Origin: a virus
Direction: 5' to 3' (one strand)
DNA: 64,000 nt
Virus record (IMG/VR): IMGVR_UViG_3300025886_001957
Location: 1-64,000 of that record
Part shown: positions 1 through 64,000 of the stretch, one piece after another
Position numbering within the stretch: the stretch's first letter is position 1
Layout: each line of letters starts with the position of its first letter
Translations under genes and position numbers: made by a program
Notes under the pieces: model-generated
What the model was told of the DNA's origin: nothing
What the model saw: the letters and a program-made list of their open reading frames with translations, nothing else
Database searches by the model: none

Positions 1-1808
1 CCTGCATCGCCATCAGCTGAAAGGCCGTATGCTTGCTGCATTGCTTTTACTGCTCTTGCTGTGCCTTTGCCATACCATCCGTCAGCTTTGCCTGCATCAA
101 AACCGTTGTTGTTAAGCCATTGTTGCATTTGTTTAACTGCTGGAAGTTTTCTTTTGCCGCCGCCACTTGCTCTCCATAAGCTAGTAGAAGTATCAAATGT
201 TGCTTCGTTCATCATGTTAATAATATCGTTTGCTAATGATTCGGTGTTCTTATCAATAAATTTTTGCGCTGTATTTGTACCGCTTGGATTTCCACCGTCT
301 CTTGCATTATTCCTACCGCCTGAACCTTTTTTAACACCAACTGGTTGTATGTTATTATTTGGGGCTGGTTTAACATTAGTGCCAGCACTAGCAGCGTTCC
401 CAGAATTAGTGCCAGCCCCGGCAGCTTGTCCGGCTGCTTGTGATTTTACCCCTTTAAGCCACGAATCGTACCTGTTAGGATTTTTAAACTTTGTCTTCAT
501 TGCTTTAACTGCGTTTGGATTTTTTAATAGTTCCAACACCTTCTTATAATCCTTCTTTTTAAGAAGTTGCTCTATTTGTTTAACTATTGCAGCCAGTTTA
601 ACTGGATCTGTTTCTACTGGTGCAGCAGCTCTTGGTACTGCTATACTACCATCGCCACCGTTAGTGGCCGGAACCTTAGGTGGATCAGCTCTTGGTACTG
701 CTATACTACCATCGCCACCGTCGTTAGCAGGTTTAGGATTGCCACCTGTTGTTGTCATAGCAGCAGGTGTAGGAAATGCTGTTGTATAACGTTTTAATGC
801 ACTATTAATAACAGTATCTAACCCATCATCAACTCCTATGGCTCCTTGAATTTTTTTATACAATGCCTTTAGTTCTGCCATTTCTTCTGCATTAAGTTTT
901 TCTGTTAGTAATGTATTTTCAACTATTGAAATTAAATGTCTAAAATCAGTTCCAGCATTTTCAGGACTCTTAGTAAGTTTATCTAATAGTTCGTTGAATC
1001 TTTTTAAATCGTTAACAATAGATTGTGTTGTTCCAGCAGCATCAATTGCATTACTGGCTGTGCTTGCTATATTATCAACTGAAGCACCTTTTTTTGCATT
1101 ACCAACTGGATCTACTTTTGCATCATTTGCTGCATCTGCTGCATCAGGTTGGTCAAGTGGTATTCCTTGATTACTAAACAAAGGACCGTCTGTATTCGTC
1201 GGTAGTGCAGATTTATTTGCCATCGCCGACGGCATTGGCAAGAGTAACAAATTATCTCTATCTCTGTTACCAAAGTCGCTAATGAATACAACATCGTGTG
1301 TATCTTTAAGCTCTTCGGCCTTTTCTGGAGAATATTTAAAAACATAGTCCTTGAGGTTACCTACTAGTAGTCTTGATACTTCTCTAGGTTGATTTGCAGT
1401 TCCTCTGCCGTCAGTTGGAGCATTAGACATTGCATCTAGCCCATCAGTGTCTTGTTGATCTTTTGGATCTTGTGGGTTTGCTATTTCGTGCATTTTACTA
1501 AGAGTGTTAGTGCCTGCATCTCCGTCGACTTTTAATCCATATTTCTTTTGAAAAGCCTGTATTGCTCGTGCAGTGCCTCTGCCATACCATCCATCGACTT
1601 TGCCGGCATTGAATCCTTGATCATTAAGAAACTTCTGAACTTCTGCTACATCATTTAATTTTACTGAGCCTTTTTTACTCTTGGCCCAAAGACTTGGAGT
1701 ATCAGGATCCACACCGGTAATTTCTGTTAAACTACGTTTAGATAACGAGTTAATGGCCGATAAACGATTGCCCATTTCTCTAATTTGTTCTGCTACTGAT
1801 TTTACCAT
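1..1808 (-). CDS. Virion-associated protein with two peptidoglycan-binding domains (3' end missing)
   Basis: This gene starts at 1808 and runs off the left edge, so about 600 residues are visible. Two peptidoglycan-binding type 1 modules can be read. One lies at about residues 55-100 (core GKVDGWYGRGTARAIQAF) and one near residues 550-602 (core GKADGWYGKGTARAV). Between them is a low-complexity linker rich in Ala, Asn, Thr and Gly that holds two copies of GGDGSIAVPRA. The likely role is a virion or tail-associated protein that contacts murein; no catalytic domain is visible, and one could lie beyond the edge. Its ATG overlaps the stop of the upstream virion gene in an ATGGTAA junction, which supports the start. 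The exact function is not known. Confidence 0.75.
   Translation of the reverse strand, partial: MVKSVAEQIREMGNRLSAINSLSKRSLTEITGVDPDTPSLWAKSKKGSVKLNDVAEVQKFLNDQGFNAGKVDGWYGRGTARAIQAFQKKYGLKVDGDAGTNTLSKMHEIANPQDPKDQQDTDGLDAMSNAPTDGRGTANQPREVSRLLVGNLKDYVFKYSPEKAEELKDTHDVVFISDFGNRDRDNLLLLPMPSAMANKSALPTNTDGPLFSNQGIPLDQPDAADAANDAKVDPVGNAKKGASVDNIASTASNAIDAAGTTQSIVNDLKRFNELLDKLTKSPENAGTDFRHLISIVENTLLTEKLNAEEMAELKALYKKIQGAIGVDDGLDTVINSALKRYTTAFPTPAAMTTTGGNPKPANDGGDGSIAVPRADPPKVPATNGGDGSIAVPRAAAPVETDPVKLAAIVKQIEQLLKKKDYKKVLELLKNPNAVKAMKTKFKNPNRYDSWLKGVKSQAAGQAAGAGTNSGNAASAGTNVKPAPNNNIQPVGVKKGSGGRNNARDGGNPSGTNTAQKFIDKNTESLANDIINMMNEATFDTSTSLWRASGGGKRKLPAVKQMQQWLNNNGFDAGKADGWYGKGTARAVKAMQQAYGLSADGDA
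626..720 (-). repeat. 35-nt perfect direct repeat inside the PG-binding gene
   Basis: The 35 bases at 626-660 recur unchanged at 686-720, a period of 60 bases. In the minus-strand frame each copy encodes GGDGSIAVPRA, so the repeat is an in-frame linker duplication. Perfect identity at the DNA level suggests a recent duplication or active recombination. Confidence 0.85.
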
Positions 1809-2371
1809 TTTCTACAACTCCAATATCTTGCTTTATGCCTGGGCCCAGGATTATCGCAATTATGTCTAGCACGGAAACTTCTTCGACGTGCTGGGTTTGA
1901 CTTTTTAATCTTTACGCCTTTTTGTCCAAAATTAACTTTTACTACATTACCATTTGGATTCTTTACATACACTTTAAATTTCTTAACATCGCCTGCCATA
2001 GGTTTGCCTAGTTTAACATTGCGACCTTGATACTCTGCTTCGTCTATTTGGTCATCTTCGTTGTACCACATAACACCATAGTCTTCATAAAATTCATCAT
2101 CGTCTTCGTATGTGATTTCGTCAGTTTCGTCAAGCTCTCCGTCTGCACTTACTTCAATATCAAAATCGCTATAACCAGCTTCAAACATCATATTTGCTAA
2201 GTTAGCAGCATACTCATCTGACTCTTGTTCACTTAATTGCTTTGGCAGTTCAATTTGAAAAACAGTAGCACCCTGTGCTGATTCGTATATTTCTTGATTT
2301 TTAAAAATACTTTCGTCAAGCAACTGCGGCTCTTGTTGTTTTTCCATTACTACTCTAATAAAATGTTCCAT
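1802..2371 (-). CDS. Conserved T4-like virion protein with acidic middle and Arg-rich tail
   Basis: The protein has 189 residues. The middle (about 90-125) is very acidic (runs such as TYEDDDEFYEDY). The C-terminus is basic and conserved-looking: NPARRRSFRARHNCDNPG followed by KARYWSCRKW, with two Cys that could bind metal. From memory, this kind of C-terminus recurs in structural or prohead-associated proteins of marine T4-like phages, but I cannot assign a gp number. It sits directly upstream of the PG-binding protein with a stop-start overlap, so the two are probably co-translated late genes. Confidence 0.7.
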   Translation of the reverse strand: MEHFIRVVMEKQQEPQLLDESIFKNQEIYESAQGATVFQIELPKQLSEQESDEYAANLANMMFEAGYSDFDIEVSADGELDETDEITYEDDDEFYEDYGVMWYNEDDQIDEAEYQGRNVKLGKPMAGDVKKFKVYVKNPNGNVVKVNFGQKGVKIKKSNPARRRSFRARHNCDNPGPRHKARYWSCRKW

Positions 2372-2379
2372 AAAATTTC

Positions 2380-2745
2380 CTAATGATTTAATAATACACT
2401 ATTTACTGTTCCGTCAGTCCAGTTAGAAACTTTTATTCTAACCCACACATAATTTCCAGTAAAATTATATATAAACGATCCAGTATTATATGTACTACTG
2501 TCGTTAGCACTTGACATTTGTGATGCAGTAATATTAAACCAATCAGCTTCAACTGGATTGTCAGCTAATGATGCTTGAGTATCAATAGTTCCGATAAATC
2601 CAGTAACACTATATTGTACGGTATGAAATCCGTCGGACCTGCTGTAATAGCCGTCACCTTTAAACTTAGATCCAGATACAATTGATACAGTACTATCGCC
2701 TGGATGTGTTTGATTTGATAAAATTATTTCACTAGTAGATGCCAT
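2380..2745 (-). CDS. Hypothetical protein, probably a small beta-rich virion protein
   Basis: The protein has 121 residues, no signal peptide or membrane segment, and is rich in Ser, Thr, Asn, Val and Tyr in alternating beta-like patterns (for example NYVWVRIKVSNWTDG). This composition is typical of phage fibre or decoration proteins. A GATAAATA motif ends only five bases before the ATG, so the late transcript could be leaderless. The function is unassigned. Confidence 0.65.
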   Translation of the reverse strand: MASTSEIILSNQTHPGDSTVSIVSGSKFKGDGYYSRSDGFHTVQYSVTGFIGTIDTQASLADNPVEADWFNITASQMSSANDSSTYNTGSFIYNFTGNYVWVRIKVSNWTDGTVNSVLLNH

Positions 2746-2750
2746 ACTAC

Positions 2751-2758
2751 TATTTATC
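2751..2758 (-). promoter_or_regulatory. Late-type promoter GATAAATA (leaderless spacing)
   Basis: GATAAATA on the minus strand matches the T4 late element NATAAATA. Five bases separate it from the ATG at 2745. T4 late transcription starts about six bases after the motif, so +1 would fall on the start codon. Confidence 0.5.
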
Positions 2759-3461
2759 TATTGTCAGCAGTAGACACTAATTTATCAATTCTTTGAATAT
2801 TATTTCCAATTAACATTTGTAATAAAAGCACCAGTTTTTCGTCAGATACATATATGTAATATCCTTTAATCCATGCTGTGCTATTAGAATCTAACATTTT
2901 TAAAAATATATTTCCTATTTTTACTTTGTCTTTGTGATTTTTGATCCATTTAAGTAAATGACTAGTAGTTTGTTTTTTGCCTCCAAATGTAATTTTATAA
3001 GGATAAGGAATTATTTCATCTTTTGATAGAATAATATTTTTGTTAGATAATAGTAAATTAATCTTATCAAGTTGTGGTTGCCATAGTTCAATATATGTTG
3101 TATCCAGTAATTCGGGATCAATTTTAGACATTTGTTCAAGCAATTTATAATCATTAGTGTATACCGAAAGAAGGTTATTTTCACATCTAATAATGTAATT
3201 GTCATATTTCATTAAAATATTATATAGTATTCGACAAAGTTTAATATCATACTTGCTTAAATGTTTTTTTTGATATGACGAAACAAAAATTGAAACTGTT
3301 TCACCTTTATCAGCAAGCCTTAATACTTCTTTGATTTGTCCAAGTTTTTTATTTGGCGACAATGCTGTTCTAAATCTTGCCGCCAAACATGTACCTATTT
3401 GAACTTTGTAAAGATAAGTGTCATAAAACAGTTTTTTTGTTTCAAACTTTTTCATTTTCAA
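2754..3461 (-). CDS. Hypothetical protein, 235 aa
   Basis: I do not recognise this protein. It is soluble-looking, Lys- and Leu-rich, with no signal peptide, membrane helix or catalytic motif that I can name. The stretch around residues 165-205 (KITFGGKKQTTSHLLKWIKN) is basic and could bind nucleic acid. Its start lies 20 bases inside the 3' end of clpA (overlap 3442-3461), so it is probably translated from the clpA message. Confidence 0.65.
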   Translation of the reverse strand: MKMKKFETKKLFYDTYLYKVQIGTCLAARFRTALSPNKKLGQIKEVLRLADKGETVSIFVSSYQKKHLSKYDIKLCRILYNILMKYDNYIIRCENNLLSVYTNDYKLLEQMSKIDPELLDTTYIELWQPQLDKINLLLSNKNIILSKDEIIPYPYKITFGGKKQTTSHLLKWIKNHKDKVKIGNIFLKMLDSNSTAWIKGYYIYVSDEKLVLLLQMLIGNNIQRIDKLVSTADNR

Positions 3462-5679
3462 GTACTTTAGGATTGATTATTATTTCTTTATCTTTTACAT
3501 CGATATTTACAGTTCCGCCACCTTTTAATTCACTAAACAACATAAGACGACTTAGTGGGCGTTTAATGTCTTTGTCAATTACACGTTGCAAAGGTCGAGC
3601 ACCCATTTTAGGATCAAACCCTTTTTCAACAAGTAGATCAAGTGCTTCATTTGACACTGTAATTTTAATGTCTTTGTTATTTACTTGTTCGCGTAGCTCT
3701 CCTAAAAATTTGCCAACAATCTTCATCATAACAGGTTTACCAAGTTTAGCAAATGTAATAACACTATCTAATCTATTTCTAAATTCTGGAGCAAAGAATT
3801 TTTTTACTTCAGTATCCTCATACTCGTTTTCAGCAGCACCTCCAAATCCGATTGTATTTTTTTCAGCTTCTTTAGCGCCAAGATTGGTTGTGAGAATTAA
3901 TACACAGTTACGTGCATCAGCTTCTTTTCCGTTTGAACCTGTAACTTTTCCGTTATCCATTAACTGTAATAGTACAGAGCTAACATCAGGGTGTGCTTTT
4001 TCAATTTCGTCAAGCAGTAGTACACAGTTAGGATTTTCTTGTAGCTTAACAATAAGCTGACCAGCATTATCATCAAATCCAACATATCCTGGAGGCGCTC
4101 CAATAAACTTTGCGACACTGTGCTTTTCTTGATATTCACTCATATCAAATCTTACAAGTTTAACACCAAGGTGATGTGCTAGCTGCTTTGCTGTTTCAGT
4201 TTTACCAGTACCTGTTGGGCCCATAAACACAAATGATCCAATCATTTTATCATCGGCTTTTAGACCTGCTTGGTTGATAAGTATCTTATCAACTACAGAT
4301 TCAATAGCGTTATCTTGACCATATACACTACCTTTTAAATTGGTTTCTAAATTAACAAGGTTATCTGTTTCAGTTTCAGCAACTTGCTCTTCAGGAACTT
4401 TAATCATCTTTGAAAGTTCAAACTGAATATTGCTTGCTTCTACAATTTTATTCTCAGTTTGTTCATTAACTTTGAAACGAGAACATGCTACATCAATTAA
4501 ATCAATTGCTTTATCAGGTAACTTTTTGTCAGTTTGATACTTAACACTTAGACTTACTGCTTCGGTAATTGCATCGTCGGTAATTTCAACCTCATGGAAT
4601 TCTTCATAGTATTTTTTAATACCTTGTAAAATCTCAATGCTCATTTGTGTACTAGGTTCATCAATGGTTACACGCTGGAATCGCCGCATAAGAGCACGAT
4701 CTTTTTCAAAATATTTTCTATATTCTTCCCAAGTAGTTGATGCAACTACTTTAATATTACCTTTAGCAAGTGCTGGTTTAAGCATATTTGCTAAATCGTT
4801 ACCGCCATTGCCACCATTGCCAGCACCGTTAATCATGTGTGCTTCGTCAATAAACATAATAGTTTTGCCTTTTTTCTGTAAGGCTTGTAGTACCAGTTTA
4901 AATCTTTCTTCAAAATCACCACGATACTTTGAACCAGCAATCATTGATCCAATATCAAGACTGTATACATTGTATTCTTTTAGAAATTCTGGAACCATTC
5001 CGTTTACAATTTTCCAAGAAATACCTTCAGCAATTGCAGTTTTACCAACACCAGGATCACCAATAATAAGAGCATTTGATTTAGTGCGCCTTCCTAGTGC
5101 TAGTGTAACTTGTTCAATTTCGTCTTCACGACCAATTACTGGATCAATTTTTCCGCTTTTAACATCTTCATTTAGATCACTTGTAAATGCTCTAAGTGCT
5201 TTGTTAGCACTCCCTTGGTCTTCCAATTCCATGTGGTTTTCATTATGATCATCGTTACCAACATATTTAATAAAATTTTCTTTAGAAATATCAGCTTGCT
5301 GTGTAACAAAAAATGCATATGATCGCTTTTCAGATAGTATGCTGACAAATACGTCTACAATGTCAATTGTAGTACGTCCTTGAAATAATACTTGAGCAAA
5401 CGCTCGATTTAGTACACGTTCAACACTATTAGTTTTCTTTGGTTTATATTTCTTTTCATCTGTTTTAATATCGTCTAGCTTAGTTTTAAGATGATTTTCA
5501 AGGTTCACTCTCATTAAATCCGCATCGGCTTCAAAGTTTTGAATTAATTTTTCAAAACTTTCTTCGCACAACATCGCAAACAAAAGATGTTCTAATGTTA
5601 CGTATTCGTGTTTTAGTTTTTTTGCATCATTAATTGCTTTATCAAACACTGTTTGAAGAGATACACTTGGTTCTACCAT
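3442..5679 (-). CDS. clpA: ATP-dependent Clp protease ATPase subunit ClpA
   Basis: This 745-residue AAA+ unfoldase feeds substrates into the ClpP peptidase. An N-domain with Clp_N repeats (about 1-145) is the docking site for the ClpS adaptor. The first AAA+ module has Walker A GDPGVGKT near 206 and Walker B MFIDEAH near 275. The second has Walker A GPTGTGKT near 486 and Walker B VLLLDEIEKAH near 553. No ClpB/Hsp104-type coiled-coil middle domain is present. An IGF tripeptide near 607 (NTIGFGG) is the loop that docks into ClpP hydrophobic pockets, which marks it as ClpA and not a ClpB disaggregase. Length matches bacterial ClpA (about 750). The same window encodes ClpP and ClpS, so a full phage ClpAPS machine is likely. 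A TTGACA promoter lies just upstream. Confidence 0.95.
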   Translation of the reverse strand: MVEPSVSLQTVFDKAINDAKKLKHEYVTLEHLLFAMLCEESFEKLIQNFEADADLMRVNLENHLKTKLDDIKTDEKKYKPKKTNSVERVLNRAFAQVLFQGRTTIDIVDVFVSILSEKRSYAFFVTQQADISKENFIKYVGNDDHNENHMELEDQGSANKALRAFTSDLNEDVKSGKIDPVIGREDEIEQVTLALGRRTKSNALIIGDPGVGKTAIAEGISWKIVNGMVPEFLKEYNVYSLDIGSMIAGSKYRGDFEERFKLVLQALQKKGKTIMFIDEAHMINGAGNGGNGGNDLANMLKPALAKGNIKVVASTTWEEYRKYFEKDRALMRRFQRVTIDEPSTQMSIEILQGIKKYYEEFHEVEITDDAITEAVSLSVKYQTDKKLPDKAIDLIDVACSRFKVNEQTENKIVEASNIQFELSKMIKVPEEQVAETETDNLVNLETNLKGSVYGQDNAIESVVDKILINQAGLKADDKMIGSFVFMGPTGTGKTETAKQLAHHLGVKLVRFDMSEYQEKHSVAKFIGAPPGYVGFDDNAGQLIVKLQENPNCVLLLDEIEKAHPDVSSVLLQLMDNGKVTGSNGKEADARNCVLILTTNLGAKEAEKNTIGFGGAAENEYEDTEVKKFFAPEFRNRLDSVITFAKLGKPVMMKIVGKFLGELREQVNNKDIKITVSNEALDLLVEKGFDPKMGARPLQRVIDKDIKRPLSRLMLFSELKGGGTVNIDVKDKEIIINPKVLENEKV

Positions 5680-5710
5680 TCTTTATCCTTTTAATTTACT
5701 AGTTTTATTT

Positions 5711-5739
5711 AATTTAACATAAGTTATTGTGATTGTCAA
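5711..5739 (-). promoter_or_regulatory. Sigma70-type promoter upstream of clpA
   Basis: TTGACA (5739-5734) is followed after exactly 17 bases by TAAATT (5716-5711), a 4/6 match to the -10 consensus. It sits 31 bases before the clpA ATG. The same arrangement recurs before other non-structural genes in the window. Confidence 0.55.
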
Positions 5740-5740
5740 T

Positions 5741-6538
5741 CTATATTTGGAGATGTTGCTTGATCAGTTGTATCTGATTGATTAAATTTGGATCAGTTGT
5801 TGTGGGAACAGTTGGATGTATAGCAACATATAAATTGCCAGGTTGTCGGGTATTAGGATTAATCAATCCGTGTCCAGTTACTTTTAACATTTGACTAGGA
5901 TGAAATCCAGGAGGTATATGAATATTAACAGATTGGTTACTTAATGTAGTTACTGAAACTTCTATTCCTACAATAAGATCAAGTACCGATATTTCTTTTG
6001 TAACTCGTAAATCACTACCACTTCTTTCAAACTCTGGATGTTTATTAATTATAATAGTTACTAATAAGTCACCTCGTGGAATACTAGTATGACTATTATC
6101 GCCGAGACCTTTTATTCGAAGTGTACCTCCGTTATCAACACCGGGCGGAATAGAAATGTTTGCTTGTGTCATTCCGCCATTCAACGTGCTGTATTGTATG
6201 TTAAGATTTTTACCATTAAGTACATCAACTAAGTCAAGAGTTACACTAACAGTAATATCTCGATTTCTTTGAGGCTGCTGTCTTTGTTGAAAAAACGAAT
6301 GAAAAATATCATTTACATTGCCTGTATTAAAATGAAACTGTTGATGCATTGTAGGAGAATCGTATTGTTCTCTTCTTTGAGGATCTTTTAGTGTATCGTA
6401 TGCTTCATTAACCTGTTGAAGTCTAGTAGCATCCCCACCGTGGTCGGGATGATGTTCTTTTGCTAATTTTCTATAAGCTCTTTTTATATCTTGAGCTGTG
6501 GCTGCTTTATTAACGCCTAATATATTGTAATAGTCCAT
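5741..6538 (-). CDS. dnaJ: DnaJ/CbpA-type J-domain cochaperone
   Basis: The protein has 265 residues. An N-terminal J domain (1-65) carries the HPD motif at 30-32 (KEHHPDHGG), which stimulates Hsp70 ATPase. A C-terminal substrate-binding region follows (about 95-250, with GGTLRIKGLGD and LKVTGHGL). The Gly/Phe region is short and the Cys-rich zinc finger of class A DnaJ is absent, so it is a class B, CbpA-like protein. The natural partner is the DnaK encoded at the right end of this window. It is not overlapped with clpA but shares strand and direction. GrpE was not seen here. Confidence 0.92.
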   Translation of the reverse strand: MDYYNILGVNKAATAQDIKRAYRKLAKEHHPDHGGDATRLQQVNEAYDTLKDPQRREQYDSPTMHQQFHFNTGNVNDIFHSFFQQRQQPQRNRDITVSVTLDLVDVLNGKNLNIQYSTLNGGMTQANISIPPGVDNGGTLRIKGLGDNSHTSIPRGDLLVTIIINKHPEFERSGSDLRVTKEISVLDLIVGIEVSVTTLSNQSVNIHIPPGFHPSQMLKVTGHGLINPNTRQPGNLYVAIHPTVPTTTDPNLINQIQLIKQHLQI

Positions 6539-6561
6539 ACTACTACTTATTAGTTATAATA

Positions 6562-6948
6562 TTATTTTTTACTAGTTCCGGTATACAATCCAAACCAGGC
6601 TGCACCGGCACCGACTACAATACTAACAAGTCCGCTTTGTTCAAAACTTGGAGCCGATAAGCTCATAAACCATATTACTACTTTGTACAGTAATACAATA
6701 TACACAGTTAAAAATGCTCTTGGAAAAATTCTCCAAGCATCAACTGCTCTAGCCATATGTATAAGTTTTGCATATGGGTTTGGCCCTAGATCTTTTACAC
6801 TAGTGTCTACTTCTAGATCTAGTTTAACTTTTCGAGTAGTTGAATCATTATTTGAAACAACTGTTGCTTCGTATGTTGGCATTTCTTTAGCTGCGGGCTG
6901 CGCCTCAGCTTTTGGTTTTTCTAAATCTTCAAGTGTTTTACGTGGCAT
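6562..6948 (-). CDS. Holin-like or lysis-associated membrane protein
   Basis: The protein has 128 residues: an N-terminal charged, Pro/Ala-rich cytoplasmic region (1-60), then two hydrophobic helices at about 77-95 (RAFLTVYIVLLYKVVIWF) and 103-122 (GLVSIVVGAGAAWFGLY), and a short Lys tail. Two membrane spans, small size and position beside the lipase, spanins and endolysin make a class II holin the best guess. No sequence motif proves this, and other small phage membrane proteins fit too. Confidence 0.65.
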   Translation of the reverse strand: MPRKTLEDLEKPKAEAQPAAKEMPTYEATVVSNNDSTTRKVKLDLEVDTSVKDLGPNPYAKLIHMARAVDAWRIFPRAFLTVYIVLLYKVVIWFMSLSAPSFEQSGLVSIVVGAGAAWFGLYTGTSKK

Positions 6949-6949
6949 A

Positions 6950-7702
6950 TCAGCCCTCCCAATTTTCTATATGCTTAATATATTCTGACATTGAATGGTC
7001 GGAAAAATTATCAATTTTTCCTTTTTTAATTCCCATCCACATGCCTCGACATTGATCTTTCATACGCTGCCATACAGTTAACGGTCTTAAATTTCCATAT
7101 GCATTAATATAATGTTCTTCTCCGCAATGTCTAAATCCCATGGTCCATAATGGTACTCTTGTAACAATATCATTATTGTTTACCCATCTATGATGTGTTG
7201 TGCAAAAACTTTTTACATAAGTAGGCCATCCTACTCTTGGAGATCCAAATGTATGTAATTCAATAGGATTATTCAAATCAATATTACATTCAGCTCTGTT
7301 TGCAATAATTGTAGCCATTGCTGCACCTAGTGAATGACCGCATACCCATAAATCTTTAGTAACATTAGTTTTGCGAATAATGTCTTCTTCGATCATTGGC
7401 CAAATGTCATCAACTTCTGTTTTAAATCCTTTGTGAACTCTTGAAACAGTTTCGGCCATTACTGGTATAGCTCTTAAATCGGCTTTAATATCATTAAATG
7501 CTGTAGGTTCTGTACCTCTACATGCAATTACTAAATCTGTTTTATTTTGGAATCGCCAAGCTTGAGCACCATCTTTGTTATAAAATTCAATGGTAGTAAA
7601 CCCTAGTTTTTTTGCTTGTTTAGTAGCATCATTACTATAAGCTAATTCTGCTAATTTTGCAAATAATAGACTACGTTCCTTTAGTGTCTTTTCTTTTATC
7701 AT
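6950..7702 (-). CDS. Class 3 lipase-like alpha/beta hydrolase
   Basis: The protein has 250 residues. The nucleophile elbow GHSLG places Ser at 124, preceded by a typical class 3 N-terminal segment (LVIACRGTEP at 58-67, probably contributing the oxyanion site). Candidate acid and base residues are Asp179 (NNDIVTRVP) and His192 or His198. There is no signal peptide, so it would act in the cytoplasm or be released with holin opening. It lies in the lysis region, so attack on host phospholipids during lysis is a fair inference. Degrading host lipids for fatty-acid supply is an alternative. It overlaps the next upstream gene by 32 bases. Confidence 0.85.
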   Translation of the reverse strand: MIKEKTLKERSLLFAKLAELAYSNDATKQAKKLGFTTIEFYNKDGAQAWRFQNKTDLVIACRGTEPTAFNDIKADLRAIPVMAETVSRVHKGFKTEVDDIWPMIEEDIIRKTNVTKDLWVCGHSLGAAMATIIANRAECNIDLNNPIELHTFGSPRVGWPTYVKSFCTTHHRWVNNNDIVTRVPLWTMGFRHCGEEHYINAYGNLRPLTVWQRMKDQCRGMWMGIKKGKIDNFSDHSMSEYIKHIENWEG

Positions 7703-7991
7703 TATTGCCCTCTAAATCTTTTAATCGAATTTCAATTTCGTCTATCTTTTTAGTTACATGCGGATACTTTTTACGCCATGCATCCTTAGGTTGTTGTAGC
7801 CAAGTCCATCCCCATCGACTAACTAAAAAATCAACAGTTAAATCAAACTTAGCATATAACCATAATCCTAGTCGTGTGCTTTGAAAATACGTTGAAAATG
7901 CAAGACCAAATACTGAACCAATTAATGCTGTATAGATCCATAGGCGATCGTTTGCCATTCTTTCAATCATGTCCCACATAGTAATCCCCAA
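7671..7991 (-). CDS. Small membrane protein of the lysis region
   Basis: The protein has 106 residues. One hydrophobic helix is at about 17-36 (LWIYTALIGSVFGLAFSTYF), followed by an amphipathic Trp-rich stretch (SRWGWTWLQQPKDAW) and a charged C-terminal helix (KKIDEIEIRLKDLEGNNDK). It is placed between the lipase and the o-spanin gene and overlaps the lipase start by 32 bases. It may be a holin or antiholin, but no family can be named. Confidence 0.65.
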   Translation of the reverse strand: MGITMWDMIERMANDRLWIYTALIGSVFGLAFSTYFQSTRLGLWLYAKFDLTVDFLVSRWGWTWLQQPKDAWRKKYPHVTKKIDEIEIRLKDLEGNNDKRKDTKGT

Positions 7992-8003
7992 TTTATCTAC
8001 CCT

Positions 8004-8011
8004 TATTTATT
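8004..8011 (-). promoter_or_regulatory. Late-type promoter AATAAATA
   Basis: AATAAATA on the minus strand ends 12 bases before the ATG at 7991 and overlaps the 3' end of the o-spanin gene. It would drive the membrane protein, lipase and holin-like gene late in infection. Confidence 0.45.
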
Positions 8012-8396
8012 CTATAGTTTCATTAGATTGAAGAGCATTTTCATAATATACAATAATTTCAGTTTGTTGATCTAAATATCTTCGCAAGTCAGCAACATTT
8101 AGTGCAAGATTTTCATAGTCTTGCATCGAAAGTACTACATATGCAAGTTCGCCATGTTCTTGTGTAAAATCTTGCACAAATTTTTCATAATTATCTTTAG
8201 TTACAACGTAAATACGAGTGTCAACTAAATCAATTGGTTTTGGGCGAGTTACTATCGGTACTGATACTTTCTGTATCTCTGTTACTATTTTTACTTCCGG
8301 TTCCGGTCTTAGGCTGCAACCAGTTAGGAAGAGGAGTACTGCCGTCCCCGCCAGTACTAGTTTCAAGTTCTCGCCATAGTTTAGCTGTAGCACCAT
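8007..8396 (-). CDS. Rz1-like outer-membrane spanin lipoprotein
   Basis: The protein has 129 residues. The N-terminus is a signal sequence ending in the lipobox LTGC (Cys26), followed by a Pro-rich region (RPEPEVKIV, RPKPIDLV). This is typical of o-spanins, which are anchored in the outer membrane and bind the i-spanin. It starts inside the preceding i-spanin gene in another frame, with 167 shared bases, which is the classic Rz/Rz1 nested layout. At 129 residues it is longer than most Rz1 proteins. No other function is suggested. Confidence 0.8.
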   Translation of the reverse strand: MVLQLNYGENLKLVLAGTAVLLFLTGCSLRPEPEVKIVTEIQKVSVPIVTRPKPIDLVDTRIYVVTKDNYEKFVQDFTQEHGELAYVVLSMQDYENLALNVADLRRYLDQQTEIIVYYENALQSNETIE

Positions 8397-8718
8397 TCAT
8401 CCTTTCTTCTAAATCATCACTATCTTTTATAGCATCTTGTACTAGATCTAATTCACGTAATCGTTTTCGTAAATTATCGCCATACGCTTCGGCCTTTTGT
8501 AAATCAGATTGTAGCCTTGCTGTACGCTTTGCATTTTTTACAGCTTCCTCTTGTAGTACTTCAATACTAGATTCAGCTGTGTCAACAGCAACTTCGAGTT
8601 TTGTGTTATTACTGTGCAATACAGCAATGCGTTCCTGTGTTTGCTTGTAATACCACGCACCAACACTGCCCATTGCTAATGTTAACATAAAAAATATGAT
8701 GGCTAACTTTGCACCCAT
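8230..8718 (-). CDS. Rz-like inner-membrane spanin
   Basis: The protein has 162 residues. An N-terminal membrane anchor (about 4-24, IIFFMLTLAMGSVGAWYY) is followed by a long coiled coil (about 27-100) and a Ser/Thr/Gly-rich tail, the i-spanin pattern. It fuses inner and outer membranes together with the o-spanin whose gene starts within its 3' part. It sits five bases downstream of the endolysin stop, so endolysin, i-spanin and o-spanin are co-transcribed. Confidence 0.8.
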   Translation of the reverse strand: MGAKLAIIFFMLTLAMGSVGAWYYKQTQERIAVLHSNNTKLEVAVDTAESSIEVLQEEAVKNAKRTARLQSDLQKAEAYGDNLRKRLRELDLVQDAIKDSDDLEERMNGATAKLWRELETSTGGDGSTPLPNWLQPKTGTGSKNSNRDTESISTDSNSPKTN

Positions 8719-8723
8719 CCTGC

Positions 8724-9572
8724 CTATCCTAGTAACTTTCCCAAAGTTTTTGGTCCAACTATTCCGTCAGCAGTTAACCCGTTTGCTTTTTGCCATTTTT
8801 TAATAACACGTTCTGTTCCAGGTCCAAATATACCATCTGCAGGAGAAATATCAAGCTTTTCTTGCACCTCGGCCACCAATTGTCCACGCGAACCTTTGCG
8901 CACAGTTTGATTGTAGTCAGTTTCAGGTTCTTCATAACCTCCACCTAGTACATCAAGTGCATGAATGTAATGCTTTTTACGATCTGCAAGTCCAATTGTT
9001 CCGCCATTGATTCTTTTGGTCATACCTACAATATCTTGATTATCGCAATATTTGTTTATATTATTAGTATCCCAGAACCAACATGCTGAATCAAGTGCGC
9101 CTTTTTTAGTGCGTACATATTCAACAGCATCAGTTGGTGTCATTTCAACTGCTTCACTGAACTTTGTATAATTATATCTGCCTGTAAGTTGTAGTATGCC
9201 ACCACCCCTAAATCTCCAGCCATCACCGGTAGCGGTATTGCCGTTGTCCATTCTACTTGCGTAAATAACATTAGCAATTTTTTCAGGTTGTCTATGATAA
9301 TCATTTGCATCTCTTCCTGCACGTTTAAAATATTTTGGAAAAATAGTATTAAGTGCTTTAGCACTATAGTTTAAATTTTCGCTTAGTACACGAAATCCTG
9401 CAGATTCGTGACCACATTGTGCTACAAATCCAGCAACACGTTCGATAGTGTCTACTTCCCAAAGTGGTAGTATTTCGCACATTGCATGATACCAGTCTTT
9501 CCAATCATCTCTATGGATTAACTCTTCGGCCATCCATTCTTCAAATTCAAATTTAAAATGTTCTTTTGCCAT
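8724..9572 (-). CDS. GH19-type endolysin with C-terminal peptidoglycan-binding domain
   Basis: This 282-residue lysis enzyme cuts the murein glycan. The N-terminal glycoside hydrolase 19 (chitinase/lysozyme-like) domain has Glu56 in QCGHESAGF and Glu65 in LSENLNYS as catalytic candidates, plus the family block RGGGILQLTGRYNY near 141-154. The C-terminal part (about 215-282) is a peptidoglycan-binding type 1 repeat (ISPADGIFGPGTERVIKKWQ). There is no signal peptide, so release by a holin is expected. Its ATG overlaps the stop of a small zinc-ribbon gene (TAATG). Confidence 0.92.
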   Translation of the reverse strand: MAKEHFKFEFEEWMAEELIHRDDWKDWYHAMCEILPLWEVDTIERVAGFVAQCGHESAGFRVLSENLNYSAKALNTIFPKYFKRAGRDANDYHRQPEKIANVIYASRMDNGNTATGDGWRFRGGGILQLTGRYNYTKFSEAVEMTPTDAVEYVRTKKGALDSACWFWDTNNINKYCDNQDIVGMTKRINGGTIGLADRKKHYIHALDVLGGGYEEPETDYNQTVRKGSRGQLVAEVQEKLDISPADGIFGPGTERVIKKWQKANGLTADGIVGPKTLGKLLG

Positions 9573-9742
9573 TATTTATTTTCCTCTAAGTTGGTGCAAT
9601 TTTTACAACTGCATTGGTGACAAATTTTAGTTGTTATTGGCGGACTGTCGTAATTTTGTAAATCTTGATAATATGGTAGTCCACAATGAGATATTCTTCC
9701 GCAATTTTGACAATAAGATATTCTGTTATGTTCTTTCAACAA
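9572..9742 (-). CDS. Small zinc-ribbon protein (TTG start)
   Basis: This 56-codon frame encodes four CxxC-like pairs: CQNC near the start, CHQC and CKNC near the end, with a single Cys between. That suits one or two zinc knuckles. No ATG is available; two TTG codons at 9742 and 9739 directly follow a stop in the same frame, with AAGGA about 11 bases upstream. The frame overlaps the preceding gene by 17 bases and ends in a TAATG overlap with the endolysin start. The tight packing and Cys pattern support it. Confidence 0.6.
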   Translation of the reverse strand: MLKEHNRISYCQNCGRISHCGLPYYQDLQNYDSPPITTKICHQCSCKNCTNLEENK

Positions 9743-10442
9743 CTAGGGTATAATCCTTATTTTCAAAGGTTAATGTTTTGTTACCATATTTAGTAACATT
9801 ATAGTCTCCGATATATTTTGTTAAAAATAAAATTTCTGCATAATCATTCATATTTATACGATCAGTAATACTTTCGTATATATCGTTAGTTTTGCCAAAG
9901 TCCTTGATTACCAAGGACACAGGATCAGCATATGATTTTTTTAATGTAAGTATATCATCATTGAATGACACTTCGTTTAAAAAACTTTTATTAAAAAAAT
10001 TATCAGTATTATTTAAATTCGACTCTGAAACAATAGCGTCATACATTTTTGTATCTGTTGGAACATGTAATGATAACATTTCGATATTAACCGGAAAACT
10101 TTTAAATCCTTTATAGTATCTAAATTTAAATTTATTTCGATTTGTTAATTTTTTAATTCCATCAATAAGCTCAATTATATTTTCTGGTAGTTTTGAATCT
10201 CTTTGGATTTCAACAAATACTTTATACATACCATCATCTAATTCGCCGGTACTTTGTCCAGCATCAAGTACAAAACTGTATCCATTTTCAATAAATGAAA
10301 CAAAATCTTTTGCTGCGTCTTCGTAGGAAACAGTAAAACTTAGTACTGCAATATCAGAATCGCTGCCCATCTTACTTTTATAGCTATCTATATGAAATAT
10401 TTTATAAACAAGGTCTTGTAAATCACCTTTTCGAAGAGTCAT
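9726..10442 (-). CDS. Hypothetical T4-like phage protein, 238 aa
   Basis: I cannot name this protein. It is soluble, with alternating beta and helical stretches and no obvious catalytic motif. It overlaps the next upstream gene by one base (ATGA-type junction at 10442), and both follow a late-type promoter, so the pair is probably virion-related. From memory, similar pairs occur in marine T4-like phages as unassigned structural proteins. Confidence 0.65.
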   Translation of the reverse strand: MTLRKGDLQDLVYKIFHIDSYKSKMGSDSDIAVLSFTVSYEDAAKDFVSFIENGYSFVLDAGQSTGELDDGMYKVFVEIQRDSKLPENIIELIDGIKKLTNRNKFKFRYYKGFKSFPVNIEMLSLHVPTDTKMYDAIVSESNLNNTDNFFNKSFLNEVSFNDDILTLKKSYADPVSLVIKDFGKTNDIYESITDRINMNDYAEILFLTKYIGDYNVTKYGNKTLTFENKDYTLVVERT

Positions 10443-10987
10443 TATAGTTCTGCTCCTTCTATACCTGCCCCAGCTAAGTCGTCAACAGGTTGTTCGGCTT
10501 GCATTTGTGCTTGCATTTGACCTTCTTTTTCTTCAACTTCAGACTCGGCTTGATCTTGTGTTGCTAATGTGGTACTGTACATATCACTTAACAGTTTAAT
10601 AGGCATCTTAATTTCAACAATCCATATTGGTAAACGTTCAAGGATACCTTTTTTAGTACCGGGTCGAATATCTGATGGTTTTTTAATTTTTTTAGGCTTA
10701 ACCAAATGAGATTTTTGATAAGTTAATTGACAGTCATAATCTAATAGTCTTTTGCCTCCCATAGGATCCGGCATTGACTTTCGCGGCCATGATACTTTTA
10801 TTGATACCCAGTGCCTACTTATAGTTGGGCCAGACACAATTTCTCCATCTTTCCAATTATCATATACATATAAATCAAGTTCATCAAGAACTCTTTCCAT
10901 ATCTTTTAAAATAGAAAATGAACTATTATTATCGTAAATATTTGCAATATTTTTTATAATATCAATTTCGTCTAAAATATTTGTCAT
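10442..10987 (-). CDS. Hypothetical virion-related protein, 181 aa
   Basis: The protein has 181 residues. A mixed alpha/beta body (WVSIKVSWPRKSMPDPMGGKR) is followed by an acidic and Gln-rich C-terminus (EVEEKEGQMQAQMQAEQ) that is probably disordered. It is the first gene after a good late promoter (GATAAATA at 11012-11019, 24 bases upstream), so late expression and a structural or assembly role are likely. No family is recognised. Confidence 0.65.
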   Translation of the reverse strand: MTNILDEIDIIKNIANIYDNNSSFSILKDMERVLDELDLYVYDNWKDGEIVSGPTISRHWVSIKVSWPRKSMPDPMGGKRLLDYDCQLTYQKSHLVKPKKIKKPSDIRPGTKKGILERLPIWIVEIKMPIKLLSDMYSTTLATQDQAESEVEEKEGQMQAQMQAEQPVDDLAGAGIEGAEL

Positions 10988-11011
10988 CGGTTTTCCTAAG
11001 TATTACATACT

Positions 11012-11019
11012 TATTTATC
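11012..11019 (-). promoter_or_regulatory. Late-type promoter GATAAATA
   Basis: GATAAATA lies 24 bases before the ATG at 10987, in the divergent region between this gene and phoH. The spacing leaves room for a short leader with GGAAAA as a Shine-Dalgarno-like element. Confidence 0.65.
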
Positions 11020-11062
11020 ATTATGCGTTTTCAATGTATATAGTTTATTATTATCTCTTTTG

Positions 11063-11070
11063 GTTAAATA
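11063..11070 (+). promoter_or_regulatory. Late-like promoter GTTAAATA before phoH
   Basis: GTTAAATA on the plus strand resembles the late element but with T for A at the third position. Start of transcription about six bases later would place the phoH leader hairpin at the extreme 5' end of the mRNA. Confidence 0.4.
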
Positions 11071-11076
11071 CAATTG

Positions 11077-11115
11077 CAGGGAAGGAGTTTTCCTGTAATA
11101 GGAAAATTCACCCTG
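11077..11115 (+). promoter_or_regulatory. Two-tier stem-loop in the phoH leader
   Basis: The outer stem pairs CAGGG (11077-11081) with CCCTG (11111-11115). The inner stem pairs TTTTCCT (11088-11094) with AGGAAAA (11100-11106) around a GTAAT loop. It precedes the AGAGGAG ribosome site and the ATG at 11138. It may stabilise the mRNA or act as a regulatory leader. Confidence 0.55.
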
Positions 11116-11137
11116 AATCCATAAAGAGGAGACATTA

Positions 11138-11872
11138 ATGGGTAAAGCTAGAGCCGCTAAAAGGCAAGCAACTTTTCAAAAAAAAATTAACAACAATGTT
11201 GTTAAATTAAATACGGTCCTTCCTAAAAAGAATAAAAATGTTCATATATTACCAAGGAATAAAAATCAAGAAACATATGTACTAACCCTAACTGATCCGG
11301 AAAAAGACATAGTCTTTGGAATTGGACCAGCAGGAACTGGCAAAACTATGCTGGCATGCCAAGTAGCAGTCCAGTCGTTTTTTTCAAAAGAAGTTGATAA
11401 AATCATAGTTACTCGTCCAGCAGTAAGTAATGATGAAGATTTAGGATTTTTACCTGGTACACTAGAAGAAAAAATGGCGCCATGGACTAGGCCTATTTTT
11501 GATGTATTTAGGCAATATTTTTATGCTAATGAAATTGAAAGTATGATAAAAGAAGGAGTAATTGAAATATCTCCGTTAGCATATATGCGCGGCCGAACGT
11601 TTAAAGATGCATATATAATTGCAGACGAAATGCAAAATGCAACACCAAACCAAATGAAGATGTTATTGACTCGCATTGGAGATAATAGTAAAATGGTAGT
11701 CACTGGCGACCTAGCACAAGCAGATCGAATAAAGGACAACGGTTTAGTTGATTTTATTAAACAGTTTAATCGATCATCTAGTTCAAAAATTGCAACAGTT
11801 CAGTTTAATCAAAAAGATATCGAACGTCATGATGTTGTAAAAGAAGTACTCAAAATTTATGGTGATGAGTAG
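11138..11872 (+). CDS. phoH: PhoH-like ATPase
   Basis: The protein has 244 residues, one of the few plus-strand genes. A basic N-terminus (1-40) precedes a P-loop ATPase with Walker A GPAGTGKT at 63-70 and Walker B AYIIADEMQN near 150. The QxQ/R region (VVTGDLAQADR near 192) completes the helicase-like core. PhoH is widespread in marine phages; proposed roles include RNA processing or phosphate-stress response, and neither is proven. It is flanked by a structured leader and a strong hairpin terminator, so it is a single-gene transcript in opposition to its neighbours. Confidence 0.93.
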   Translation: MGKARAAKRQATFQKKINNNVVKLNTVLPKKNKNVHILPRNKNQETYVLTLTDPEKDIVFGIGPAGTGKTMLACQVAVQSFFSKEVDKIIVTRPAVSNDEDLGFLPGTLEEKMAPWTRPIFDVFRQYFYANEIESMIKEGVIEISPLAYMRGRTFKDAYIIADEMQNATPNQMKMLLTRIGDNSKMVVTGDLAQADRIKDNGLVDFIKQFNRSSSSKIATVQFNQKDIERHDVVKEVLKIYGDE

Positions 11873-12116
11873 AGTATAGGGGATTTTCCCCTATACCATC
11901 TTCTTTTCGTAATTTAGCATCAATTTGCTTCATTGTAGCTGCACTATCGACGATAAATTCATGTATACATGGTTTGTATATTCCTTCCCAACCTGATAGT
12001 TCAGTATCGGCTGCAAGATTTGCTAATTTTTTAGTACTGAAAACTCCAGCTAGATATTTGTGATGATTATTAGTATTTTGAGAAACCATTTCAAGTATAT
12101 ACATTTTAAATATCAT
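11850..12116 (-). CDS. Small conserved hypothetical protein, 88 aa
   Basis: The protein has 88 residues. The motif VFSTKKLANLAADTELSGWEG resembles a short alpha/beta module also seen at 34558-34764 (VYTTKEKADAAG then EACEMWEEG); the two may be distant paralogues. It overlaps the thyX stop by 11 bases at its start and the phoH 3' end by 23 bases in opposite orientation. The function is unknown. Confidence 0.6.
   Translation of the reverse strand: MIFKMYILEMVSQNTNNHHKYLAGVFSTKKLANLAADTELSGWEGIYKPCIHEFIVDSAATMKQIDAKLRKEDGIGENPLYSTHHHKF
11874..11896. terminator. Bidirectional hairpin between phoH and the thyX operon
   Basis: A perfect 10-bp inverted repeat, GTATAGGGGA paired with TCCCCTATAC around a three-base loop, begins two bases after the phoH stop. 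It also lies inside the 3' end of the converging minus-strand gene. There is no long T-run, but position between convergent genes suggests termination in both directions. Confidence 0.65.
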
Positions 12117-12783
12117 TTGCCAATGGAAAAATTTCTGAAATTACTTTTGCACATTCTACAGCAACTTCCATATGTTCTTTTTGTGTGCCATTGGCACTAC
12201 GCAATTCAATATAGTGTATCCAGCTACGTATAGTACCATTCATGTACAACCTTGTTTTAGTAAGCCCTTCAGGCAAAACTTTACGTGCTACTTCTTTTGC
12301 TATGCCATTATTAATAGCCCAATCATATGCTCTACCTGATGTATAAATTACATCTTGTTGTAATTCTTCCCACTTGGTAATTAGTTCAGCCATACCTTCT
12401 TGGCCAAGATCAATGTCAATTGAATTTTGACGATTTTTTGTATCTTGTAATCTTGCTTCACTTGTAACAAATACTTCGCCCATCTCGCCTGGCTCAGCAT
12501 ATCTTTGTGAAAATTCTTGAAAAGCAAAACTTCTATGTCGTACAATTTGGTGTGCAATGTCACGTGTTGTTTCAATTTCAATAACAGCATTAACCATTTC
12601 AAGTGGTGACCAATGTTGATGTTTGATTAAATACTTAATCAAACGTTCACTTGTTTCGGTATTAATTTGTGCAGCAGGATTACTTACTTTTGCACAAAAT
12701 GCAATAAGTTCCTGTAAATCTGTTAATCCTTCTGCTGCAAACTCATCTGTTGCTTTACTGTAACTAACTAAGCGAACGGCCAT
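12106..12783 (-). CDS. thyX: Flavin-dependent thymidylate synthase ThyX
   Basis: This 225-residue enzyme makes dTMP from dUMP with methylene-tetrahydrofolate and FADH2, giving nucleotides for phage DNA. The ThyX signature RHR...S..Y is present at 82-95 (RHRSFAFQEFSQRY), with the usual fold around it (WSPLEMVNAVIEIE before, ARKVLPEGL after). Length is standard. It overlaps a small upstream gene by 16 bases and is part of the operon led by the promoter at 14569-14597, together with the clamp loader and ferredoxin. Confidence 0.95.
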   Translation of the reverse strand: MAVRLVSYSKATDEFAAEGLTDLQELIAFCAKVSNPAAQINTETSERLIKYLIKHQHWSPLEMVNAVIEIETTRDIAHQIVRHRSFAFQEFSQRYAEPGEMGEVFVTSEARLQDTKNRQNSIDIDLGQEGMAELITKWEELQQDVIYTSGRAYDWAINNGIAKEVARKVLPEGLTKTRLYMNGTIRSWIHYIELRSANGTQKEHMEVAVECAKVISEIFPLANDI

Positions 12784-12947
12784 TCGTTATAATCTCCTTT
12801 TAAATTGTCAATTCTATTTTGTAAAAATGCGATTGTAGTATGTATATGTCCAGTGTCGTGTGGTTGTAAAAGAGTTTTATAGTAATTTAGCTCTTCTTCA
12901 AGTACATTAACTCGGACAATGTCATTTATTAATGTTTGGTTGTTCAT
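12768..12947 (-). CDS. Small hypothetical protein upstream of thyX, 59 aa
   Basis: This 59-residue frame starts with ATG at 12947 and stops at 12768, inside the first codons of thyX. It is helical and charged (VNVLEEELNYYKTLLQ), with no recognisable family. It fills what would otherwise be an empty stretch in a packed operon, and its 3' end carries the thyX ribosome site (AAAGGAG). Confidence 0.6.
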   Translation of the reverse strand: MNNQTLINDIVRVNVLEEELNYYKTLLQPHDTGHIHTTIAFLQNRIDNLKGDYNEWPFA

Positions 12948-13128
12948 TTAATAACCTACGCATTGTTTGCGTTGCTGTTGTTTTGAACCATCTTGGTGCT
13001 ATGCTGTGTATTATTATAATAGGCACCAACAGTTGTAGCGTCAATGCAATCTTAATAGCATGTGTCATATGCTGTAATCCAGTCATTCCAACTTCTTCTA
13101 AATGTAGTTTACATTGCTTACTTAACAT
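12922..13128 (-). CDS. Small membrane protein, 68 aa
   Basis: The protein has 68 residues with one hydrophobic helix (about 27-45, IALTLQLLVPIIIIHSIAP) and a basic tail. The ATG at 13128 overlaps the ferredoxin stop, which favours coupled translation. It overlaps the next small gene by 26 bases. It is unrecognised. Confidence 0.55.
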   Translation of the reverse strand: MLSKQCKLHLEEVGMTGLQHMTHAIKIALTLQLLVPIIIIHSIAPRWFKTTATQTMRRLLNEQPNINK

Positions 13129-13469
13129 TAGTCTCCCTTTCCAGGTGCTTCGCTAAAATATTGCATTTTATCTTCAACACCGTGCCACTTATCTGCATCT
13201 GCAGGAACGTCATCTTTCCTCATCTGTGTAATATTAGGCCATAACCCTGCCCATTTTTCATTAAATTCAACCCATTGTTCTGCATCTGCCTCTGTATCTG
13301 CTATAATTGCATCTGCCGGACATTCGGGTTCGCATACGCCGCAGTCGATACATTCATTGGGCATAATTACTAACATGTTTTCACCTTCGTAAAAACAGTC
13401 CACAGGACATACTTCTACACAATCCATGTGCTTACATTTAATACAAGCATCATTTACAACATATGTCAT
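13128..13469 (-). CDS. fdxA: 7Fe ferredoxin FdxA-like (3Fe-4S + 4Fe-4S)
   Basis: The protein has 113 residues. Two cluster-binding segments can be read: [17 protein letters not shown] (10-26) and [11 protein letters not shown] (about 41-51) followed by PADAI. The first lacks one Cys of the canonical CxxCxxC, which fits a 3Fe-4S plus 4Fe-4S seven-iron ferredoxin. A long C-terminal extension typical of proteobacterial FdxA follows. It could carry electrons to the bilin reductase at 61436-62131 or to host enzymes; both are inferences. It overlaps the clamp loader stop by four bases. Confidence 0.9.
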
Positions 13470-14380
13470 ACAGTACCTAATTTAATTAAAGTAGCAGCAA
13501 GATTAATTTCAGGATCTACAACTAGTGTATGATCAACTAATCCTTGTTTTATAATTAATACAGATTTGTCTTGTTGAGCTTCATTGCCAAATAGTTCAAT
13601 ATTATCATATAGCCAACGATAAATTTCTTCCATCTCTTCTGCACGAACAGTGCCGCACAACAGCTTTCTTGCTTCGTGTATCTTGCCGGCTTTGAACAAT
13701 TCGACCATGTCAAGTTTCCAATCAGCTGCGCCACTATCGCCTTCATTGGGCTTAACCAGCACACCATCAGTACTGTTCATTTGTACGGTGTTAATACACT
13801 TTCTCAAATCAGGATATGTGCCTTTAACATATGTATCTAATGTATCTAAATCTGGAGTAATACCTTCAGTAATAAGAATTGTTGCTACTCGTGCTGTAAA
13901 CTCTGTTTGATCAACTTTGGCAATATGAAATCCTTGACATCTACTATGAATAGCTGGAATAATACGGTTAGGATAGTTACATGTTAATACAAATCTAGCA
14001 GTACTATGATATTCTTCCATAACACCACGTAATGCTGCTTGGGCATTTGGCGACAAATAATCTGCCTCATCAAGTAATACAACTTTAAATTCACCAAATG
14101 GAATCATTTGCACAAAAGAAATAATCTTATCTCGTACATCGTCAACACTATTTGTACGACTTGCATTTATTTCTAATAGATCAAGTGGATTAACTTCTAG
14201 TTCGTTGAAAAGTAATTTTGCAAGAGTAGTTTTACCTATTCCAGCATTGCCACTAAACAGCAAGTGTGGAATAGATTTGTCTTTAATCCAAGTGACCACT
14301 TGATTGCGTTGTGCGTCATCTTTAAATACATAACCGTCAATAGTCTTTGGTCTATACTTTTCTACCCATAGTTCTTTCAC
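13466..14380 (-). CDS. 44: Clamp loader large (ATPase) subunit, T4 gp44/RFC-small-subunit type
   Basis: This 304-residue AAA+ protein loads the sliding clamp on DNA. Walker A is GNAGIGKTT at 44-52, the DEAD-type Walker B is [10 protein letters not shown] near 100-109, and the SRC arginine-finger motif is at about 147 (AIHSRCQGF). The start is GTG at 14380, embedded in the 3' end of the preceding small gene. The N-terminus [10 protein letters not shown] is the family hallmark. Together with thyX it marks this operon as replication-related. Gp62 and gp45 were not seen in the window. Confidence 0.93.
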
Positions 14381-14550
14381 GTGTTTTCCTTATCTCGTTT
14401 TGTTACATGCTGATTAATAACATATTGTGGAATCTCAGGACATGCATATGCAATTTCGTCTTCGGTATATGTATCAGGATGTCTGATACCATATTTATTC
14501 ATTTGATCTAATGCCCAGTCTGTTACTTCGTCTTTGTTTTTAAATTTCAT
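14377..14550 (-). CDS. Small hypothetical protein, first gene of the clamp-loader operon, 57 aa
   Basis: This 57-residue frame starts with ATG at 14550 after GGAGAC and ends four bases into the clamp loader gene (GTGA overlap). It is acidic, with EVTDWALDQMNKYGIRHPD and DEIAYACPEIP. No family is recognised. It lies 19 bases downstream of a near-consensus promoter, so it would be the first translated frame of the operon. Confidence 0.65.
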   Translation of the reverse strand: MKFKNKDEVTDWALDQMNKYGIRHPDTYTEDEIAYACPEIPQYVINQHVTKRDKENT

Positions 14551-14568
14551 TAAAGTCTCCTATAATTA

Positions 14569-14597
14569 ACTATAACATTTTTTAAAGTATTTGTCAA
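14569..14597 (-). promoter_or_regulatory. Strong sigma70-type promoter (clamp loader/ferredoxin/thyX operon)
   Basis: TTGACA (14597-14592), a 17-base spacer and TATAGT (14574-14569) match host sigma70 consensus in 11 of 12 positions. It overlaps the stop of the upstream small gene and lies 19 bases before the ATG at 14550. It probably serves early or middle transcription. Confidence 0.75.
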
Positions 14598-14725
14598 GGT
14601 TTCATGCCTTTTCTAGTAAACTCTTTAGCACGTTTGATCTGTTGTTGTTCAGTTAGTCGACTACTCAACGAAAGATGCTGCTTCCATAATGCATACAATT
14701 TACTTTTTTTATTTTTTGTTTTCAT
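14594..14725 (-). CDS. Small basic protein, 43 aa
   Basis: This 43-residue Lys/Gln-rich frame (ATG at 14725, TGA at 14594) begins within the 3' end of the 63-residue gene and ends in the next promoter. It contains SSRLTEQQQIKRAKEF. The stop-start packing is consistent with a gene; no family is seen. Confidence 0.45.
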   Translation of the reverse strand: MKTKNKKSKLYALWKQHLSLSSRLTEQQQIKRAKEFTRKGMKP

Positions 14726-14900
14726 TGATTTTTTGCCATGATAAGCTATTTGCATCAACTGGAGTATTACCAATATATTCTTCGCCTGATTCTAAATCAA
14801 TTAGTTTCCATTTTTGTGGAGTATCTGTTACTACTCCTAGTGTAAATTTTTTATTAAATCTTTTAGCAGTTGTGCCGTCTTTTAATTTTCTATCATTCAT
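14709..14900 (-). CDS. Small hypothetical protein, 63 aa
   Basis: The protein has 63 residues. It is basic at the N-terminus with a beta-like core (KFTLGVVTDTPQKWKLIDLE) resembling small SH3-like folds. The ATG at 14900 overlaps the preceding small membrane gene by eight bases. The function is unknown. Confidence 0.6.
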   Translation of the reverse strand: MNDRKLKDGTTAKRFNKKFTLGVVTDTPQKWKLIDLESGEEYIGNTPVDANSLSWQKINENKK

Positions 14901-15006
14901 TTTTTGAGTTCTCTAATGCATATTTCATCATTCTTTCTGGTATCATACATATCCATATGTACAATGGCCAGAATATTAAATTACCAATTAGTATATCCCA
15001 CCACAT
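14893..15006 (-). CDS. Small membrane peptide downstream of gap, 37 aa
   Basis: This 37-residue frame is mostly one hydrophobic helix (WWDILIGNLIFWPLYIWICM). Its ATG at 15006 overlaps the gap stop codon (TAATG), the coupling used throughout this operon. The role is unknown. Confidence 0.5.
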   Translation of the reverse strand: MWWDILIGNLIFWPLYIWICMIPERMMKYALENSKNE

Positions 15007-15977
15007 TATAAATTTCCTATATATCTTGCTACATCAACCATTCTACAACTAAATGCCCATTCATTATCGTACCAAGCTAATACTCGAACTAAATGATTAT
15101 TAATTACTCTTGTTTGATCTGGTGCAAAGATGCAACTTTCTTGAGTAGTATTAAAATCACTACTTACTAATGGAAGTGCTTCGTAGCCGATAATGCTCTT
15201 CATATCAGTATCGGCATGCTCTTTAACAACTGAGTTTATTAGATTTTCATCAACTTCTTTTTCAACTTGTACTGTTAAATCAACACAACTTACGTTTGGA
15301 ATTGGTACACGTAATGCACTACCTTTAATTTTTCCTTCCATAGATGGATAAACGTCTTTAAGCGCCGTCGCAGCACCAGTACTAGTTGGAATGATATTTA
15401 CACCACTTGCCCGCGCTCGATAAGGATCTTTATGCTTTTTGTCAATGGTATTTTGGTCACCTGTATAACTATGTATAGTAGTCATTTGACCGGCTATAAT
15501 TTGATAGTTTTCGTCTAGTACTTTTACTATTGGAGCAAGGCAATTTGTAGTACAACTTGCGTTACTTACTACACGATCATTTGATACTATATCAGTGTGG
15601 TTAACTCCATAAACTACAGTACGTTTACAATTGTTAGCCGGCGCACTAATAACAACTTTTCTAGCGCCGTTAATAGTATGTGCAATACATTTTATACCAT
15701 CGTTATAAGCACCAGTACATTCTAACACTACATCTATATCATGCCATTTAATTTTATTAATATCACGTTCTTCAGTCCACACTATAGGATCTGTTATTGG
15801 TCCATTATATCTGCCATGAACACTATCATATTTTAATAAATGCATATTTGTTTCTCTGCCACCAGTAGCATTAATTTGTACAACTTGCATATCGTGACAT
15901 TTATTCATAATGTATCTAGCTACACATCGACCAATCCTACCAAAGCCGTTTATACCAATCGATAGCGGCCTAGACAT
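15006..15977 (-). CDS. gap: Glyceraldehyde-3-phosphate dehydrogenase
   Basis: This 323-residue enzyme oxidises glyceraldehyde-3-phosphate to 1,3-bisphosphoglycerate. The NAD(P) fold GINGFGRIG is at 8-16. The catalytic Cys142 is in SNASCTTNCLAP and the base His169 in TTIHSYTGDQ. The C-terminal WYDNEWAFS block is intact, so the protein looks active. At 35-38 the sequence is INAT where NAD-specific enzymes carry Asp (INDx); loss of this Asp favours NADP use (inference). It sits between small phage genes and a DexA-like exonuclease with overlapping junctions at both ends, so it is embedded in the phage operon and is not flanking host DNA. It may steer host carbon flux or redox. Confidence 0.93.
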   Translation of the reverse strand: MSRPLSIGINGFGRIGRCVARYIMNKCHDMQVVQINATGGRETNMHLLKYDSVHGRYNGPITDPIVWTEERDINKIKWHDIDVVLECTGAYNDGIKCIAHTINGARKVVISAPANNCKRTVVYGVNHTDIVSNDRVVSNASCTTNCLAPIVKVLDENYQIIAGQMTTIHSYTGDQNTIDKKHKDPYRARASGVNIIPTSTGAATALKDVYPSMEGKIKGSALRVPIPNVSCVDLTVQVEKEVDENLINSVVKEHADTDMKSIIGYEALPLVSSDFNTTQESCIFAPDQTRVINNHLVRVLAWYDNEWAFSCRMVDVARYIGNL

Positions 15978-16149
15978 CTTCTTTACCTTCTTGTGCTTTC
16001 TTTTTTCGTCTTTGATAAAATCCGCCTGTATATTGTATATCTTCGGTACGGGCTCCGGGTGTTTTTACTTCAATTTTTCCGCCTTTGTTGAGATAGTCTT
16101 GTATGAGAGCATTGTCCTCATCGGACATTTTACGTGGTGTTGGATTCAT
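15970..16149 (-). CDS. Small hypothetical protein upstream of gap, 59 aa
   Basis: This 59-residue frame (ATG 16149, TAG 15970) contains MSDEDNALIQDYLNKGGKI and a basic C-terminus. It overlaps the exonuclease stop by four bases and the gap start by eight. The coupling supports it as real. The function is unknown. Confidence 0.65.
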   Translation of the reverse strand: MNPTPRKMSDEDNALIQDYLNKGGKIEVKTPGARTEDIQYTGGFYQRRKKKAQEGKEDV

Positions 16150-16667
16150 ATATTTAATTCCTTATATACCATTTGAACTCCTTTTGCTTGGAAATAAGCA
16201 TCAGCTAGTGCGTTATGTAAATCACTTTGCATCGATTTACGAGGATCAACTTTAGCCATTGAAAATAGTGTTCGACTATCTCGAACTTGCCAGAATTGCC
16301 ACGGAATGGCTTTGCCTTGTTGCCTTAGCATATCTTCAATAATTGTAATGTCAAATCCATAGCCATGACCCCAAAGTACATCTACTCCAACCATCCATTT
16401 TGGCAGAGTGTCTAAGAACACATTAACATGTTCTCGTCCTTCGGTTCCAAATGCTTCATCTTGAATTTTTTGATCTTGTTTGCCCCACCATAAAATAGTA
16501 TCTTCGTTTACACTGCGATCTTGACTGTCAATATCTAGTTTATAATAAAATTCACTGTGAGGCTCTGCGTTTGAGTTTGGATCAAACTTAACTCCGCCTA
16601 CTGTTAATACAACAGCATCAGGTTTAACATCTAATGTTTCTAAATCAATCATTGCATGGACTGGCAT
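16146..16667 (-). CDS. dexA: DexA-like 3'-5' exonuclease (DnaQ fold)
   Basis: The protein has 173 residues with DEDD-type exonuclease motifs: Exo I AMIDLETLD (5-13), Exo II LWGHGYGFDITII (about 98-110) and Exo III HNALADAYFQ (about 152-161), where HxxxxD gives the DEDDh pattern. This class includes T4 DexA and Rv2179c-like enzymes. Likely roles are host or phage nucleic-acid turnover. It is seven bases from the MazG gene. Confidence 0.85.
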   Translation of the reverse strand: MPVHAMIDLETLDVKPDAVVLTVGGVKFDPNSNAEPHSEFYYKLDIDSQDRSVNEDTILWWGKQDQKIQDEAFGTEGREHVNVFLDTLPKWMVGVDVLWGHGYGFDITIIEDMLRQQGKAIPWQFWQVRDSRTLFSMAKVDPRKSMQSDLHNALADAYFQAKGVQMVYKELNI

Positions 16668-16673
16668 TTAGAA

Positions 16674-17051
16674 TTATCCTTTTATATTTTTTTTAGGGTT
16701 AACAAATTGTGACAGTTGAGGTGCTTCCCAGCCTTCGGGCTTTAGTACTTTACCATCTTCACGTTTGTGAACTTTACCAGTGTCTGGATCAATCTTAGCA
16801 AAGTTTGTATCCATCACTTCTTTCCAGGCTGCTTCTCCGTCCCAACCTGCAGCACGTATCGCACCCATAGTTACAACCAAGATGTCAACGAGTGCGTCAA
16901 GCTGTTCAACTTTGTCGTTGTCTTGGATAGCTTCTTCTAACTCGTCCGTTTCCTCACGAATTAGATCGAGATACATTTTGTAGTTTGCTTCACTTGGCGG
17001 CTGGTCACACGCTGAGCCAAATCGTTCGATATCGTTAAATGGATTAGTCAC
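16674..17051 (-). CDS. mazG: MazG-like nucleotide pyrophosphohydrolase
   Basis: The protein has 125 residues. The all-alpha NTP-PPase core has the metal-binding pattern EETDELEEA (33-41) and DALVDILVVTMGA (about 51-63), matching the ExxE...ExxD family signature in variant form. MazG hydrolyses NTPs or (p)ppGpp-related nucleotides; the cyanophage enzyme is best known for dGTP/dCTP. It is adjacent to the exonuclease, consistent with nucleotide handling. Confidence 0.85.
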   Translation of the reverse strand: MTNPFNDIERFGSACDQPPSEANYKMYLDLIREETDELEEAIQDNDKVEQLDALVDILVVTMGAIRAAGWDGEAAWKEVMDTNFAKIDPDTGKVHKREDGKVLKPEGWEAPQLSQFVNPKKNIKG

Positions 17052-17432
17052 TTATGCTTCCTTATCAAAATATTGACCGGCATTATATTCGGGCTTTTCA
17101 ACATACTTTTGAGAATCAAATATTGCACTACTAGCTTCCATATTACGCATAGCTTCTCTTACACGATTCTGCATTGATTCTGCTAATAAACGTGCTTCTT
17201 CTCGTGACTCTACATTTAATAATACAGTACTACGGTCTACTTGATTAACTACTCGTAGAGGTCTATCTGGTGGTGGCACTGCATTAGGCGGTTGTGTTTC
17301 TGAATTTGGAAATTGAGCTCCGTAATTTTGTGCAGCTCTAATCCTCAATTGTTCAGCTATTTGTTCTTGCTGTTGCATCCATTTTTGATATACTACTCCG
17401 GGGATTGCTGCTGTTGCTTGTATTTCACTCAA
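17052..17432 (-). CDS. Hypothetical protein, 126 aa
   Basis: The protein has 126 residues: a Gln-rich N-terminal helix (KWMQQQEQIAEQLRIRAAQ), a Pro-rich middle (PPNAVPPPDRP) and a C-terminal helix with EAMRNMEASS. No family is recognised. It overlaps the GroES-like gene stop by four bases and abuts mazG, so it belongs to the same operon. Confidence 0.6.
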   Translation of the reverse strand: MSEIQATAAIPGVVYQKWMQQQEQIAEQLRIRAAQNYGAQFPNSETQPPNAVPPPDRPLRVVNQVDRSTVLLNVESREEARLLAESMQNRVREAMRNMEASSAIFDSQKYVEKPEYNAGQYFDKEA

Positions 17433-17788
17433 TGCTCATCTCCAAATTGTACTCCATCAGGCTTATCATCTGAATACATTAAAATACTTTCTGTTTCGAT
17501 CATCCTTAGTTCTTTTTCACCATTACCGTCGTCGACATTAAAACTTCTAGTCCAACGTCCGTGTTCAACTAACACCCAATCACCTGTTTGATAATTATCT
17601 GTGTTATCTGGACCTTTGGCATGTACTTGTCCCCAGCGGGGATATATTCCTCTTGTTGAACCGTCGTCGCTACGTATTATAAGTCCTTTAGCAGTTGTTT
17701 GTTCACCAAAGTGCATATTAGTAACAATAACTCTATCTCCAATTGGATTAAGTTTTCCTTTAATTGCTTTTGTGTAATTTAAAACCAT
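17429..17788 (-). CDS. GroES/gp31-like cochaperonin
   Basis: The protein has 119 residues. The beginning LNPIGDRVIVTNMHFGEQTTAKGLIIRSDD follows the GroES pattern (position of the first strands, then the mobile-loop region), and WGQVHAKGPDNTDNYQTGDWVLVEHGRW matches the core with GD. Phage T4 gp31 is the functional counterpart that lets host GroEL fold the capsid protein. The sequence is longer than GroES (97) and near gp31 (111). The assignment rests on pattern only; a structure prediction would settle it. It overlaps both neighbours by one to four bases. Confidence 0.65.
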   Translation of the reverse strand: MVLNYTKAIKGKLNPIGDRVIVTNMHFGEQTTAKGLIIRSDDGSTRGIYPRWGQVHAKGPDNTDNYQTGDWVLVEHGRWTRSFNVDDGNGEKELRMIETESILMYSDDKPDGVQFGDEH

Positions 17789-18120
17789 TATTCACCTTTT
17801 TTAATAAAATTACCTTCGTCATCTTCAATCCATTCAGCAGTTTCTTCAGCTGTAGCACCTTCGGTGTCTTTGTTATCAACAACTTCCTCTGATACAACTT
17901 CTTCATCTTTTACTGTTTCGGGATTTTGATAATATTCGCTCATGATATCTTCTCGTTTTCGTATAATTGTACCGCCAGGCCCTAATTCGTCTCCTCGGGC
18001 ATTTACACGAGCATTTCCTACAGCTGGAGTAAGTTCGTTTCTTGAAATAAGCAAATCAAGGTCAATATGCTTTCCTTGGGCTGTTTTATACATTTTTCGT
18101 CCTGGTGTTCGCATTGCCAT
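17788..18120 (-). CDS. Conserved T4-like phage protein, 110 aa
   Basis: The protein has 110 residues. The N-terminus MAMRTPGRKMYKTAQGKHID and the segment GNARVNARGDELGPGG look strongly conserved; from memory, similar sequences occur in many marine T4-like phages near structural genes. The C-terminal half is acidic and likely disordered. A late promoter lies 31 bases upstream, so it is probably a virion or assembly factor. No function is assigned. Confidence 0.7.
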   Translation of the reverse strand: MAMRTPGRKMYKTAQGKHIDLDLLISRNELTPAVGNARVNARGDELGPGGTIIRKREDIMSEYYQNPETVKDEEVVSEEVVDNKDTEGATAEETAEWIEDDEGNFIKKGE

Positions 18121-18151
18121 AATTTTATCTTTCTCCTTGCGTCATTGCTGA

Positions 18152-18159
18152 TATTTATC
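18152..18159 (-). promoter_or_regulatory. Late-type promoter GATAAATA
   Basis: GATAAATA lies 31 bases before the ATG at 18120 and overlaps the 3' end of the DnaE-like gene. A clear AAGGAG ribosome site follows. Confidence 0.6.
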
Positions 18160-18712
18160 TAATGAATTCTTTCCAATCTAAGTCAAATTGGATTGAATTA
18201 ATTCTATGTACTCCTATTAAGTATAACACATAACTTGCTACAGAGCTACCTCTACCTACACCCCACACGATATTATTTTTACGCATAAAGTCTACAAGAT
18301 AGATCATATAACGTAGTAAATTTATCATATTATGTTTTTCAAATGCTAATAATTCTTCTTCAACTCGTTGCCATTCTTTTGATAGCATACATGTTGCTAA
18401 TGAACCTGTGTTAATATTTTCTGCTAATTTTGTTTTTAGAAATTCTTTAACTGAAATTTCTTTATATTCTTCGGGCATAAACCATTCACTTTGACATACA
18501 TTATCAAATGTTTTTTCGTCTACATCTAGTGAGATATATTTTTGTAAACCCAAAAGTCCTTGTTCTTCCATTGCTGTGTTAAACTTATCTATATCATCAT
18601 TTTGATCACAGAGGACTATATGACATTTATCTATATTTCCACTATAGATCATGTCAATTAAGTCGCGGTTAGTAAATCGCGGAATACCTAGCGAGTCTGT
18701 TTTCATAAGCAT
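18155..18712 (-). CDS. Small DnaE (Pol III alpha)-like protein
   Basis: The protein has 185 residues. The C-terminal half matches the start of the C-family polymerase palm: FMPEEYKEISVKEFL, then RVEEELLAFEKHNMINLL, then WGVGRGSSVASYVLYLIGVHR, where bacterial DnaE has GPGRGSAAGSLVAYAL and then a DPIxF segment (here INSIQFDL). The protein stops right there with the frame intact. So the phosphate-binding Gly/Ser loop is kept but the catalytic Asp triad that follows in DnaE is missing. It cannot be a complete polymerase. It may be a remnant, or a domain reused for ligand or DNA binding. No PHP domain is seen at the N-terminus. Confidence 0.75.
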   Translation of the reverse strand: MLMKTDSLGIPRFTNRDLIDMIYSGNIDKCHIVLCDQNDDIDKFNTAMEEQGLLGLQKYISLDVDEKTFDNVCQSEWFMPEEYKEISVKEFLKTKLAENINTGSLATCMLSKEWQRVEEELLAFEKHNMINLLRYMIYLVDFMRKNNIVWGVGRGSSVASYVLYLIGVHRINSIQFDLDWKEFIR

Positions 18713-18721
18713 ACATATATA

Positions 18722-18952
18722 TTAACTTACTTTGATAAGTTTGTCAATATCAGAATTGGATTTTTCTTGATTTATTTTTGTTTTAAGTCTATTTTGTAAC
18801 TCTAATTTATAATCGTCAATTAGTAATACCATCTGTAATCTTATTTGTTCATTATCTGTCATAAAATAAACTTTGTTAAGACGTTGAAGTTTTTCTTCAA
18901 GTTCACTAGTTGATATTAAACTTAGATTTTCAACGTGTGGATGAAGATTCAT
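18722..18952 (-). CDS. Small helical protein, 76 aa
   Basis: The protein has 76 residues, predicted mostly helical and charged (STSELEEKLQRLNKVYFM and LLIDDYKLELQNRLKTK), possibly a coiled coil. It overlaps the stop of the following virion gene by one base (at 18952). The function is unknown. Confidence 0.65.
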   Translation of the reverse strand: MNLHPHVENLSLISTSELEEKLQRLNKVYFMTDNEQIRLQMVLLIDDYKLELQNRLKTKINQEKSNSDIDKLIKVS

Positions 18953-19527
18953 TATGAGAATGCACCAATGTATCTAGCAAAAAATGTTATAGAATCATAA
19001 GTTGAAACTTCTATCATTAATGGTGCTGATTCCGATGTTACACGTATGTTAGATGTGCTAGTTATCCATGTATTACCATCAGTTAGTATAGTTGAACCAG
19101 CTGGGCCAACTAGTGATATAGTCTTCGGCGAAGAAACAGTTCCTCCACTTAGAAATAGTTTCATTTTTCCATAACCATCAATTGGAAAATCACTAAATGT
19201 TAGAGTAATATCATTAGTAGCTTTTATAACAAACACATGTGCTTGTGACCATGATAAAGATAAATTTGCACTAACTCCGGTTGAGTTTGCAGTATTAGTA
19301 CTTTCTTTATTTGCTAAAAAGTTTGCATAAGATATTGTGTTTCCTGCAAAATTGTTAGCAGCATTTACTTTACACGATCCTGCTTGTAAATCTGTTATTT
19401 CGGTACTAGTGGTTGTAAGTGCAGTTTTAACAATATTAAAGTTATCACGAAATCCTTGACTATCATTGTCAACTCCTGCTACTGGATAGTTTTCATCTAT
19501 TGTTGAATAAGTAATATTGCTTGCCAT
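18952..19527 (-). CDS. Virion structural protein with shared N-terminal module, 191 aa
   Basis: The protein has 191 residues. Its N-terminus (DNDSQGFRDNFNIVKTAL) is a variant of a module also found at the start of two larger neighbours (GTGD..R..F...N.NF). A beta-rich Ser/Thr body follows. It is preceded by a perfect TATAAATA late promoter. It is probably a fibre, whisker or adaptor protein whose N-terminus docks on the same virion component as the others. Confidence 0.7.
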   Translation of the reverse strand: MASNITYSTIDENYPVAGVDNDSQGFRDNFNIVKTALTTTSTEITDLQAGSCKVNAANNFAGNTISYANFLANKESTNTANSTGVSANLSLSWSQAHVFVIKATNDITLTFSDFPIDGYGKMKLFLSGGTVSSPKTISLVGPAGSTILTDGNTWITSTSNIRVTSESAPLMIEVSTYDSITFFARYIGAFS

Positions 19528-19549
19528 TTTCTTTTCCTTTAACTTATGT

Positions 19550-19557
19550 TATTTATA
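19550..19557 (-). promoter_or_regulatory. Late-type promoter TATAAATA
   Basis: This is a perfect T4 late element, 22 bases before the ATG at 19527, followed by AAAGGAAAAG as the ribosome site. Confidence 0.75.
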
Positions 19558-19561
19558 CTAT

Positions 19562-22500
19562 TTAAACATTGAATAACTTATTACCGAATGAAACAAATTG
19601 AGGATACATGTAATCGTTTGTTTGACTAATTAAGTATCGATTAACACGGTATTCGATACTTTTAAAATCAAAACTTGAATTTTTTATATTTAATGCTATT
19701 TCTGCAGATTTACCAGGAATTGTATACACTAGTGGTACTACAAATGCATAACCTAATTCTTTTAATCCAGTACCCTGTGCAGTACGCATCCACAACGGAG
19801 TAAAGTCATAAGAATTTGTTCCTATTGAATTAATTCTTTTTCTCATGTTATCTATGTTTGAAATATGATAGCGAGAAAATCCAGTTTGACTAGTTTCAAT
19901 AGCATCACTATCGATTGTTAATCCTCCTGACAGTGGCCTAAATCTCCAAGAAGTATTATCATTAACATCATTATATGATTCACTGTGAATTGTAATAGTG
20001 CCTCTAGGTGAAATACTACTAAATGCCATATTTGTTTCGCCAGTATCTGGTTTTGCTGAATCAATTAATGGTACGTATACAACCTCGTACAATTTATTAT
20101 TTGTACCAGGTTCATTAGCAAATGCAGTTAAAACATTGCCAAAATAATAACTTTTTTCTGTATGGTTACGTCCGACTACTGATATATATTCGACCATATT
20201 TTTACGTATAATACCGGCATATACTAATGATTTAAGATCTCGTTGAATGCCAAAATTTGGATCATTTTCTCTATAAATATTACGAGGTACAAATATTGAA
20301 GTATCATTAATAAACGAATTAAAAAGATTACGTTGATCAGTTTCAATCATTGGCAGAAAATGTATATCACTATAATTATTTTTATCAGTATCGTCAATTG
20401 TTAATGTAAATGTTCTTGAAATTTCGCTGTATTGAAATCTATCTTTAGCTTGTATTGTAAATTTATATACTTTATCATACGATTGTGTATTATTATCAAA
20501 TGTAGTAGTACCATTATCAAAATAACTTAATCCAGGATTAGCAACAGTTCCATTAATAACTACAGTTCCAATTAATTCTCCAGTTGTTGTTAACTTAATA
20601 CCTGGTGGTAATTTTCCTGAAGTTACAGTATATACTAAATTAGTATCCAAATTAATAGTAGTAGCTTTTACTGAAATTAAACTTGGCCTATTAGCTTTTA
20701 AAGTTCCTAAGTTTGCCGAAGTGTTCCAAGAAATTGTACTATCAACCTCTCCTATAACTTTTAAACTGAATGTTCGTGAATTAGTAGCTGTTTGTGATTC
20801 AATAATACCAAATGTTTTTTCAAAATAATTACCTATTGTAGCACCAATGCTAATACTTCTTGTTTGAGCTAATAATGCTGTAATAGTAGTAGTTAATTTA
20901 ATTATATCAATATTAGCAGAAGTAGTTACAATAACATTACTACTATCAGTTGTTATAAATGCTGATTTAATTCTGTTGATATTTGTATTATTAGAAAATG
21001 CTGGAACAGTTATGTTTATGGTCTTTTGATTAGTTGATACTGTAGCATTAGAAAATATTTCATATTCAGATGTACCAAAATATGATTGTAGGTTTTCTAG
21101 ATCATTACCAGACCCTATAGTAGTATTTAATTGTACATTAGCATTAGCTTCTCCGGCTGTAATACTATAGGTTATATAAGGATATACTTCCTCAATTAGA
21201 TAATTTTCAGTTGACGAAAAAGTTAAAGTTTTATTTTTATAAAAATTTCGATCGTTTTCATCTAATGATTCACTAAAGAAATAGTTTTGTCCTATAGCTG
21301 CATCTTTATGTAGTACTAACGGTGAATATCCTTCTAGAGGTTGAAGAGGAGTACTAAATGTAATTTCATCAAATATTGCACCTGATACTGCACCATTAAT
21401 TATATAACTTTTACCTTCAAATACAACAGTTTGATCAACTAATGATGCAAGATCGTCAATACCGTCAGCTAGTCCTAATGGTAATTTTACAATCTTAATA
21501 GTATAGTTGTTTGCAAGTATATCAGCACTACAAGAAGCGTATACAGTAACAGCGCCATCGTTGGTTGTGGTTCTAAGAGCAGTAAGTGTAAATTTATAAT
21601 TTTCTGATACAGCAGGTTTATACGGAATTATTCCAGCTATTTCACCAGTTTTATTATCTAATGTTAATCCTTTAGGAATTGCACTAGTAGTGCCATCATC
21701 ATTTAGACCTTCAAGTGCATAACTAATTGTGCCTCTAACTGAATTTTGATCTTCAACATCAAAAAATAATGTAGCATAATTATTAGCTCGAATAGTGCCA
21801 AGGTCAGCTGCCGTTAACCATATTGGAACTCTTGTGTCTGTTGCATCAGCAGTAAATACTCCATTTGATGCCTTCATTATTTCGTTATCAGCTTTTACAA
21901 ATGTATCTGAAACTATAAATGCACTAAATGATCTTTTTACAAGAGAAATTCCATCAGTGATTGTTACTGTAAACTGATAGGTCCTATTTAATTTTCTGTA
22001 AGATCTTAGCACTTCTGATGTAGCACTATCGGTGTATTGTAAAGTATAATCAAACGGAATATCAGTATACGGTGCAGAATCATAGCCTATATCAGCAGGG
22101 GTATAGATAGTTCCAGTTAGGTTAGCTTCTAAACTTAGAATTGGATCAACTTTGCCTGTAATCTTTCCTGATTTTGTTAGTTCAAGACCAGGAGGTAGTT
22201 CTCCATCCTTGTTGCCAATATAATATTCTAACACATTGCCTGCTGGTAAATCAACATCAGTTGCTTCTAATTGATAATCAATATAACTGTTGTCAAGTAC
22301 AAAATACAATTTGTTAGGTCCAATTCCTAACGCACCTGTAGGTGTTGCCCATTGTGGTTTGTCCTGGCCATTAATTAGTATCGACAGTGTACGATCTTGT
22401 ATTCCACTTGATGACGTTGCACGAATTACAAATGTACTTTTTGTACTTCGTGCAACTTCAAGTGGAACACCTGTAATTTGATTATTTAACAAGTATAAAC

Positions 22501-22636
22501 CTATGGGTAATTTTCCACTTTGTACAGTAGTAGTAATTCCAGATAGCGATTCAAGAGGCAGTGTTAAAGAAGTTTCATTTCTTTCTTCAATACTGGCAAG
22601 CTGATAATTGTTATCTACTGTCCACTGTGGTAGCAT
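19562..22636 (-). CDS. Large virion protein with putative Ig-like (He_PIG/cadherin-like) repeats, 1024 aa
   Basis: The protein has 1024 residues. At least four repeats follow the He_PIG pattern of LPxGLxL...GxIxGxP...F.ItA: SGKLPIGLYLLNNQITGVP near 37-55, DGELPPGLELTKSGKITGKV near 148, AIPKGLTLDNKTGEIAGII near 318 and SGKLPPGIKLTTTGELIGTV near 672. Such beta-sandwich repeats build extracellular binding arms. The C-terminal third lacks the repeats and may form the virion or receptor-binding part. It is likely a tail-fibre or baseplate-attached protein. It is ten bases downstream of the next gene, in the same late operon. Confidence 0.8.
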   Translation of the reverse strand: MLPQWTVDNNYQLASIEERNETSLTLPLESLSGITTTVQSGKLPIGLYLLNNQITGVPLEVARSTKSTFVIRATSSSGIQDRTLSILINGQDKPQWATPTGALGIGPNKLYFVLDNSYIDYQLEATDVDLPAGNVLEYYIGNKDGELPPGLELTKSGKITGKVDPILSLEANLTGTIYTPADIGYDSAPYTDIPFDYTLQYTDSATSEVLRSYRKLNRTYQFTVTITDGISLVKRSFSAFIVSDTFVKADNEIMKASNGVFTADATDTRVPIWLTAADLGTIRANNYATLFFDVEDQNSVRGTISYALEGLNDDGTTSAIPKGLTLDNKTGEIAGIIPYKPAVSENYKFTLTALRTTTNDGAVTVYASCSADILANNYTIKIVKLPLGLADGIDDLASLVDQTVVFEGKSYIINGAVSGAIFDEITFSTPLQPLEGYSPLVLHKDAAIGQNYFFSESLDENDRNFYKNKTLTFSSTENYLIEEVYPYITYSITAGEANANVQLNTTIGSGNDLENLQSYFGTSEYEIFSNATVSTNQKTINITVPAFSNNTNINRIKSAFITTDSSNVIVTTSANIDIIKLTTTITALLAQTRSISIGATIGNYFEKTFGIIESQTATNSRTFSLKVIGEVDSTISWNTSANLGTLKANRPSLISVKATTINLDTNLVYTVTSGKLPPGIKLTTTGELIGTVVINGTVANPGLSYFDNGTTTFDNNTQSYDKVYKFTIQAKDRFQYSEISRTFTLTIDDTDKNNYSDIHFLPMIETDQRNLFNSFINDTSIFVPRNIYRENDPNFGIQRDLKSLVYAGIIRKNMVEYISVVGRNHTEKSYYFGNVLTAFANEPGTNNKLYEVVYVPLIDSAKPDTGETNMAFSSISPRGTITIHSESYNDVNDNTSWRFRPLSGGLTIDSDAIETSQTGFSRYHISNIDNMRKRINSIGTNSYDFTPLWMRTAQGTGLKELGYAFVVPLVYTIPGKSAEIALNIKNSSFDFKSIEYRVNRYLISQTNDYMYPQFVSFGNKLFNV

Positions 22637-22645
22637 ATCTACCTC

Positions 22646-23047
22646 TTAACCTAGGTTGCCAAAGTCGGTAGTCATCTGCGTTGGATTTGTAAAGGTGCCA
22701 TAGTCGACTATATTATTAAATGCTAAAAATTCAAGCCATGTTGTAACACTTGGTGTAATACCTGCATGATCAAACGCTAATGGCTCATTAAATCTTCCTG
22801 CACCGCCAGATATAGTAATTTCATCTGTGCCTTGCGTAACAGTTATTCCATGCCCAGCAGTTATAGATCGAAGTGATTCAACTCCGTTAGCTTTATTTTT
22901 AAATATTTGTGCGCCTGCACCTACATTTGCAATAGAATAAGAATCAATTTCGGAAAAATTAGAATTAAATTTTACAAATGCATCTCTGAGATTATCACCA
23001 GTGCCGTCATTTGCCGAACTTCCGATATTAGCTAGTTGTATTGACAT
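22646..23047 (-). CDS. Short virion protein with shared N-terminal attachment module, 133 aa
   Basis: The protein has 133 residues. Its start (IQLANIGSSANDGTGDNLR followed by DAFVKFNSNFSEID) is closely similar to the start of the 2142-residue protein encoded just upstream (INIGAAGNDGTGDSIRQSF and KKVNENFNEIY). A beta-rich segment (SITAGHGITVTQGTDEITIS) follows. The shared module probably anchors both on the same tail or baseplate site. A perfect late promoter lies 22 bases upstream. Confidence 0.75.
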   Translation of the reverse strand: MSIQLANIGSSANDGTGDNLRDAFVKFNSNFSEIDSYSIANVGAGAQIFKNKANGVESLRSITAGHGITVTQGTDEITISGGAGRFNEPLAFDHAGITPSVTTWLEFLAFNNIVDYGTFTNPTQMTTDFGNLG

Positions 23048-23069
23048 GTTTATACCTTTCTGTTTTATA

Positions 23070-23077
23070 TATTTATA
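23070..23077 (-). promoter_or_regulatory. Late-type promoter TATAAATA
   Basis: This perfect late element overlaps the stop codon of the giant fibre gene and lies 22 bases before the ATG at 23047, with GAAAGG as ribosome site. Confidence 0.7.
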
Positions 23078-26000
23078 CTCTTCCGATGACTATTTCAACT
23101 ACTCCGCGAGCATCATCAGTTTTATTTTCTAACGACTTTCCTAAAACGGTTCCTATTTTAGCTTCATTATCAACTATAGCATATCCAGGTATAGCACTAG
23201 TAACTAGTAAATCACCTTTTACAACATTACCTAATACTTTGCAAGGAACTCTGCCTTGCAATGCTAGTCCTATTACAAATTCTCCTTGTAATGCGCTGTT
23301 CATTAAATGTGCAGGATTTGTAGTAACTACTCCTGCTGCTCTACGATCACCTTTACTGTCACAAATTGTAACTTCACGGTCGCCGCCAAACACCAGTACA
23401 GTGCCTGGTTCATAATCAGCATCACTTAAATAATTCTCTGCAAGGTCAGCATATTGAGCGTTGGTTGCAGTACCGTGGAAAGTTTCAGCATATACAGCAA
23501 GCCATTTATTACCGCTTGCTCCGAGAGACGAACCACTGTTACCACTGCTTTGGTTAGTACGTGGTGTTATATCGCCGCCGGCGTTAATAATTATGTTTTC
23601 AAGCGTAAGTGTATTAGTATCTGGCTGGTATTTAAATCCATCATCAGTGAACAGGCCTAGATCGCCTGTGGCATTTGCTGTAAAGTTTACAAAATGACTA
23701 TCTGCGTGAGTATTACGGGCTGTAACTTCAACCGTTGACGATGCTGGATTGAAGCTACTACTTATACCAATGGTGATTGTGCCGCCAGATTCAGTCACCT
23801 CAATCTCGGCGGGCGTACCATTAAAGTTCATTGTGCCGCCTAATGCTACAGCAGTAGTTGATCCTGCGCCACCAGCTTGAAGAGTAATAGTGCTGTTTGT
23901 AAGTTTTCCATTTGCAATCGATCCGGCCAGTTGAGCATTTGAGACACCTAATGGCTTAATTGATACAGCACCACTACTGACCGCGAAGTCTCCTGAGCCA
24001 AAACTTGCAATACCTTTTACACTTGTAGTAGCATTGTTAAGGTCGAGCTTGCTTTGTGCAATAGCAGCATCACTTTTAACATCATCATTTACAATAACAC
24101 CTGTTGCTATGGCTGTTGTGATTGTATTAGCAGCACTTCTAGTTAGAGTTACATCACCACCAACTGTGGCATTTTCCCATTTAGGAGCTGGTGGAGAACC
24201 AGCGGCATCGGCATTATACACTAATAAATCCGATGCCGCTAAACTGGTCATAGTAGTGTCAGTTAATTCCTCTAGCGTATCATATAGTGCAGTTTGGGCA
24301 TCTACGTATGATTTATTTGCTGCATCACCGTTTGAAACTGGCGTACCAACTGAAGTAATTAGATTTCCGCCCATAGCAAGTATGCCGGTCATTACGCCGC
24401 CGCTTGCTTTAACTGCGCCGCCTGCAAGTATGTCGTTTGGGTCGGTTAATGCACCGGTCCGGTCCCATCCTAAGCGTTTGTTAATATAACCTTCAATTGC
24501 CGTTTCGGTTGGAACAGTATCAGACTGAGCGTTAGTAAATGAAGTGTCAGTTGAGAACTCTCTTACTTGTACACCACGTTTAAAGCCAATACCGTCAATA
24601 TTTGTCAATACAATAGCTGCATTAAATGTAATACTACCAGTACCTTGGTCAACTGTAAAGAATCGACCTACGCGGAAGAAACCGTCTTGGTCTGTACTAG
24701 CAAAAAATGCTCTACCTCTATTGCGCTCTTGTACTTGTGCTTTTGCACTAGTTCCGTCTTCGTCAATTGCTTCAGATGCGGTAACCGTGCTATTAACAGG
24801 CTTTCCAAATATTCTATCAGGATAGTTTGTTTCATTATAAGTTCCGCTACCAATATCAAGGAAGTCATGACTTGTAGCACGGCATGTTGAAATATCAACA
24901 GTGACCGTAAACGGATCGTTAATTGGTCTTCCTAGCTCAATTGAAACATTTCGTCCAGTTGGACTAACAACCGGTGCTGGTAATCCAGTTGGATTACTAC
25001 CAGCGATGATATCATAACTTTTTGTAAATGTTAAAATTGATACGTTAGGACCACGTACTCTTGCTCTCATGGTTGTTTGGCCAGTTACATTAGGGTCGCT
25101 ACTGCCAATGAATGGAATAGTTCTAGCTTCGTTGTTGTATAAATCGAACTGAAGATTGTTTGAACCTGATACTGCCTGTATGTAAAATTCTGATCCGTCT
25201 GGAAATACTGCGGTTGTAGTTTCGCCTGCTAATATTATTTTATTACCGGTTGTAAATCCTACGTCGGTTGTAATAGTCATTCGATACACAGTACCGCCAA
25301 AGAAAGATATGCTAGATACATTAGCAACTGTGGTAACATGAGCATCATGATAATTTGATACATTAAATACTGCACCTTCCCATGCAAATTCCATATCATT
25401 GCCTGCAAGTAATCTTGTTTTTTCATCTTCTGTAAATCTTCTTGTTAGAATAATGTTTTCATCATTTGCTGTAGCGCCAAGTGTTCTAGTGTTTGTGCCG
25501 GCTAAAGTTTCTCTAGCAGCAACAGTTATTGTACCAATCATACCAACATGATTTGCACATTGATAATAGTAAGTTCCAGTTGCCTCAGGCGACCAACTTA
25601 CAACACCAGAAACTGTTCCTTGGTTGGTTGCAGCTGGTCCACTTACATCAGCGCCACCGTTGGCCACTCTAATGTGAAAAGGATGGCCTGCTGCGTCTAC
25701 AGTAAAATTAACAGTGTCTCCTATTTTCATTGTAACTGCTGCGTTGGTGCCGCTTACTGCACCAGTTAGTACGTATCCTGCGGTGCCTGAATTTGTAACA
25801 TTGATGTTTATTGGTTTTCCTATTATTTCATACCCTTTGTCTGTGGTACTAGTACTTGCATATGTTGTATCAGTATTAGTACTTAAACTACTAACCACAA
25901 TATCGCCATGATCATTGTCAACTGGTATTGGAATATATTGATAATTACTGTCAAATGTCATTCGTGAGTCTAATGCATTATTTGCAACATTAATACCCGA

Positions 26001-29000
26001 AACAATAGTATTTTCAATTGACAGTGTTCTATACGTAATAGTTGGTGCTGCATTAAACACAAACGCAGTACTTGGTCTAGTAACTGTACTAGAAGTTACT
26101 CCGTGAACTAATAACGCACTTTTGGCTTGATGTGTAATAATTTGGCCATGGTCAGTCACGGTAGTTAATCCAGATGAAGTAATACCAACTCCGGTGGTCA
26201 TTGCAAGAGCCCATACTTTTGTTTGAATAGCACTACCGCTTTCACATAAAAGTGCTGGAACAGTAAGACCAGTATCAGTTACACTTACTACTTCGTAAGG
26301 TGAATATTTGTCGTCACTGTGTAGTATATTAATTTGGCTACCATTCATTGGATAATGTGAAAAATCGTAAGCATGTACAGTAGTTGTGCCTACTTTGCCT
26401 TCATGTCCTACTGAAACAACTGCAATTGGATCACTGGTTATAACATCATCACTGTCATTTTTATTTGTAATATCATTTGCACTATCAGTAAATGTATTAG
26501 AAGTTACACTAAGATACAATACAGTATTGGCTCCGTCGGTTACAGAATATCGAAAAATACCTGAAGCATTAGTGCTAGCTTGTTCAAGTACATCATTAGC
26601 ATCAATGTTTGCAGCATTAAATTCTACAGTGGTAATAGTAACACGTTGATCGACTTGATGGAATTTTGCGGGTTGTATCATAGGCTGAAGTAGTGTACCG
26701 GCTAGAGGAACTTCATCGGGATCAGAACCTGCAGACACAAGTCCAAATGTACCATAGGAGTTATTACCAGTTAACGATCTAATCTGTGAACCATTGTTTG
26801 AAAAATATCCAATATGACAATAGTATGTAAACACACTTACTAGTTCTGCTAGAGCATTGTTTGTTGCAATCACACCATATCCGTTGTCGTTAATTTGAGT
26901 ATAGTCGTTAGCCAACATTGATTTATTGCCGCCGCCTTGTATTGTAATTAGTTCGTATGAACTATCAATAGGTGTATTATATCCTTGATATCCTGATCCA
27001 TCATTTTTTAATGGTCCACTTTTAGGATCAAGTACAAGTGTACAGCTTGAAATTAAATCCGCAGCACTATCGCCAAAATCTACAGCAGTTGAATCGTCGG
27101 GTACTGTGAAATCTTTAGTCACTGCACTCTGTTTATTTTTATAATCTTTAATTTGATTAACCTTGTATAGAAACCCTTGAATATAAAAACTACATGGTAC
27201 TTTTGGTTTGCGTTGTCCTAAAATACTGTCATCAGGTGCTTCGACTTCAATTTCAAAGTCACTTATTTTATCAACAATCACTGCTGGAATATTATAAGTA
27301 TATCCATCAATGAATTGCCCGCCCGCAAACGATTTTGTAGTTCCTTTTGATTGTGAAAAACTTGAACATGTTTGTGCATATGGAGATCTTGTTAAAATTT
27401 GTCCTGTTGGATCAAGTACCATCATAAATCCGCCATGTCGTTGACAAGTAATATTACGTACTAGCACAGCATCATTACACATAAACACATCCATTTGATT
27501 GTTATCTTTTGGATGACTTGATGCATCTGCAGGATTTGTTAAGTAATGATAGCCATAATATCCATCTACTTTAGTGCTGTCTGTAGGATTAATTCGTTGG
27601 TTAAATTCTGTACCAACATTGGCATGTCCAGCTGTGGCAGTTGTAATTCCGTCAATAGTTTTGTCTCTATAAAAATATGTATACGCATGAGGACTAGTAC
27701 TTCTGCCAGGTGCTGGTCTTACAATACAACGTCTAAATTCGTCACCTTTAATACTAACATTATCAGGTACTCTGATAGGAAATTGTTCTTCATAAATTCC
27801 AGATTCAACTCTAACTGAAATTTGTTTCTTTTTAACATTATTTCCGTATTCGATTTCTTCACCAATGATAAATTCTTTTACATCTAGTAGATTAACTTGA
27901 ATTGTATCGCGGTCCATTTGTGGAGCAGTATCAAGACCTTTAACATATGAAAAAACTTCACCTATTGCGCCTGAAGTTTTACCTCTTATCACTTTTCCTG
28001 GATATATGTCAATATTTGGAAATTGGGCATTTTGAGTTCCTGATTGGTCTGTATATTTGTTATCACCGCTAGTAACAAACAGTTTGTAATAATTATTTGA
28101 TTCTAAGTCTTGTACAGTTACTTCAGTTGAGTCGCCAACGTTGCCTGTGACTATTTCGATTATTTCATCAAATCGTTTACCTGCATATATATAATATTGA
28201 TTTGAGGCAAATCCTGATCCTAGTGCTGTTGCAAGTACAGCTAGTGTTTCAGTTTTTGCTTTTGTTATTCCTGCTACGGTTTCTGTAAGTTGTCCTCTAG
28301 AATCAATAGCAAATTCTGCAGAAGGACTACTAAAATATCTATATCCAGCATATTTTGTAAGTGTATTATGCGCAGATGCTGTAGTACTTGCACTAAGATC
28401 CAATCTAATAGCATCTAATATAGTGCCAGTATCACGTCGACATGTAGCTTCGGTATACACAAAGTTTGGATAAGTTGTATTAATATGAGTAATTACATTA
28501 TCAATAATAGTAGCTCGTGAACTTTTAATAGCATTAGCTACTGTGCCCCGTACTGTCTCAGTAGTTAGATCATATCCTACAACAAGTGCTCCGCCACCGC
28601 CGTCATTATCAATTGTAGTTGCAGTAGTTTTTACTCCTGAATTTTGATATGTAAGATCTTGTACATAAGGACCAATATCAATATCTGATGCCCGTTGTAT
28701 TAGCTCAGCTTTAATCATAGCTTTTGATATTGTTCTATATGCGTGTTTATTACTTCTTCCTTTTTTTCCTGGAGGCGAATTACTTTGTATATCATCGCCG
28801 TCTGTTGATACATATAAATTAGTAGTGCTTGAATGTGTCATATTATCAACATAAAACTTTGTAACAGCTTGCTTGTCGTCAGTTCCATTAGGTGTACCGT
28901 ATCCTTCAAGAGGCGCAGGATGATCATGTAAGTTAATAGCACCAGTTGCAGTATCGCCAGCAGCATTTAGATACAGAGAATCTCCGTAACCTTTGTTAAC

Positions 29001-29501
29001 TATTAAGTTATCTTCAGTTATTGATGCAAAATGCTTGTTATTATAGGCACTAATAAGTGCAGTTCTTTGAGTATTATCTAACATATTTGCTGCAATAACA
29101 TCAGAGTACGCTGCTGCATCACCAATTTTAAGTGGGTTACCAGTAGCCGGTCTTGGGTCATTAATTAATTTAGGATTTATTACTTTAGCAACTAATTTAT
29201 CACCTACTATTTCAAACAAAATTGTATTATCATTATTAGCTGAATCATTAGATTGTGCATCAGATACTAAGCTAAAGAAATCAATAGCTGATCCTGCTGA
29301 ATTAACCATCACAATCTTACCTTGGTTTCCTACTGTTGTTTCTGGAGTATCACTTAATGAAGTAAATTTAATTGAACCGCCGAGTCCAAATACAGCATAT
29401 ATTTCGTTAAAATTTTCATTTACTTTTTTAAATGATTGTCTAATACTATCTCCGGTGCCATCATTGCCTGCAGCACCAATATTAATCTCTTGCTTAGCCA
29501 T
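23073..29501 (-). CDS. Giant tail-fibre-like virion protein with cupredoxin domain, 2142 aa
   Basis: The protein has 2142 residues. The N-terminal module (NIGAAGNDGTGDSIRQSF) is shared with its small neighbour. A segment near 235 (NLYVSTDGDDIQ then YRTISKAMI) resembles the opening of pectate-lyase-like beta-helices found in tailspikes, followed by a long beta-rich region. Around residues 1245-1335 lies a cupredoxin-like domain with all four candidate type 1 copper ligands: His in AGHPFHIRV, then Cys, His and Met in YYYQCANHVGM. The last 130 residues (AENYLSDADYEPGTVLVFGG...) resemble the Peptidase_G2 intramolecular-chaperone domain that trims or trimerises fibres. It is probably the main receptor-interacting or adhesive structure of the late operon. 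Confidence 0.85.
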   Translation of the reverse strand: MAKQEINIGAAGNDGTGDSIRQSFKKVNENFNEIYAVFGLGGSIKFTSLSDTPETTVGNQGKIVMVNSAGSAIDFFSLVSDAQSNDSANNDNTILFEIVGDKLVAKVINPKLINDPRPATGNPLKIGDAAAYSDVIAANMLDNTQRTALISAYNNKHFASITEDNLIVNKGYGDSLYLNAAGDTATGAINLHDHPAPLEGYGTPNGTDDKQAVTKFYVDNMTHSSTTNLYVSTDGDDIQSNSPPGKKGRSNKHAYRTISKAMIKAELIQRASDIDIGPYVQDLTYQNSGVKTTATTIDNDGGGGALVVGYDLTTETVRGTVANAIKSSRATIIDNVITHINTTYPNFVYTEATCRRDTGTILDAIRLDLSASTTASAHNTLTKYAGYRYFSSPSAEFAIDSRGQLTETVAGITKAKTETLAVLATALGSGFASNQYYIYAGKRFDEIIEIVTGNVGDSTEVTVQDLESNNYYKLFVTSGDNKYTDQSGTQNAQFPNIDIYPGKVIRGKTSGAIGEVFSYVKGLDTAPQMDRDTIQVNLLDVKEFIIGEEIEYGNNVKKKQISVRVESGIYEEQFPIRVPDNVSIKGDEFRRCIVRPAPGRSTSPHAYTYFYRDKTIDGITTATAGHANVGTEFNQRINPTDSTKVDGYYGYHYLTNPADASSHPKDNNQMDVFMCNDAVLVRNITCQRHGGFMMVLDPTGQILTRSPYAQTCSSFSQSKGTTKSFAGGQFIDGYTYNIPAVIVDKISDFEIEVEAPDDSILGQRKPKVPCSFYIQGFLYKVNQIKDYKNKQSAVTKDFTVPDDSTAVDFGDSAADLISSCTLVLDPKSGPLKNDGSGYQGYNTPIDSSYELITIQGGGNKSMLANDYTQINDNGYGVIATNNALAELVSVFTYYCHIGYFSNNGSQIRSLTGNNSYGTFGLVSAGSDPDEVPLAGTLLQPMIQPAKFHQVDQRVTITTVEFNAANIDANDVLEQASTNASGIFRYSVTDGANTVLYLSVTSNTFTDSANDITNKNDSDDVITSDPIAVVSVGHEGKVGTTTVHAYDFSHYPMNGSQINILHSDDKYSPYEVVSVTDTGLTVPALLCESGSAIQTKVWALAMTTGVGITSSGLTTVTDHGQIITHQAKSALLVHGVTSSTVTRPSTAFVFNAAPTITYRTLSIENTIVSGINVANNALDSRMTFDSNYQYIPIPVDNDHGDIVVSSLSTNTDTTYASTSTTDKGYEIIGKPININVTNSGTAGYVLTGAVSGTNAAVTMKIGDTVNFTVDAAGHPFHIRVANGGADVSGPAATNQGTVSGVVSWSPEATGTYYYQCANHVGMIGTITVAARETLAGTNTRTLGATANDENIILTRRFTEDEKTRLLAGNDMEFAWEGAVFNVSNYHDAHVTTVANVSSISFFGGTVYRMTITTDVGFTTGNKIILAGETTTAVFPDGSEFYIQAVSGSNNLQFDLYNNEARTIPFIGSSDPNVTGQTTMRARVRGPNVSILTFTKSYDIIAGSNPTGLPAPVVSPTGRNVSIELGRPINDPFTVTVDISTCRATSHDFLDIGSGTYNETNYPDRIFGKPVNSTVTASEAIDEDGTSAKAQVQERNRGRAFFASTDQDGFFRVGRFFTVDQGTGSITFNAAIVLTNIDGIGFKRGVQVREFSTDTSFTNAQSDTVPTETAIEGYINKRLGWDRTGALTDPNDILAGGAVKASGGVMTGILAMGGNLITSVGTPVSNGDAANKSYVDAQTALYDTLEELTDTTMTSLAASDLLVYNADAAGSPPAPKWENATVGGDVTLTRSAANTITTAIATGVIVNDDVKSDAAIAQSKLDLNNATTSVKGIASFGSGDFAVSSGAVSIKPLGVSNAQLAGSIANGKLTNSTITLQAGGAGSTTAVALGGTMNFNGTPAEIEVTESGGTITIGISSSFNPASSTVEVTARNTHADSHFVNFTANATGDLGLFTDDGFKYQPDTNTLTLENIIINAGGDITPRTNQSSGNSGSSLGASGNKWLAVYAETFHGTATNAQYADLAENYLSDADYEPGTVLVFGGDREVTICDSKGDRRAAGVVTTNPAHLMNSALQGEFVIGLALQGRVPCKVLGNVVKGDLLVTSAIPGYAIVDNEAKIGTVLGKSLENKTDDARGVVEIVIGRV

Positions 29502-29512
29502 TTAATTATCCT

Positions 29513-29869
29513 TTACCATTGCGGTACTAAATTATCCATATCAAAGTTTACACTTACACCACATCCGCAACTTGACTGTGCGTTAGGGTTATTAATTTCA
29601 AAATTTGATCCTACTATTGTAGTTACATAATCAACTTCGGTGCCAACTAAAAACATTATACTTGAAGCATTAACTATAAACGAACAGTTGTTGTCAGTTT
29701 TAAATACTTCGTCATGTTTATCTAAATCAGCCGGAGTTTTAACTAATCCCCAATCGTATTCAAATCCTGCACATCCGCCACCTTTTAGGTTTAAACTTAC
29801 TCCATAACAATCATTATTATCACAAAGTGTGTCTATTTGTTTTTTTGCTGCTTCTGTTAGTGTAATCAT
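29513..29869 (-). CDS. iscA: IscA/HesB-type iron-sulfur cluster carrier
   Basis: The protein has 118 residues. A-type carrier features are present: LTEAAKKQIDTL at the start, Cys in LKGGGCAGFEYD (about 32-37) and the C-terminal CGC in QSSCGCGVSV. These three Cys bind iron or a 2Fe-2S cluster. Similar genes occur in marine T4-like phages. It could serve the phage 7Fe ferredoxin. It lies directly upstream of the giant fibre gene on the same strand, under its own late-type promoter, so delivery of Fe-S during virion production is possible. Confidence 0.9.
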   Translation of the reverse strand: MITLTEAAKKQIDTLCDNNDCYGVSLNLKGGGCAGFEYDWGLVKTPADLDKHDEVFKTDNNCSFIVNASSIMFLVGTEVDYVTTIVGSNFEINNPNAQSSCGCGVSVNFDMDNLVPQW

Positions 29870-29885
29870 TTACTTTCCTCTCTAA

Positions 29886-29893
29886 TATTTATC
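29886..29893 (-). promoter_or_regulatory. Late-type promoter GATAAATA
   Basis: GATAAATA lies 16 bases before the iscA-like ATG at 29869, followed by AGAGGAAAG as ribosome site. Confidence 0.6.
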
Positions 29894-29926
29894 CATAGGT
29901 TTTATAATCTTAATGTAAATATAGTT

Positions 29927-30214
29927 ATGTTTATAAAAGAATACACCATTGATACCTGGCATCTAAGAAAATCAAAATTAGGAAATCAACATACATATTG
30001 TCGTAAAAAGACTATGGTAGTGTTATGTTGTGATAATTGTGATACTGAATTTACTCGACCAAAAGGCGATATGTCACCTGTTAGACTAAATGATAACTAT
30101 TTTCATGTATGTAAAGATTGTGATGTTAAAAAATTTGCACAGAAAAAAGGAGTTGACAAAAGAAAAATATGGAAAATGTCAGCTAGTTCAGATCTGCCTA
30201 TCAGCAAGTTTTAA
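29927..30214 (+). CDS. Zinc-finger protein on the plus strand, 95 aa
   Basis: The protein has 95 residues. CCDNCDTEF followed by HVCKDCDVKKF forms a four-Cys zinc site (CxxC...CxxC) resembling the recombination endonuclease VII or HNH-associated ribbon, but no catalytic HNH residues follow. It is an isolated plus-strand gene between a late minus promoter and a converging methyltransferase gene (27-base tail overlap). It could be a DNA- or RNA-binding regulator. No ribosome site is evident close to the ATG, so the start is less certain. Confidence 0.6.
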   Translation: MFIKEYTIDTWHLRKSKLGNQHTYCRKKTMVVLCCDNCDTEFTRPKGDMSPVRLNDNYFHVCKDCDVKKFAQKKGVDKRKIWKMSASSDLPISKF

Positions 30215-31450
30215 CATAAAGTCGTCAATTTTAGTAACTGTATCATCATTACTTAAAATGCTGTCTAGACGATTAATATCAACTAGTTCAGGATGAACAT
30301 ACCAGTCTTCGAATGGAGAATTTTCAACGGGCGAAACATTTGAGATTACACGCTGGTATCCTTTTGATTCTAATACAACTTTTGCTTGATGCTGCCATTG
30401 TCCTTTTGGATCAACATATTCGTCATGTTCGTAAGTTATCACTCTAAATTTATAATCATCAAATGGTATACGAAGCATACAATTAAAAGTATTTTCAGCA
30501 GGCTCAATATCTAATTGTAAGTAGTCAATAATATTAGTGCTATAGTTATCTTTAAGTAGTTGTGCATAATCAATCGTAAGTGCATTGGCTAACAAACATT
30601 TATTTTTACGAGTATTATTATAATCAGTTACAAAATGTTCTTGAAATTCAATGCCTATTCCACTCCATCCTCGTTGTTCTAACAAATAAGTATTATTGCA
30701 TTTAATAGGCATTGCTGATCCTATTTCAAGATAGGTTCCGTTGTACTTTCCATTTAGCATATACAATACAAACATGTCCTGATATACTTGTGCATAATTT
30801 TGTACTATTTTATCACTGTCTTTGAATTTAAATTTTAGCCTATCGTGATAATCATTCAAATACTGTTTAACTGATTTACTATCCGGGCCATGACCAAGTT
30901 GTTGCCTATTACGTACACAAGCATGATAGTAACTATTGTGCATAAGTGTATGTTCTTTTTCTAATAGGTGTGTAAAAATATCTCGACTTAGTTGTCCTTT
31001 TCCAATCCAATATGCTGCTACAGCTTTTTGGAATGTAATACCATAACGTCCAGGATATACACACGGTATAGATAGCGGAGATAAACTAAAATTACATATA
31101 TTTTCTGCCATTACACACCAATAATAGCTTTGCTGATGATCATTTAATTTTTCATATAATTTACTAATTAAAAAATAAGCTTCAGGTCGGCGCGGATCTG
31201 TGTCAATAGCCGAAAGCAGAAATGATTTTTCAGCAGTAGGACGCTTGCCTAATTTTTCATAACACATTTGACACATTATAAGTGCAATATATATTTGACT
31301 ATTGTCATTTGAATACTCAGCTACTTTTTGATAAAATAACGAAGCTGGAGCAAAAAGTTGTTGATTATAATATGCATGTGCAAGTTCTAGTTTAGAATCA
31401 CAGTTGTCCATATCTTTAAAATATTTTTGTGTAAGTGTATCAATGTCCAT
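30188..31450 (-). CDS. FkbM-family methyltransferase with TPR-like N-terminus
   Basis: The protein has about 420 residues from the ATG at 31450. I preferred this to an upstream TTG at 31465. The N-terminal 180 residues hold TPR-like helices (LFYQKVAEYSNDNSQIYIAL, PEAYFLISKLYEKLNDHQQS). The C-terminal part is an FkbM-type SAM methyltransferase: QDMFVLYMLNGKYNGTYLEIG with the glycine-rich SAM loop, then WSGIGIEFQ and IDYLQLDIEPAEN. FkbM enzymes usually O-methylate sugars or hydroxy groups on glycans. It overlaps the GH130-like gene by 11 bases, suggesting joint glycan modification. Confidence 0.82.
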   Translation of the reverse strand: MDIDTLTQKYFKDMDNCDSKLELAHAYYNQQLFAPASLFYQKVAEYSNDNSQIYIALIMCQMCYEKLGKRPTAEKSFLLSAIDTDPRRPEAYFLISKLYEKLNDHQQSYYWCVMAENICNFSLSPLSIPCVYPGRYGITFQKAVAAYWIGKGQLSRDIFTHLLEKEHTLMHNSYYHACVRNRQQLGHGPDSKSVKQYLNDYHDRLKFKFKDSDKIVQNYAQVYQDMFVLYMLNGKYNGTYLEIGSAMPIKCNNTYLLEQRGWSGIGIEFQEHFVTDYNNTRKNKCLLANALTIDYAQLLKDNYSTNIIDYLQLDIEPAENTFNCMLRIPFDDYKFRVITYEHDEYVDPKGQWQHQAKVVLESKGYQRVISNVSPVENSPFEDWYVHPELVDINRLDSILSNDDTVTKIDDFMLKLADRQI

Positions 31451-32423
31451 GTATAAAACTTTCAAATTTAGTTATTGGTAATTTTAAAACATATCCAGTA
31501 AGATCAGTTTGTCCAAATGAAATATATACATCTTGATCAAGTTTACACAATCCACATGCAAATTCAACTAATGAATCGGTAAATGTAAATCTTTTAGAGT
31601 GTGTTACAAGATTCCATGACTTATCCCAGACTATAAATTTATGATAGTATAGTAGATCGCGTTTATTAAGTTCAGTAGCAACTGGTACTGATTCGTGTAT
31701 AATACCATAATAGTAATTGTTATGTTCTATTATTTGTCCGCCGCCACGCCAATCATAATCCATTGGATAATAACTGCCCATATGTACATTTTCACAATAT
31801 GAAGCTGTTTGATCAGTTTTAACAATTTGTACAGGGTTTGACCACTTAACAAAATGATAAGGCATGTGTAAAATAGGCATCCAATTTTTTTCACAATATG
31901 AATCTTCATTGCTGGGCAACGGTATACGCACTCTGCTTATTTCAACACATTCGTCATTATCAAATTCAACTTCAGACATTTCAATTCTAGCAACGCCGTT
32001 GGTGGTTGTATCTCGACGAGTACCACACAGATAACTTTTATTATTCCAAAATACCAATCTAGCATCTTCGAGCCCTATAAATTGCCATAATGGTTCAACA
32101 TCGTTTGCTGAAGTATCTACTAAAAAGTAATCTTCGATAGTAAGATTGTTGTTTAATTTGCAAATATAATTATGTGTGGTAAAAATATTTTCATCTTCTT
32201 TATTACATAGTACATTTTTACCAAGTATATGATGAAAACGATCATTTTCAGCATGAAAAAGTGTATGACTCATATTGCGTAGACACATATACAGTTCGCC
32301 ATTTTTCTCAGCAATTGACGGATTAGTTAATGCTGGGAATGATAAATCGTCTGCAGGAATTATGATTGGCTTAACTACTCCGTTATTATTAATAGCGTAG
32401 TCAACTAGTCTTGATATATTCAA
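31440..32423 (-). CDS. GH130-like beta-propeller glycan enzyme
   Basis: The protein has 327 residues with a TTG start at 32423 (GGAAAA 12 bases upstream; the next ATG is more than 40 codons inside). It shows the repeated blade pattern of a five-bladed propeller: TNPSIAEKNGELYMCLR, IGLEDARLVFWNNKSYLCGT, NWMPI and RGGGQIIEHNNYYYGI. These match the Asp/Arg and GG signatures of GH130-type mannoside phosphorylases and related enzymes. The exact substrate cannot be told. It is paired with a methyltransferase and lies near a glycosyltransferase, pointing to glycan processing. Confidence 0.7.
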   Translation of the reverse strand: MNISRLVDYAINNNGVVKPIIIPADDLSFPALTNPSIAEKNGELYMCLRNMSHTLFHAENDRFHHILGKNVLCNKEDENIFTTHNYICKLNNNLTIEDYFLVDTSANDVEPLWQFIGLEDARLVFWNNKSYLCGTRRDTTTNGVARIEMSEVEFDNDECVEISRVRIPLPSNEDSYCEKNWMPILHMPYHFVKWSNPVQIVKTDQTASYCENVHMGSYYPMDYDWRGGGQIIEHNNYYYGIIHESVPVATELNKRDLLYYHKFIVWDKSWNLVTHSKRFTFTDSLVEFACGLCKLDQDVYISFGQTDLTGYVLKLPITKFESFIHGH

Positions 32424-32428
32424 TTTTT

Positions 32429-32593
32429 TTAATCTTTTTTCCAGATAGTCCAGGCACCATATGCAATTGCTGCATATGCAATAAGTTTAGTTAATGGTGA
32501 AAAAATAATTATAGCGGCGCCAGCAGCGACCATGATTACGCCGTCAATTGTTGATCGTTCAGCGAGGCGCTGGCTTATCCAATTTTTGATCAT
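32429..32593 (-). CDS. Small membrane protein, 54 aa
   Basis: The protein has 54 residues: a charged N-terminus (ISQRLAERSTIDG) and one or two hydrophobic helices (VIMVAAGAAIIIFSPLTKLIAYAAIAYGAW). It overlaps the upstream gene by 35 bases. From memory, such proteins recur in marine T4-like phages. The function is unknown. Confidence 0.65.
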   Translation of the reverse strand: MIKNWISQRLAERSTIDGVIMVAAGAAIIIFSPLTKLIAYAAIAYGAWTIWKKD

Positions 32594-32840
32594 TAGTTAA
32601 TCTCCTAATTCTTTTATCGTGCTCGTATACACTAGTTTCTAGTCTACGTAATTTATGTTCAATTCCGTTTACATATGCTTGAGTTGGTATCTGACGCTCT
32701 TGTCCATCTTCACCTAACATTGTAAATGAATCTACACCTTGACCTTTTAATCCTCCTAAAACTCTATTAGGATTTTTTTCTTGTATCGCCGGTTTGGGCT
32801 GGTTTTGTGCTGCATACATTTTTTTAATAAAATTGTTCAT
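32559..32840 (-). CDS. Hypothetical protein, 93 aa
   Basis: The protein has 93 residues: a disordered N-terminal half, then NGIEHKLRRLETSVYEHDKRIRR, a likely coiled coil. CATAAATA ends four bases before the ATG, near the spacing expected for a leaderless late message. The family is not identified. Confidence 0.6.
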   Translation of the reverse strand: MNNFIKKMYAAQNQPKPAIQEKNPNRVLGGLKGQGVDSFTMLGEDGQERQIPTQAYVNGIEHKLRRLETSVYEHDKRIRRLTNDQKLDKPAPR

Positions 32841-32844
32841 AATG

Positions 32845-32852
32845 TATTTATG
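32845..32852 (-). promoter_or_regulatory. Late-type promoter CATAAATA (near-leaderless spacing)
   Basis: CATAAATA lies four bases before the ATG at 32840 and overlaps the uvdE stop region. It is one of several late motifs placed directly on a start codon. Confidence 0.45.
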
Positions 32853-33876
32853 CTGCTAATGATTCCTGTGTTAAACTATAGAGTTGACCACTTGCTAAAT
32901 TCTTACATTTTGCTTCGACCATAATGTCAGCCCAGTCCCAATGTGACAATGCCCACCGGTTACATGCATCATTCCAGCAGTAGTCTGAATGAGCTCTAAG
33001 TTTTTGTTTTTTGTAGCCTTGCTCTAGTAGAGTAGTCATATCAGGCATAGTGTTTTCACTATGTCCTTCTAAGTACTCAGGACGACAAAGGCTGTAATGC
33101 ATAGCAGGACGCACGCCACGCCAACTATCAATAATGCGATTGATTCTTTTGTCATTTGCTTTTATATACTCTCCTGTATTTACCCAGTGATGATGTATGT
33201 CTAATACCAATGCACAATGATCTGCAAGTTCGAGACTTGCTTCGAGACCCCATTTGTTTTCGTCGTTTTCGATTGTAATACAGTTACGTGCTTCAGGAGA
33301 CAAACGAGGAAGTACATCTTTAATACCTTGCGGGCCTTTTCTGCCACTAATATGTACATTACATTTAAAGTCTTGCCATTGTTGACCGTAGCCCATCCAG
33401 CGAAGTAAGTTAACATGGTATTCAAATTCTTCAATTGAACGTTCTACGATTTCTGGATTATCTGAAGCAAGGACTGTAAATTGGCCTGGGTGCATGGAGA
33501 GTCGAACATCGAGTGCTCTTGCTGCTTCTCCGACTTTTGCATATTCTCTTTCACAGTATGCCACCACGTCAGGCCGAGACCAAAAATACTTCCAGCTAGA
33601 CTCGGTAGCACATGGAAGTTGATTACTACCCAATCGGACCATTCTAAGTTCAAACGGAAGACTTCCAACATACTCGACCAATCTCTTTGCTGCCGCAGCG
33701 TTGTGAACCATAATGTCCCACAATCTTTCTTCTGCAACATCTCTACTTTGTCTATTTAGCCAAGCAACAGTAGTACACTTTTCTGTAAGTGGACGTTGTA
33801 GTTCTTCAAGTACTTTTTTCTTCTGGGTCTGATTATGATGCATGTACTTACATGCAAAGCCTATACGTTTAATCAT
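32848..33876 (-). CDS. uvdE: UV damage endonuclease UvdE/UvsE-like
   Basis: The protein has 342 residues with a TIM-barrel repair nuclease fold. Family blocks include RMVRLGSNQLPCA, RLSMHPGQFTVLAS near 143-156, ITIENDENKWG near 221, DIHHHW near 247 and LRAHSDYCW near 305, which supply the metal-binding His, Glu and Asp residues. It nicks 5' of UV photoproducts and starts alternative excision repair, useful for phages in surface water. It overlaps the DHOD-like gene by eight bases. Confidence 0.92.
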   Translation of the reverse strand: MIKRIGFACKYMHHNQTQKKKVLEELQRPLTEKCTTVAWLNRQSRDVAEERLWDIMVHNAAAAKRLVEYVGSLPFELRMVRLGSNQLPCATESSWKYFWSRPDVVAYCEREYAKVGEAARALDVRLSMHPGQFTVLASDNPEIVERSIEEFEYHVNLLRWMGYGQQWQDFKCNVHISGRKGPQGIKDVLPRLSPEARNCITIENDENKWGLEASLELADHCALVLDIHHHWVNTGEYIKANDKRINRIIDSWRGVRPAMHYSLCRPEYLEGHSENTMPDMTTLLEQGYKKQKLRAHSDYCWNDACNRWALSHWDWADIMVEAKCKNLASGQLYSLTQESLAA

Positions 33877-34555
33877 TTATTATGCCTTTTATTTTCCATG
33901 GTGTAAAACATACACTGCCTAAACTGATATGATGTGCGCCTGCATTTATATAATCTTGTGCATCTTGTTTGCACGTTACTCCTCCACCGGCAATAACTTG
34001 TACATGTGGATGTGTTTGTTTAATGTAAGTAATTATCTTCATTGTATATGGTACCAGTACTTTGCCACTAAGTCCGCCTTTGGATGTTTGTAATGTATTA
34101 CTTGCATGTATAGTATTATAGCCTGATTCTATTAATTTGTCAACTAGTTTTTCGTCTGCTATAGGAGATATTTTAGCAATACACCATTTACGTTTAGAAC
34201 TATTAAATATATTAAATCCAGGTAATAACTGATCAACCTGCTTGTCTAAGTTAGGACAACTAATGTTTATTTCAACACTAGTATCAGATGGTATAAAACT
34301 TTCAAATGTATACCAATCATTTTTATCTATTGCAGCTAGGCTCATTATATTATTATGGCTATGCTGTGTAATTGCATGAAGTATACCTTTGTTACGCAAT
34401 CCTATTTTATTGCGCCATCCTGTTTTAGTGTAACGTAGGGTTTTAGCTATTTGTTTATATAGTCCGGGTCTTGGTTGTACAGTCCAACTACCAGTAACAC
34501 TAATAGCATTTTTAAATTTTAAGTAATTTCCAAATGGGGCTGATATAAAATACAT
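33869..34555 (-). CDS. Dihydroorotate dehydrogenase-like flavin TIM barrel
   Basis: The protein has 228 residues. DHOD-family motifs are present: SVEINISCPN near 92-101, KISPIADEKLVDKLIESGYN near 130, GGLSGK near 161 and VIAGGGVTCKQDA near 190, which form FMN phosphate and orotate contacts. At 228 residues it is clearly shorter than class 1 or 2 DHODs (about 300-340), lacking part of the N-terminal barrel, so activity is uncertain. It sits between uvdE and a phosphoesterase. Confidence 0.8.
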   Translation of the reverse strand: MYFISAPFGNYLKFKNAISVTGSWTVQPRPGLYKQIAKTLRYTKTGWRNKIGLRNKGILHAITQHSHNNIMSLAAIDKNDWYTFESFIPSDTSVEINISCPNLDKQVDQLLPGFNIFNSSKRKWCIAKISPIADEKLVDKLIESGYNTIHASNTLQTSKGGLSGKVLVPYTMKIITYIKQTHPHVQVIAGGGVTCKQDAQDYINAGAHHISLGSVCFTPWKIKGIIND

Positions 34556-34557
34556 TT

Positions 34558-34764
34558 TTAATTTTTCTCAAGACCTGCAATATATCCATCCAATGGTAAA
34601 ATAGTTACAGTATGATGCATACGGCCTTCTTCCCACATTTCGCAGGCTTCAAGGCCTGCTGCATCTGCTTTTTCTTTTGTGGTGTAGACACCGACAATTT
34701 TATATGGATTGTCGGTGACTAGGTTTGTTACCTGCACAATAAACATGTTTACTGTTTCATTCAT
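34558..34764 (-). CDS. Small conserved hypothetical protein, 68 aa
   Basis: The protein has 68 residues. The pattern KIVGVYTTKEKADAAGLEACE then W resembles the small protein at 11850-12116, so these may be copies of one small alpha/beta fold. It overlaps the phosphoesterase stop by eight bases. The function is unknown. Confidence 0.6.
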   Translation of the reverse strand: MNETVNMFIVQVTNLVTDNPYKIVGVYTTKEKADAAGLEACEMWEEGRMHHTVTILPLDGYIAGLEKN

Positions 34765-35281
34765 TTATTAAGTCCTCTAAGTTTATTGGAGCAAAATTTG
34801 TTTGCTCTACACATACGCATTTATAAGGACCTTCAGGAGAAGGGTTACTATGTATATGTCCGTGTACGTTTAAAATTGGATCCTTGCCAAATCTGTGTGT
34901 CTCAGCAAGTGTACTTGCATGTTGTGGTGTATGTGATAGTAGCAATCCTTTATCACTTATATCTTTCCAAAGCATCATGCTTTTAAAAAACGGAGCAAGA
35001 AATTTAGGATTGTCATGATTGCCCATAATTAAATGTTTCTTTCCTGGCAACTTAGCAAAGTTATTTTCTAACCATTCAACTTTATCAGGCCCAAACAACA
35101 CATCGCCTAAATGATAAACAGTGTCAGTAGATTTAATTACGTCATTCCAGTTATCAAACATAGCTTCGTTCATTTGATCTACATTATCAAATTCTCTCGG
35201 AGGCTTACCTGCATAATCCTTAAATGTAAGAATTGCTGCATGATTAAAATGTGTATCGCTTATAACCCATGTATTTTTCAT
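34757..35281 (-). CDS. Calcineurin-like metallophosphoesterase
   Basis: The protein has 174 residues with all five motifs of the family in order: DTHFNH (8-13), GDVLFG (about 58-63), GNHD (about 85-88), LSHTP (about 112) and HGHIHS (about 137). The two-metal phosphoesterase site is therefore complete. YfcE-like phosphodiesterase or 2',3'-cyclic phosphatase activity is plausible; the substrate is unknown. It is near the right end of an operon that continues into the DHOD-like and uvdE genes. Confidence 0.9.
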   Translation of the reverse strand: MKNTWVISDTHFNHAAILTFKDYAGKPPREFDNVDQMNEAMFDNWNDVIKSTDTVYHLGDVLFGPDKVEWLENNFAKLPGKKHLIMGNHDNPKFLAPFFKSMMLWKDISDKGLLLSHTPQHASTLAETHRFGKDPILNVHGHIHSNPSPEGPYKCVCVEQTNFAPINLEDLINE

Positions 35282-35335
35282 AGCTGTGCCTTTGTTATTG
35301 CCTATATAACTTTGTAACAGGTTATACTATATATG

Positions 35336-36145
35336 TCAACCCCAATTATTTTTAGGCCATTCGTCAACGCAATCATGTATATCAGGGTTGCCATGAAATA
35401 CTGCTATACTAGTTTCGTCTAGTATAACTGGAATACCCGGAGCTCTAAAATTTCTTTTTCCATTTATTAATGAAAGATCGTGTTTAGCTCTCATTTCCCA
35501 TTTGTAACTTTGTATCCATTCGTCCGGCCAAAAAATATGATTGTGTATTTCTTTAAACATAAAATCTTGATCGCCATGTAACCGCTTGGTCCAATGTGTT
35601 ATATCTCCAATAAATTTTTGATATATATCTTTTAATGATCCAATTTTTATTCTAAATACCGAACTGTTCATTCTATCATAACCAGCTCTTGCAAATCTAT
35701 TAAAGTCTCTGATAATAATAAAATCATTATCAGGTCTATAATAAAAAAGATTATCAATATTTCTAAAAACAATCAAGTCTAAATCTAGAAATAATAACGT
35801 ACCAGTAAACGGTAACTCGTCGCTTAAAAACCAAACTTTGAACCACCATCCTAGCACAGGAAGTTTTGGTAAATTGTATGTTTTAATATTTTTATCAAGT
35901 CCAGTATTGTCATCAGTAAAGCATACAAATTCATGCGGTATGGTTAAATTTCTACTAACCATACTGTGTAACTTATTAACATACTCTGCACTATACTTGT
36001 TACCCCATTTTAGACAACACACATATTTAATATCAGTTTGTGCAGTTGGTATGGTATCTACTTGTAATAACTTGGATTGTTTTTGTTTGCGCTTGCGTAA
36101 CTTTCTTTGCTCTTTTGTTTCACCAGGCAGATAAACCTTAGTCAT
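35336..36145 (-). CDS. Glycosyltransferase (DXD-type, GT-A-like)
   Basis: The protein has 269 residues from the ATG at 36145, chosen over an upstream in-frame ATG at 36199 because it gives a short coupled overlap with the queD stop. The N-terminus is basic (KEQRKLRKRKQKQSK). The catalytic part reads YVCCLKWGNKYSAEYVNKL, then LLFLDLDLIVFRNIDNL, where DLD is the metal-binding DxD motif, and HGDQDFM. It likely transfers a sugar to phage DNA or a virion or cell glycan; the acceptor is unknown. Confidence 0.82.
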   Translation of the reverse strand: MTKVYLPGETKEQRKLRKRKQKQSKLLQVDTIPTAQTDIKYVCCLKWGNKYSAEYVNKLHSMVSRNLTIPHEFVCFTDDNTGLDKNIKTYNLPKLPVLGWWFKVWFLSDELPFTGTLLFLDLDLIVFRNIDNLFYYRPDNDFIIIRDFNRFARAGYDRMNSSVFRIKIGSLKDIYQKFIGDITHWTKRLHGDQDFMFKEIHNHIFWPDEWIQSYKWEMRAKHDLSLINGKRNFRAPGIPVILDETSIAVFHGNPDIHDCVDEWPKNNWG

Positions 36146-36614
36146 TAAAAGACATTTTTTGTACTGTAAATGGTGTGTAGATAGCACTATTAGCACCATG
36201 TTCTGAACACTCGCAGCTTTCGCACCAGCAACGTCCGTTTGTTACTTCTCTAATAAGTTCGTTTGCAAATTTCCATGCATGGTATGCAAACATCTCTGCA
36301 CCAACACCATTTAATACTGTAATTTCAGCAAGTCCCATGTTCTCAAGTTCTGCAAACTTATATAAGTATGGATCATCTCTATCAATAACAGTTTTATGAT
36401 CAAACATATCTTCTAACCAGGCCTTGAGCGGTTTAAGGCCTCCAAAGTCTACTGCCCAGTTCTTATCATCAAGATCTGTGCATCCAAATATAAATTTAAA
36501 TCCTAAGCTATAGCCATGTAGTAAATGACAGTGTGAATGATCTGCATTAGGTTGTCGAAACACTGCTGATAATCCTATTTGTGATCCATATGTTTTAGTT
36601 GAATAGAACGCCAT
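36138..36614 (-). CDS. queD: QueD-like 6-pyruvoyl-tetrahydropterin/carboxytetrahydropterin synthase
   Basis: The protein has 158 residues. The zinc-binding His set is in DHSHCHLLHGYSL (about 25-37), and the family core continues with WAVDFGGLKPL, FDHKTVIDRDD and GVGAEMFAYHAW. QueD acts early in 7-deazaguanine (preQ0) synthesis, used for queuosine or for protective DNA base modification in many phages. FolE, QueC and QueE are not in this window and might lie elsewhere in the genome. It is the first gene after a perfect consensus promoter. Confidence 0.88.
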   Translation of the reverse strand: MAFYSTKTYGSQIGLSAVFRQPNADHSHCHLLHGYSLGFKFIFGCTDLDDKNWAVDFGGLKPLKAWLEDMFDHKTVIDRDDPYLYKFAELENMGLAEITVLNGVGAEMFAYHAWKFANELIREVTNGRCWCESCECSEHGANSAIYTPFTVQKMSFND

Positions 36615-36637
36615 ATTAATACTCCTGTGTTAACTAT

Positions 36638-36666
36638 ATTATATATGATTTTTAAGTAGTTGTCAA
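36638..36666 (-). promoter_or_regulatory. Perfect sigma70 consensus promoter before queD
   Basis: TTGACA (36666-36661), exactly 17 bases, and TATAAT (36643-36638) form a full 12/12 match to host sigma70 consensus, 24 bases before the queD ATG. It is probably an early promoter, serving queD and the glycosyltransferase. Confidence 0.85.
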
Positions 36667-36980
36667 TCAAACTTCGGAGGCTTGATCATATTTTTTTTAA
36701 GTTCGTCGAGTTCTAATTTAAGTTCTTCTAGTCCATTTGCTGCACTAGACATTTTACGAATTACTATTCTTACAGTATAAATTGTCCAGAACCACCAAGT
36801 AGTAGCAGTAATTGCAGTTAGTAGTAAACTAATGTAAAATAATATATCTAGTTCTACAAAGTCAATCCATAATAATAATATTGATATTATTATAAAACAT
36901 ACTGGAGCAAGTTTTGCATATAAATCCCAACGTGCTATTTGTTTTTCGATCTTTAAATTTAAATCAGCGTCGGTGTTCAA
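36663..36980 (-). CDS. Membrane protein with C-terminal coiled coil, 105 aa (TTG start)
   Basis: The protein has 105 residues from the TTG at 36980, eight bases after AAGGAAG. Two hydrophobic helices (about 25-45 PVCFIIISILLLWIDFVEL and 48-72) are followed by a charged helix (NGLEELKLELDELKKNM). The function is unknown; the topology resembles small phage superinfection-exclusion or holin-like proteins, but nothing is specific. Confidence 0.6.
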   Translation of the reverse strand: MNTDADLNLKIEKQIARWDLYAKLAPVCFIIISILLLWIDFVELDILFYISLLLTAITATTWWFWTIYTVRIVIRKMSSAANGLEELKLELDELKKNMIKPPKFD

Positions 36981-37044
36981 AATCAGTACTTCCTTAACTT
37001 TTGATAAAGGAGATGTGTGTTGAACTCCTATGTATTATATAATA

Positions 37045-37052
37045 TATTTATC
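37045..37052 (-). promoter_or_regulatory. Late-type promoter GATAAATA
   Basis: GATAAATA lies 64 bases before the TTG start at 36980, in a 109-base intergenic gap that is otherwise empty of genes. The long leader contains no evident structure. Confidence 0.4.
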
Positions 37053-37089
37053 ATTGCTACAAGTTGTTTTCTAATTAGTTATGAATATG

Positions 37090-37410
37090 TTATTGTACTA
37101 TATTTACATTATTAATTCTATCATATCTAAAACTGCGCCATCCTTTGGCATTTACATCCCATACGTTAATTACTGCATCAGATATTTCTCGAATCTTTTT
37201 TTGACTAAGAGGATCAGACTTTGTTGCCATTGGTTTTATATCTTCACGCAATGTACAAGTCATTATACGTTTGTCACCATTAAGTTTAGTAAAGTCAACT
37301 TCTAACACATTTTTTTCTAGTTGTAATTTTAGGTCTGTTTTAGTAGGAATACCTTTTAAGGTAGCTACCGTCTCATTCACGATGTTTGACGATTTTGTCT
37401 GCGAGTCCAT
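37090..37410 (-). CDS. SH3-like beta-barrel protein (DUF2693-type), 106 aa
   Basis: The protein has 106 residues. The pattern [20 protein letters not shown], then [20 protein letters not shown], is that of small SH3-fold phage proteins thought to bind DNA or RNA. Its start lies inside the clpP 3' end (38-base overlap), so the two are translationally linked. The function is unknown. Confidence 0.7.
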
Positions 37411-37963
37411 AATCTACTGCCTCCTGTGCTGTCATAAATGTATCTCTATCCATATCTCTTTCAAGTTCTTCGTAGGTTTTTCCAACACTGTTATGATGTA
37501 CATATAAATTTGTAAGCATCTTTTTCATTGAAGTAATTTCTTTGTATTGTATTTCAATGTCGCTTTGCATTCCACGTGCGCCGCCGCTTGGTTGATGGAT
37601 CATTGTCCTGCTATGCGGTAATACACTACGATGACCTTTAGCACCCGATTGTGCTAAGAAGCTACCCATTGAACAAGCTTGTCCCATTACAATAGTATGT
37701 ACATCATTTTTTACAAATTGCATAGTATCATAAATTGCCATACCTGATGTAATAACACCTCCGGGACTATTAATCATTAGTGTAATTGGCTTTTTATTGT
37801 TTGATGATTCTAAAAATAATAATTGTGCTACAATTAAGTTAGCCATGCCATCTTCAACTTGACCATTTAACATAACAATACGATCTTTCATTAGACGACT
37901 ATAAATGTCGTATGATCGTTCGCCGCGTGATTCTTGTTCTACTACCATAGGTACTAATGGCAT
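37373..37963 (-). CDS. clpP: ATP-dependent Clp protease peptidase ClpP
   Basis: This 196-residue serine peptidase forms the tetradecameric degradation chamber. The catalytic triad is complete at canonical positions: Ser97 in GQACSMGSF, His near 121 in MIHQPSGG and Asp near 172 in [15 protein letters not shown] (residues 66-70) and the handle region are intact, and the length is that of the mature bacterial protein. Together with the phage ClpA (IGF loop) and ClpS it suggests a self-sufficient protease. It starts one base after the purS stop. Confidence 0.95.
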
Positions 37964-37964
37964 T

Positions 37965-38201
37965 TTATTCTCCTATTTCTTCTAGTTCGTAATATTCCAT
38001 TACTTCATTTGTTTGAGATTTAGCTATAGCTTCGGCTTTCTTCCAATCAGCTTCTTCTAAGTTAAATTCAATTATTTTATCAATCCTAACGTCCTCAACT
38101 TCGGGCCATCCTAATGATTGAAGTGCATATGTTACAGTCTGTCCAGCATTGTCGAGTATTCCTCGACGAATACATATCATTACTTTATATCGTGTTACCA
38201 A
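37965..38201 (-). CDS. purS: PurS subunit of FGAM synthetase
   Basis: The protein has 78 residues. It follows the PurS pattern: [22 protein letters not shown], then [19 protein letters not shown], and a final MEYYELEEI strand. PurS joins PurQ and PurL in the fourth step of purine synthesis. A phage-borne PurS could boost purine supply with host PurL/PurQ, or act with phage copies elsewhere. It overlaps the phosphoribosyltransferase gene by seven bases. Confidence 0.82.
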
Positions 38202-38659
38202 GTTACAGTTCTTTTTGCTGGCATTTGAAATAAAGCAGTAACACCATCGGTTGCTTGCGTTCTAGCAAAAATACACCAGCCAAACCAACCTTTGTCTTCA
38301 ATATCTTTCTTAATAATTTCAATTTCCGTAAACTCACGAAAGCTTGTTCCAGTAGTCCAAACATCGTCAACAATAAGAACAGGATCGTTATCGTGTCCTG
38401 AAACATAATGACTCAATGCATTTTGTAATTTTACACCGCCTCTGGGAATACCAACTACTTTAGAAAATTGTCGAGTTTCAATCTCAGAAATCATTTTAGC
38501 AAAACATTCCCATTCTGCATCTGAAATTGCGTCACACTCAATCTTCCACGTTAGGTCTAATCCAGCATGTGACTTAAAATTACACTGCTGAAATAAATCA
38601 ATTTTTGGTTCGTCGAGTACAGTTATATTTAATTTGTCATAATAAGATTCTAAACCCAT
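38195..38659 (-). CDS. Phosphoribosyltransferase (type I)
   Basis: The protein has 154 residues. The PRPP-binding signature VLIVDDVWTTGTSF (about 104-117) is exact, and GIPRGGVKLQNAL (about 83-95) is the upstream PPi loop. Purine or pyrimidine base salvage is expected; residues for the base cannot be read with confidence. Its overlap with purS links it to nucleotide metabolism. Confidence 0.87.
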   Translation of the reverse strand: MGLESYYDKLNITVLDEPKIDLFQQCNFKSHAGLDLTWKIECDAISDAEWECFAKMISEIETRQFSKVVGIPRGGVKLQNALSHYVSGHDNDPVLIVDDVWTTGTSFREFTEIEIIKKDIEDKGWFGWCIFARTQATDGVTALFQMPAKRTVTW

Positions 38660-38671
38660 GTATCTTTCCTT

Positions 38672-38899
38672 TCATCCACTTACATATGTTGTACCATCAT
38701 TAAATTTAGCATAAAAATTTTTTTGTTCGTGTATTCTGCCTAGTACTTCTTGTATCTCATGCATCTCTGCTCTAAGTTGTTCTGAAGTTTCTCCCTGAGC
38801 AATAGCTAATCCTCTTCTACCTGCTTTTGCTCTTAGAGCCTGTTCGATTATTTCAATATCTCTAATTGATAAATTAAAAGTTGTATTTGGTTTTACCAT
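38672..38899 (-). CDS. Small hypothetical protein, 75 aa
   Basis: The protein has 75 residues, helical: NLSIRDIEIIEQALRAKAG then EQLRAEMHEIQEVLGRIHEQ. It may be a small coiled-coil or regulatory protein. From memory, similar short proteins are seen in marine T4-like phages. The function is not known. Confidence 0.6.
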   Translation of the reverse strand: MVKPNTTFNLSIRDIEIIEQALRAKAGRRGLAIAQGETSEQLRAEMHEIQEVLGRIHEQKNFYAKFNDGTTYVSG

Positions 38900-38913
38900 T
38901 TTAAAAAACTCAT

Positions 38914-39084
38914 TTAGTGAACGCCTTCTGAATATATTACAGGTATAGCAAGAAAGAGCATGCCAAATATTAGTGCAATCATAAGAATGACAGGAAATTG
39001 AGATAGCAAAGGTTTATGAAAGTCAAAAAGTCTGATATACTCGTGTACTCTGTATGCTACAATTTTATTTTTAATCTTCTTCAT
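38914..39084 (-). CDS. Small membrane protein, 56 aa
   Basis: I chose the ATG at 39084 because GGGAGGAG lies just upstream; an in-frame ATG at 39105 would put that ribosome site inside the gene. The protein has a basic N-terminus (KKIKNKIVAYR) and one hydrophobic helix (FPVILMIALIFGMLFLAIPVIY). The role is unknown. Confidence 0.6.
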   Translation of the reverse strand: MKKIKNKIVAYRVHEYIRLFDFHKPLLSQFPVILMIALIFGMLFLAIPVIYSEGVH

Positions 39085-39275
39085 ATTGTATCTATCTCCT
39101 CCCATGTTCTAATAAAAAAACTACTACCTAGTTTATCAATCTCTGCTTGAGGATAACCCTCAGAAACTAACCAACTAATCATGTTGAAATCGTTTTCTAG
39201 TAAATAATATTCTTCATGCACAGGCTTAGGAAATCCATACTTCCAACCGCTTGGCGGATCAACCATCAGTGTCAT
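39081..39275 (-). CDS. Small hypothetical protein, 64 aa
   Basis: The protein has 64 residues. VDPPSGWKYGFPKPVHEEY, then MISWLVSEGYPQAEIDKLG, is distinctive and probably a conserved phage family, but I cannot name it. Four- and 17-base overlaps with both neighbours argue for coupled translation. Confidence 0.6.
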   Translation of the reverse strand: MTLMVDPPSGWKYGFPKPVHEEYYLLENDFNMISWLVSEGYPQAEIDKLGSSFFIRTWEEIDTI

Positions 39276-39441
39276 TGATTAGTACTCCTATACATGGTAC
39301 AACTATTGACATTTTACAGTATTTAGGATAATCATCATAGCTCATAACAATCATCATTGGTATGCCGATCATAATGAAAGCTATAATAGCTATAGCTTTT
39401 CCTAAATCTTTTGTTGTACAGTAATTATGTTCGTTGCTCAT
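39259..39441 (-). CDS. Small membrane protein, 60 aa
   Basis: The protein has 60 residues with one hydrophobic helix (GKAIAIIAFIMIGIPMMIVM), a conserved-looking YDDYPKYCKM segment and a second weaker hydrophobic stretch. It overlaps the next gene by 17 bases. No function is known. Confidence 0.55.
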   Translation of the reverse strand: MSNEHNYCTTKDLGKAIAIIAFIMIGIPMMIVMSYDDYPKYCKMSIVVPCIGVLINDTDG

Positions 39442-39451
39442 AAGTGTTCCT

Positions 39452-40627
39452 TTATATCACTTTTAGAATTATTGTGTCAGAATTAAATCTACCATTAAGT
39501 TTTGTATCTGTTGTTGGTATGTTTTCTATAAACTTTCTTAGTGCAACTTTACCTGCAGTCTTAAACTCTCGTAATTGATCAGCTGGTTTACGTAGTGTTT
39601 TTTGAATACTTTTCTTTTCATCAAAAAATTGTAATGTAGTTCCTTTAACCTGCAGTGTAGTATGTTCTTGTGCTATATATTTTCCTAACTTTCGAGTTTT
39701 AATATTAAACACCCACAACTCACTTGCTCCGATAATTCCTGCAGGATTTATACTAGCAACTTTATACTTCTCGTCAGCTTTAAGATACTTGAGCTTTTCA
39801 ACTAACTTGTCTGCACTTTTAGGCTTTGCTTTACGCGGCTTGCGTGTTGCTTTTGCACTTTCAATAATAAAGTCAAGTGCTGCGAGCAGTTCATTAATTG
39901 CAATGGTATAATTTTTAATGTCGCCTTTTTTAAGATGACTATATCCTTCTTTAAGTTGAAGCCATTGATCAGCAGTATGCTCATCCATCTTTTTTAGTTT
40001 ACCCGGAGTAGGATACTTTGCTAAGTCTTCAAAGTCAATTAGCTCGTCTTGATAAAACTTACGCATCTTACGTGCATGTGCTTGTGTTACTCCTTTTGTT
40101 AAAAAGTGTCCTTTAAAGTCAAACCCTTTAGGATCAAAGTTTTTTTTGTTTGTAACAAATCCATCAAGCCACGTGTCAATGTCTTCAACATAACTTTGTG
40201 CCTGTTCGTATATACGTTCTTGTATGCTTGGTTTGTGTAAAGTTTTTACAACAGCTTGTTCATCTTTTTTCTCTTTTTGAACGAGCTTTCCTTGTTCAAC
40301 TAGTGCGTTAATTCTTTTGGGCAATCCGTCGATATACGACTCGTGTACTAGTTCAACGTGATCATTCATTATCAGCCATGCAGCAGTTGCCCAACTACTG
40401 TTCATACCAATTTTGTAATCAGGTAATCGATTTATAGCAACTAGTGCTTCTTTGGGCCAATGCATCTTAATGTATTCTTTTACAGTATTTCCCCACTCAC
40501 GACTTTCAACTTCGTAGTGAACATACTGTTGGCAACGAATCCAATCTTGTTTAACTGGCATTGCTGCCATTCCAGTTGTTCGTCGTGATGCACGGACTGT
40601 TTTCTTTTTACGAGTTGCTTTGGCCAT
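39452..40627 (-). CDS. Conserved phage protein of unknown function, 391 aa
   Basis: The protein has 391 residues. It has a very basic N-terminus (TRKKKTVRASRRT), a helical middle (EQAQSYVEDIDTWLDGFV), a second basic linker (TRKPRKAKPKSADKLVEKLK) and a beta-rich C-terminus (SELWVFNIKTRKLGKYIA). The charge pattern fits a nucleic-acid-binding protein, possibly in DNA packaging or transcription. No catalytic motif is visible. It has its own strong promoter. Confidence 0.7.
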   Translation of the reverse strand: MAKATRKKKTVRASRRTTGMAAMPVKQDWIRCQQYVHYEVESREWGNTVKEYIKMHWPKEALVAINRLPDYKIGMNSSWATAAWLIMNDHVELVHESYIDGLPKRINALVEQGKLVQKEKKDEQAVVKTLHKPSIQERIYEQAQSYVEDIDTWLDGFVTNKKNFDPKGFDFKGHFLTKGVTQAHARKMRKFYQDELIDFEDLAKYPTPGKLKKMDEHTADQWLQLKEGYSHLKKGDIKNYTIAINELLAALDFIIESAKATRKPRKAKPKSADKLVEKLKYLKADEKYKVASINPAGIIGASELWVFNIKTRKLGKYIAQEHTTLQVKGTTLQFFDEKKSIQKTLRKPADQLREFKTAGKVALRKFIENIPTTDTKLNGRFNSDTIILKVI

Positions 40628-40660
40628 AATTTAGATCCTCTGTGTGTTTAACTTAATACT

Positions 40661-40689
40661 ACTATATAGTCATACATCTATTTTGTCAA
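40661..40689 (-). promoter_or_regulatory. Strong sigma70-type promoter
   Basis: TTGACA (40689-40684), 17 bases, TATAGT (40666-40661): an 11/12 match, 34 bases before the ATG at 40627. It overlaps the stop of the upstream small membrane gene. Confidence 0.75.
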
Positions 40690-40841
40690 CCATGTTCTTT
40701 GGATAACCTATACTTACAATAGTAATCCCATGCTTCCCACATACCGTATGCAAGCAATGGGCCAATGTACGGAACAAAAAATAGATTAAGAAGTACCCAT
40801 GCCCATATTACTATAATTACTGTATCATAAATTCTTATCAT
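40686..40841 (-). CDS. Small membrane protein downstream of the ligase, 51 aa
   Basis: This 51-residue frame starts with ATG at 40841, overlapping the ligase stop (TAATG). One long hydrophobic helix (TVIIVIWAWVLLNLFFVPYIG) precedes an aromatic tail (MWEAWDYYCKYR). Coupling supports it as real. No function is known. Confidence 0.6.
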   Translation of the reverse strand: MIRIYDTVIIVIWAWVLLNLFFVPYIGPLLAYGMWEAWDYYCKYRLSKEHG

Positions 40842-42154
40842 TAGATCTTCTCGCCTGGTTCGAATCCTCTAAATGTTTTAAATCGAGGAAATCGTAAACT
40901 ATAAGTTTCATCTTGATTTTGTGTTACAGCGTCGGCACGAACTTCAACCAACTGGCCAATAAGATCATTACGGCTAGACCAAAATACGGATCTGTTATCA
41001 TCCGTAAAGCCGCTGCCAACATTAACCCTAATGTCCTTCCCGTCATCCACGCCGCTGCACACAACAGCCCCGAGCTTGCCTTTATTTCGGCCTGTTCCTT
41101 CTTCAACTTCAATAACCTCCAGTGTTACTTCAATAAACGGTTTTGCTTTAAGCCAAGAATGTGTACGCTTACATTCATATGGTGCATCGATATCCTTAAT
41201 CATAACTCCTTCATAGCCGCCGTCTACGGCTGCTTTATTTAACTGTACAAAGCGTTCTTGACCTTCTGACGTGTCCAAGTCAACATCTTCCCAATCAAGT
41301 GCTTGTACGTGCGCTAGTTGTTCTGTATTGTCACGTACCCAATGCGATGTATAAAGACTGCGAGTTGATTGAGGCTTATCCCATGTACCTTCTTTGAATT
41401 TATCTAGTGGAATCATATCAAACAAGTGTAGCACAGCATCAGTAGATTGTTTACCGTCTTTGCGATGTAGTTGCTTCATAAGATCTTGGAAGTCTGCACT
41501 CATTACTTCTCCATCTAAAACTAAATCATACGGAGCAGGCTTAGATACTAGTACTGACTCAATTTCTGCAATAATGTGTCCAAAGTTATGGAATTGTTTT
41601 CCATTGCGGCTAAACATTTCTACTTTATTACCACGTATAATTGTAATAACACGCACACCGTCAAGTTTAATTTCAATTTGTTTTTTACCTGACATTTTCT
41701 TTTCGTGTTTGGCAGAATCGTGTGCTAACGAACAAGTAAATGTTGGAATTGTATATTGTGGAAACTGTTTAGCAACCTTGTTTACTGTCTTTTCACTTGT
41801 TCCACAACGTAAGTCTTTGATTAAGATTCGTCGATAAAACATATTCCATTGCTCAACAGTAGCAATGTTCATTGTTAATTCAATAGCATCTCGTGCAGCA
41901 TGGCCTGTAAGTTCTCTTGCAATAAGTTTATTAGCTAGTTCTGCAAATACAGGCCATGCAAGACCTTGTCCGTCGACTGTTGCTTCAGGAACCTGTTTAA
42001 CGCCATACGTTACAAGCGGATCAAGTGCCATTTGTACACCTTCAAAAAACTCATCTAGCCCTTGGGTCATTGCATCTTCAATAATAGCTTCCTTAGCAAG
42101 ACGTGAATTATCTGCTTCAAGCCTACGGATAATTTCGTGCGGTTGTGTTCTCAT
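40841..42154 (-). CDS. 30: ATP-dependent DNA ligase (T4 gp30-like)
   Basis: The protein has 437 residues. The adenylation motif I is IEIKLDGVRV with Lys near 163. Further nucleotidyltransferase motifs are YDLVLDGEVM near 213 (motif III), EGVMIKD near 319 (motif IV) and SWLKAKPF near 338 (motif V). A C-terminal OB-fold region follows. It seals nicks during replication and repair. It is a bit shorter than T4 ligase (487). It ends in a TAATG overlap with the next small gene. Confidence 0.93.
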   Translation of the reverse strand: MRTQPHEIIRRLEADNSRLAKEAIIEDAMTQGLDEFFEGVQMALDPLVTYGVKQVPEATVDGQGLAWPVFAELANKLIARELTGHAARDAIELTMNIATVEQWNMFYRRILIKDLRCGTSEKTVNKVAKQFPQYTIPTFTCSLAHDSAKHEKKMSGKKQIEIKLDGVRVITIIRGNKVEMFSRNGKQFHNFGHIIAEIESVLVSKPAPYDLVLDGEVMSADFQDLMKQLHRKDGKQSTDAVLHLFDMIPLDKFKEGTWDKPQSTRSLYTSHWVRDNTEQLAHVQALDWEDVDLDTSEGQERFVQLNKAAVDGGYEGVMIKDIDAPYECKRTHSWLKAKPFIEVTLEVIEVEEGTGRNKGKLGAVVCSGVDDGKDIRVNVGSGFTDDNRSVFWSSRNDLIGQLVEVRADAVTQNQDETYSLRFPRFKTFRGFEPGEKI

Positions 42155-42163
42155 AACATTTCC

Positions 42164-42358
42164 TTAATTAAAGATTTCAAAACCTTCGTCAATTAGATCT
42201 CGATATTTTTGTTCTGCTTCGGCGTCTTCGTCAAACTCCATCGAAAATTGCCATTCAATATCTTCCCAAAAATCAAAAAGAGTTTTAGGATCTTTTTTTG
42301 ATCCAGTAATAGAAACACTACATAACCCTTTTTGTAGTATAATCATCTTTTTATTCAT
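42164..42358 (-). CDS. Small hypothetical acidic protein, 64 aa
   Basis: The protein has 64 residues. IILQKGLCSVSITGSKKDPKTL is followed by an acidic helix (EFDEDAEAEQKYRDLIDEG). It is the last gene before the tRNA cluster, and nothing more can be said about its role. Confidence 0.55.
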   Translation of the reverse strand: MNKKMIILQKGLCSVSITGSKKDPKTLFDFWEDIEWQFSMEFDEDAEAEQKYRDLIDEGFEIFN

Positions 42359-42428
42359 ATCAATATCTTCTTTGTTGTTTGCGTTATATGTAACTTACTA
42401 CATAATAATATAGAAGTCAAGAAGTTTT

Positions 42429-42512
42429 TGGTGGGCGATCCAGGAATCGAACCTGGCGTGCGTCTCCGCGGAGGATTTACAATCCCCTGTCACACCTTGT
42501 AACATATCGCCC
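42429..42512 (-). tRNA. tRNA-Tyr (GTA), CCA encoded
   Basis: Acceptor stem GGGCGAT pairs with ATCGCCC. The anticodon arm GGGGA-TTGTAAA-TCCTC gives anticodon GTA. A 14-base extra arm suits tRNA-Tyr. The T arm is CCAGG-TTCGATT-CCTGG. The 3' end reads A then CCA in the DNA. Confidence 0.92.
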
Positions 42513-42632
42513 ATATTTGGCAACCCGTTAGCCGCATGTCTTTTGGACGGACACATCTGACCCCTACGCTATGTAGGATTTGTTTCACATAGTAGAATGC
42601 CACGGGTCCACAGCATTGCTCTACTTTGTATT
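42513..42632 (-). other. Structured spacer between two tRNAs, possible stable RNA
   Basis: This 120-base stretch has no T-loop consensus, so it is not a normal tRNA. On the minus strand AGTAGA pairs with TCTACT and an inner ATGC with GCAT around about 12 bases. CCTAC pairs with GTAGG, and another short stem pairs ATGTC with GACAT. It would be processed out with the flanking tRNAs. T4 encodes stable RNAs C and D in its tRNA cluster, so this could be an analogue. Confidence 0.35.
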
Positions 42633-42706
42633 TGGCATCGGTGCAGGGAGTCGAACCCCGGCTTTCAGTTTTGGAGACTGACGTGCTACCGTAACACTTC
42701 ACCGAC
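42633..42706 (-). tRNA. tRNA-Trp (CCA anticodon), CCA encoded
   Basis: Acceptor GTCGGTG pairs with CACCGAT (with one G-U). The anticodon arm TCAGT-CTCCAAA-ACTGA gives anticodon CCA for UGG. The T arm is CGGGG-TTCGACT-CCCTG. Discriminator G is followed by an encoded CCA. Confidence 0.92.
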
Positions 42707-42782
42707 ATAACTTTTTTATGAATACACTCCCAGTTTATCAGATCTGTTGCTTAGTGCTATACACATAGCAGAGTGTACTCAT

Positions 42783-42818
42783 AAAAAAAGCCCCTAATAA
42801 AATTAATTACTAGAGGCT
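42783..42818 (-). terminator. Rho-independent terminator
   Basis: On the minus strand AGCCTCTA pairs with TAGGGGCT (one G-U wobble) around an AT-rich loop, followed by seven T residues. This is the best intrinsic terminator in the window. It ends the candidate small RNA and separates it from the tRNA pair. Confidence 0.85.
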
Positions 42819-42928
42819 GCTTAAAATAACTTTTTAAAAAGTCACGTCAAGACATACCCCCTAATAGCGGCCAATATGTAATATATATTGTATTAGTCTT
42901 GATCATGTTATCTACTCTCTGTTGTTAT
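42783..42928 (-). ncRNA. Candidate small RNA of about 145 nt with own promoter and terminator
   Basis: A TTGACA/TATTAT promoter ends just upstream and an intrinsic terminator closes the unit. Inside, TCAAGA (42902-42897 on the minus strand) pairs with TCTTGA (42852-42847), enclosing CTAATA/TATTAG and CAATAT/ATATTG stems, so a branched or rod-like fold is likely. The only reading frame is a 19-codon one (ATG at 42904) without a good ribosome site. I recognise no Rfam family. It may be a regulatory RNA, or a leader for the tRNAs. Confidence 0.5.
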
Positions 42929-42934
42929 ATTTAT

Positions 42935-42962
42935 ATAATACACTATTATTTGATGATGTCAA
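42935..42962 (-). promoter_or_regulatory. Sigma70-type promoter overlapping a late motif
   Basis: TTGACA (42962-42957), 16 bases, TATTAT (42940-42935). The late element TATAAATA follows at 42935-42928, so this unit could be read both early and late. It drives the candidate small RNA. Confidence 0.65.
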
Positions 42963-42969
42963 CCTTTAT

Positions 42970-43527
42970 TTAATGCCACTGAGGTCCGTGTACCCATCCA
43001 ACTAAACTATAACGTATACCTTCGGTCACTGGTTTAACTTGATGAAATACATAGCTTGGAAACACAATCATATCACCTTTATTGAGTTTTGCTGTCTGAA
43101 TACGGTCAGGTATATCAGGTGCTCCGTTTTCTGTTTCAAACTCGCCACCTTTAAAATCGTCATTAAGTAAAATTGTAAAACTTACTTTGCGTACAGTCTC
43201 TCGAGTAAAGTCTAAATGATTATCAGTATGCCATCGATAATTTTGCTCTTTTTTACCATCGTATTGTGTAAATTGTAATGGTTCTAAGAGGTCAATATTA
43301 AAATGCCAATGCTTGTTATTTGCTGTTTGTACTACTTTAGATATAACTTTTAGCAATGGTCCTGTTTTTTCAGATAATTCAATCCAACTTATATCACTAT
43401 CACGTTGGCTATGATCGTCGGTACATGTAGCAGTTTCAATAGCAGGTGCAAGTTTATGAGTTAAATCAATAAGATCTTGATCAAAAACGTTTTTATATAC
43501 TATATGGGTTAAACTTCGTATAGTCAT
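42970..43527 (-). CDS. 2OG-Fe(II) oxygenase, PKHX/P4H-like, 185 aa
   Basis: The protein has 185 residues. The iron triad is HTD in YRWHTDNHLD (about 99-101) and His in FPSYVFHQVKP (about 161), with Arg in EGIRYSLVGW binding 2-oxoglutarate. The fold is that of PKHX-type hydroxylases common in marine T4-like phages. The substrate is unknown; virion protein or nucleic-acid hydroxylation are options. It overlaps the next oxygenase by four bases. Confidence 0.87.
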   Translation of the reverse strand: MTIRSLTHIVYKNVFDQDLIDLTHKLAPAIETATCTDDHSQRDSDISWIELSEKTGPLLKVISKVVQTANNKHWHFNIDLLEPLQFTQYDGKKEQNYRWHTDNHLDFTRETVRKVSFTILLNDDFKGGEFETENGAPDIPDRIQTAKLNKGDMIVFPSYVFHQVKPVTEGIRYSLVGWVHGPQWH

Positions 43528-44183
43528 CTAAGTTTTCCTTTAAATCCAGGAGGTACTGCTAACGACATTCTACCGTCAAACAGATTGTTTGTTCCGTAAG
43601 GACCGTTAACATCATTATAATGTAAAAATACCTGGGCATGCCTTGTTCCTTGAAATTTTTCTCTCCAATGTTCAATCTCTTCACCTTTATACACTATCAT
43701 ATCTCCTGGATTTAGATATATCGGAGTGCCTGTATTTCCAACTTCTCCCGAACCATCGACCCACATTGGCCAATTATATGTTTTGTCATCATTTTCATAA
43801 CCTATACACAATGTAGTTGAAATTTCACACGATGGTCTATCTTTATGCCTCTCTAAGGTGTCGCCATTTTTATATAGACGCCAGTAGGAATAAGTTGGTG
43901 CTAATTGAAGTCCTGTGGTTTTTTCTAACACTGAAGCAGACTTGCCTAATAATGCTTCCATTACACCGTCAGCATAACAGGAATATGTATCAACTACCTG
44001 TGGATCATTAAATCCGCCGTCAGTTTCTGGTCGATAATATTCATAATTATTATTTAATAATAAACTTGCTCTACCAGACCTTAATAAACAATAATTGTAA
44101 ATAAATTCAGTAAACTCTTTAGTGAGAAAATTTCTCACTACTGCATAATTATGTTGTTTAAAAAATTCTTGATCAGTTGACAT
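43524..44183 (-). CDS. 2OG-Fe(II) oxygenase-like protein, 219 aa
   Basis: The protein has 219 residues. ERHKDRPSCEISTTLCIGY supplies the HxD pair, and EEIEHWREKFQGTRHAQVFL supplies the distal His and the 2OG-binding Arg. The N-terminal third (KQHNYAVVRNFLTKEFTEFI) is typical of the family. It is the middle member of three adjacent oxygenases, so they may act in sequence on one substrate. No substrate can be named. Confidence 0.82.
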   Translation of the reverse strand: MSTDQEFFKQHNYAVVRNFLTKEFTEFIYNYCLLRSGRASLLLNNNYEYYRPETDGGFNDPQVVDTYSCYADGVMEALLGKSASVLEKTTGLQLAPTYSYWRLYKNGDTLERHKDRPSCEISTTLCIGYENDDKTYNWPMWVDGSGEVGNTGTPIYLNPGDMIVYKGEEIEHWREKFQGTRHAQVFLHYNDVNGPYGTNNLFDGRMSLAVPPGFKGKLR

Positions 44184-44194
44184 TGATTATCCTT

Positions 44195-45058
44195 TTAATA
44201 GCTTTGAGCAAGTCGCCACATTAAATATTCTTTTGATTCAATTGGCGGATAGTGCGGCGATTCGTGAAATCGCAAGTTTTCTACTATAGTTCCAGGTGTA
44301 GGATCTACAAAGTGCGGCATACTGTAACGTGGCAAATGTATATGACTGTTTACAACTCTGTGTTTAGTTGATTTAAAATAATTATTTGTCCATCGTTGTA
44401 GTAAATCACCAATGTTTACAACCACGCCATTATCAGCATAAGGAACAGGATGCCAGTTACCTTTAATATCTTGTACTTCCAATCCGGGTACGTCATTAAT
44501 TTGCCAAAGCAATGTAATAGTTCCATAGTCACTATGTTCTCCAATTCTCATTTGGCGATCGTTAATATGACCATCATATGCCGGATAATGAATTACTCTT
44601 GTAGTATTAAAAGGTTTTAAATGTGCATCAACTAATGTAGTTCCACATTTGAGTATTTGATCAAATCTCTCTAATATTCTTAGTGTAAGTTTGTCAGCTA
44701 CATTAATACTTTCAAGTGCTGTTGCTTTAAAGTTTGGCAACTCAGTCGGCCATAAATGATTTGGCATACGTTGGTTATTATAGTTAAAACTTTCTTTCAT
44801 ATCTTTTGGAGCAGTTGGGTCAACATTTTCGGCCCCCATAATACTATAGCCTAAATTAGTATCACCTTCATACGGATATTTGTTTTTAATTTTAAGATCA
44901 AGTTCGAAGAAATTTTTCATTTCGTCAAACCAACAGTTTATATCAGATTGTTCTGTGTCGGTTAAGCAATTGGTAAAAACAGCAAATCCAGTACTAGTAT
45001 ATGCATCTTCAATATGTTGATCTGAGTACGAAGATTTAAAGTCAATCACCGGAATCAT
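44195..45058 (-). CDS. Isopenicillin-N-synthase-like 2OG-Fe(II) dioxygenase, 287 aa
   Basis: The protein has 287 residues. DIOX_N features are at the start (PVIDFKSS, STGFAVFTNCL), and the catalytic half has HSDYGTITLL (His, Asp) near 171, KSTKHRVVNS (His) near 230 and RYSMPHFVDP with the Arg-x-Ser pair that binds 2-oxoglutarate. This family is larger and distinct from the two neighbouring oxygenases. Homologues act on small molecules. The third gene of the oxygenase group, it overlaps a small upstream gene by four bases. Confidence 0.9.
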   Translation of the reverse strand: MIPVIDFKSSYSDQHIEDAYTSTGFAVFTNCLTDTEQSDINCWFDEMKNFFELDLKIKNKYPYEGDTNLGYSIMGAENVDPTAPKDMKESFNYNNQRMPNHLWPTELPNFKATALESINVADKLTLRILERFDQILKCGTTLVDAHLKPFNTTRVIHYPAYDGHINDRQMRIGEHSDYGTITLLWQINDVPGLEVQDIKGNWHPVPYADNGVVVNIGDLLQRWTNNYFKSTKHRVVNSHIHLPRYSMPHFVDPTPGTIVENLRFHESPHYPPIESKEYLMWRLAQSY

Positions 45059-45195
45059 TTTTTATGTTCTTTCTTTTCTTTAATACAATTATTAATTAAT
45101 TGCTTTTGGTCTCTAATCAATTTTTGTTGATTCTCTAATTCTATATATTGTTTATCAAGTTCTGATAATTGTGGGAATTCAATAATTTTAGTCAT
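45055..45195 (-). CDS. Small helical protein, 46 aa
   Basis: This frame starts at ATG 45195 with AAAGGA upstream; a longer in-frame start at 45240 would run through the terminator hairpin. The 46 residues (SELDKQYIELENQQKLIRD, then basic tail) look like one helix or coiled coil. The function is unknown. Confidence 0.5.
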   Translation of the reverse strand: MTKIIEFPQLSELDKQYIELENQQKLIRDQKQLINNCIKEKKEHKK

Positions 45196-45213
45196 ATTAT
45201 TCCTTTCATAATA

Positions 45214-45236
45214 GTAGTAGCCCTTAGGGCTACTAC
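45214..45236. terminator. Strong hairpin after the BMP-type gene
   Basis: A perfect 10-bp inverted repeat, GTAGTAGCCC with GGGCTACTAC and a TAA loop, starts 11 bases after the stop of the substrate-binding protein gene. A T-run follows only in the plus direction, so for the minus strand it may act as a 3' stabiliser or partial terminator. Confidence 0.6.
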
Positions 45237-45246
45237 ACACTTTTTA

Positions 45247-46320
45247 TTATTGTGGTACTTTTGCATCAATACCTTTGACATAGTATTGCATACTGTCAAG
45301 ATGTGCTCTATCGGCAATCTCGCCATCGGCTAATACTTGGTTACCTTGATTGTCCCAAAGAGGACCAGTAAATGCAAAGTATTCACCGTCACGAATTGCA
45401 TCATGTACTTCTTGTGCTTTTGCAGCTACGTTGGCTGGCATATTTGTAAATGGTGCCATTTCGACAGAACCATCATTCATATGACCAAAATATGTTCCAG
45501 TTTTCCATGTTCCGTTAATAACTTGTCCTACCTTTTCAATATAGTATGGACCCCAGTTATCAATAGTTGCTGTTAGCTGGGCATCAGGAGCAAATTGACT
45601 TTGGTCACTTGCTTGACCAAATCCTACTTTGCCCATTTTTTCTGCTGTTTGTAACGGCGCTGGAGAATCGGTGTGTTGTGCAATAACATCACAGCCTTGA
45701 CTCATTAGTGCTCTTGCTGCATCAGATTCTTTACCTGGGTCGTACCAAGTCATAACCCATACAATATCAATATCCACATCAGGATTTACAGTTTTTGCTC
45801 CTAAGTAATAGGTATTAATTTCACGAATTACTTCTGGAATTGGATAGGCTGCAACATAGCAAATTTTATTTGTCTTGGTCATCATACCTGCAATTACACC
45901 TTGGACGTGACGAGCTTGATAAAGACGTAGACCGTAGTTTGCAAAATTAGGACCTGATTTGTAACCAGTTGCGTGTTCAAACTTTACATTTGGAAATTGT
46001 TTTGCAACTTTTTCCATAGCATTCATATAACCAAACGATGTTGCAAAAATAATATCATGGCCGCTCATGGCCATTTGTCTAATAACTCGTTCAGCATCTG
46101 GACCTTCAGATACACTTTCAATGTAAGTAGTTTCAACTTGGTCACCGTATGCTGCTTCTACTTGTTGACGACCGATATCATGACGATATGTCCATCCATG
46201 GTCTCCAACTGGTCCAACATACACAAATCCAACTTTAACTTTGTCAGATCCTGCAGATGCTGATGATAATGATACTATTGATACAAGTGCAATAGTTAAG
46301 ATATTTGTTAGTAAATTCAT
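45247..46320 (-). CDS. BMP/PnrA-type ABC transporter substrate-binding protein
   Basis: The protein has 357 residues. A Sec signal peptide (1-23, ending SSASA) is followed by the BMP-family periplasmic fold: KVGFVYVGPVGDHGWTYRHD, then DIIFATSFGYMNA and IDIVWVMTWYDPGKESDAAR, and later DVIAQHTDSPAP. These match the PnrA/Med/BmpA group, which binds nucleosides or related ligands. There is no lipobox Cys, as expected for a Gram-negative periplasmic protein. No permease or ATPase gene is next to it, so it would work with host transporters, much as phage PstS does. A terminator-like hairpin follows. Confidence 0.92.
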   Translation of the reverse strand: MNLLTNILTIALVSIVSLSSASAGSDKVKVGFVYVGPVGDHGWTYRHDIGRQQVEAAYGDQVETTYIESVSEGPDAERVIRQMAMSGHDIIFATSFGYMNAMEKVAKQFPNVKFEHATGYKSGPNFANYGLRLYQARHVQGVIAGMMTKTNKICYVAAYPIPEVIREINTYYLGAKTVNPDVDIDIVWVMTWYDPGKESDAARALMSQGCDVIAQHTDSPAPLQTAEKMGKVGFGQASDQSQFAPDAQLTATIDNWGPYYIEKVGQVINGTWKTGTYFGHMNDGSVEMAPFTNMPANVAAKAQEVHDAIRDGEYFAFTGPLWDNQGNQVLADGEIADRAHLDSMQYYVKGIDAKVPQ

Positions 46321-46338
46321 TAACGTTCCTTTCTTTTG

Positions 46339-46644
46339 TTAATCATGTTCGCCGTTGTTTCTACGGCCATTATACCCGTCAATTCTTTTAAAAATATCAG
46401 GGTTACGTTTAGCGGTATCAAATGTACCGACCGTGATTACAATTGCTCCAAGTAAAAATGTGTGTGCAATTGCGTTAATTCCCCAAAACATAATGCTCCC
46501 CATATAAAGAGAACACACAGATACCCACATCCATGCAAGAATTTGCATTATTAAATGCCTAACCTGTAAATTTGGAATATTTTTAAGCGGATTAATGTTA
46601 GCATCCATTACACTATTCCACGATTCGTAAATCCATTGTCTCAT
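46339..46644 (-). CDS. Membrane protein, 101 aa
   Basis: The protein has 101 residues with two hydrophobic helices (about 32-52 LIMQILAWMWVSVCSLYMGS and 58-74 AIAHTFLLGAIVITVG) and a charged C-terminus. It overlaps the following small gene by four bases. It lies upstream of the substrate-binding protein on the same message. The function is unknown; it does not look like a transporter permease. Confidence 0.6.
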   Translation of the reverse strand: MRQWIYESWNSVMDANINPLKNIPNLQVRHLIMQILAWMWVSVCSLYMGSIMFWGINAIAHTFLLGAIVITVGTFDTAKRNPDIFKRIDGYNGRRNNGEHD

Positions 46645-46793
46645 TTTAGTTCCTCATCTTTGTTTAATTGTTGTATTTGTTTACTTCCCGATTGTGAATC
46701 ACTAATATTTTTTTGAAAATTCTTAGTTCGTTGGATATGGTAATGATCAGACATCTGTTTGTTTAGTTCTTTTTTAATTTCATCTTCTGTCAT
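46641..46793 (-). CDS. Small charged protein, 50 aa
   Basis: This 50-residue frame (ATG 46793, TGA 46641) has GGAGT upstream and ends in an ATGA overlap. It is rich in Lys, Gln and Asn (EIKKELNKQMSDHYHIQR). No function is known. Confidence 0.55.
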   Translation of the reverse strand: MTEDEIKKELNKQMSDHYHIQRTKNFQKNISDSQSGSKQIQQLNKDEELK

Positions 46794-46802
46794 GTCTACT
46801 CC

Positions 46803-47540
46803 TTATTTTTTCCATAACCAGTCATCATTATTACCATCATTATGATAGTTTTGTAAACTTCCCCAGCATTTATAACCTAATGATTGTAGATACGCAAATT
46901 CTTGACTTGAACTTGTTTCGCTATGGCTATTTTCAGATATAATTACTGCATTATTGTTTACAATAGTTTGCTCGGCACCTTTTAAACATTCTAAATTAAA
47001 TCCTTCAGTGTCAAGTATAAGAAGGTCGAGTCGCGGTAGATTAAAGCTATCAAGTGGCATAGCCTGTACATCAATAGTTTTCTCAATTTGTATATTATTC
47101 ATATACGGATCTGGACTGACAAAGCGATGTTGTCCAGTAGATAAACAATTATATGAAGGAGCATTAACAACTTCAAATTGACGTAACCCTGGTGTATCAC
47201 TTAGACCCATTTGATATTTTAAAACATTATCTTGTTGACAGTTTTTATTTAAACAGAAAAAGTTTAATGGATCAGGTTCAAAGGTGTATACCAAATTAAA
47301 CATAGTTGATAGTAAAAATGGATATACTCCTTGCCAGCCTCCGGCTTGTACAGCTACGCCTCTTTCGGCAACATGTTCAATAATTGCTTTATCAAATTTA
47401 TTAACCCAATCATGACGTATATTATTAAACGTAAAAAATTCTGGATTTTCGCCGGCAAGTGTCCATGGACCCCAGTTGTAAATCGGATGCCAATGAGTAT
47501 AAGTTAATGCATCATATGTTTTAAGGGCTGATACTTGCAA
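46803..47540 (-). CDS. FkbM-family methyltransferase (TTG start)
   Basis: The protein has 245 residues from the TTG at 47540. FkbM features are VAVQAGGWQGVYP (SAM loop), YTFEPDPLNF, and DLLILDTEGFNLECLKGAE. It lacks the TPR region of the enzyme at 30188-31450. The likely reaction is O-methylation of a sugar. It is located between the small charged protein and tRNA-Leu. The TTG start is the only one that keeps the complete N-terminal region. Confidence 0.82.
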   Translation of the reverse strand: MQVSALKTYDALTYTHWHPIYNWGPWTLAGENPEFFTFNNIRHDWVNKFDKAIIEHVAERGVAVQAGGWQGVYPFLLSTMFNLVYTFEPDPLNFFCLNKNCQQDNVLKYQMGLSDTPGLRQFEVVNAPSYNCLSTGQHRFVSPDPYMNNIQIEKTIDVQAMPLDSFNLPRLDLLILDTEGFNLECLKGAEQTIVNNNAVIISENSHSETSSSQEFAYLQSLGYKCWGSLQNYHNDGNNDDWLWKK

Positions 47541-47559
47541 TATTCTGTTTACCTTTGTT

Positions 47560-47644
47560 TGGTGCGAGTAAAGGGACTTGAACCCCCACGCCTTGCGGCA
47601 CTAGAACCTAAATCTAGCGTGTCTACCAGTTTCACCATACTCGC
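47560..47644 (-). tRNA. tRNA-Leu (TAG), CCA encoded
   Basis: Acceptor GCGAGTA pairs with TACTCGC; discriminator A is followed by encoded CCA. The anticodon loop TTTAGGT, closed by CTAGA/TCTAG, gives anticodon TAG for CUA codons. The long extra arm suits leucine. It stands alone about 5 kb from the other tRNAs. Confidence 0.92.
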
Positions 47645-47654
47645 TTTTGTTATT

Positions 47655-47683
47655 ATATTAACACTTAACGTATTGATTGTCAA
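47655..47683 (-). promoter_or_regulatory. Sigma70-type promoter before tRNA-Leu
   Basis: TTGACA (47683-47678), 17 bases, TAATAT (47660-47655), a weaker -10 match. Transcription would start about five bases before the tRNA 5' end. Confidence 0.55.
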
Positions 47684-47703
47684 CTATTTATTTTTGTTTA
47701 ATT

Positions 47704-47934
47704 TTAAGAGTTTAGTTTTAGGTTTAATACGAAATTTTCAACCAACAGTTTTACAATAGTTCCCATGGCAATCCATAACTGCTGGTCGTTGGGCAATTCG
47801 TTAAACTGTTCGACTACACTAGAAGCCATTAATTCAAATGTTGCTTGTTCTTCAAGAGGCAACTCTCCCCAATCAATTGGATCATTTAGTTGTGCTTCTT
47901 TTGCCAGTTCGGCTAGTTGAGCAACTGTTATCAT
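47704..47934 (-). CDS. Small hypothetical protein, 76 aa
   Basis: The protein has 76 residues: acidic helices (VAQLAELAKEAQLND, LPLEEQATFELMASSVVEQF). It overlaps the next gene by four bases. Its 3' end lies just before the tRNA-Leu promoter. No family is named. Confidence 0.6.
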   Translation of the reverse strand: MITVAQLAELAKEAQLNDPIDWGELPLEEQATFELMASSVVEQFNELPNDQQLWIAMGTIVKLLVENFVLNLKLNS

Positions 47935-48149
47935 TTATAAATCCTTTTTTGACCAGTACTATAGTTTAATTCGTCATTTGGATCTAATCCAAATTTTGTA
48001 ATACACAAGTTAGCAACTGCTTCGGGTATTTCTATATGTTCTTTACTTTTAGGTATCCATATACCTTTTAACGTTCCGTCTTCGCCGACGATTAATCCAT
48101 AATCGTCATCAGATAGTGTTACTTTAAAATCTACATACTTGTGACTCAT
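47931..48149 (-). CDS. Small hypothetical protein, 72 aa
   Basis: The protein has 72 residues, beta-rich: VDFKVTLSDDDYGLIVGEDG then LKGIWIPKSKEH. A GGAGACTATT ribosome site precedes the ATG. It is similar in size to its overlapped partner, but no family is recognised. Confidence 0.6.
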   Translation of the reverse strand: MSHKYVDFKVTLSDDDYGLIVGEDGTLKGIWIPKSKEHIEIPEAVANLCITKFGLDPNDELNYSTGQKRIYK

Positions 48150-48188
48150 AATAGTCTCCTACTAATTAAATAATATTTAGTCTTACGT

Positions 48189-48311
48189 TTATCCCAATGT
48201 TCTTAGTAAATTTTTTAAACGAGCTATTTCAGCTGTAGTTAAACACATTACTGGAATATTTAGTAATTTATTAACTGACTGTATTAGAAACTCTCGATCA
48301 TCTTGTGTCAT
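48189..48311 (-). CDS. Small hypothetical protein, 40 aa
   Basis: This 40-residue frame (ATG 48311, TAA 48189) contains LIQSVNKLLNIPVMCLTTAEI. Its ATG overlaps the stop of the preceding gene by four bases, as with its neighbours. The evidence is positional only. Confidence 0.45.
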   Translation of the reverse strand: MTQDDREFLIQSVNKLLNIPVMCLTTAEIARLKNLLRTLG

Positions 48312-48610
48312 CTTTTAGATAGTTCTTCTGATATTTGATCACGTTGCTTTTCAACTTGTGCTAATGATTTCCACAAATGATCATTTATTTCCTTTTCATT
48401 TTTTAGTTGTTGTTCAAGATTAATAATATGCTCAGCAGCTTTCCATTCAAAACTATCTATGCATTTGAAAAGATATTTTTCGCCGGCCATGTTCTTGAGT
48501 GCAACAACCATTTCGGATTGAGGCTTGCGTGGTGTAATATCGTTGTATACTTGTTTTACACCAGCATGTTCATTTTCTTCTTTTTCAAAACCGTGAGTAT
48601 TAATGTCCAT
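48308..48610 (-). CDS. Hypothetical protein with C-terminal coiled coil, 100 aa
   Basis: The protein has 100 residues. The N-terminal part is polar, the middle is YLFKCIDSFEWKAAEHIINL, and the C-terminal 40 residues form a probable coiled coil (QLKNEKEINDHLWKSLAQVE). It overlaps both neighbours by one to four bases. No function is known. Confidence 0.6.
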   Translation of the reverse strand: MDINTHGFEKEENEHAGVKQVYNDITPRKPQSEMVVALKNMAGEKYLFKCIDSFEWKAAEHIINLEQQLKNEKEINDHLWKSLAQVEKQRDQISEELSKR

Positions 48611-48798
48611 TATTTGTTAGCTTCGGCAATAATTTGTTTCCGACCTTTTTCGCCAATATGTACATCTAGAATTGTTTTTACTTTTTCTAGCATTGCACAT
48701 GCTAACATTAGTGCATCTTTATGATCGTCACACATCATAATCTGTCTATCAATTGGTTCGCACAATTGTTGCATTCGTGTTATTACTTTTTCGCTCAT
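48610..48798 (-). CDS. Small hypothetical protein, 62 aa
   Basis: The protein has 62 residues: RQIMMCDDHKDALMLACAML, then a helix and GEKGRKQIIAEANK. It lies directly between the coiled-coil protein and the dNMP kinase with one-base overlaps. The function is unknown, possibly linked to nucleotide enzymes by position. Confidence 0.55.
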   Translation of the reverse strand: MSEKVITRMQQLCEPIDRQIMMCDDHKDALMLACAMLEKVKTILDVHIGEKGRKQIIAEANK

Positions 48799-49310
48799 TA
48801 TTGCATTCCTTTTAAAATATTATTATATGTATCGTATACTTTAGATGTTAATTCATCAAGTGTTCCGTTGTTGTTGATAACGTGGTCTGCCATCTCTTTG
48901 GTTAGTGTCATACTGCTTGAATCTTCTGTGGGTAGATGTTCTGACCTATCTACCCAAATTGCCGCATCAAAAACATGTTGTTCACGCATTGCATCAAATT
49001 CTCTTACGTTTCGTAGTCCACAATAAATATCATGTTCTGAAAAAATAGCCTTACCCAACTTAGCTGGATCATGTTCACAGAAACTTGATATAGCATTATA
49101 CCATTCAGCTCGATGATTATGCCGATCGTTATAACATTCTTCTAGCGTTGTATAATTATATTTAGACTTTAAATCATCATATATAAATCGATTACAAGCA
49201 AACATACTGCTTGATATGAAACTTAATTTAAAATTATCACACAGTATATCTGATACTGTGTCTTTACCATGTCTGCCATGGCCAATTACTAATAACTTAG
49301 GCAACTTCAT
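48798..49310 (-). CDS. 1: Deoxynucleoside monophosphate kinase (T4 gp1-like)
   Basis: The protein has 170 residues. The P-loop is GHGRHGKDTVSDIL at 9-22, close to the T4 gp1 pattern. CGLRNVREFDAM and DAAIWVDRSEHLP match the base- and phosphate-binding parts. It converts dNMPs to dNDPs for replication, fitting ThyX in the same genome. It is shorter than T4 gp1 (241). It overlaps the TilS-like gene by 14 bases. Confidence 0.82.
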   Translation of the reverse strand: MKLPKLLVIGHGRHGKDTVSDILCDNFKLSFISSSMFACNRFIYDDLKSKYNYTTLEECYNDRHNHRAEWYNAISSFCEHDPAKLGKAIFSEHDIYCGLRNVREFDAMREQHVFDAAIWVDRSEHLPTEDSSSMTLTKEMADHVINNNGTLDELTSKVYDTYNNILKGMQ

Positions 49311-49896
49311 TTACAACCTTCTTATGCAGTGTTTTATATATTCCTGGATTTACGTGCAGCACATGTGGCATCATTTGATGCCTAATATAGTTACGATTAT
49401 AACATAGTTCATTGTTACTGTCATCCAAAATATAATCAATATTATTTAAGTTTAACCAAAGTTCAAAGTCTCTTTTTCGAGTAAGTCTAAAAGGACGAAT
49501 AATATGATTGCGACGATACGGAATCCATTTTCCAGTTCCGTGTAAGCTACTGAAGATCCAAGTTTCAACACAGTCGTCAAGGTGATGGCACGTAATTAAT
49601 GGTTTGTCAGTAAAGTTATCAAAAAATTTATAACGCTGCTCTCGCCAAAAATCTTCTTTGCTACGACCTGGAGGAATTGTTCCTTTTACTCCTCCTAACA
49701 GATAGTTAATATCGTTTTTTTGACAATAGTTTTCTACAAACCGTTGTGCTTTATCTGCATGGGCTGTGCCGTGATTGTAATGTAGTACAGTTACGTCGTG
49801 ATTACGATTAAGAAAATTAAGGCAAGCCATACTGTCAACACCGCCTGAACATGCTAGATATACCGAACGTGGAATTCTACCTTGTAACTTAATCAT
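49297..49896 (-). CDS. tilS: TilS-like PP-loop ATPase
   Basis: The protein has 199 residues. The N-type ATP pyrophosphatase loop is ACSGGVDSMACL (15-26), then VLHYNHG, CQKNDINYLLGGV, ITCHHLDDCVETW and RPFRLTRKRD, all TilS hallmarks. TilS makes lysidine at position 34 of tRNA-Ile2 (CAU). The C-terminal substrate domains of bacterial TilS (about 430 aa) are missing, so it is a minimal version and tRNA specificity could differ. It sits near the tRNA genes of this phage. Confidence 0.85.
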   Translation of the reverse strand: MIKLQGRIPRSVYLACSGGVDSMACLNFLNRNHDVTVLHYNHGTAHADKAQRFVENYCQKNDINYLLGGVKGTIPPGRSKEDFWREQRYKFFDNFTDKPLITCHHLDDCVETWIFSSLHGTGKWIPYRRNHIIRPFRLTRKRDFELWLNLNNIDYILDDSNNELCYNRNYIRHQMMPHVLHVNPGIYKTLHKKVVNEVA

Positions 49897-50095
49897 TAGG
49901 CCACTTAACTAAGATAACCTCGTCGTCTGTGTCAGTGTTGTTATCTTTTGTTTTAAGATATCCTTGTTCGATTAGATCGTCAATTACTAATTCAACAATA
50001 TCTTTTGTAATCTTGTCTTTAGACATAGTATAACCAAAAACAGTAAAGATGATAGCAGTTCCTAGTAGCCAAAGATACATTTCATTTATAAACAT
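49889..50095 (-). CDS. Small membrane-anchored protein, 68 aa
   Basis: The protein has 68 residues: an N-terminal hydrophobic helix (EMYLWLLGTAIIFTVFGYTM) and an acidic cytoplasmic tail (ELVIDDLIEQGYLKTKDNNTDT). It overlaps the TilS-like gene start by eight bases. The role is unknown. Confidence 0.6.
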   Translation of the reverse strand: MFINEMYLWLLGTAIIFTVFGYTMSKDKITKDIVELVIDDLIEQGYLKTKDNNTDTDDEVILVKWPND

Positions 50096-50107
50096 TATAC
50101 TGTTCCT

Positions 50108-50824
50108 TTATACTTTGTAGATTTTTACATAGTTGAGACGTGTTTCGTTTGCATCAAACAGTCTGTTTTTTGTCTGAGACTTTACTTTACCTTTTACTCG
50201 TTTCATATCGTTTACATTATACTCATATTTATTCATGAATGATAAAAGGTTTCCGTCCATTACAGCAACATAGTTGTATGATTCCCACTGTGAACTATAA
50301 CGCTTGTCGAGAATTTTTACAACACCTTCAATTACATCTTTTTCTTTACCCAAGTGTTGGCTGTTGCGATACTCAACACGTATTTCTTTCTTTAGGCTAC
50401 TTTCGTGTTGATCACGTTTTACAAACTCTGGAATAAATGCAACACGACCTAATTTATCAGCAGACACAGTATCCTGTGATACAGCGTCAATCATGTCACT
50501 TTTAAAGTTGTCCAAGTTACCAAGTCCTAGCATTACATAACGCTTCATCCATTTTTGAATTTCAGCTACTTGAATATAGTCTTCTTCAGTAGGAGTAGGA
50601 CGTACATAGTCGGATGGCAAATATTGCGGATCTTTGTGGAAAGCAAACTTCACAATCTCTTTGTTTGAAAATTTTGTGTTGTTTTCTACTTCGCTAAACC
50701 TACGTGTTTCCTTGATGTATGAACGATTAATACGTTGTGCTGCACATGCCATAGCAAGTGCTTCTTGTGTAGTAACAGTGGTTGACTGAACCACTTTATT
50801 AAGATCGATGCCTTGTTTAAACAT
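50108..50824 (-). CDS. Conserved phage protein of unknown function, 238 aa
   Basis: The protein has 238 residues, charged, with no membrane segments. Blocks such as LAMACAAQRINRSYIKETRR and AFHKDPQYLPSDYVRPTPTE look conserved but do not match a family that I can name. It is preceded by a moderate TTGACT promoter and AAAGG, so early or middle expression is likely. Confidence 0.65.
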   Translation of the reverse strand: MFKQGIDLNKVVQSTTVTTQEALAMACAAQRINRSYIKETRRFSEVENNTKFSNKEIVKFAFHKDPQYLPSDYVRPTPTEEDYIQVAEIQKWMKRYVMLGLGNLDNFKSDMIDAVSQDTVSADKLGRVAFIPEFVKRDQHESSLKKEIRVEYRNSQHLGKEKDVIEGVVKILDKRYSSQWESYNYVAVMDGNLLSFMNKYEYNVNDMKRVKGKVKSQTKNRLFDANETRLNYVKIYKV

Positions 50825-50859
50825 TGTGTGCCTTTCTAAGTTGCCTAAGTATTTAATCT

Positions 50860-50888
50860 ACACTAGCATACAGATACTAGCAAGTCAA
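50860..50888 (-). promoter_or_regulatory. Possible sigma70-type promoter
   Basis: TTGACT (50888-50883), 17 bases, TAGTGT (50865-50860). The -10 is weak (3/6), but spacing and position before the ATG at 50824 match the other promoters. Confidence 0.35.
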
Positions 50889-51679
50889 CCATGTTTTTCT
50901 AATTTCTTTTTATTCTTGTAATATTGCTTTTTACGTTCTGCAATTTTTTCTTTATTATTCTTGAGATATTCTGCAATTTTTTCTTTATTATCTTTGCGAT
51001 ATTGCTTTTGATATTCTGCAAGTTTTTCTTTATTATTCTTGCGATATTCTGCAAGTTTTTCTTTATTATCCTTGCGATATTCTGCAATTTTTTCTTTATT
51101 ATCCTTGTGATATTGCTTTTGATATTCTGCAATTTTTTCTTTATTATTCTTGTGATATTGCTTTTGATATTCTGCAATTTTTTCTTTATTATCCTTGCGA
51201 TATTGCTTCATATCTTCTGCAATTTTTTCTTTATTATTCTTGCGATATTGCTTTTTCTGTTCTGCAATTTTTTCTTTATTATCCTTGCGCCATTGCTTTT
51301 TATTTTGTTTGTATCGTGCTAAAATTTCTGGATCTGATGACAGGCTTCCAGTAAACAACCCATGTTTATAAAATGAACTGTTTTCACCTGACTGATCAAC
51401 ATATCTAGGATCTCCTAAACTACGGTTGTAATATTTGTTCCATCGACGTGCTTTTCTATTTTTTAAAAGTTCGTGTTCTAGAATACATATTTCCTCATCT
51501 GTACCGTAAGCAAGTATTCGTCTGCGAACACCTGTAGGAATATTGTCCTTTTTAAATCTCTTCCAAATCGTAGACGAATGTGTATAAGAATCGTCAGGTG
51601 TGCCTTTGTGTTTACCTAAATAGAATTTTTTATTATTAGAGTCAAACCATAAATAAACAAAAGAATCATTTTTAGACAT
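50885..51679 (-). CDS. GIY-YIG-like endonuclease with Lys-rich repeat tail
   Basis: The protein has 264 residues. The N-terminal 110 residues contain FVYLWFDSNNKKFYLGKHKG, a degenerate GIY-YIG core (YLW...YLGKH), then SSTIWKRF and ILEHELLKNRKARR, where the Glu may be the metal ligand. From about residue 127 to the end it is built from repeated RKDNKEKIAEYQKQY-like units. It may be a free-standing homing endonuclease whose tail binds DNA. Repeat-tailed proteins of this kind occur in other large phages (from memory). Confidence 0.65.
   Translation of the reverse strand: MSKNDSFVYLWFDSNNKKFYLGKHKGTPDDSYTHSSTIWKRFKKDNIPTGVRRRILAYGTDEEICILEHELLKNRKARRWNKYYNRSLGDPRYVDQSGENSSFYKHGLFTGSLSSDPEILARYKQNKKQWRKDNKEKIAEQKKQYRKNNKEKIAEDMKQYRKDNKEKIAEYQKQYHKNNKEKIAEYQKQYHKDNKEKIAEYRKDNKEKLAEYRKNNKEKLAEYQKQYRKDNKEKIAEYLKNNKEKIAERKKQYYKNKKKLEKHG
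50925..51310 (-). repeat. Coding tandem repeats, 45- and 33-nt units
   Basis: About nine imperfect units encode (R/H)K(D/N)NKEKIAEYQKQY (45 bases) or a short form without QKQY (33 bases). They are nearly identical at DNA level, with the phrase TTCTTTATTAT recurring in each. Units are contiguous, so this is not a CRISPR array. Copy number probably varies between related phages. Confidence 0.85.
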
Positions 51680-52117
51680 TTATTCTAATCCTCGTTGTGT
51701 CCATTTTTTGTGAGATAAATTATGTTCTTCTGCCCACATAATAAACAACTCATGTTCTCTATCATGTGCTTCAATCTCACTAGGTCTATCCCAGTAATCG
51801 CATCCTTGATTACTAGTTTGAGTTAATTCACCATGCTCATATTGTTTTACATGCACTAGCTCATGGGCTAGTGTAGTTAGCATCTCTCGTAGACGTAAAC
51901 TACGTTTTATATCAATCTCGTACTCGCCGTCGTCAAGTTGTACACACCCGCCAACTGATTGATCGTTTGTTAGTCTACGAAAATTAATTTCAATCTCTGG
52001 ATAGATGTTAAATTTACGACAAACAAAAATAGCCATACTTTCGGCATAATCGTATTGTGAAGTTGTAGCGCCATTAACTGTAATCATTATACTGTCTCTA
52101 ATAGTTTCAACAAGCAT
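51680..52117 (-). CDS. SprT-like zinc metalloprotease
   Basis: The protein has 145 residues. LTTLAHELVHVKQYEHGEL supplies the HExxH zinc-site motif with the catalytic Glu, and a third ligand could be in the region DYWDRPSEIEAHDREHE. SprT/Spartan proteins act on DNA-protein crosslinks, but the short phage version could have another target. Its stop is directly before the next gene; a clear sigma70 promoter precedes it. Confidence 0.78.
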   Translation of the reverse strand: MLVETIRDSIMITVNGATTSQYDYAESMAIFVCRKFNIYPEIEINFRRLTNDQSVGGCVQLDDGEYEIDIKRSLRLREMLTTLAHELVHVKQYEHGELTQTSNQGCDYWDRPSEIEAHDREHELFIMWAEEHNLSHKKWTQRGLE

Positions 52118-52146
52118 ACTATAGCAGAAACCATACTAGATGTCAA
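52118..52146 (-). promoter_or_regulatory. Strong sigma70-type promoter before the SprT-like gene
   Basis: TTGACA (52146-52141), 17 bases, TATAGT (52123-52118), an 11/12 match. The -10 ends on the base before the start codon at 52117, so the main transcript would begin inside the gene or use a later start; the ATG at 52086 (second Met) lies downstream of the expected +1. Confidence 0.6.
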
Positions 52147-52147
52147 T

Positions 52148-52366
52148 CTATAATCTAAAAGTTATTCGACCTTTATCTAAATCATAAGGCGTCATATCAA
52201 GTTTTACTCGATCACCTGCAACTAGTCTAATACGAAATTGTCGCATCTTGCCGCCTGTGTAGCATATCACATTATGTCCATTATCTAGTTCTACTTTGAA
52301 TGTTTGGTTAGGCAGTACTTCTTTAATTTCACCTTCAACTTCTATAATATCACTATTCTTTGCCAT
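52148..52366 (-). CDS. infA: Translation initiation factor IF-1
   Basis: The protein has 72 residues, the standard IF-1 length, and covers the whole S1/OB fold: [20 protein letters not shown], then [20 protein letters not shown], and [20 protein letters not shown]. Only the last residues differ from bacterial IF-1, so it should bind the ribosomal A site as usual. It may favour phage initiation. It shares a 14-base overlap with the AbrB-like gene. Confidence 0.95.
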
Positions 52367-52541
52367 CTACATCTTTCTTTGACATAGTAATAGAACCGTT
52401 GTCGTCTTGGGAGATTTTTATTATATCCCCGGGTACCCAATCCATTTTTTCTAATATCTCAGGTGGTATTGTCATTAAAATATTATCATCATCGCCATCT
52501 ATATCTGAAAATATTTCATTAACATTATAATCTTTTATCAA
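52353..52541 (-). CDS. SpoVT/AbrB-like DNA-binding protein (TTG start)
   Basis: I chose the TTG at 52541, which has AAAGGA eight bases upstream, over the far ATG at 52646, which would run through the promoter region. The 62 residues read [20 protein letters not shown], then [18 protein letters not shown], the swapped-hairpin AbrB pattern. Such proteins regulate transcription or act as antitoxins. It probably controls the divergent promoters just upstream. Confidence 0.7.
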
Positions 52542-52570
52542 GCTTGTTTCCTTTCTGCAAGTTAATGAAA

Positions 52571-52578
52571 TATTTATC
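52571..52578 (-). promoter_or_regulatory. Late-type promoter GATAAATA (AbrB-like/IF-1 side)
   Basis: GATAAATA on the minus strand lies 29 bases before the TTG start at 52541. It is back to back with a plus-strand late motif at 52585. Confidence 0.6.
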
Positions 52579-52584
52579 CGTTTG

Positions 52585-52592
52585 CATAAATA
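52585..52592 (+). promoter_or_regulatory. Late-type promoter CATAAATA (plus-strand operon)
   Basis: CATAAATA on the plus strand lies 31 bases before the ATG at 52624 and begins the plus-strand membrane-protein operon. Confidence 0.6.
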
Positions 52593-52623
52593 GTAGTGTA
52601 GAGCGTGAGGTGCGCAAAATAAT

Positions 52624-52737
52624 ATGCAACAATGGACACATGACAAAAAAAAGTGTAGCTTGATTGCTGCATTACCTATTGGCTTTATTGTTGGGTTATT
52701 AATTGGAATAATGATTATAATATGTACATTGTACTAA
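52624..52737 (+). CDS. Small membrane peptide, 37 aa
   Basis: This 37-residue frame (ATG 52624, TAA 52737) has a charged head (QQWTHDKKKCS) and one strong hydrophobic helix (LIAALPIGFIVGLLIGIMIIIC). It is the first gene of the plus-strand operon and lies eight bases before the next ATG. It could be a small holin-like or pinholin-like peptide. Confidence 0.55.
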   Translation: MQQWTHDKKKCSLIAALPIGFIVGLLIGIMIIICTLY

Positions 52738-52745
52738 GGAACTGA

Positions 52746-53024
52746 ATGAATTTTTTAAGTTTAGTAACAGATGTAGGATTTCCAATAGCAGGTGCTCTTG
52801 CTGCAGGCGGCTTTGTTTTTTTAACACTTAAATTTATATTAGCAGGCGTTACAGATTCAGTTACTACACTTAAGAACATTATTGGAAGTTTAGATAACAG
52901 AGTACAAACTATGAATAATGATTTAGTAAAAATAGATGCTTTACTAAGTTATGCGTTAAATGTTAGGCCTAATATAGATAGGATAGCAGCAAATGAAGGG
53001 AAAGAAGATGCCAGACGTGACTGA
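52746..53024 (+). CDS. Holin-like membrane protein A, 92 aa
   Basis: The protein has 92 residues. SLVTDVGFPIAGALAAGGFVF starts a hydrophobic helix, followed by an amphipathic coiled-coil tail (NIIGSLDNRVQTMNNDLVKI). It is clearly similar to the protein at 53205-53528 (DYGFPIIAAVGMGYF, RLVDRVRMLDNDLIRLNSKL), so the two are paralogues. The pattern resembles BhlA/UviB-type holin-like proteins (inference). Confidence 0.72.
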   Translation: MNFLSLVTDVGFPIAGALAAGGFVFLTLKFILAGVTDSVTTLKNIIGSLDNRVQTMNNDLVKIDALLSYALNVRPNIDRIAANEGKEDARRD

Positions 53025-53202
53025 TAATAGAGGTAAACTTGAAGTAGCAGTAAGAATTTTAGGCAATGAACTTATAGCTATCGAAATGAATGTTGACGAC
53101 TTTAAAATGAAATGGTTAGCTGTTGGTGTAATTGCTATTGTTGCACTAGGTTATGCAGCTAGTGTATTTGGCCCTGCATTAGTAAATATATTTGGTTCGT
53201 AG
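53008..53202 (+). CDS. Small membrane protein between two paralogues, 64 aa
   Basis: I chose the ATG at 53008, preceded by GGGAAAGAAG, over 52993. KLEVAVRILGNELIAIEMNV is followed by one hydrophobic helix (WLAVGVIAIVALGYAASVFG). From memory, similar short proteins with an RILGNE start occur in marine T4-like phages. It overlaps its upstream neighbour by 17 bases. Confidence 0.65.
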   Translation: MPDVTDNRGKLEVAVRILGNELIAIEMNVDDFKMKWLAVGVIAIVALGYAASVFGPALVNIFGS

Positions 53203-53204
53203 AA

Positions 53205-53528
53205 ATGTACGAAATTGATCTTGCAAAAATAGTAAGTGATTACGGATTTCCAATAATAGCTGCTGTTGGCATGGGCTATTTTATATTCTTTATATGGAAG
53301 TGGGTTACTGAAACTATTGATCCTGTAATTGGCGAAACAATGGGTACATTAATTAGACTTGTTGATCGTGTACGCATGTTAGACAACGATCTAATTAGAC
53401 TAAACAGTAAACTAAGTATGGTTTTAGAATATAGAGCAAAACTTAATCCACAACGTGAAGACGAATTACAACGTCTAGTAGATGAATACAAACACTCTTC
53501 GGCAGAATTCGATAGTACTGGAAAATAA
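53205..53528 (+). CDS. Holin-like membrane protein B, 107 aa
   Basis: The protein has 107 residues, a paralogue of the protein at 52746-53024: same DxGFPI start to the membrane helix (about 11-32) and same coiled-coil tail (LVDRVRMLDNDLIRLNSKLS), with an extra acidic C-terminus. Two related membrane proteins may form a mixed pore or act as holin and antiholin. This is inference from topology only. Confidence 0.7.
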   Translation: MYEIDLAKIVSDYGFPIIAAVGMGYFIFFIWKWVTETIDPVIGETMGTLIRLVDRVRMLDNDLIRLNSKLSMVLEYRAKLNPQREDELQRLVDEYKHSSAEFDSTGK

Positions 53529-53538
53529 ATTTGTAATT

Positions 53539-53546
53539 TATAAATA
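53539..53546 (+). promoter_or_regulatory. Late-type promoter TATAAATA (leaderless spacing)
   Basis: A perfect TATAAATA on the plus strand ends five bases before the ATG at 53552, the spacing that puts +1 on the start codon. Confidence 0.5.
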
Positions 53547-53551
53547 ATAAT

Positions 53552-53824
53552 ATGAGATATTATTTAGGAAATTGTGAATATAAATGGTCGCATGTTAACA
53601 CAAATTCAGAACCTTTATGGATACGTCGAGAGTTAGGCGAAGAACTTACTAAACAATGTAATCAAGATGGATTTAATTTAGTTTATCTAAGAACCTGCAG
53701 TCAAACATTGCCCAGTGACATATATTGCCGTTGTGATATTTATGTAGACATTGATGAAGGTAGAGATCATACTGTGTTTGCTTTAAAATACGCAGACAAA
53801 ATTGCGTTAGGAGAACCGCTATGA
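53552..53824 (+). CDS. Hypothetical protein, 90 aa
   Basis: The protein has 90 residues with three or four Cys (LRTCSQTLPSDIYCRCDIYV) and an acidic segment (DIDEGRDH). No family is recognised. It overlaps the next gene by four bases (ATGA). A late motif lies at leaderless distance. Confidence 0.6.
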   Translation: MRYYLGNCEYKWSHVNTNSEPLWIRRELGEELTKQCNQDGFNLVYLRTCSQTLPSDIYCRCDIYVDIDEGRDHTVFALKYADKIALGEPL

Positions 53825-54051
53825 TATGGATGGATTATAATATAACTCAAGCTGGTAGTAGTTTTAGAGTTGAAGGAGACTGGCCAGGCGAAGTTATGGG
53901 ACTTGACAAACAAGGTAATCCTGGATTTAAAGATAATCCTTTATACAAACCTGGCGATGTGTTTATTGTAAATAATGGCGGATGGCTAGTTAAGACCGAC
54001 GAAGTTAACGCATTATTATTAAAACACGAATCTACTTCGAAGTCGCAATAA
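53821..54051 (+). CDS. Hypothetical protein, 76 aa
   Basis: The protein has 76 residues with a KPGDVFIVNNGGWLVKTDE segment, beta-rich and possibly a small barrel. It ends 20 bases inside the 3' end of the converging adenylate cyclase gene. The function is unknown. Confidence 0.6.
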   Translation: MIWMDYNITQAGSSFRVEGDWPGEVMGLDKQGNPGFKDNPLYKPGDVFIVNNGGWLVKTDEVNALLLKHESTSKSQ

Positions 54052-56077
54052 ACACACCGTTCCAATCAGTAGGCAAGTCTTGTGTTTTTTGAAATTCGCA
54101 ACGTTCTATCCACATGTTATAATATCCTTCTAACTTAGCATCAAAATGTCGCATAAGTTTATTACACAAGTCAATTGCTTCGTCAAATTCTTGTAATCTA
54201 TATGCTTGATGCATACGTTGATGCATCTCTTGGCTTTTGCGTTGCGCTGGAGTTTTTTGAACATCTAACACTGTCCATATTCCAATTCCTATAGTTTTGC
54301 CCTTGACTGCTAAGTCATCTATTTTTAAATAGAAAAAGTCATTTTTAGTTTGCTGATATGTAGCATCACCAACAAGCAGGACACATCCATATTCTTTACA
54401 TTTACTTTCTATTCGTGCTGCTGTTGAAACAGAATCTCCGAGGACGTCATAACTGTGTCGCTGTGTACTTCCCATCTCGCCCAAATAACCAAGACCAGTA
54501 TTAATGCCAGCCCCCATACCAACGGGTGGCCTACCTTCTGCTGTAATTTTCTCATTAAATAACTCCACTGCTTTAAGCATGTCAAGACCGCATTGTACTG
54601 CGGTTTTTGGATGTTCAGGATCATCTATAGGTGCATTGTGTATGTGCATACTAGCATCACCAATGTACTTAATTATCATTCCATCCATATCTAATACTGG
54701 TTGCGTAATTGCATCCATGTATGAGTTCATAACCTTTGTTAGTCCTTTTACATCGTCGCCAAATGATTCACCTAATGGAGTGAAGCCACGTAAATCACTG
54801 AACACAATGCTAACTTCTTTCTTCATACCTTCTTTGATTAGTGCAGGATTTTCCTGTAGCATACGCACCACTGTTGGTGATGCATATCCTGCAAACTGTT
54901 TTTTAATTTCTTGTTTTTGTAAAAACTCATCTAAGAACTTAGGTATATATCTTGCTAGTCCTACCGTAATTAAAAACACAGCAGGAATAAATCCATCAAT
55001 CAATATCAGGTGCTCAGAAAACATCCAGTAACTAAATCCTATGCTGCTGCCCACGGACACTACAAAGAAGGCTATACCTATGTATGTCCAACGAGCTATT
55101 AATATCATTGCAATTCCTACAATAATAAATGCAGCGATTTCACCCCAAGCCTTTGCATCAGGATGTCTTACTATATTAGATTCGTTAAAAACTGTACCTA
55201 ATAGTGTAGCTTGTAATTCGTGTGGAAATATACTTCCTTTAGCTGTAGCAATTGGTTGTGTAATACCAGCAGCGGTAGGACCTACAAATACTACAGCACC
55301 AGCGAAATCATCAGGTAACTCTACAGCACTTGCTTTTATATTTTGTTGACTCCAATCAATCCATACTCTTCCAACTGTATCTGTTTGTAGGAATCCAAAT
55401 TGTGGTATACGTAGTTTATCTACTCCTAACTCATTTAGTTTAATTTGGAAGCTAGGATCACCTGCTAGTACACGTAGTACTTCCATTGTTACATTTGGAT
55501 ATAGCGTGCCGTTTGATTCTAGTATTAACGGAGCTCTGCGTGTTACTCCATCAATTTCGGCAAATGTATTTGTTATACCACTACCATATGCATTATTTTC
55601 AATAGTCGGAACGTTTGCAATAATACCCGGAGCATTAGGAATCATGTGCATGTATTCTGGATTTATAATTGCTGCACCTGGATTAATTGGAGTATTTTTA
55701 TCTTTTGTAGAACCTAGCATTGTTACTATCACAGGGTAGTTCTGCATGGTTAATGCAAGTACATCATCTTGAGATGATCTATCATTCTCTGACATTAACA
55801 CATTAAACACCACAAGTCCAGCGCCTCTGGCATATAAATCCTCTATAAGGCTAGCATAATCGCCTCTTGGCCATGGCCATTGACCACGTGCCTCTAAACT
55901 TGGTTCATCGATGTTTACTGTGTAAATGTTATTTTGTACAGAAGTTTGATTTATAATTAATGTATCAAAATATTTTAATCGAATACTTTCTAAAAAATTA
56001 GGATTTGATAGATATACATAACTTAATACACATAATAATAATACACTCCAGACAGACGAAAAGATAATTTTATGCAT
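54032..56077 (-). CDS. CHASE2-domain class III adenylate cyclase
   Basis: The protein has 681 residues. One N-terminal membrane helix (1-24) leads into an extracytoplasmic CHASE2 sensor (about 30-300; NIYTVNIDEPSLEARGQWPW, VVFVGPTAAG), then about three membrane helices (305-375) and a cytoplasmic cyclase (about 415-600). Metal-binding Asp residues are in IVFSDLRGFT near 425 and IIKYIGDASM near 468. The Lys in IIKYIGD and the Asp in YDVLGDSV predict ATP, not GTP. The transition-state Asn is replaced by Ser in VSTAARIES, though the Arg is kept, so rate may be reduced. A C-terminal helical tail follows. A FecR-domain gene lies nearby, a pairing common in bacterial genomes (from memory). Confidence 0.92.
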   Translation of the reverse strand: MHKIIFSSVWSVLLLCVLSYVYLSNPNFLESIRLKYFDTLIINQTSVQNNIYTVNIDEPSLEARGQWPWPRGDYASLIEDLYARGAGLVVFNVLMSENDRSSQDDVLALTMQNYPVIVTMLGSTKDKNTPINPGAAIINPEYMHMIPNAPGIIANVPTIENNAYGSGITNTFAEIDGVTRRAPLILESNGTLYPNVTMEVLRVLAGDPSFQIKLNELGVDKLRIPQFGFLQTDTVGRVWIDWSQQNIKASAVELPDDFAGAVVFVGPTAAGITQPIATAKGSIFPHELQATLLGTVFNESNIVRHPDAKAWGEIAAFIIVGIAMILIARWTYIGIAFFVVSVGSSIGFSYWMFSEHLILIDGFIPAVFLITVGLARYIPKFLDEFLQKQEIKKQFAGYASPTVVRMLQENPALIKEGMKKEVSIVFSDLRGFTPLGESFGDDVKGLTKVMNSYMDAITQPVLDMDGMIIKYIGDASMHIHNAPIDDPEHPKTAVQCGLDMLKAVELFNEKITAEGRPPVGMGAGINTGLGYLGEMGSTQRHSYDVLGDSVSTAARIESKCKEYGCVLLVGDATYQQTKNDFFYLKIDDLAVKGKTIGIGIWTVLDVQKTPAQRKSQEMHQRMHQAYRLQEFDEAIDLCNKLMRHFDAKLEGYYNMWIERCEFQKTQDLPTDWNGVFIATSK

Positions 56078-56093
56078 ATTAACTTCCTTTTAG

Positions 56094-56291
56094 TTATTCA
56101 TTTTGTATATTAATTGGAACGCAATACGCCCATGTCCTAAATTCTATTGGTGCAGATGAATACGTACTCTGTTTACTTATCTCTTTGGCAACATGTATAC
56201 ATTCAGAAATATTATTGTAGTGTGTATCATTACTAATTTTTGTTGGGTTTGACATTCCTATCATTACTACTAATAAAAATACAGATTTCAT
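56094..56291 (-). CDS. Small secreted protein, 65 aa
   Basis: The protein has 65 residues: an N-terminal signal-like helix (MKSVFLLVVMIGMSN) and a mature part with two Cys (ISECIHVAKE, WAYCVPIN), so one disulfide is possible in the periplasm. It lies between the cyclase and a conserved phage membrane protein. The function is unknown. Confidence 0.6.
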   Translation of the reverse strand: MKSVFLLVVMIGMSNPTKISNDTHYNNISECIHVAKEISKQSTYSSAPIEFRTWAYCVPINIQNE

Positions 56292-56292
56292 G

Positions 56293-56775
56293 TTACCACT
56301 TTCCAGTTCCTACTCCGATTATAAACACAATTGCTCCTAGTGCTGTTGCTGCCAAGACTGCTAATACAACAATTGCAAGAGTATCAAGAAATGCTTTCCT
56401 TTGTTGTTCTTGCTTATACACAGTTGCTTCACGTTGCTTTCGAATCTTGCGGCGCATTTCTTTAAGTTCTTCCATAGTGCCCCAGCCAAATCGATAGTTT
56501 AATAAGGTTGCAAGTTCTTTTTCTTGTTCCATTAATTTCTTTTCATGTATTAGTAGATTAAAAGCTTCTTCTTCGACACTACGAGACTGTAATATTTTTT
56601 TAAAGATAGGAGGTTTTTTTTGAGACGTTTGCGCATAGCGAAAGTCAGCTGATGCTGTATACCATTTGCCTAATTGCTTTGCTACGTTCTCAAAATCTTG
56701 CCCTGCATTTACAAATTTTTTAACAGTACTAAACGCTACTGTAGCAGCAGATATTGCTGAAATTGGATCTATCAT
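56293..56775 (-). CDS. Conserved T4-like phage membrane protein, 160 aa
   Basis: The protein has 160 residues: MIDPISAISAATVAFSTVKK, then a charged helical middle (EEEAFNLLIHEKKLMEQEKE, EMRRKIRKQREATVYKQEQQ) and a C-terminal hydrophobic helix (DTLAIVVLAVLAATALGAIV). From memory, this pattern is common in marine T4-like phages near tail-fibre genes. It is a tail-tip or membrane-interacting protein at best guess. A late promoter is 16 bases upstream. Confidence 0.75.
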   Translation of the reverse strand: MIDPISAISAATVAFSTVKKFVNAGQDFENVAKQLGKWYTASADFRYAQTSQKKPPIFKKILQSRSVEEEAFNLLIHEKKLMEQEKELATLLNYRFGWGTMEELKEMRRKIRKQREATVYKQEQQRKAFLDTLAIVVLAVLAATALGAIVFIIGVGTGKW

Positions 56776-56791
56776 GTTTTTCCCTCAACAG

Positions 56792-56799
56792 TATTTATT
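56792..56799 (-). promoter_or_regulatory. Late-type promoter AATAAATA
   Basis: AATAAATA lies 16 bases before the ATG at 56775, followed by GAGGGA as ribosome site. It overlaps the stop of the beta-barrel gene. Confidence 0.6.
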
Positions 56800-57148
56800 A
56801 TTTTCCTATAGGTATTTCAACGCCTATAACAATACCAGTTTTTATATTGCCTGTCCTATTACGTTCGTATGCTGGCGCTATAAACATTTTTAAATTTTCT
56901 GTATTATATATGACTCTTATATATGGAGAAACTTTATCAAATGTTGTATATCCTGTTACACCTCCAATTTCAAAACTAAAGTTTTCACCAGTTGGTATAT
57001 TAATTCCTCCATACCAGCTTAATCTATTAATACTATTATAATATACACCACTTATTGTACTACCTTCTAAAAATCGAATATGTGGATGTATGCTATTATA
57101 TTCGTTAGTTACTCCTAAGTGTGTGCTAAGTGCTAGTCCTAAAATCAT
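56798..57148 (-). CDS. Small outer-membrane-barrel-like protein, 116 aa
   Basis: The protein has 116 residues with alternating hydrophobic strands and aromatic girdles: FSFEIGGVTGYTTFDKVSPY, LKMFIAPAYERN and IKTGIVIGVEIPIGK. This is the look of a small beta-barrel (PagP- or OmpW-like), and its place beside curli genes fits the outer membrane. There is a short hydrophobic N-terminus (MILGLALSTHLG) in place of a full signal peptide. No family is certain. Confidence 0.6.
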   Translation of the reverse strand: MILGLALSTHLGVTNEYNSIHPHIRFLEGSTISGVYYNSINRLSWYGGINIPTGENFSFEIGGVTGYTTFDKVSPYIRVIYNTENLKMFIAPAYERNRTGNIKTGIVIGVEIPIGK

Positions 57149-57160
57149 TTGTAATACCCT

Positions 57161-58348
57161 TTAATTTTGTAATATCGAAACAGAACAACCTGCTGTATTT
57201 GTACAACTTCCAGTAAGACTGTATGTTTGAGCAGTACTACTATTCTGTTCAGTAGTTACACTATATGCGCCACCCCCATTGGTTACATTAATTTCCATAT
57301 TATGTGCGCCGTTGCCGTGTTGCAATGCATCAACTGTATGCCCGTCTCCTGTTACTAGTACATCGGCAAATAAACTGTTAGAACTCTTCTGTGTTAACTC
57401 AATGTTATTATTGTCGCCGGTTACTTCAATAAATCCCTGGTGCTGTCCATTTTTACGTTGTTCATGTAATATATCATTATTATCACCTGTAACAATGTTT
57501 GCCAAATGTTTTGAACCACTACAGCAACTAGTTTTTTGATCTGTTTGAGTATGTTTATAAACATTATTATCACCTGTAACTGTTACGTATGCTTCGTGAT
57601 CGCCGCCTTCGATTGTATCAACTGTGCCGCTGCCGTATTTTCCTTGCCAACTTATTACACTGTTATTACCTCCAATAACAACTCCACGTAGAAAATTACT
57701 TTCGCCGTCACCGCCCTGATATACATCAATAGTATTATCATCTCCGATTAGCATACCTTCAAATTGTTCGTATTGTGAACCATTTTGTGTAACTGTAAGA
57801 GTATTACGATCGCCAGTAATAGGTGTGCTGTCTATGCCACTAGTACTATGATTATTACCATCTTGATCAATTGTAATAGTGTTATCATCGCCGTTAACTT
57901 CTACATATGCTTCGTTATCATCTCCGTCTTGTGAAACTGTAATAGTTTGATCATAGTCGCCGCCATTGCCTAGCTCGGCATATACTGTATTGTCATCGCC
58001 GGTTTGTGTTAAAATAATCTTTGCATTATTACCGTGACTATCTGCCACAGCAATATTTCTATCACCAGTTTGACTAATTGTTTGCTGTCCATTCCCGGCA
58101 CTTTGATATAATCCTATACTATTATTATCACCTGTTTGTGTGTAAGAATTATCTTGATTATTTCCATGTAGTGTAGCTTTAGCTGTGCTACTATGAAGAT
58201 GACTTATAGTATTATCTTGGCCATCTTGATCTATAGTCAAGTTGGTATTATTTCCAACTTGCTTAATATAGATATCATTTGCATAACTACCACTCGCGTT
58301 GAATAATAGTAATACTATTGCCAGTGGTTGTACCCAACCTATAATCAT
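57161..58348 (-). CDS. Curlin-repeat secreted protein, 395 aa
   Basis: I chose the ATG at 58348 because a signal peptide follows at once (IIGWVQPLAIVLLLFNASGSYA); an ORF from 58432 would lack one. The mature part is built of many repeats with the curlin signature QxGxxNxxxxxQ: IYIKQVGNNTNLTIDQDGQD, SYTQTGDNNSIGLYQSAGNG, QTISQTGDRN and more, about 15 units up to near residue 360. This matches CsgA/CsgB-type amyloid subunits, but it is much longer than CsgA (151). Two Cys close the C-terminus. Export would use the CsgG pore encoded upstream in the same operon. Confidence 0.88.
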   Translation of the reverse strand: MIIGWVQPLAIVLLLFNASGSYANDIYIKQVGNNTNLTIDQDGQDNTISHLHSSTAKATLHGNNQDNSYTQTGDNNSIGLYQSAGNGQQTISQTGDRNIAVADSHGNNAKIILTQTGDDNTVYAELGNGGDYDQTITVSQDGDDNEAYVEVNGDDNTITIDQDGNNHSTSGIDSTPITGDRNTLTVTQNGSQYEQFEGMLIGDDNTIDVYQGGDGESNFLRGVVIGGNNSVISWQGKYGSGTVDTIEGGDHEAYVTVTGDNNVYKHTQTDQKTSCCSGSKHLANIVTGDNNDILHEQRKNGQHQGFIEVTGDNNNIELTQKSSNSLFADVLVTGDGHTVDALQHGNGAHNMEINVTNGGGAYSVTTEQNSSTAQTYSLTGSCTNTAGCSVSILQN

Positions 58349-59429
58349 AGTATTCAAAGTCTTGTTGCTCCATGTCGATCGTATATCCATAGTTTTGATC
58401 AAGTCGTAATCTAAAATAATTATCGCTTCCATTATCCTCTCGACTAATCTCCCAACTACCTTCCCATTCTTCTAATTGTATTCCTGTTGTTAAATCTATG
58501 CCGGTTTGGTATTGCTTAAAAAATAAAGAATTTTGTATATCTAATTCATTACTAAGTCTAGCCATAAGTGCTGCATTTAGTGCATCAAGCATATCATATA
58601 GTACATCGGCAAAAATGTAATCTGTTTCATCAAGCTGTGTTGACCAAATTCCGTCAATACTGTCTTGAAGTGCATCAGCATCTAACCCATCAAATTCTAG
58701 CATATCGATACCTAAGAAATCATATTGTGCTCTTGCTTTTCTTAGGATTTCAGCTTCTTCGTCTTCGTAAGGAGTGCGCTTTCTTAGAATTAATAACTGT
58801 GTAAGATTTTGTTCTTCTATATCAAGTATAAGAGGTTTTGATGGCGGTTGATTGCTAGTGCTAGTCATAGTTGTTTGAAAAGATTGATTCATAATAACTA
58901 TACCTGCATCAGTCTCAACTTCTATTTCTCCTGTATAACATACTCCTTGATCATTGCAACTCGGTAGTAAGGTTATCATTGATCCTCCAAGTTCGTCAAC
59001 TACCATTGCAAAATCTGTGCCGCGGACATTAATAGTTGCACTTGGCGTTCTTATATTAACATTTTGTCTAAAGTTTTTAGCAATTTGGCCACTAGCATAT
59101 CTAATTCCTCCAAGGCTTGCTTTAATACTTAATTTACCTATTCCGTTAGCTGGGTCGTATACAAATTCATCAATTAATAGTCGACTATGTTCTGTTAAAT
59201 CAACCCTAGTATCATCAATAAAATCAATTTGCATAGTACCTCGTGCTGTTACAGCAGTGTCAAGGCTTTGTACACCAATTCCTTTATCGCCAACTACTAC
59301 GTCATTGCCTCTTTCAAGAACTCCTGACCCTTGTATTTTCCCAATTTGTCCAGCAGAATCAACAGCAGCAAATGCTATCGAGGTTAGACAACCTAAGTTA
59401 ATCAGACTGATTAATATTAACTGAACCAT
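58287..59429 (-). CDS. FecR-domain secreted protein, 380 aa
   Basis: The protein has 380 residues. A signal peptide (1-21, ending AFAA) precedes a FecR-type domain (about 30-165): MQIDFIDDTRVDLTEHSRLL, then RTPSATINVRGTDFAMVVDE, the conserved core. The C-terminal half is helical with an acidic stretch. In bacteria, secreted FecR-domain proteins are often beside CHASE2 cyclases and may assemble at the envelope; this gene lies between two curlin-repeat genes, so it could organise the fibres. It overlaps both neighbours (32 and 62 bases). Confidence 0.85.
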   Translation of the reverse strand: MVQLILISLINLGCLTSIAFAAVDSAGQIGKIQGSGVLERGNDVVVGDKGIGVQSLDTAVTARGTMQIDFIDDTRVDLTEHSRLLIDEFVYDPANGIGKLSIKASLGGIRYASGQIAKNFRQNVNIRTPSATINVRGTDFAMVVDELGGSMITLLPSCNDQGVCYTGEIEVETDAGIVIMNQSFQTTMTSTSNQPPSKPLILDIEEQNLTQLLILRKRTPYEDEEAEILRKARAQYDFLGIDMLEFDGLDADALQDSIDGIWSTQLDETDYIFADVLYDMLDALNAALMARLSNELDIQNSLFFKQYQTGIDLTTGIQLEEWEGSWEISREDNGSDNYFRLRLDQNYGYTIDMEQQDFEYYDYRLGTTTGNSITIIQREW

Positions 59430-60135
59430 CGTCGCCTGTCATTTCTAAATTTACTTTGTTGTCATTTATTCCACTTTGTGTTATGTCAATTAGATTGCCG
59501 CCTCCTGTGATATCTAATGTAACTGCATGTCCTCCGCTGTCTCCATCGCCACTAATGTCTATATCAATTAAGTTTCCACCGGCGTCGGTACTATTACCTG
59601 ATGCTACGTCATTTAGAGTAGTTGAACTAGATGTACTACTATTATCTACAGTAACAGTAACGTCTGCATTAGTCCCGTCTACTTCGGCTTGTATAACATT
59701 TCCATCGCCGTCAATTGTAAATGCTGCTACTAAATTTTGTGCATCATTTGTTTCACCAGCAAAAATATCAAATGTATTATCATCGCCAGTTGTTGTAATG
59801 TTAACAGTCACATTATCACAATTAACACCGTTGGTTGAATCACATTTCATATCAACGTTGTTTGAATCTCCAGTAAATGTCCATGTTCCTGTGTAGGTGC
59901 TACCATCAATAATTGCATCTATTTTATTTGTATCACCAGTTTGTGTAATTGCAAAAGTCATTGAATCGCCAGAGAGCATGGCATCTTTTGTGCTATCGCC
60001 AATTTCATTATTTTGCCCATCTTGTATTATATCTAAATCTAATGTGTCGCCAACTTGTTCGATATAAATTTCATTTGCTAACAAACTTGATCCAAATAAT
60101 ATTAAAGTAGCAATTATTATTATTTTTATTTTCAT
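59398..60135 (-). CDS. Second curlin-repeat secreted protein, 245 aa
   Basis: I chose the ATG at 60135 (AGGTGAGG just upstream) over a GTG at 60144. The signal peptide (KIKIIIIATLILFGSSLLA) is followed by IYIEQVGDTLDLDIIQDGQN, near-identical in form to the first curlin protein. Later repeats are more divergent and Asp/Thr-rich (TFAITQTGDTNKIDAIIDG, NLIDITQSGINDNKVNLEMT). With the longer partner it could be nucleator and subunit. The overlap with FecR suggests one operon. Confidence 0.82.
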   Translation of the reverse strand: MKIKIIIIATLILFGSSLLANEIYIEQVGDTLDLDIIQDGQNNEIGDSTKDAMLSGDSMTFAITQTGDTNKIDAIIDGSTYTGTWTFTGDSNNVDMKCDSTNGVNCDNVTVNITTTGDDNTFDIFAGETNDAQNLVAAFTIDGDGNVIQAEVDGTNADVTVTVDNSSTSSSTTLNDVASGNSTDAGGNLIDIDISGDGDSGGHAVTLDITGGGNLIDITQSGINDNKVNLEMTGDDGSVNINQSD

Positions 60136-60140
60136 TGCCC

Positions 60141-60950
60141 TCACCTAAACTCTTTAAATTTCCAAAGACCCTTTCTTTCGCCCTCGTACACCATTTCAAC
60201 TACTCCGGCCTCAATAGCTGCTCTTACAGCATAATTTACTGGTTCGTTAATTGACCATCCAATTTCGCTTTCAACTGCTTTAGTTCCCATATCAAAAAAC
60301 TTAAAAACATCAGTTCCTGAACGATAGCTAGCAATAGTTTTTTCAGTTGCTACACTAAATAGTACCCTTCCTGTACTAACACTTACTATTCTCATTACTA
60401 CAGTTACATAGTCAATTCTATATTCATCTTGCAACCCTAGTCCTAAGTAACGTGCTCCAACTCCTCCAGTTGAAACATTACTATCATAACCAACAATACC
60501 GCCTTCCAGTAAAAGTCCTGCAAACAACATTGGCTTAAGGGCAGTTGGACCATGTGGTTTTTCTTTTTCATATGTATCTCTTGTGTTTCTTATTAGTTGT
60601 CGTTCTTTAATCAAATGCTCCATGCCAACACGCTCTACAACTTCAAACCAAGTTCCATTTCCGACTTCCTGTAATGCTTTAATTACCCATACTTCGGATC
60701 CTTGTGTAACTGCACTACTAAGATTTGCTATCTTGTCTGCAGGTTTACGCTGACCCGTTTTATCTAAAAAATTATAAACAGCAATAGTCATCTTTTTAGC
60801 ATCAAGTTCAGGCACGGCATCTAGACGTATCTGCTCAGGTGCCGTTTGTATTCTTGCTGGACCTACTGACTTTTTGATATCTTGAGATTTCTGCCATCCA
60901 GTACAACTTGTTAGAATACACACAACCAATATTAATATTATATTTTTCAA
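60141..60950 (-). CDS. csgG: CsgG curli secretion lipoprotein
   Basis: The protein has 269 residues (E. coli CsgG 277). The lipobox is LTSC with Cys16. The body is that of the CsgG pore: ITIAVYNFLDKTGQRKP-like strand start (here MTIAVYNFLDKTGQ), SEVWVIKALQEVGNGTWFEV, GGIVGYDSNVSTGGVGARYL (the constriction-loop region, with Tyr and Asn) and AVRAAIEAGVVEM. It would form a nonameric outer-membrane channel for the curlin proteins. Its stop lies close to the curlin start and its ATG overlaps the csgF stop. Confidence 0.95.
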   Translation of the reverse strand: MKNIILILVVCILTSCTGWQKSQDIKKSVGPARIQTAPEQIRLDAVPELDAKKMTIAVYNFLDKTGQRKPADKIANLSSAVTQGSEVWVIKALQEVGNGTWFEVVERVGMEHLIKERQLIRNTRDTYEKEKPHGPTALKPMLFAGLLLEGGIVGYDSNVSTGGVGARYLGLGLQDEYRIDYVTVVMRIVSVSTGRVLFSVATEKTIASYRSGTDVFKFFDMGTKAVESEIGWSINEPVNYAVRAAIEAGVVEMVYEGERKGLWKFKEFR

Positions 60951-61423
60951 AATGCAAACTCTCCACTGCCCGGAATATTAATTTCAGTATATCCATCATC
61001 GCCATCTACAATAATTGTAATTTCACCAGTATCAGGATTTTTAGCCCAGGTTATTTCAGCACCTTCAATATTGGCACTCCCGCTATCAGGTGGAACACAT
61101 TCAGTGTCGTCAGCCTCGCATGTAGCAAACATAGCATCAACAAGTTGCTTGCTCATTGTAGCATATATTCTACTTTCAAGATTACGCATAAATTTTGTAA
61201 GTATTGAACTATCGCCTTCTCGTTCTAATGCTCTGTTAGCTGCTTCAGCATCTTTACGACGATCTTCTCGTCTATTGTACTGTAGTTGTTCTACGCTTAA
61301 TACATGAGTTGAATATCCATTTCCATAGTGAAATGCTGGGCTTTTAAATCCCCATCCTAGCTCACTTGAATATGTTACTGATCCTATAAAGATTAGTATA
61401 ATAATTAATATTGGTAGCTTCAT
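60947..61423 (-). CDS. csgF: CsgF-like curli assembly factor
   Basis: The protein has 158 residues (E. coli CsgF 138). A signal peptide (1-19) precedes ELGWGFKSPAFHYGNGYSTH, the segment that inserts in the CsgG channel, then a charged helix and FMRNLESRIYATMSKQLVDA, the CsgF helical region. It ends in a beta part with ITIIVDGDDGYTEINIPG. CsgF caps CsgG and attaches the nucleator. It has four-base overlap with csgG. A TAAATA motif ends five bases before its ATG, so a leaderless late message is possible. Confidence 0.9.
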   Translation of the reverse strand: MKLPILIIILIFIGSVTYSSELGWGFKSPAFHYGNGYSTHVLSVEQLQYNRREDRRKDAEAANRALEREGDSSILTKFMRNLESRIYATMSKQLVDAMFATCEADDTECVPPDSGSANIEGAEITWAKNPDTGEITIIVDGDDGYTEINIPGSGEFAF

Positions 61424-61428
61424 GCTAA

Positions 61429-61434
61429 TATTTA
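61429..61434 (-). promoter_or_regulatory. Possible late promoter for the curli operon
   Basis: CTAAATA on the minus strand ends five bases before the csgF ATG at 61423. It matches the late motif except for the third base, with the same leaderless spacing as at 2751 and 53539. Without it, the operon would depend on readthrough from the bilin genes. Confidence 0.35.
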
Positions 61435-61435
61435 G

Positions 61436-62131
61436 CTATAGTTTAGGGAATAATAAGTCTCTACAAAATATTTCTACATCATTCTCAGGTAATCCAAGAC
61501 TTTTCATTACAGCTGGTGTATGAGGATTCATCTGTTGATTTGTACAATAATAGTTGTGCATTTTTTTATTATACTCAACATCTAAGATATCTTGATATGT
61601 TGAATACTTGGTAATTTCTTCTAAATAATACACAGTGTTAGATAAAACAATATCAATAATTTGATCTATTTCTTCTGTAGTACTAACATTACTAGCAGAA
61701 ATCATCCACGGTGTAAATATATTACTTGCCCATTCGGGTAACACTCTTTCCTTAGTTGGTGTATAATCTCTTACACTCTCTTGAAACCCTTGAATCATTG
61801 GATGATCTATGCCGCCGCTAGTTTCGCTAAAATCATGAAATGCACCTGTAATTTTATTTTTACCGGCAATAACGTCGAAGCCATAAATGGGTCCATTGTT
61901 ATCCATGGATGGAAACATACAAACATGCATCATCCATAGACCTTTAGTATCCCTAGCATCAACTACATCAACATGTGCTCGGCGAATGTGTTGATTAACC
62001 CATGTTCTATTAATCCAATTGTTATGATTAAATTGTGCTAATGCTGGTTCATGATATTCAGCAGCATTATCGTTGAGTAGTTTAATAATTTGATTTTGAC
62101 AATCAACAAGTTTATTCCATATAAGGCTCAA
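61436..62131 (-). CDS. Ferredoxin-dependent bilin reductase (PebS/PcyX-like)
   Basis: The protein has 231 residues, the size of cyanophage PebS. The family core is PIYGFDVIAGKNKITGAFHDF at 81-101; Asp86 is the candidate proton donor. RAHVDVVDARDTKGLWMMHV at 51-70 and the C-terminal NKKMHNYYCTNQ also fit. The enzyme reduces biliverdin to a phyco-type bilin using ferredoxin. The upstream heme oxygenase would supply biliverdin, with a 20-base gene overlap. From memory, PcyX-type enzymes of uncultured marine phages have this exact gene pair; which double bonds it reduces cannot be read from sequence. The 7Fe ferredoxin at 13128 is a possible electron donor. Confidence 0.9.
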   Translation of the reverse strand: MSLIWNKLVDCQNQIIKLLNDNAAEYHEPALAQFNHNNWINRTWVNQHIRRAHVDVVDARDTKGLWMMHVCMFPSMDNNGPIYGFDVIAGKNKITGAFHDFSETSGGIDHPMIQGFQESVRDYTPTKERVLPEWASNIFTPWMISASNVSTTEEIDQIIDIVLSNTVYYLEEITKYSTYQDILDVEYNKKMHNYYCTNQQMNPHTPAVMKSLGLPENDVEIFCRDLLFPKL

Positions 62132-62669
62132 TGTCCAACTCCATTAATTCTTGAAATAATTTAGTTGCAGATTCAAATACATAGATTGCTTCAGTAGCCA
62201 TATCATCTGTGGTCTTGCTTCTTATTATTTCTTTTAATGCTGCTTTATCGCCGTCAAACTGATACATTTGTTTTGACCCTGGTACCTTACGTGCTATCAT
62301 TTGCCCTCCGCTTAGGTCTCCCATATGAAGTGTATAGATGTGTGCTGTTAACAATACAGGATCTTGCATAATTTCTTTCATATGCAAAATATATTCATGA
62401 GTGCTAGGTAGTACAACAGGTGATTCGTTGTGATTCCATAATTCGTTAAAATCTTGTTCAATTTTTAAATGACGACTTACTCCAGGAAGATCGTCAAATA
62501 TTCCATGAGAACTTGCAAGTGTTTCTAATAATTTATATTTTTTATGTTGATTCCACAAATATGTAGCATATAACTCAGGATTAATTTTTCCACTCATCAA
62601 TACTTTAACAAATTTTTGTCTTTCTGCATTTCGATGTTGATCATGAGTTAATTCTTTTAATTTACTCAT
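62112..62669 (-). CDS. ho: Heme oxygenase
   Basis: The protein has 185 residues. The proximal heme ligand is His12 in THDQHRNAE and the distal helix has GDLSGGQMIARK at 117-128, both family hallmarks. It opens heme to biliverdin with release of iron and CO. In this operon biliverdin would go to the bilin reductase; gain of iron is the other benefit. It is a little shorter than plastid-type enzymes (about 235). It overlaps the clpS stop by four bases. Confidence 0.95.
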   Translation of the reverse strand: MSKLKELTHDQHRNAERQKFVKVLMSGKINPELYATYLWNQHKKYKLLETLASSHGIFDDLPGVSRHLKIEQDFNELWNHNESPVVLPSTHEYILHMKEIMQDPVLLTAHIYTLHMGDLSGGQMIARKVPGSKQMYQFDGDKAALKEIIRSKTTDDMATEAIYVFESATKLFQELMELDIEPYME

Positions 62670-62977
62670 TCTTCTTCAATCTTTATTCGTAAAGGAAATC
62701 CATTATCTCGACTTAGTGTAGTTGCTTCAACAGATTTTTGTTCAGCAATTTCGTAACTGTATATACCAACTACTCCTGATCCTTTTTCATGAATTTCAAG
62801 TGTTAACGAAAGTGCTGATTCTTCTGAATGTTTAAATAATTCGGTTATTAATGATATTACAAAATCCATTGGAGTTTGCTCATCGTTAAGAAATACTACC
62901 TTATAACGACTTGGCTCGTCAATATTAATTTTAATTTTATCATTTATTTTTATATCTAAGTCAACATCTGTGGTCAT
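62666..62977 (-). CDS. clpS: ClpS N-end rule adaptor
   Basis: The protein has 103 residues. YKVVFLNDEQTPMDFVI holds the Asn-Asp pair that binds the N-degron amino group, and LEIHEKGSGVVGIYSYEIAE holds the third ligand His. The flexible N-terminus needed to engage ClpA is present. It would send N-degron substrates to the phage ClpA-ClpP. A hairpin leader lies before it, and heme oxygenase overlaps it by four bases. Confidence 0.94.
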   Translation of the reverse strand: MTTDVDLDIKINDKIKINIDEPSRYKVVFLNDEQTPMDFVISLITELFKHSEESALSLTLEIHEKGSGVVGIYSYEIAEQKSVEATTLSRDNGFPLRIKIEEE

Positions 62978-62992
62978 TTTTAAATCCTTTTA

Positions 62993-63015
62993 TTAGGGGG
63001 AGTTATTCCCCCTAA
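62993..63015 (-). promoter_or_regulatory. Perfect hairpin in the clpS leader
   Basis: A 9-bp stem (TTAGGGGGA with TCCCCCTAA) encloses a five-base loop. It starts about eight bases after the predicted late start, between the AATAAATA at 63029-63036 and the AAAGGA of clpS. It could also act as an hsp20 terminator, but no T-run follows. Confidence 0.6.
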
Positions 63016-63028
63016 TGTACTTAGTTAA

Positions 63029-63036
63029 TATTTATT
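63029..63036 (-). promoter_or_regulatory. Late-type promoter AATAAATA upstream of clpS
   Basis: AATAAATA overlaps the hsp20 stop codon, 51 bases before the clpS ATG, directly followed by a hairpin. The same layout is found before hsp20. Confidence 0.45.
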
Positions 63037-63475
63037 TAAGTGTGCTGACAGTTGAAATATTAATTTTTTTAGGTTGATCAGCTTCAGGAACTTCTCTAAC
63101 TAAATGAATATTTAACATTCCTAATTCAAGTGTAGCATTTTCAACCTCAACATTATCGGCTAGTGTAAACTCTTTTTTAAAGTTACGACCAGCAATACCT
63201 TGATGTAAATAGTTTATACTGTTGTCATTAATCGTTGTTTTACGACCTTCAATTCTTAAAACATTCTTTTCTTTTAGAATATCTAAATTGTCCATATCAA
63301 ATCCTGCAACAGCTAACGAAATTAAGTATTCATTTTCGTTGAGTTCTATTAAATTATATGGTGGATAATTAGTAGCTGATGTAGTTGTAAAACGTTCCAT
63401 CTGATCAAATAAATTATCAAATCCAACTGAGGTTCTATGAAAATTAGGGAAGTCTATTGTTTGTAATCTTGTCAT
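63032..63475 (-). CDS. hsp20: Small heat-shock protein Hsp20/IbpA-like
   Basis: The protein has 147 residues from the ATG at 63475 (AAGGAG upstream); a longer frame from 63526 would read through the leader hairpin. The alpha-crystallin domain runs from about 36 (YNLIELNENEYLISLAVAGF) to 125, with VLRIEGRK and the GIAGRNFKKEFTLADNV block. The C-terminal IxI-like motif is ISTV. It holds unfolding proteins for DnaK/DnaJ and ClpA. It is located between dnaK and clpS. Confidence 0.93.
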   Translation of the reverse strand: MTRLQTIDFPNFHRTSVGFDNLFDQMERFTTTSATNYPPYNLIELNENEYLISLAVAGFDMDNLDILKEKNVLRIEGRKTTINDNSINYLHQGIAGRNFKKEFTLADNVEVENATLELGMLNIHLVREVPEADQPKKINISTVSTLK

Positions 63476-63503
63476 GTTATTTCTCCTTATATAAGCAAGA
63501 TAT

Positions 63504-63527
63504 AGTGGACCCAATAAGGCGTCCACT
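63504..63527 (-). promoter_or_regulatory. Leader hairpin of hsp20
   Basis: AGTGGAC pairs with GTCCACT and CC with GG around TTATT, leaving one G bulged. A second weak helix, CTTATATAAG, includes the AAG of the ribosome site AAGGAG. The combination resembles a heat-sensing leader, but it is not a ROSE element that I can recognise. Confidence 0.5.
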
Positions 63528-63529
63528 AG

Positions 63530-63537
63530 TATTTATT
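63530..63537 (-). promoter_or_regulatory. Late-type promoter AATAAATA upstream of hsp20
   Basis: AATAAATA abuts the dnaK stop codon, 54 bases before the hsp20 ATG. The expected +1 lies at the first bases of the leader hairpin. Confidence 0.45.
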
Positions 63538-64000
63538 TAAGATTCTTGGGTAAATTCTGCATCTACAATTTCAGCATCATCTTTATTAAGATCGTTTGGT
63601 TCTTCTGGTTTTTCTCGTTCTGCCTTAATTTTGAATACAACTTCCATTGCTGTTAACAGTTCTTTGGTTTTTTCTTGCATATTATCAGTGTCATCAGTTT
63701 TAGCTGATTCTAAACAAGTTGAAGTTGCTTCTTCAATTGCAGTTTTTTCATCTTCGGACAAATCGTCTTTTACTTCGTTATAGTCTTTTTGTAGTTGAGC
63801 AACAGTTGATTCTGTTCTATTTCTTTCATCGACAATTTTTCTGCGCTGCATATCATTTTCAGAATTTTCTTCAGCATCTTTAATCATCTGTTCAATTTCG
63901 CTCTCAGATAGTCCGCCACCAGATTCGATAGTAATATTCTGTTCTTTACCTGTGCCTTGATCCTTTGCACTTACTGAAAGAATTCCGTTAGCATCAATAT
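63537..64000 (-). CDS. dnaK: DnaK/Hsp70 chaperone, C-terminal part (5' end beyond window)
   Basis: About 154 C-terminal residues are visible; the gene continues past the right edge. The beginning [20 protein letters not shown] followed by [17 protein letters not shown] is the end of the DnaK substrate-binding beta domain and the start of the helical lid, which is complete to the acidic Asp/Glu tail ([18 protein letters not shown]). The tail is normal length for bacterial DnaK. It should work with the phage DnaJ at 5741 and Hsp20 next door. Confidence 0.95.

Follow-up and report, generated by a model that had tools for sequence, protein, structure and literature searches.

A phage-borne curli secretion module with a FecR-domain protein and a CHASE2 cyclase as candidate envelope sensor

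The window analysed here, the first 64,000 nucleotides of the virus record IMGVR_UViG_3300025886_001957, carries on its minus strand, from position 61423 to 54032, genes for CsgF and CsgG, for a curlin-like protein and a second curlin that flank a FecR-domain protein, and for a class III cyclase with a CHASE2 domain. We tentatively interpret this gene set as a type VIII (curli) secretion module that is carried by a phage and equipped with an envelope sensor of its own. The whole explanation, which includes a proposed circuit between the FecR-domain protein and the CHASE2 domain, falls in our judgment just short of probable.

Gene content and layout of the module

The module and the genes inserted into it are arranged as follows.
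60947-61423, minus strand: csgF, type VIII secretion system (T8SS) accessory protein with a signal peptide and an N-terminal F-x-x-P-x-F-x-G motif
60141-60950, minus strand: csgG, outer-membrane curli pore lipoprotein with lipobox LTSC; its TTG start overlaps the csgF stop
59398-60144, minus strand: curlin-like subunit 1; a GTG start is listed, and an ATG at 60135 is also possible
58287-59429, minus strand: FecR-domain protein with a signal peptide, a FecR domain (residues ~27-190), a helical linker, and a C-terminal curlin-type beta domain (~317-377)
57161-58348, minus strand: curlin-repeat subunit 2
56798-57148, minus strand: small barrel-like protein with weak likeness to PagP; optional
56293-56775, minus strand: phage protein of family phrog_32327; optional, position mobile
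56094-56291, minus strand: small ORF; optional
54032-56077, minus strand: CHASE2 domain (periplasmic sensor), TM region, class III nucleotide cyclase, and conserved C-terminal tail

A first-pass annotation made from the sequence alone had named the same six main proteins and had read them as a T8SS pore plus fibre, and both the identities and this reading are borne out by Pfam profiles and, for curlin-1, by homologues and a structural model. The regions 60141-60950 and 60947-61423, whose profile matches had been singled out in advance as decisive, match CsgG (PF03783, 4.3e-48) and CsgF (PF10614, E = 2.5e-8; phrog_35372, 1.5e-38), respectively. Near-full-length PHROG families were found for all named module proteins except the two curlins. 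Curlin-1 has no gathering-level Pfam match, 30 of its 34 homologues match Curlin_rpt at E ≤ 1 (best 4.4e-7), and its AlphaFold model (pTM 0.80) consists of all-beta repeats. Curlin-2 matches Curlin_rpt above the Pfam cut-off (3.1e-19). Its start more likely lies at the ATG at 58348, from which the signal peptide begins, than at the upstream position 58432 originally assigned. The 3′ end of curlin-1 and the start of the FecR gene overlap by 32 nt, and curlin-2 starts within the FecR gene (overlap ~60 nt).

The genes encode a CsgG pore lipoprotein, CsgF, and secreted curlin-repeat subunits, as expected of a type VIII (curli) secretion system. CsgE was searched for and is absent, and neither CsgC nor CsgD was found among the genes of the block by Pfam, as the first-pass annotation had stated for all three. 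These proteins are accessory and often missing outside the gammaproteobacteria (PMC9599517).

Three genes are inserted ahead of the cyclase in the window phage. The first had been described as encoding a small barrel-like protein; its likeness to PagP is only weak (phrog_3600, 1.2e-5). Of 113 loci that could be counted, 29 carry it in the stretch separating curlin-2 from the cyclase. The gene at 56293-56775 is a phage gene as proposed but not a T4-like one, its relatives being found in roseophages and a Limnohabitans phage. Its family is present in 25/113 loci, and in other loci it is located upstream of csgF.

The CHASE2 cyclase and its nucleotide output

The assignment of the last gene to an envelope-facing CHASE2 cyclase was confirmed by matches to CHASE2 (PF05226, 3e-35), Guanylate_cyc (PF00211, 1.6e-16), and phrog_35576 (1.2e-172). 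The characteristic residues of class III adenylate cyclases (two metal-binding Asp, the adenine-binding Lys, and Arg) show little or no variation among 91 viral sequences, and the window cyclase retains D, K, D, and R. Based on the conserved Lys/Asp purine pair, the output nucleotide is probably cAMP. However, the transition-state (catalytic) Asn is replaced by Ser551 in the window and by Ser in 86 of the 91 viral cyclases, which renders cyclase activity uncertain. The sensor domain appears to be exchangeable, with about nine CHASE2 swaps among the loci. Between the window and the Methylophilales phage Melnitz, the catalytic domains share 87% identity while the sensors share 32%.

The conservation of the catalytic residues and of the catalytic domain behind diverging sensors would also fit an alternative, which we consider unlikely, in which the cyclase is the main point of the module: cAMP or another cyclic nucleotide would redirect the regulation of the host, with the fibre genes providing no more than the input. 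The lack of an own class III cyclase in all 121 Pelagibacter-genus genomes (0/121) is consistent with such a function. Apart from the Ser substitution, this scenario is opposed by the distribution of possible receptors, as no cNMP-binding domain was found in 20 phage records, and only weak ones, inside 870-aa frames, in 10/121 Pelagibacter-genus genomes. There is no convincing cNMP receptor in either set, and the cAMP signalling to the host that had been suggested for this block is unsupported.

The secretion pore and the FecR-domain protein

The match of CsgG to solved structures of its E. coli counterpart spans the full protein (2.1e-47), and the lipobox of the window protein is kept in 62/67 homologues. 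In CsgF, residues F26, P29, F31, and G36 are invariant across 19 sequences. A pore of this kind could have been repurposed as a gated or pinholin-like device for lysis timing, with the remaining genes being residual, as was proposed for Melnitz with a structural argument and a glutamine-riboswitch neighbour (PMC9004378); the missing CsgE cap would agree with this function. We regard it as distinctly unlikely, however, because essentially every locus with csgFG also keeps the cyclase, FecR, and two curlins, and endolysin genes separate from the module are present in the window phage. Moreover, Melnitz is said to lack csgA/B (PMC9004378), yet its genome record annotates two curlin-repeat genes.

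The FecR-domain protein (PF04773, 1.5e-7) was modelled with a pLDDT of 85.6, including a confident C-terminal six-strand domain. Hydropathy predicts no TM helix past the signal peptide in 61/67 homologues. Q355 and Q377 are conserved, the latter being invariant in 67 sequences. Of the curli FecR proteins, 95/98 from viruses and 2/2 from Caulobacteraceae have a hydrophobic-x-hydrophobic-x-Q motif at the C-terminus, compared to 14/78 other FecR proteins. Two such motifs 20-25 residues apart are found in 64/67 FecR and 63/67 curlin-1 sequences, but in none of the 78 other FecR proteins and in only 0-1 of 67 CsgG, CsgF, or cyclase sequences; the Caulobacteraceae FecR carries only the last motif of the pair. 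The similarity of the FecR tail to a curlin profile is modest, with 2/300 column shuffles scoring equally well. Pfam alone does not show the curlin-type tail, since Curlin_rpt matches only one of the 67 FecR proteins (E = 0.039). For the FecR model, Foldseek retrieved FecR/anti-sigma domains and one cell-surface anchoring domain of 76 residues (5ix9) but nothing else, and thus no curlin; as it gave no significant match for curlin-1 either, this library cannot decide the nature of the tail. Judged from sequence, the C-terminal curlin-type domain, which is absent from the 78 other FecR proteins, makes the protein probably a fibre or secretion component.

An iron-citrate anti-sigma regulator would possess an inner-membrane anchor and a cytoplasmic sigma-binding domain, whereas this protein carries a signal peptide, after which most homologues lack any predicted TM helix. 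Based on this domain layout, a role as iron regulator is disfavoured. A broader iron or heme function, in which the pore would import siderophores or heme under the control of FecR and the upstream heme oxygenase and bilin reductase would belong to the system, follows an iron/siderophore idea in PMC9599517 and the location of these two genes directly upstream of the module in the window. However, the pair (HO+PcyX) was found in only 22/61 loci with enough upstream sequence and is not an obligate partner, and the curlin-type tail is a further difference from sigma-regulating FecR proteins. We therefore deem this function very improbable.

A link between FecR and the sensor is suggested by gene neighbourhoods. 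In alphaproteobacterial genomes, 15/50 FecR genes are located within 7 kb of a CHASE2 gene (0.5 expected). The FecR N-domain is also the segment that best tracks the CHASE2 class (92% versus 77-83%; partial r = 0.27). Across eight independent sensor swaps, FecR residue 125 changed concordantly in four and not at all in four, the latter including the two most recent swaps. Hence, the co-segregation is not strict, and the data are only suggestive of strict co-evolution.

Distribution, related systems, and proposed function

The same gene order was found in >100 viral loci. All CsgG loci with >9 kb of downstream sequence contain the cyclase (85/85), and all cyclase loci with >6.5 kb of upstream sequence contain CsgG (102/102); among 134 CsgG genes, 129 are accompanied by FecR and 133 by curlin-1. 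On this sequence evidence, several phage lineages have kept the module together as one unit. Although the module genes are of bacterial ancestry, the recurring order, the mutual presence of csgG and cyclase, two cultured phages with the module, and the locus L004/L165, which carries the block with the same three inserted genes, refute a misassembly of bacterial DNA into the phage contig, the other possibility that the first-pass annotation had named as able to overturn its reading.

The window comes from a large marine phage, whose clamp loader is nearest to PA5oct-type jumbo phages. The first-pass annotation had pointed to SAR11 T4-like phages, but a phage of the HTVC008M kind was rejected by tblastn, where of 23 HTVC008M proteins only a ferrochelatase-like one matched the 96-kb record, and by clamp-loader/TerL comparison. 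The record is probably a fragment. Its substrate-binding protein (transporter) gene is nearest to diverse alphaproteobacteria (up to 59%). Two Caulobacteraceae MAGs contain all six genes in a bacterial operon, near which a CpdA/SpdA-like cyclic-nucleotide phosphodiesterase is encoded.

The addition of FecR and a cyclase, thought to be new in the first reading, was already published in 2022 for phage curli clusters with a T8SS (PMC9599517), and the ordered module is annotated in the records of Pelagibacter phage HTVC008M (KC465899, 7562-13807) and Melnitz (MZ577097). This pelagiphage cluster and the window share the order csgF-csgG-curlin-FecR-curlin-adenylate cyclase, the lack of CsgE, CsgC, and CsgD, and an alphaproteobacterial affinity. 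In contrast, the window phage is a member of a lineage of large phages of the PA5oct type, has three genes inserted before the cyclase, and carries hsp20-clpS-heme oxygenase-bilin reductase but no histidine kinase upstream. Bacterial curli (csg) systems share the curlin repeats and, by profile and structure, CsgG/CsgF, whereas the window lacks the three accessory proteins and adds FecR and the CHASE2 cyclase; among bacteria, this form was seen only in the two Caulobacteraceae MAGs and was absent at three other alphaproteobacterial curli loci. The Burkholderia BiofilmReg operon (PMC5192318) likewise pairs a secreted FecR-domain protein with a CHASE2-domain membrane sensor in a biofilm context, but its output is a histidine kinase with a response regulator, its FecR carries LysM instead of a curlin-type tail, and it has no curli genes. 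No mention of the CHASE2 sensor, of a curlin-type tail on FecR, or of swapped sensors was found in the text of PMC9599517. New here are the jumbo-phage-type lineage, the Caulobacteraceae counterpart, the curlin-type FecR tail, the FecR-CHASE2 linkage across alphaproteobacteria, CHASE2 swapping, and the lack of a convincing cNMP receptor alongside the prevalent Ser substitution.

In the secretion module with its own sensor, as we envisage it, the infected cell would make curlin-type subunits and export them through CsgG/CsgF. The C-terminal curlin domain of the FecR protein would engage the fibre or the export route, and its N-terminal domain would stay periplasmic and be read by the CHASE2 domain, so that cyclase activity would report fibre export or envelope state. 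We infer this wiring and the cyclase output; the FecR protein would be a fibre-linked sensor ligand and not an iron regulator. The likely benefit would be an altered surface of the infected cell, through aggregation or shielding against other phages. The observation that Melnitz-infected cells do not clump (PMC9004378) counts against this mechanism. Possible but doubtful is a fully self-contained envelope circuit, in which a FecR-curlin hybrid built into or held by the fibre would be shown to an exchangeable CHASE2 domain, export would be read as a cyclic nucleotide without a CRP-type receptor, and unrelated marine phages, large and small, would share the circuit and shuffle its domains.

Curli clusters of phages occur widely in the sea. 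A FecR protein that has a curlin-type tail and belongs with the CHASE2 sensor recasts what had looked like an ‘iron regulator plus cyclase’ as a fibre-to-sensor circuit that can be tested. The module reaches jumbo-phage lineages, and its bacterial counterpart would be open to culture study if an isolate is found.

Identity and conservation of the curli module

The minus-strand block 61423-54032 comprises csgF, csgG, curlin-1, FecR, curlin-2 and a CHASE2 class III cyclase. Profile searches confirmed each of the parts named in the first-pass annotation, with matches to CsgF (2.5e-8), CsgG (4.3e-48), the FecR domain (1.5e-7), Curlin_rpt in curlin-2 (57161-58432; 3.1e-19), and CHASE2 and Guanylate_cyc in the cyclase (54032-56077; 3e-35 and 1.6e-16). 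Curlin-1 (59398-60144) was below the Pfam cut-off; Curlin_rpt was detected at E ≤ 1 in 30 of 34 homologues, and the predicted structure was an all-beta repeat protein (pTM 0.80). The solved E. coli CsgG aligned with the module CsgG over the full length. The csgF stop and csgG start, curlin-1 and FecR, and FecR and curlin-2 overlap, which suggests that translation of these genes is coupled.

Misassembly, raised in the first-pass annotation, was rejected because the module order recurs across viral loci: it was kept in loci retrieved independently via CsgG and via the cyclase. Among the matches listed, the cyclase was present in 85/85 CsgG loci with >9 kb downstream and CsgG in 102/102 cyclase loci with >6.5 kb upstream, in sets that represent the best 80 matches per search, favour near relatives and include loci sharing one contig. 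The addition of FecR and cyclase had been considered new, a claim that fails because the Pelagibacter phage HTVC008M and the Methylophilales phage Melnitz resemble the window in their identical csgF-csgG-curlin-FecR-curlin-cyclase order, and because a pelagiphage type VIII secretion system (T8SS) with FecR and adenylate cyclase has been described (PMC9599517, whose main text does not contain the word 'CHASE2'). The csgF/csgG part was described as well (PMC7029224, PMC9004378). The curli module is real, well conserved and largely published.

Phage lineages, neighbouring genes and bacterial counterparts

Among 23 HTVC008M proteins tested, the sole match to the 96-kb parent record was a ferrochelatase-like protein:

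43533-44165, minus strand, ferrochelatase-like gene, 41% to the HTVC008M protein

The clamp loader of the window phage showed 55% identity to PA5oct-type jumbo phages, 35–37% to HTVC008M and Melnitz, and 58–89% to the clamp loaders of further contigs with curli genes, one of them 237 kb long. The HTVC008M TerL search retrieved distant relatives only, in contigs of 221–330 kb. From these comparisons we conclude that the module is present in several phage lineages, large phages included; no paper linking jumbo phages and the curli module was found among the open-licence literature.

Immediately upstream of csgF lies a dnaK-like/hsp20-clpS-heme oxygenase-PcyX-like bilin reductase run (61436-63887, minus strand). 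The hsp20-clpS-HO-PcyX order occurs beside curli again in many contigs, and phage heme oxygenase/PcyX cassettes are already known (PMC11480375). Together with Hsp20, the ClpS adaptor (62666-62977, minus strand) and a ClpA-like protein with Clp_N and AAA domains (3442-5679, minus strand) form a protein-quality-control set in one phage. An ORF at 50885-51679 (minus strand) contains many copies of the lysine-rich 'YRKDNKEKIAEYQKQ' repeat, preceded by an N-terminal region that is GIY-YIG-like by eye. A PnrA/Bmp-like ABC substrate-binding protein (45247-46320, minus strand), with up to 59% identity to alphaproteobacterial chromosomal proteins, may be a host clue.

Two Caulobacteraceae MAG contigs (L087, L088) carry csgF-csgG-curlin-curlin-FecR-CHASE2 cyclase; the flanks of L088 are clearly bacterial, and an SpdA/CpdA-like cyclic-nucleotide phosphodiesterase is encoded upstream of its operon. 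This operon qualifies the published statement that bacterial T8SS operons are without cyclase and FecR, both of which were missing from three other alphaproteobacterial curli loci. Phage-type modules were also located on contigs (L084, L085, L086, L093) in Pirellulales, Rhodobacteraceae, Flavobacteriaceae and Pelagibacter MAGs; judged by phage-like module order and similarity, these are probably mis-binned phage contigs. A Litorimonas locus (L148, 9785-15140) clusters FecR, CHASE2 cyclase and a CpdA-like phosphodiesterase without curli genes.

The FecR tail and the cyclase sensor

In the structure model of FecR (58287-59429), the signal peptide and FecR domain are joined by a helical linker, predicted with low confidence, to a confidently predicted six-stranded C-terminal domain whose strands are paired ~20 residues apart. 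Its tail contains the motifs Y-x-I-x-L-x-Q and N-x-I-x-I-x-Q, spaced by 22 residues. A pair of motifs of this type, 20–25 residues apart, occurred in 64/67 FecR proteins of the module, where shuffled sequences would give about 1, and in 63/67 curlin-1 tails, counts from mutually related viral sequences and hence not independent trials; such a pair occurred in 0–1 of 67 tails of CsgG, CsgF or cyclase and in 0/78 other bacterial FecR. In a profile comparison, the FecR tail aligned to the last curlin-1 repeat (2/300 column shuffles were equally good). We read FecR as a secreted, curlin-tailed component.

The metal Asp, Lys and Arg were invariant across 91 viral cyclases, and 86 of these have Ser at the position of the catalytic Asn of bacterial relatives. 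A search of 20 phage records for cNMP-binding domains gave no match. None of 121 genomes of the genus Pelagibacter (the genus named in the title of the MAG that contains L093) encoded a class III cyclase, and ten showed a weak match to a cNMP-binding domain within a frame of 870 aa.

Across a shared set of alphaproteobacterial genomes, a CHASE2 gene was located <7 kb from 15 of 50 FecR matches (0.5 expected), mostly in the absence of curli. The two domains are also paired in a biofilm operon of Burkholderia (PMC5192318). CHASE2 of the phage modules fell into two classes, about 60–70% different, which were exchanged ~9 times on the CsgF+CsgG+curlin tree; the window and Melnitz cyclases share 87% of the catalytic domain and 32% of the sensor. 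The class was best predicted by the FecR N-domain (92% vs 77–83% for other segments), with residues 125 and 134, chosen after inspecting the data, among the most informative. Independent contrasts at residue 125 (4 concordant, 0 discordant, 4 unchanged) are only suggestive of FecR-CHASE2 co-segregation. The useful additions to published work are the lineage of the phage, a bacterial operon with all six genes, the curlin-type tail of FecR, the linkage between FecR and CHASE2, and the exchange of sensors; the best-supported mechanism, as we infer it, would be a fibre-to-cyclase circuit.
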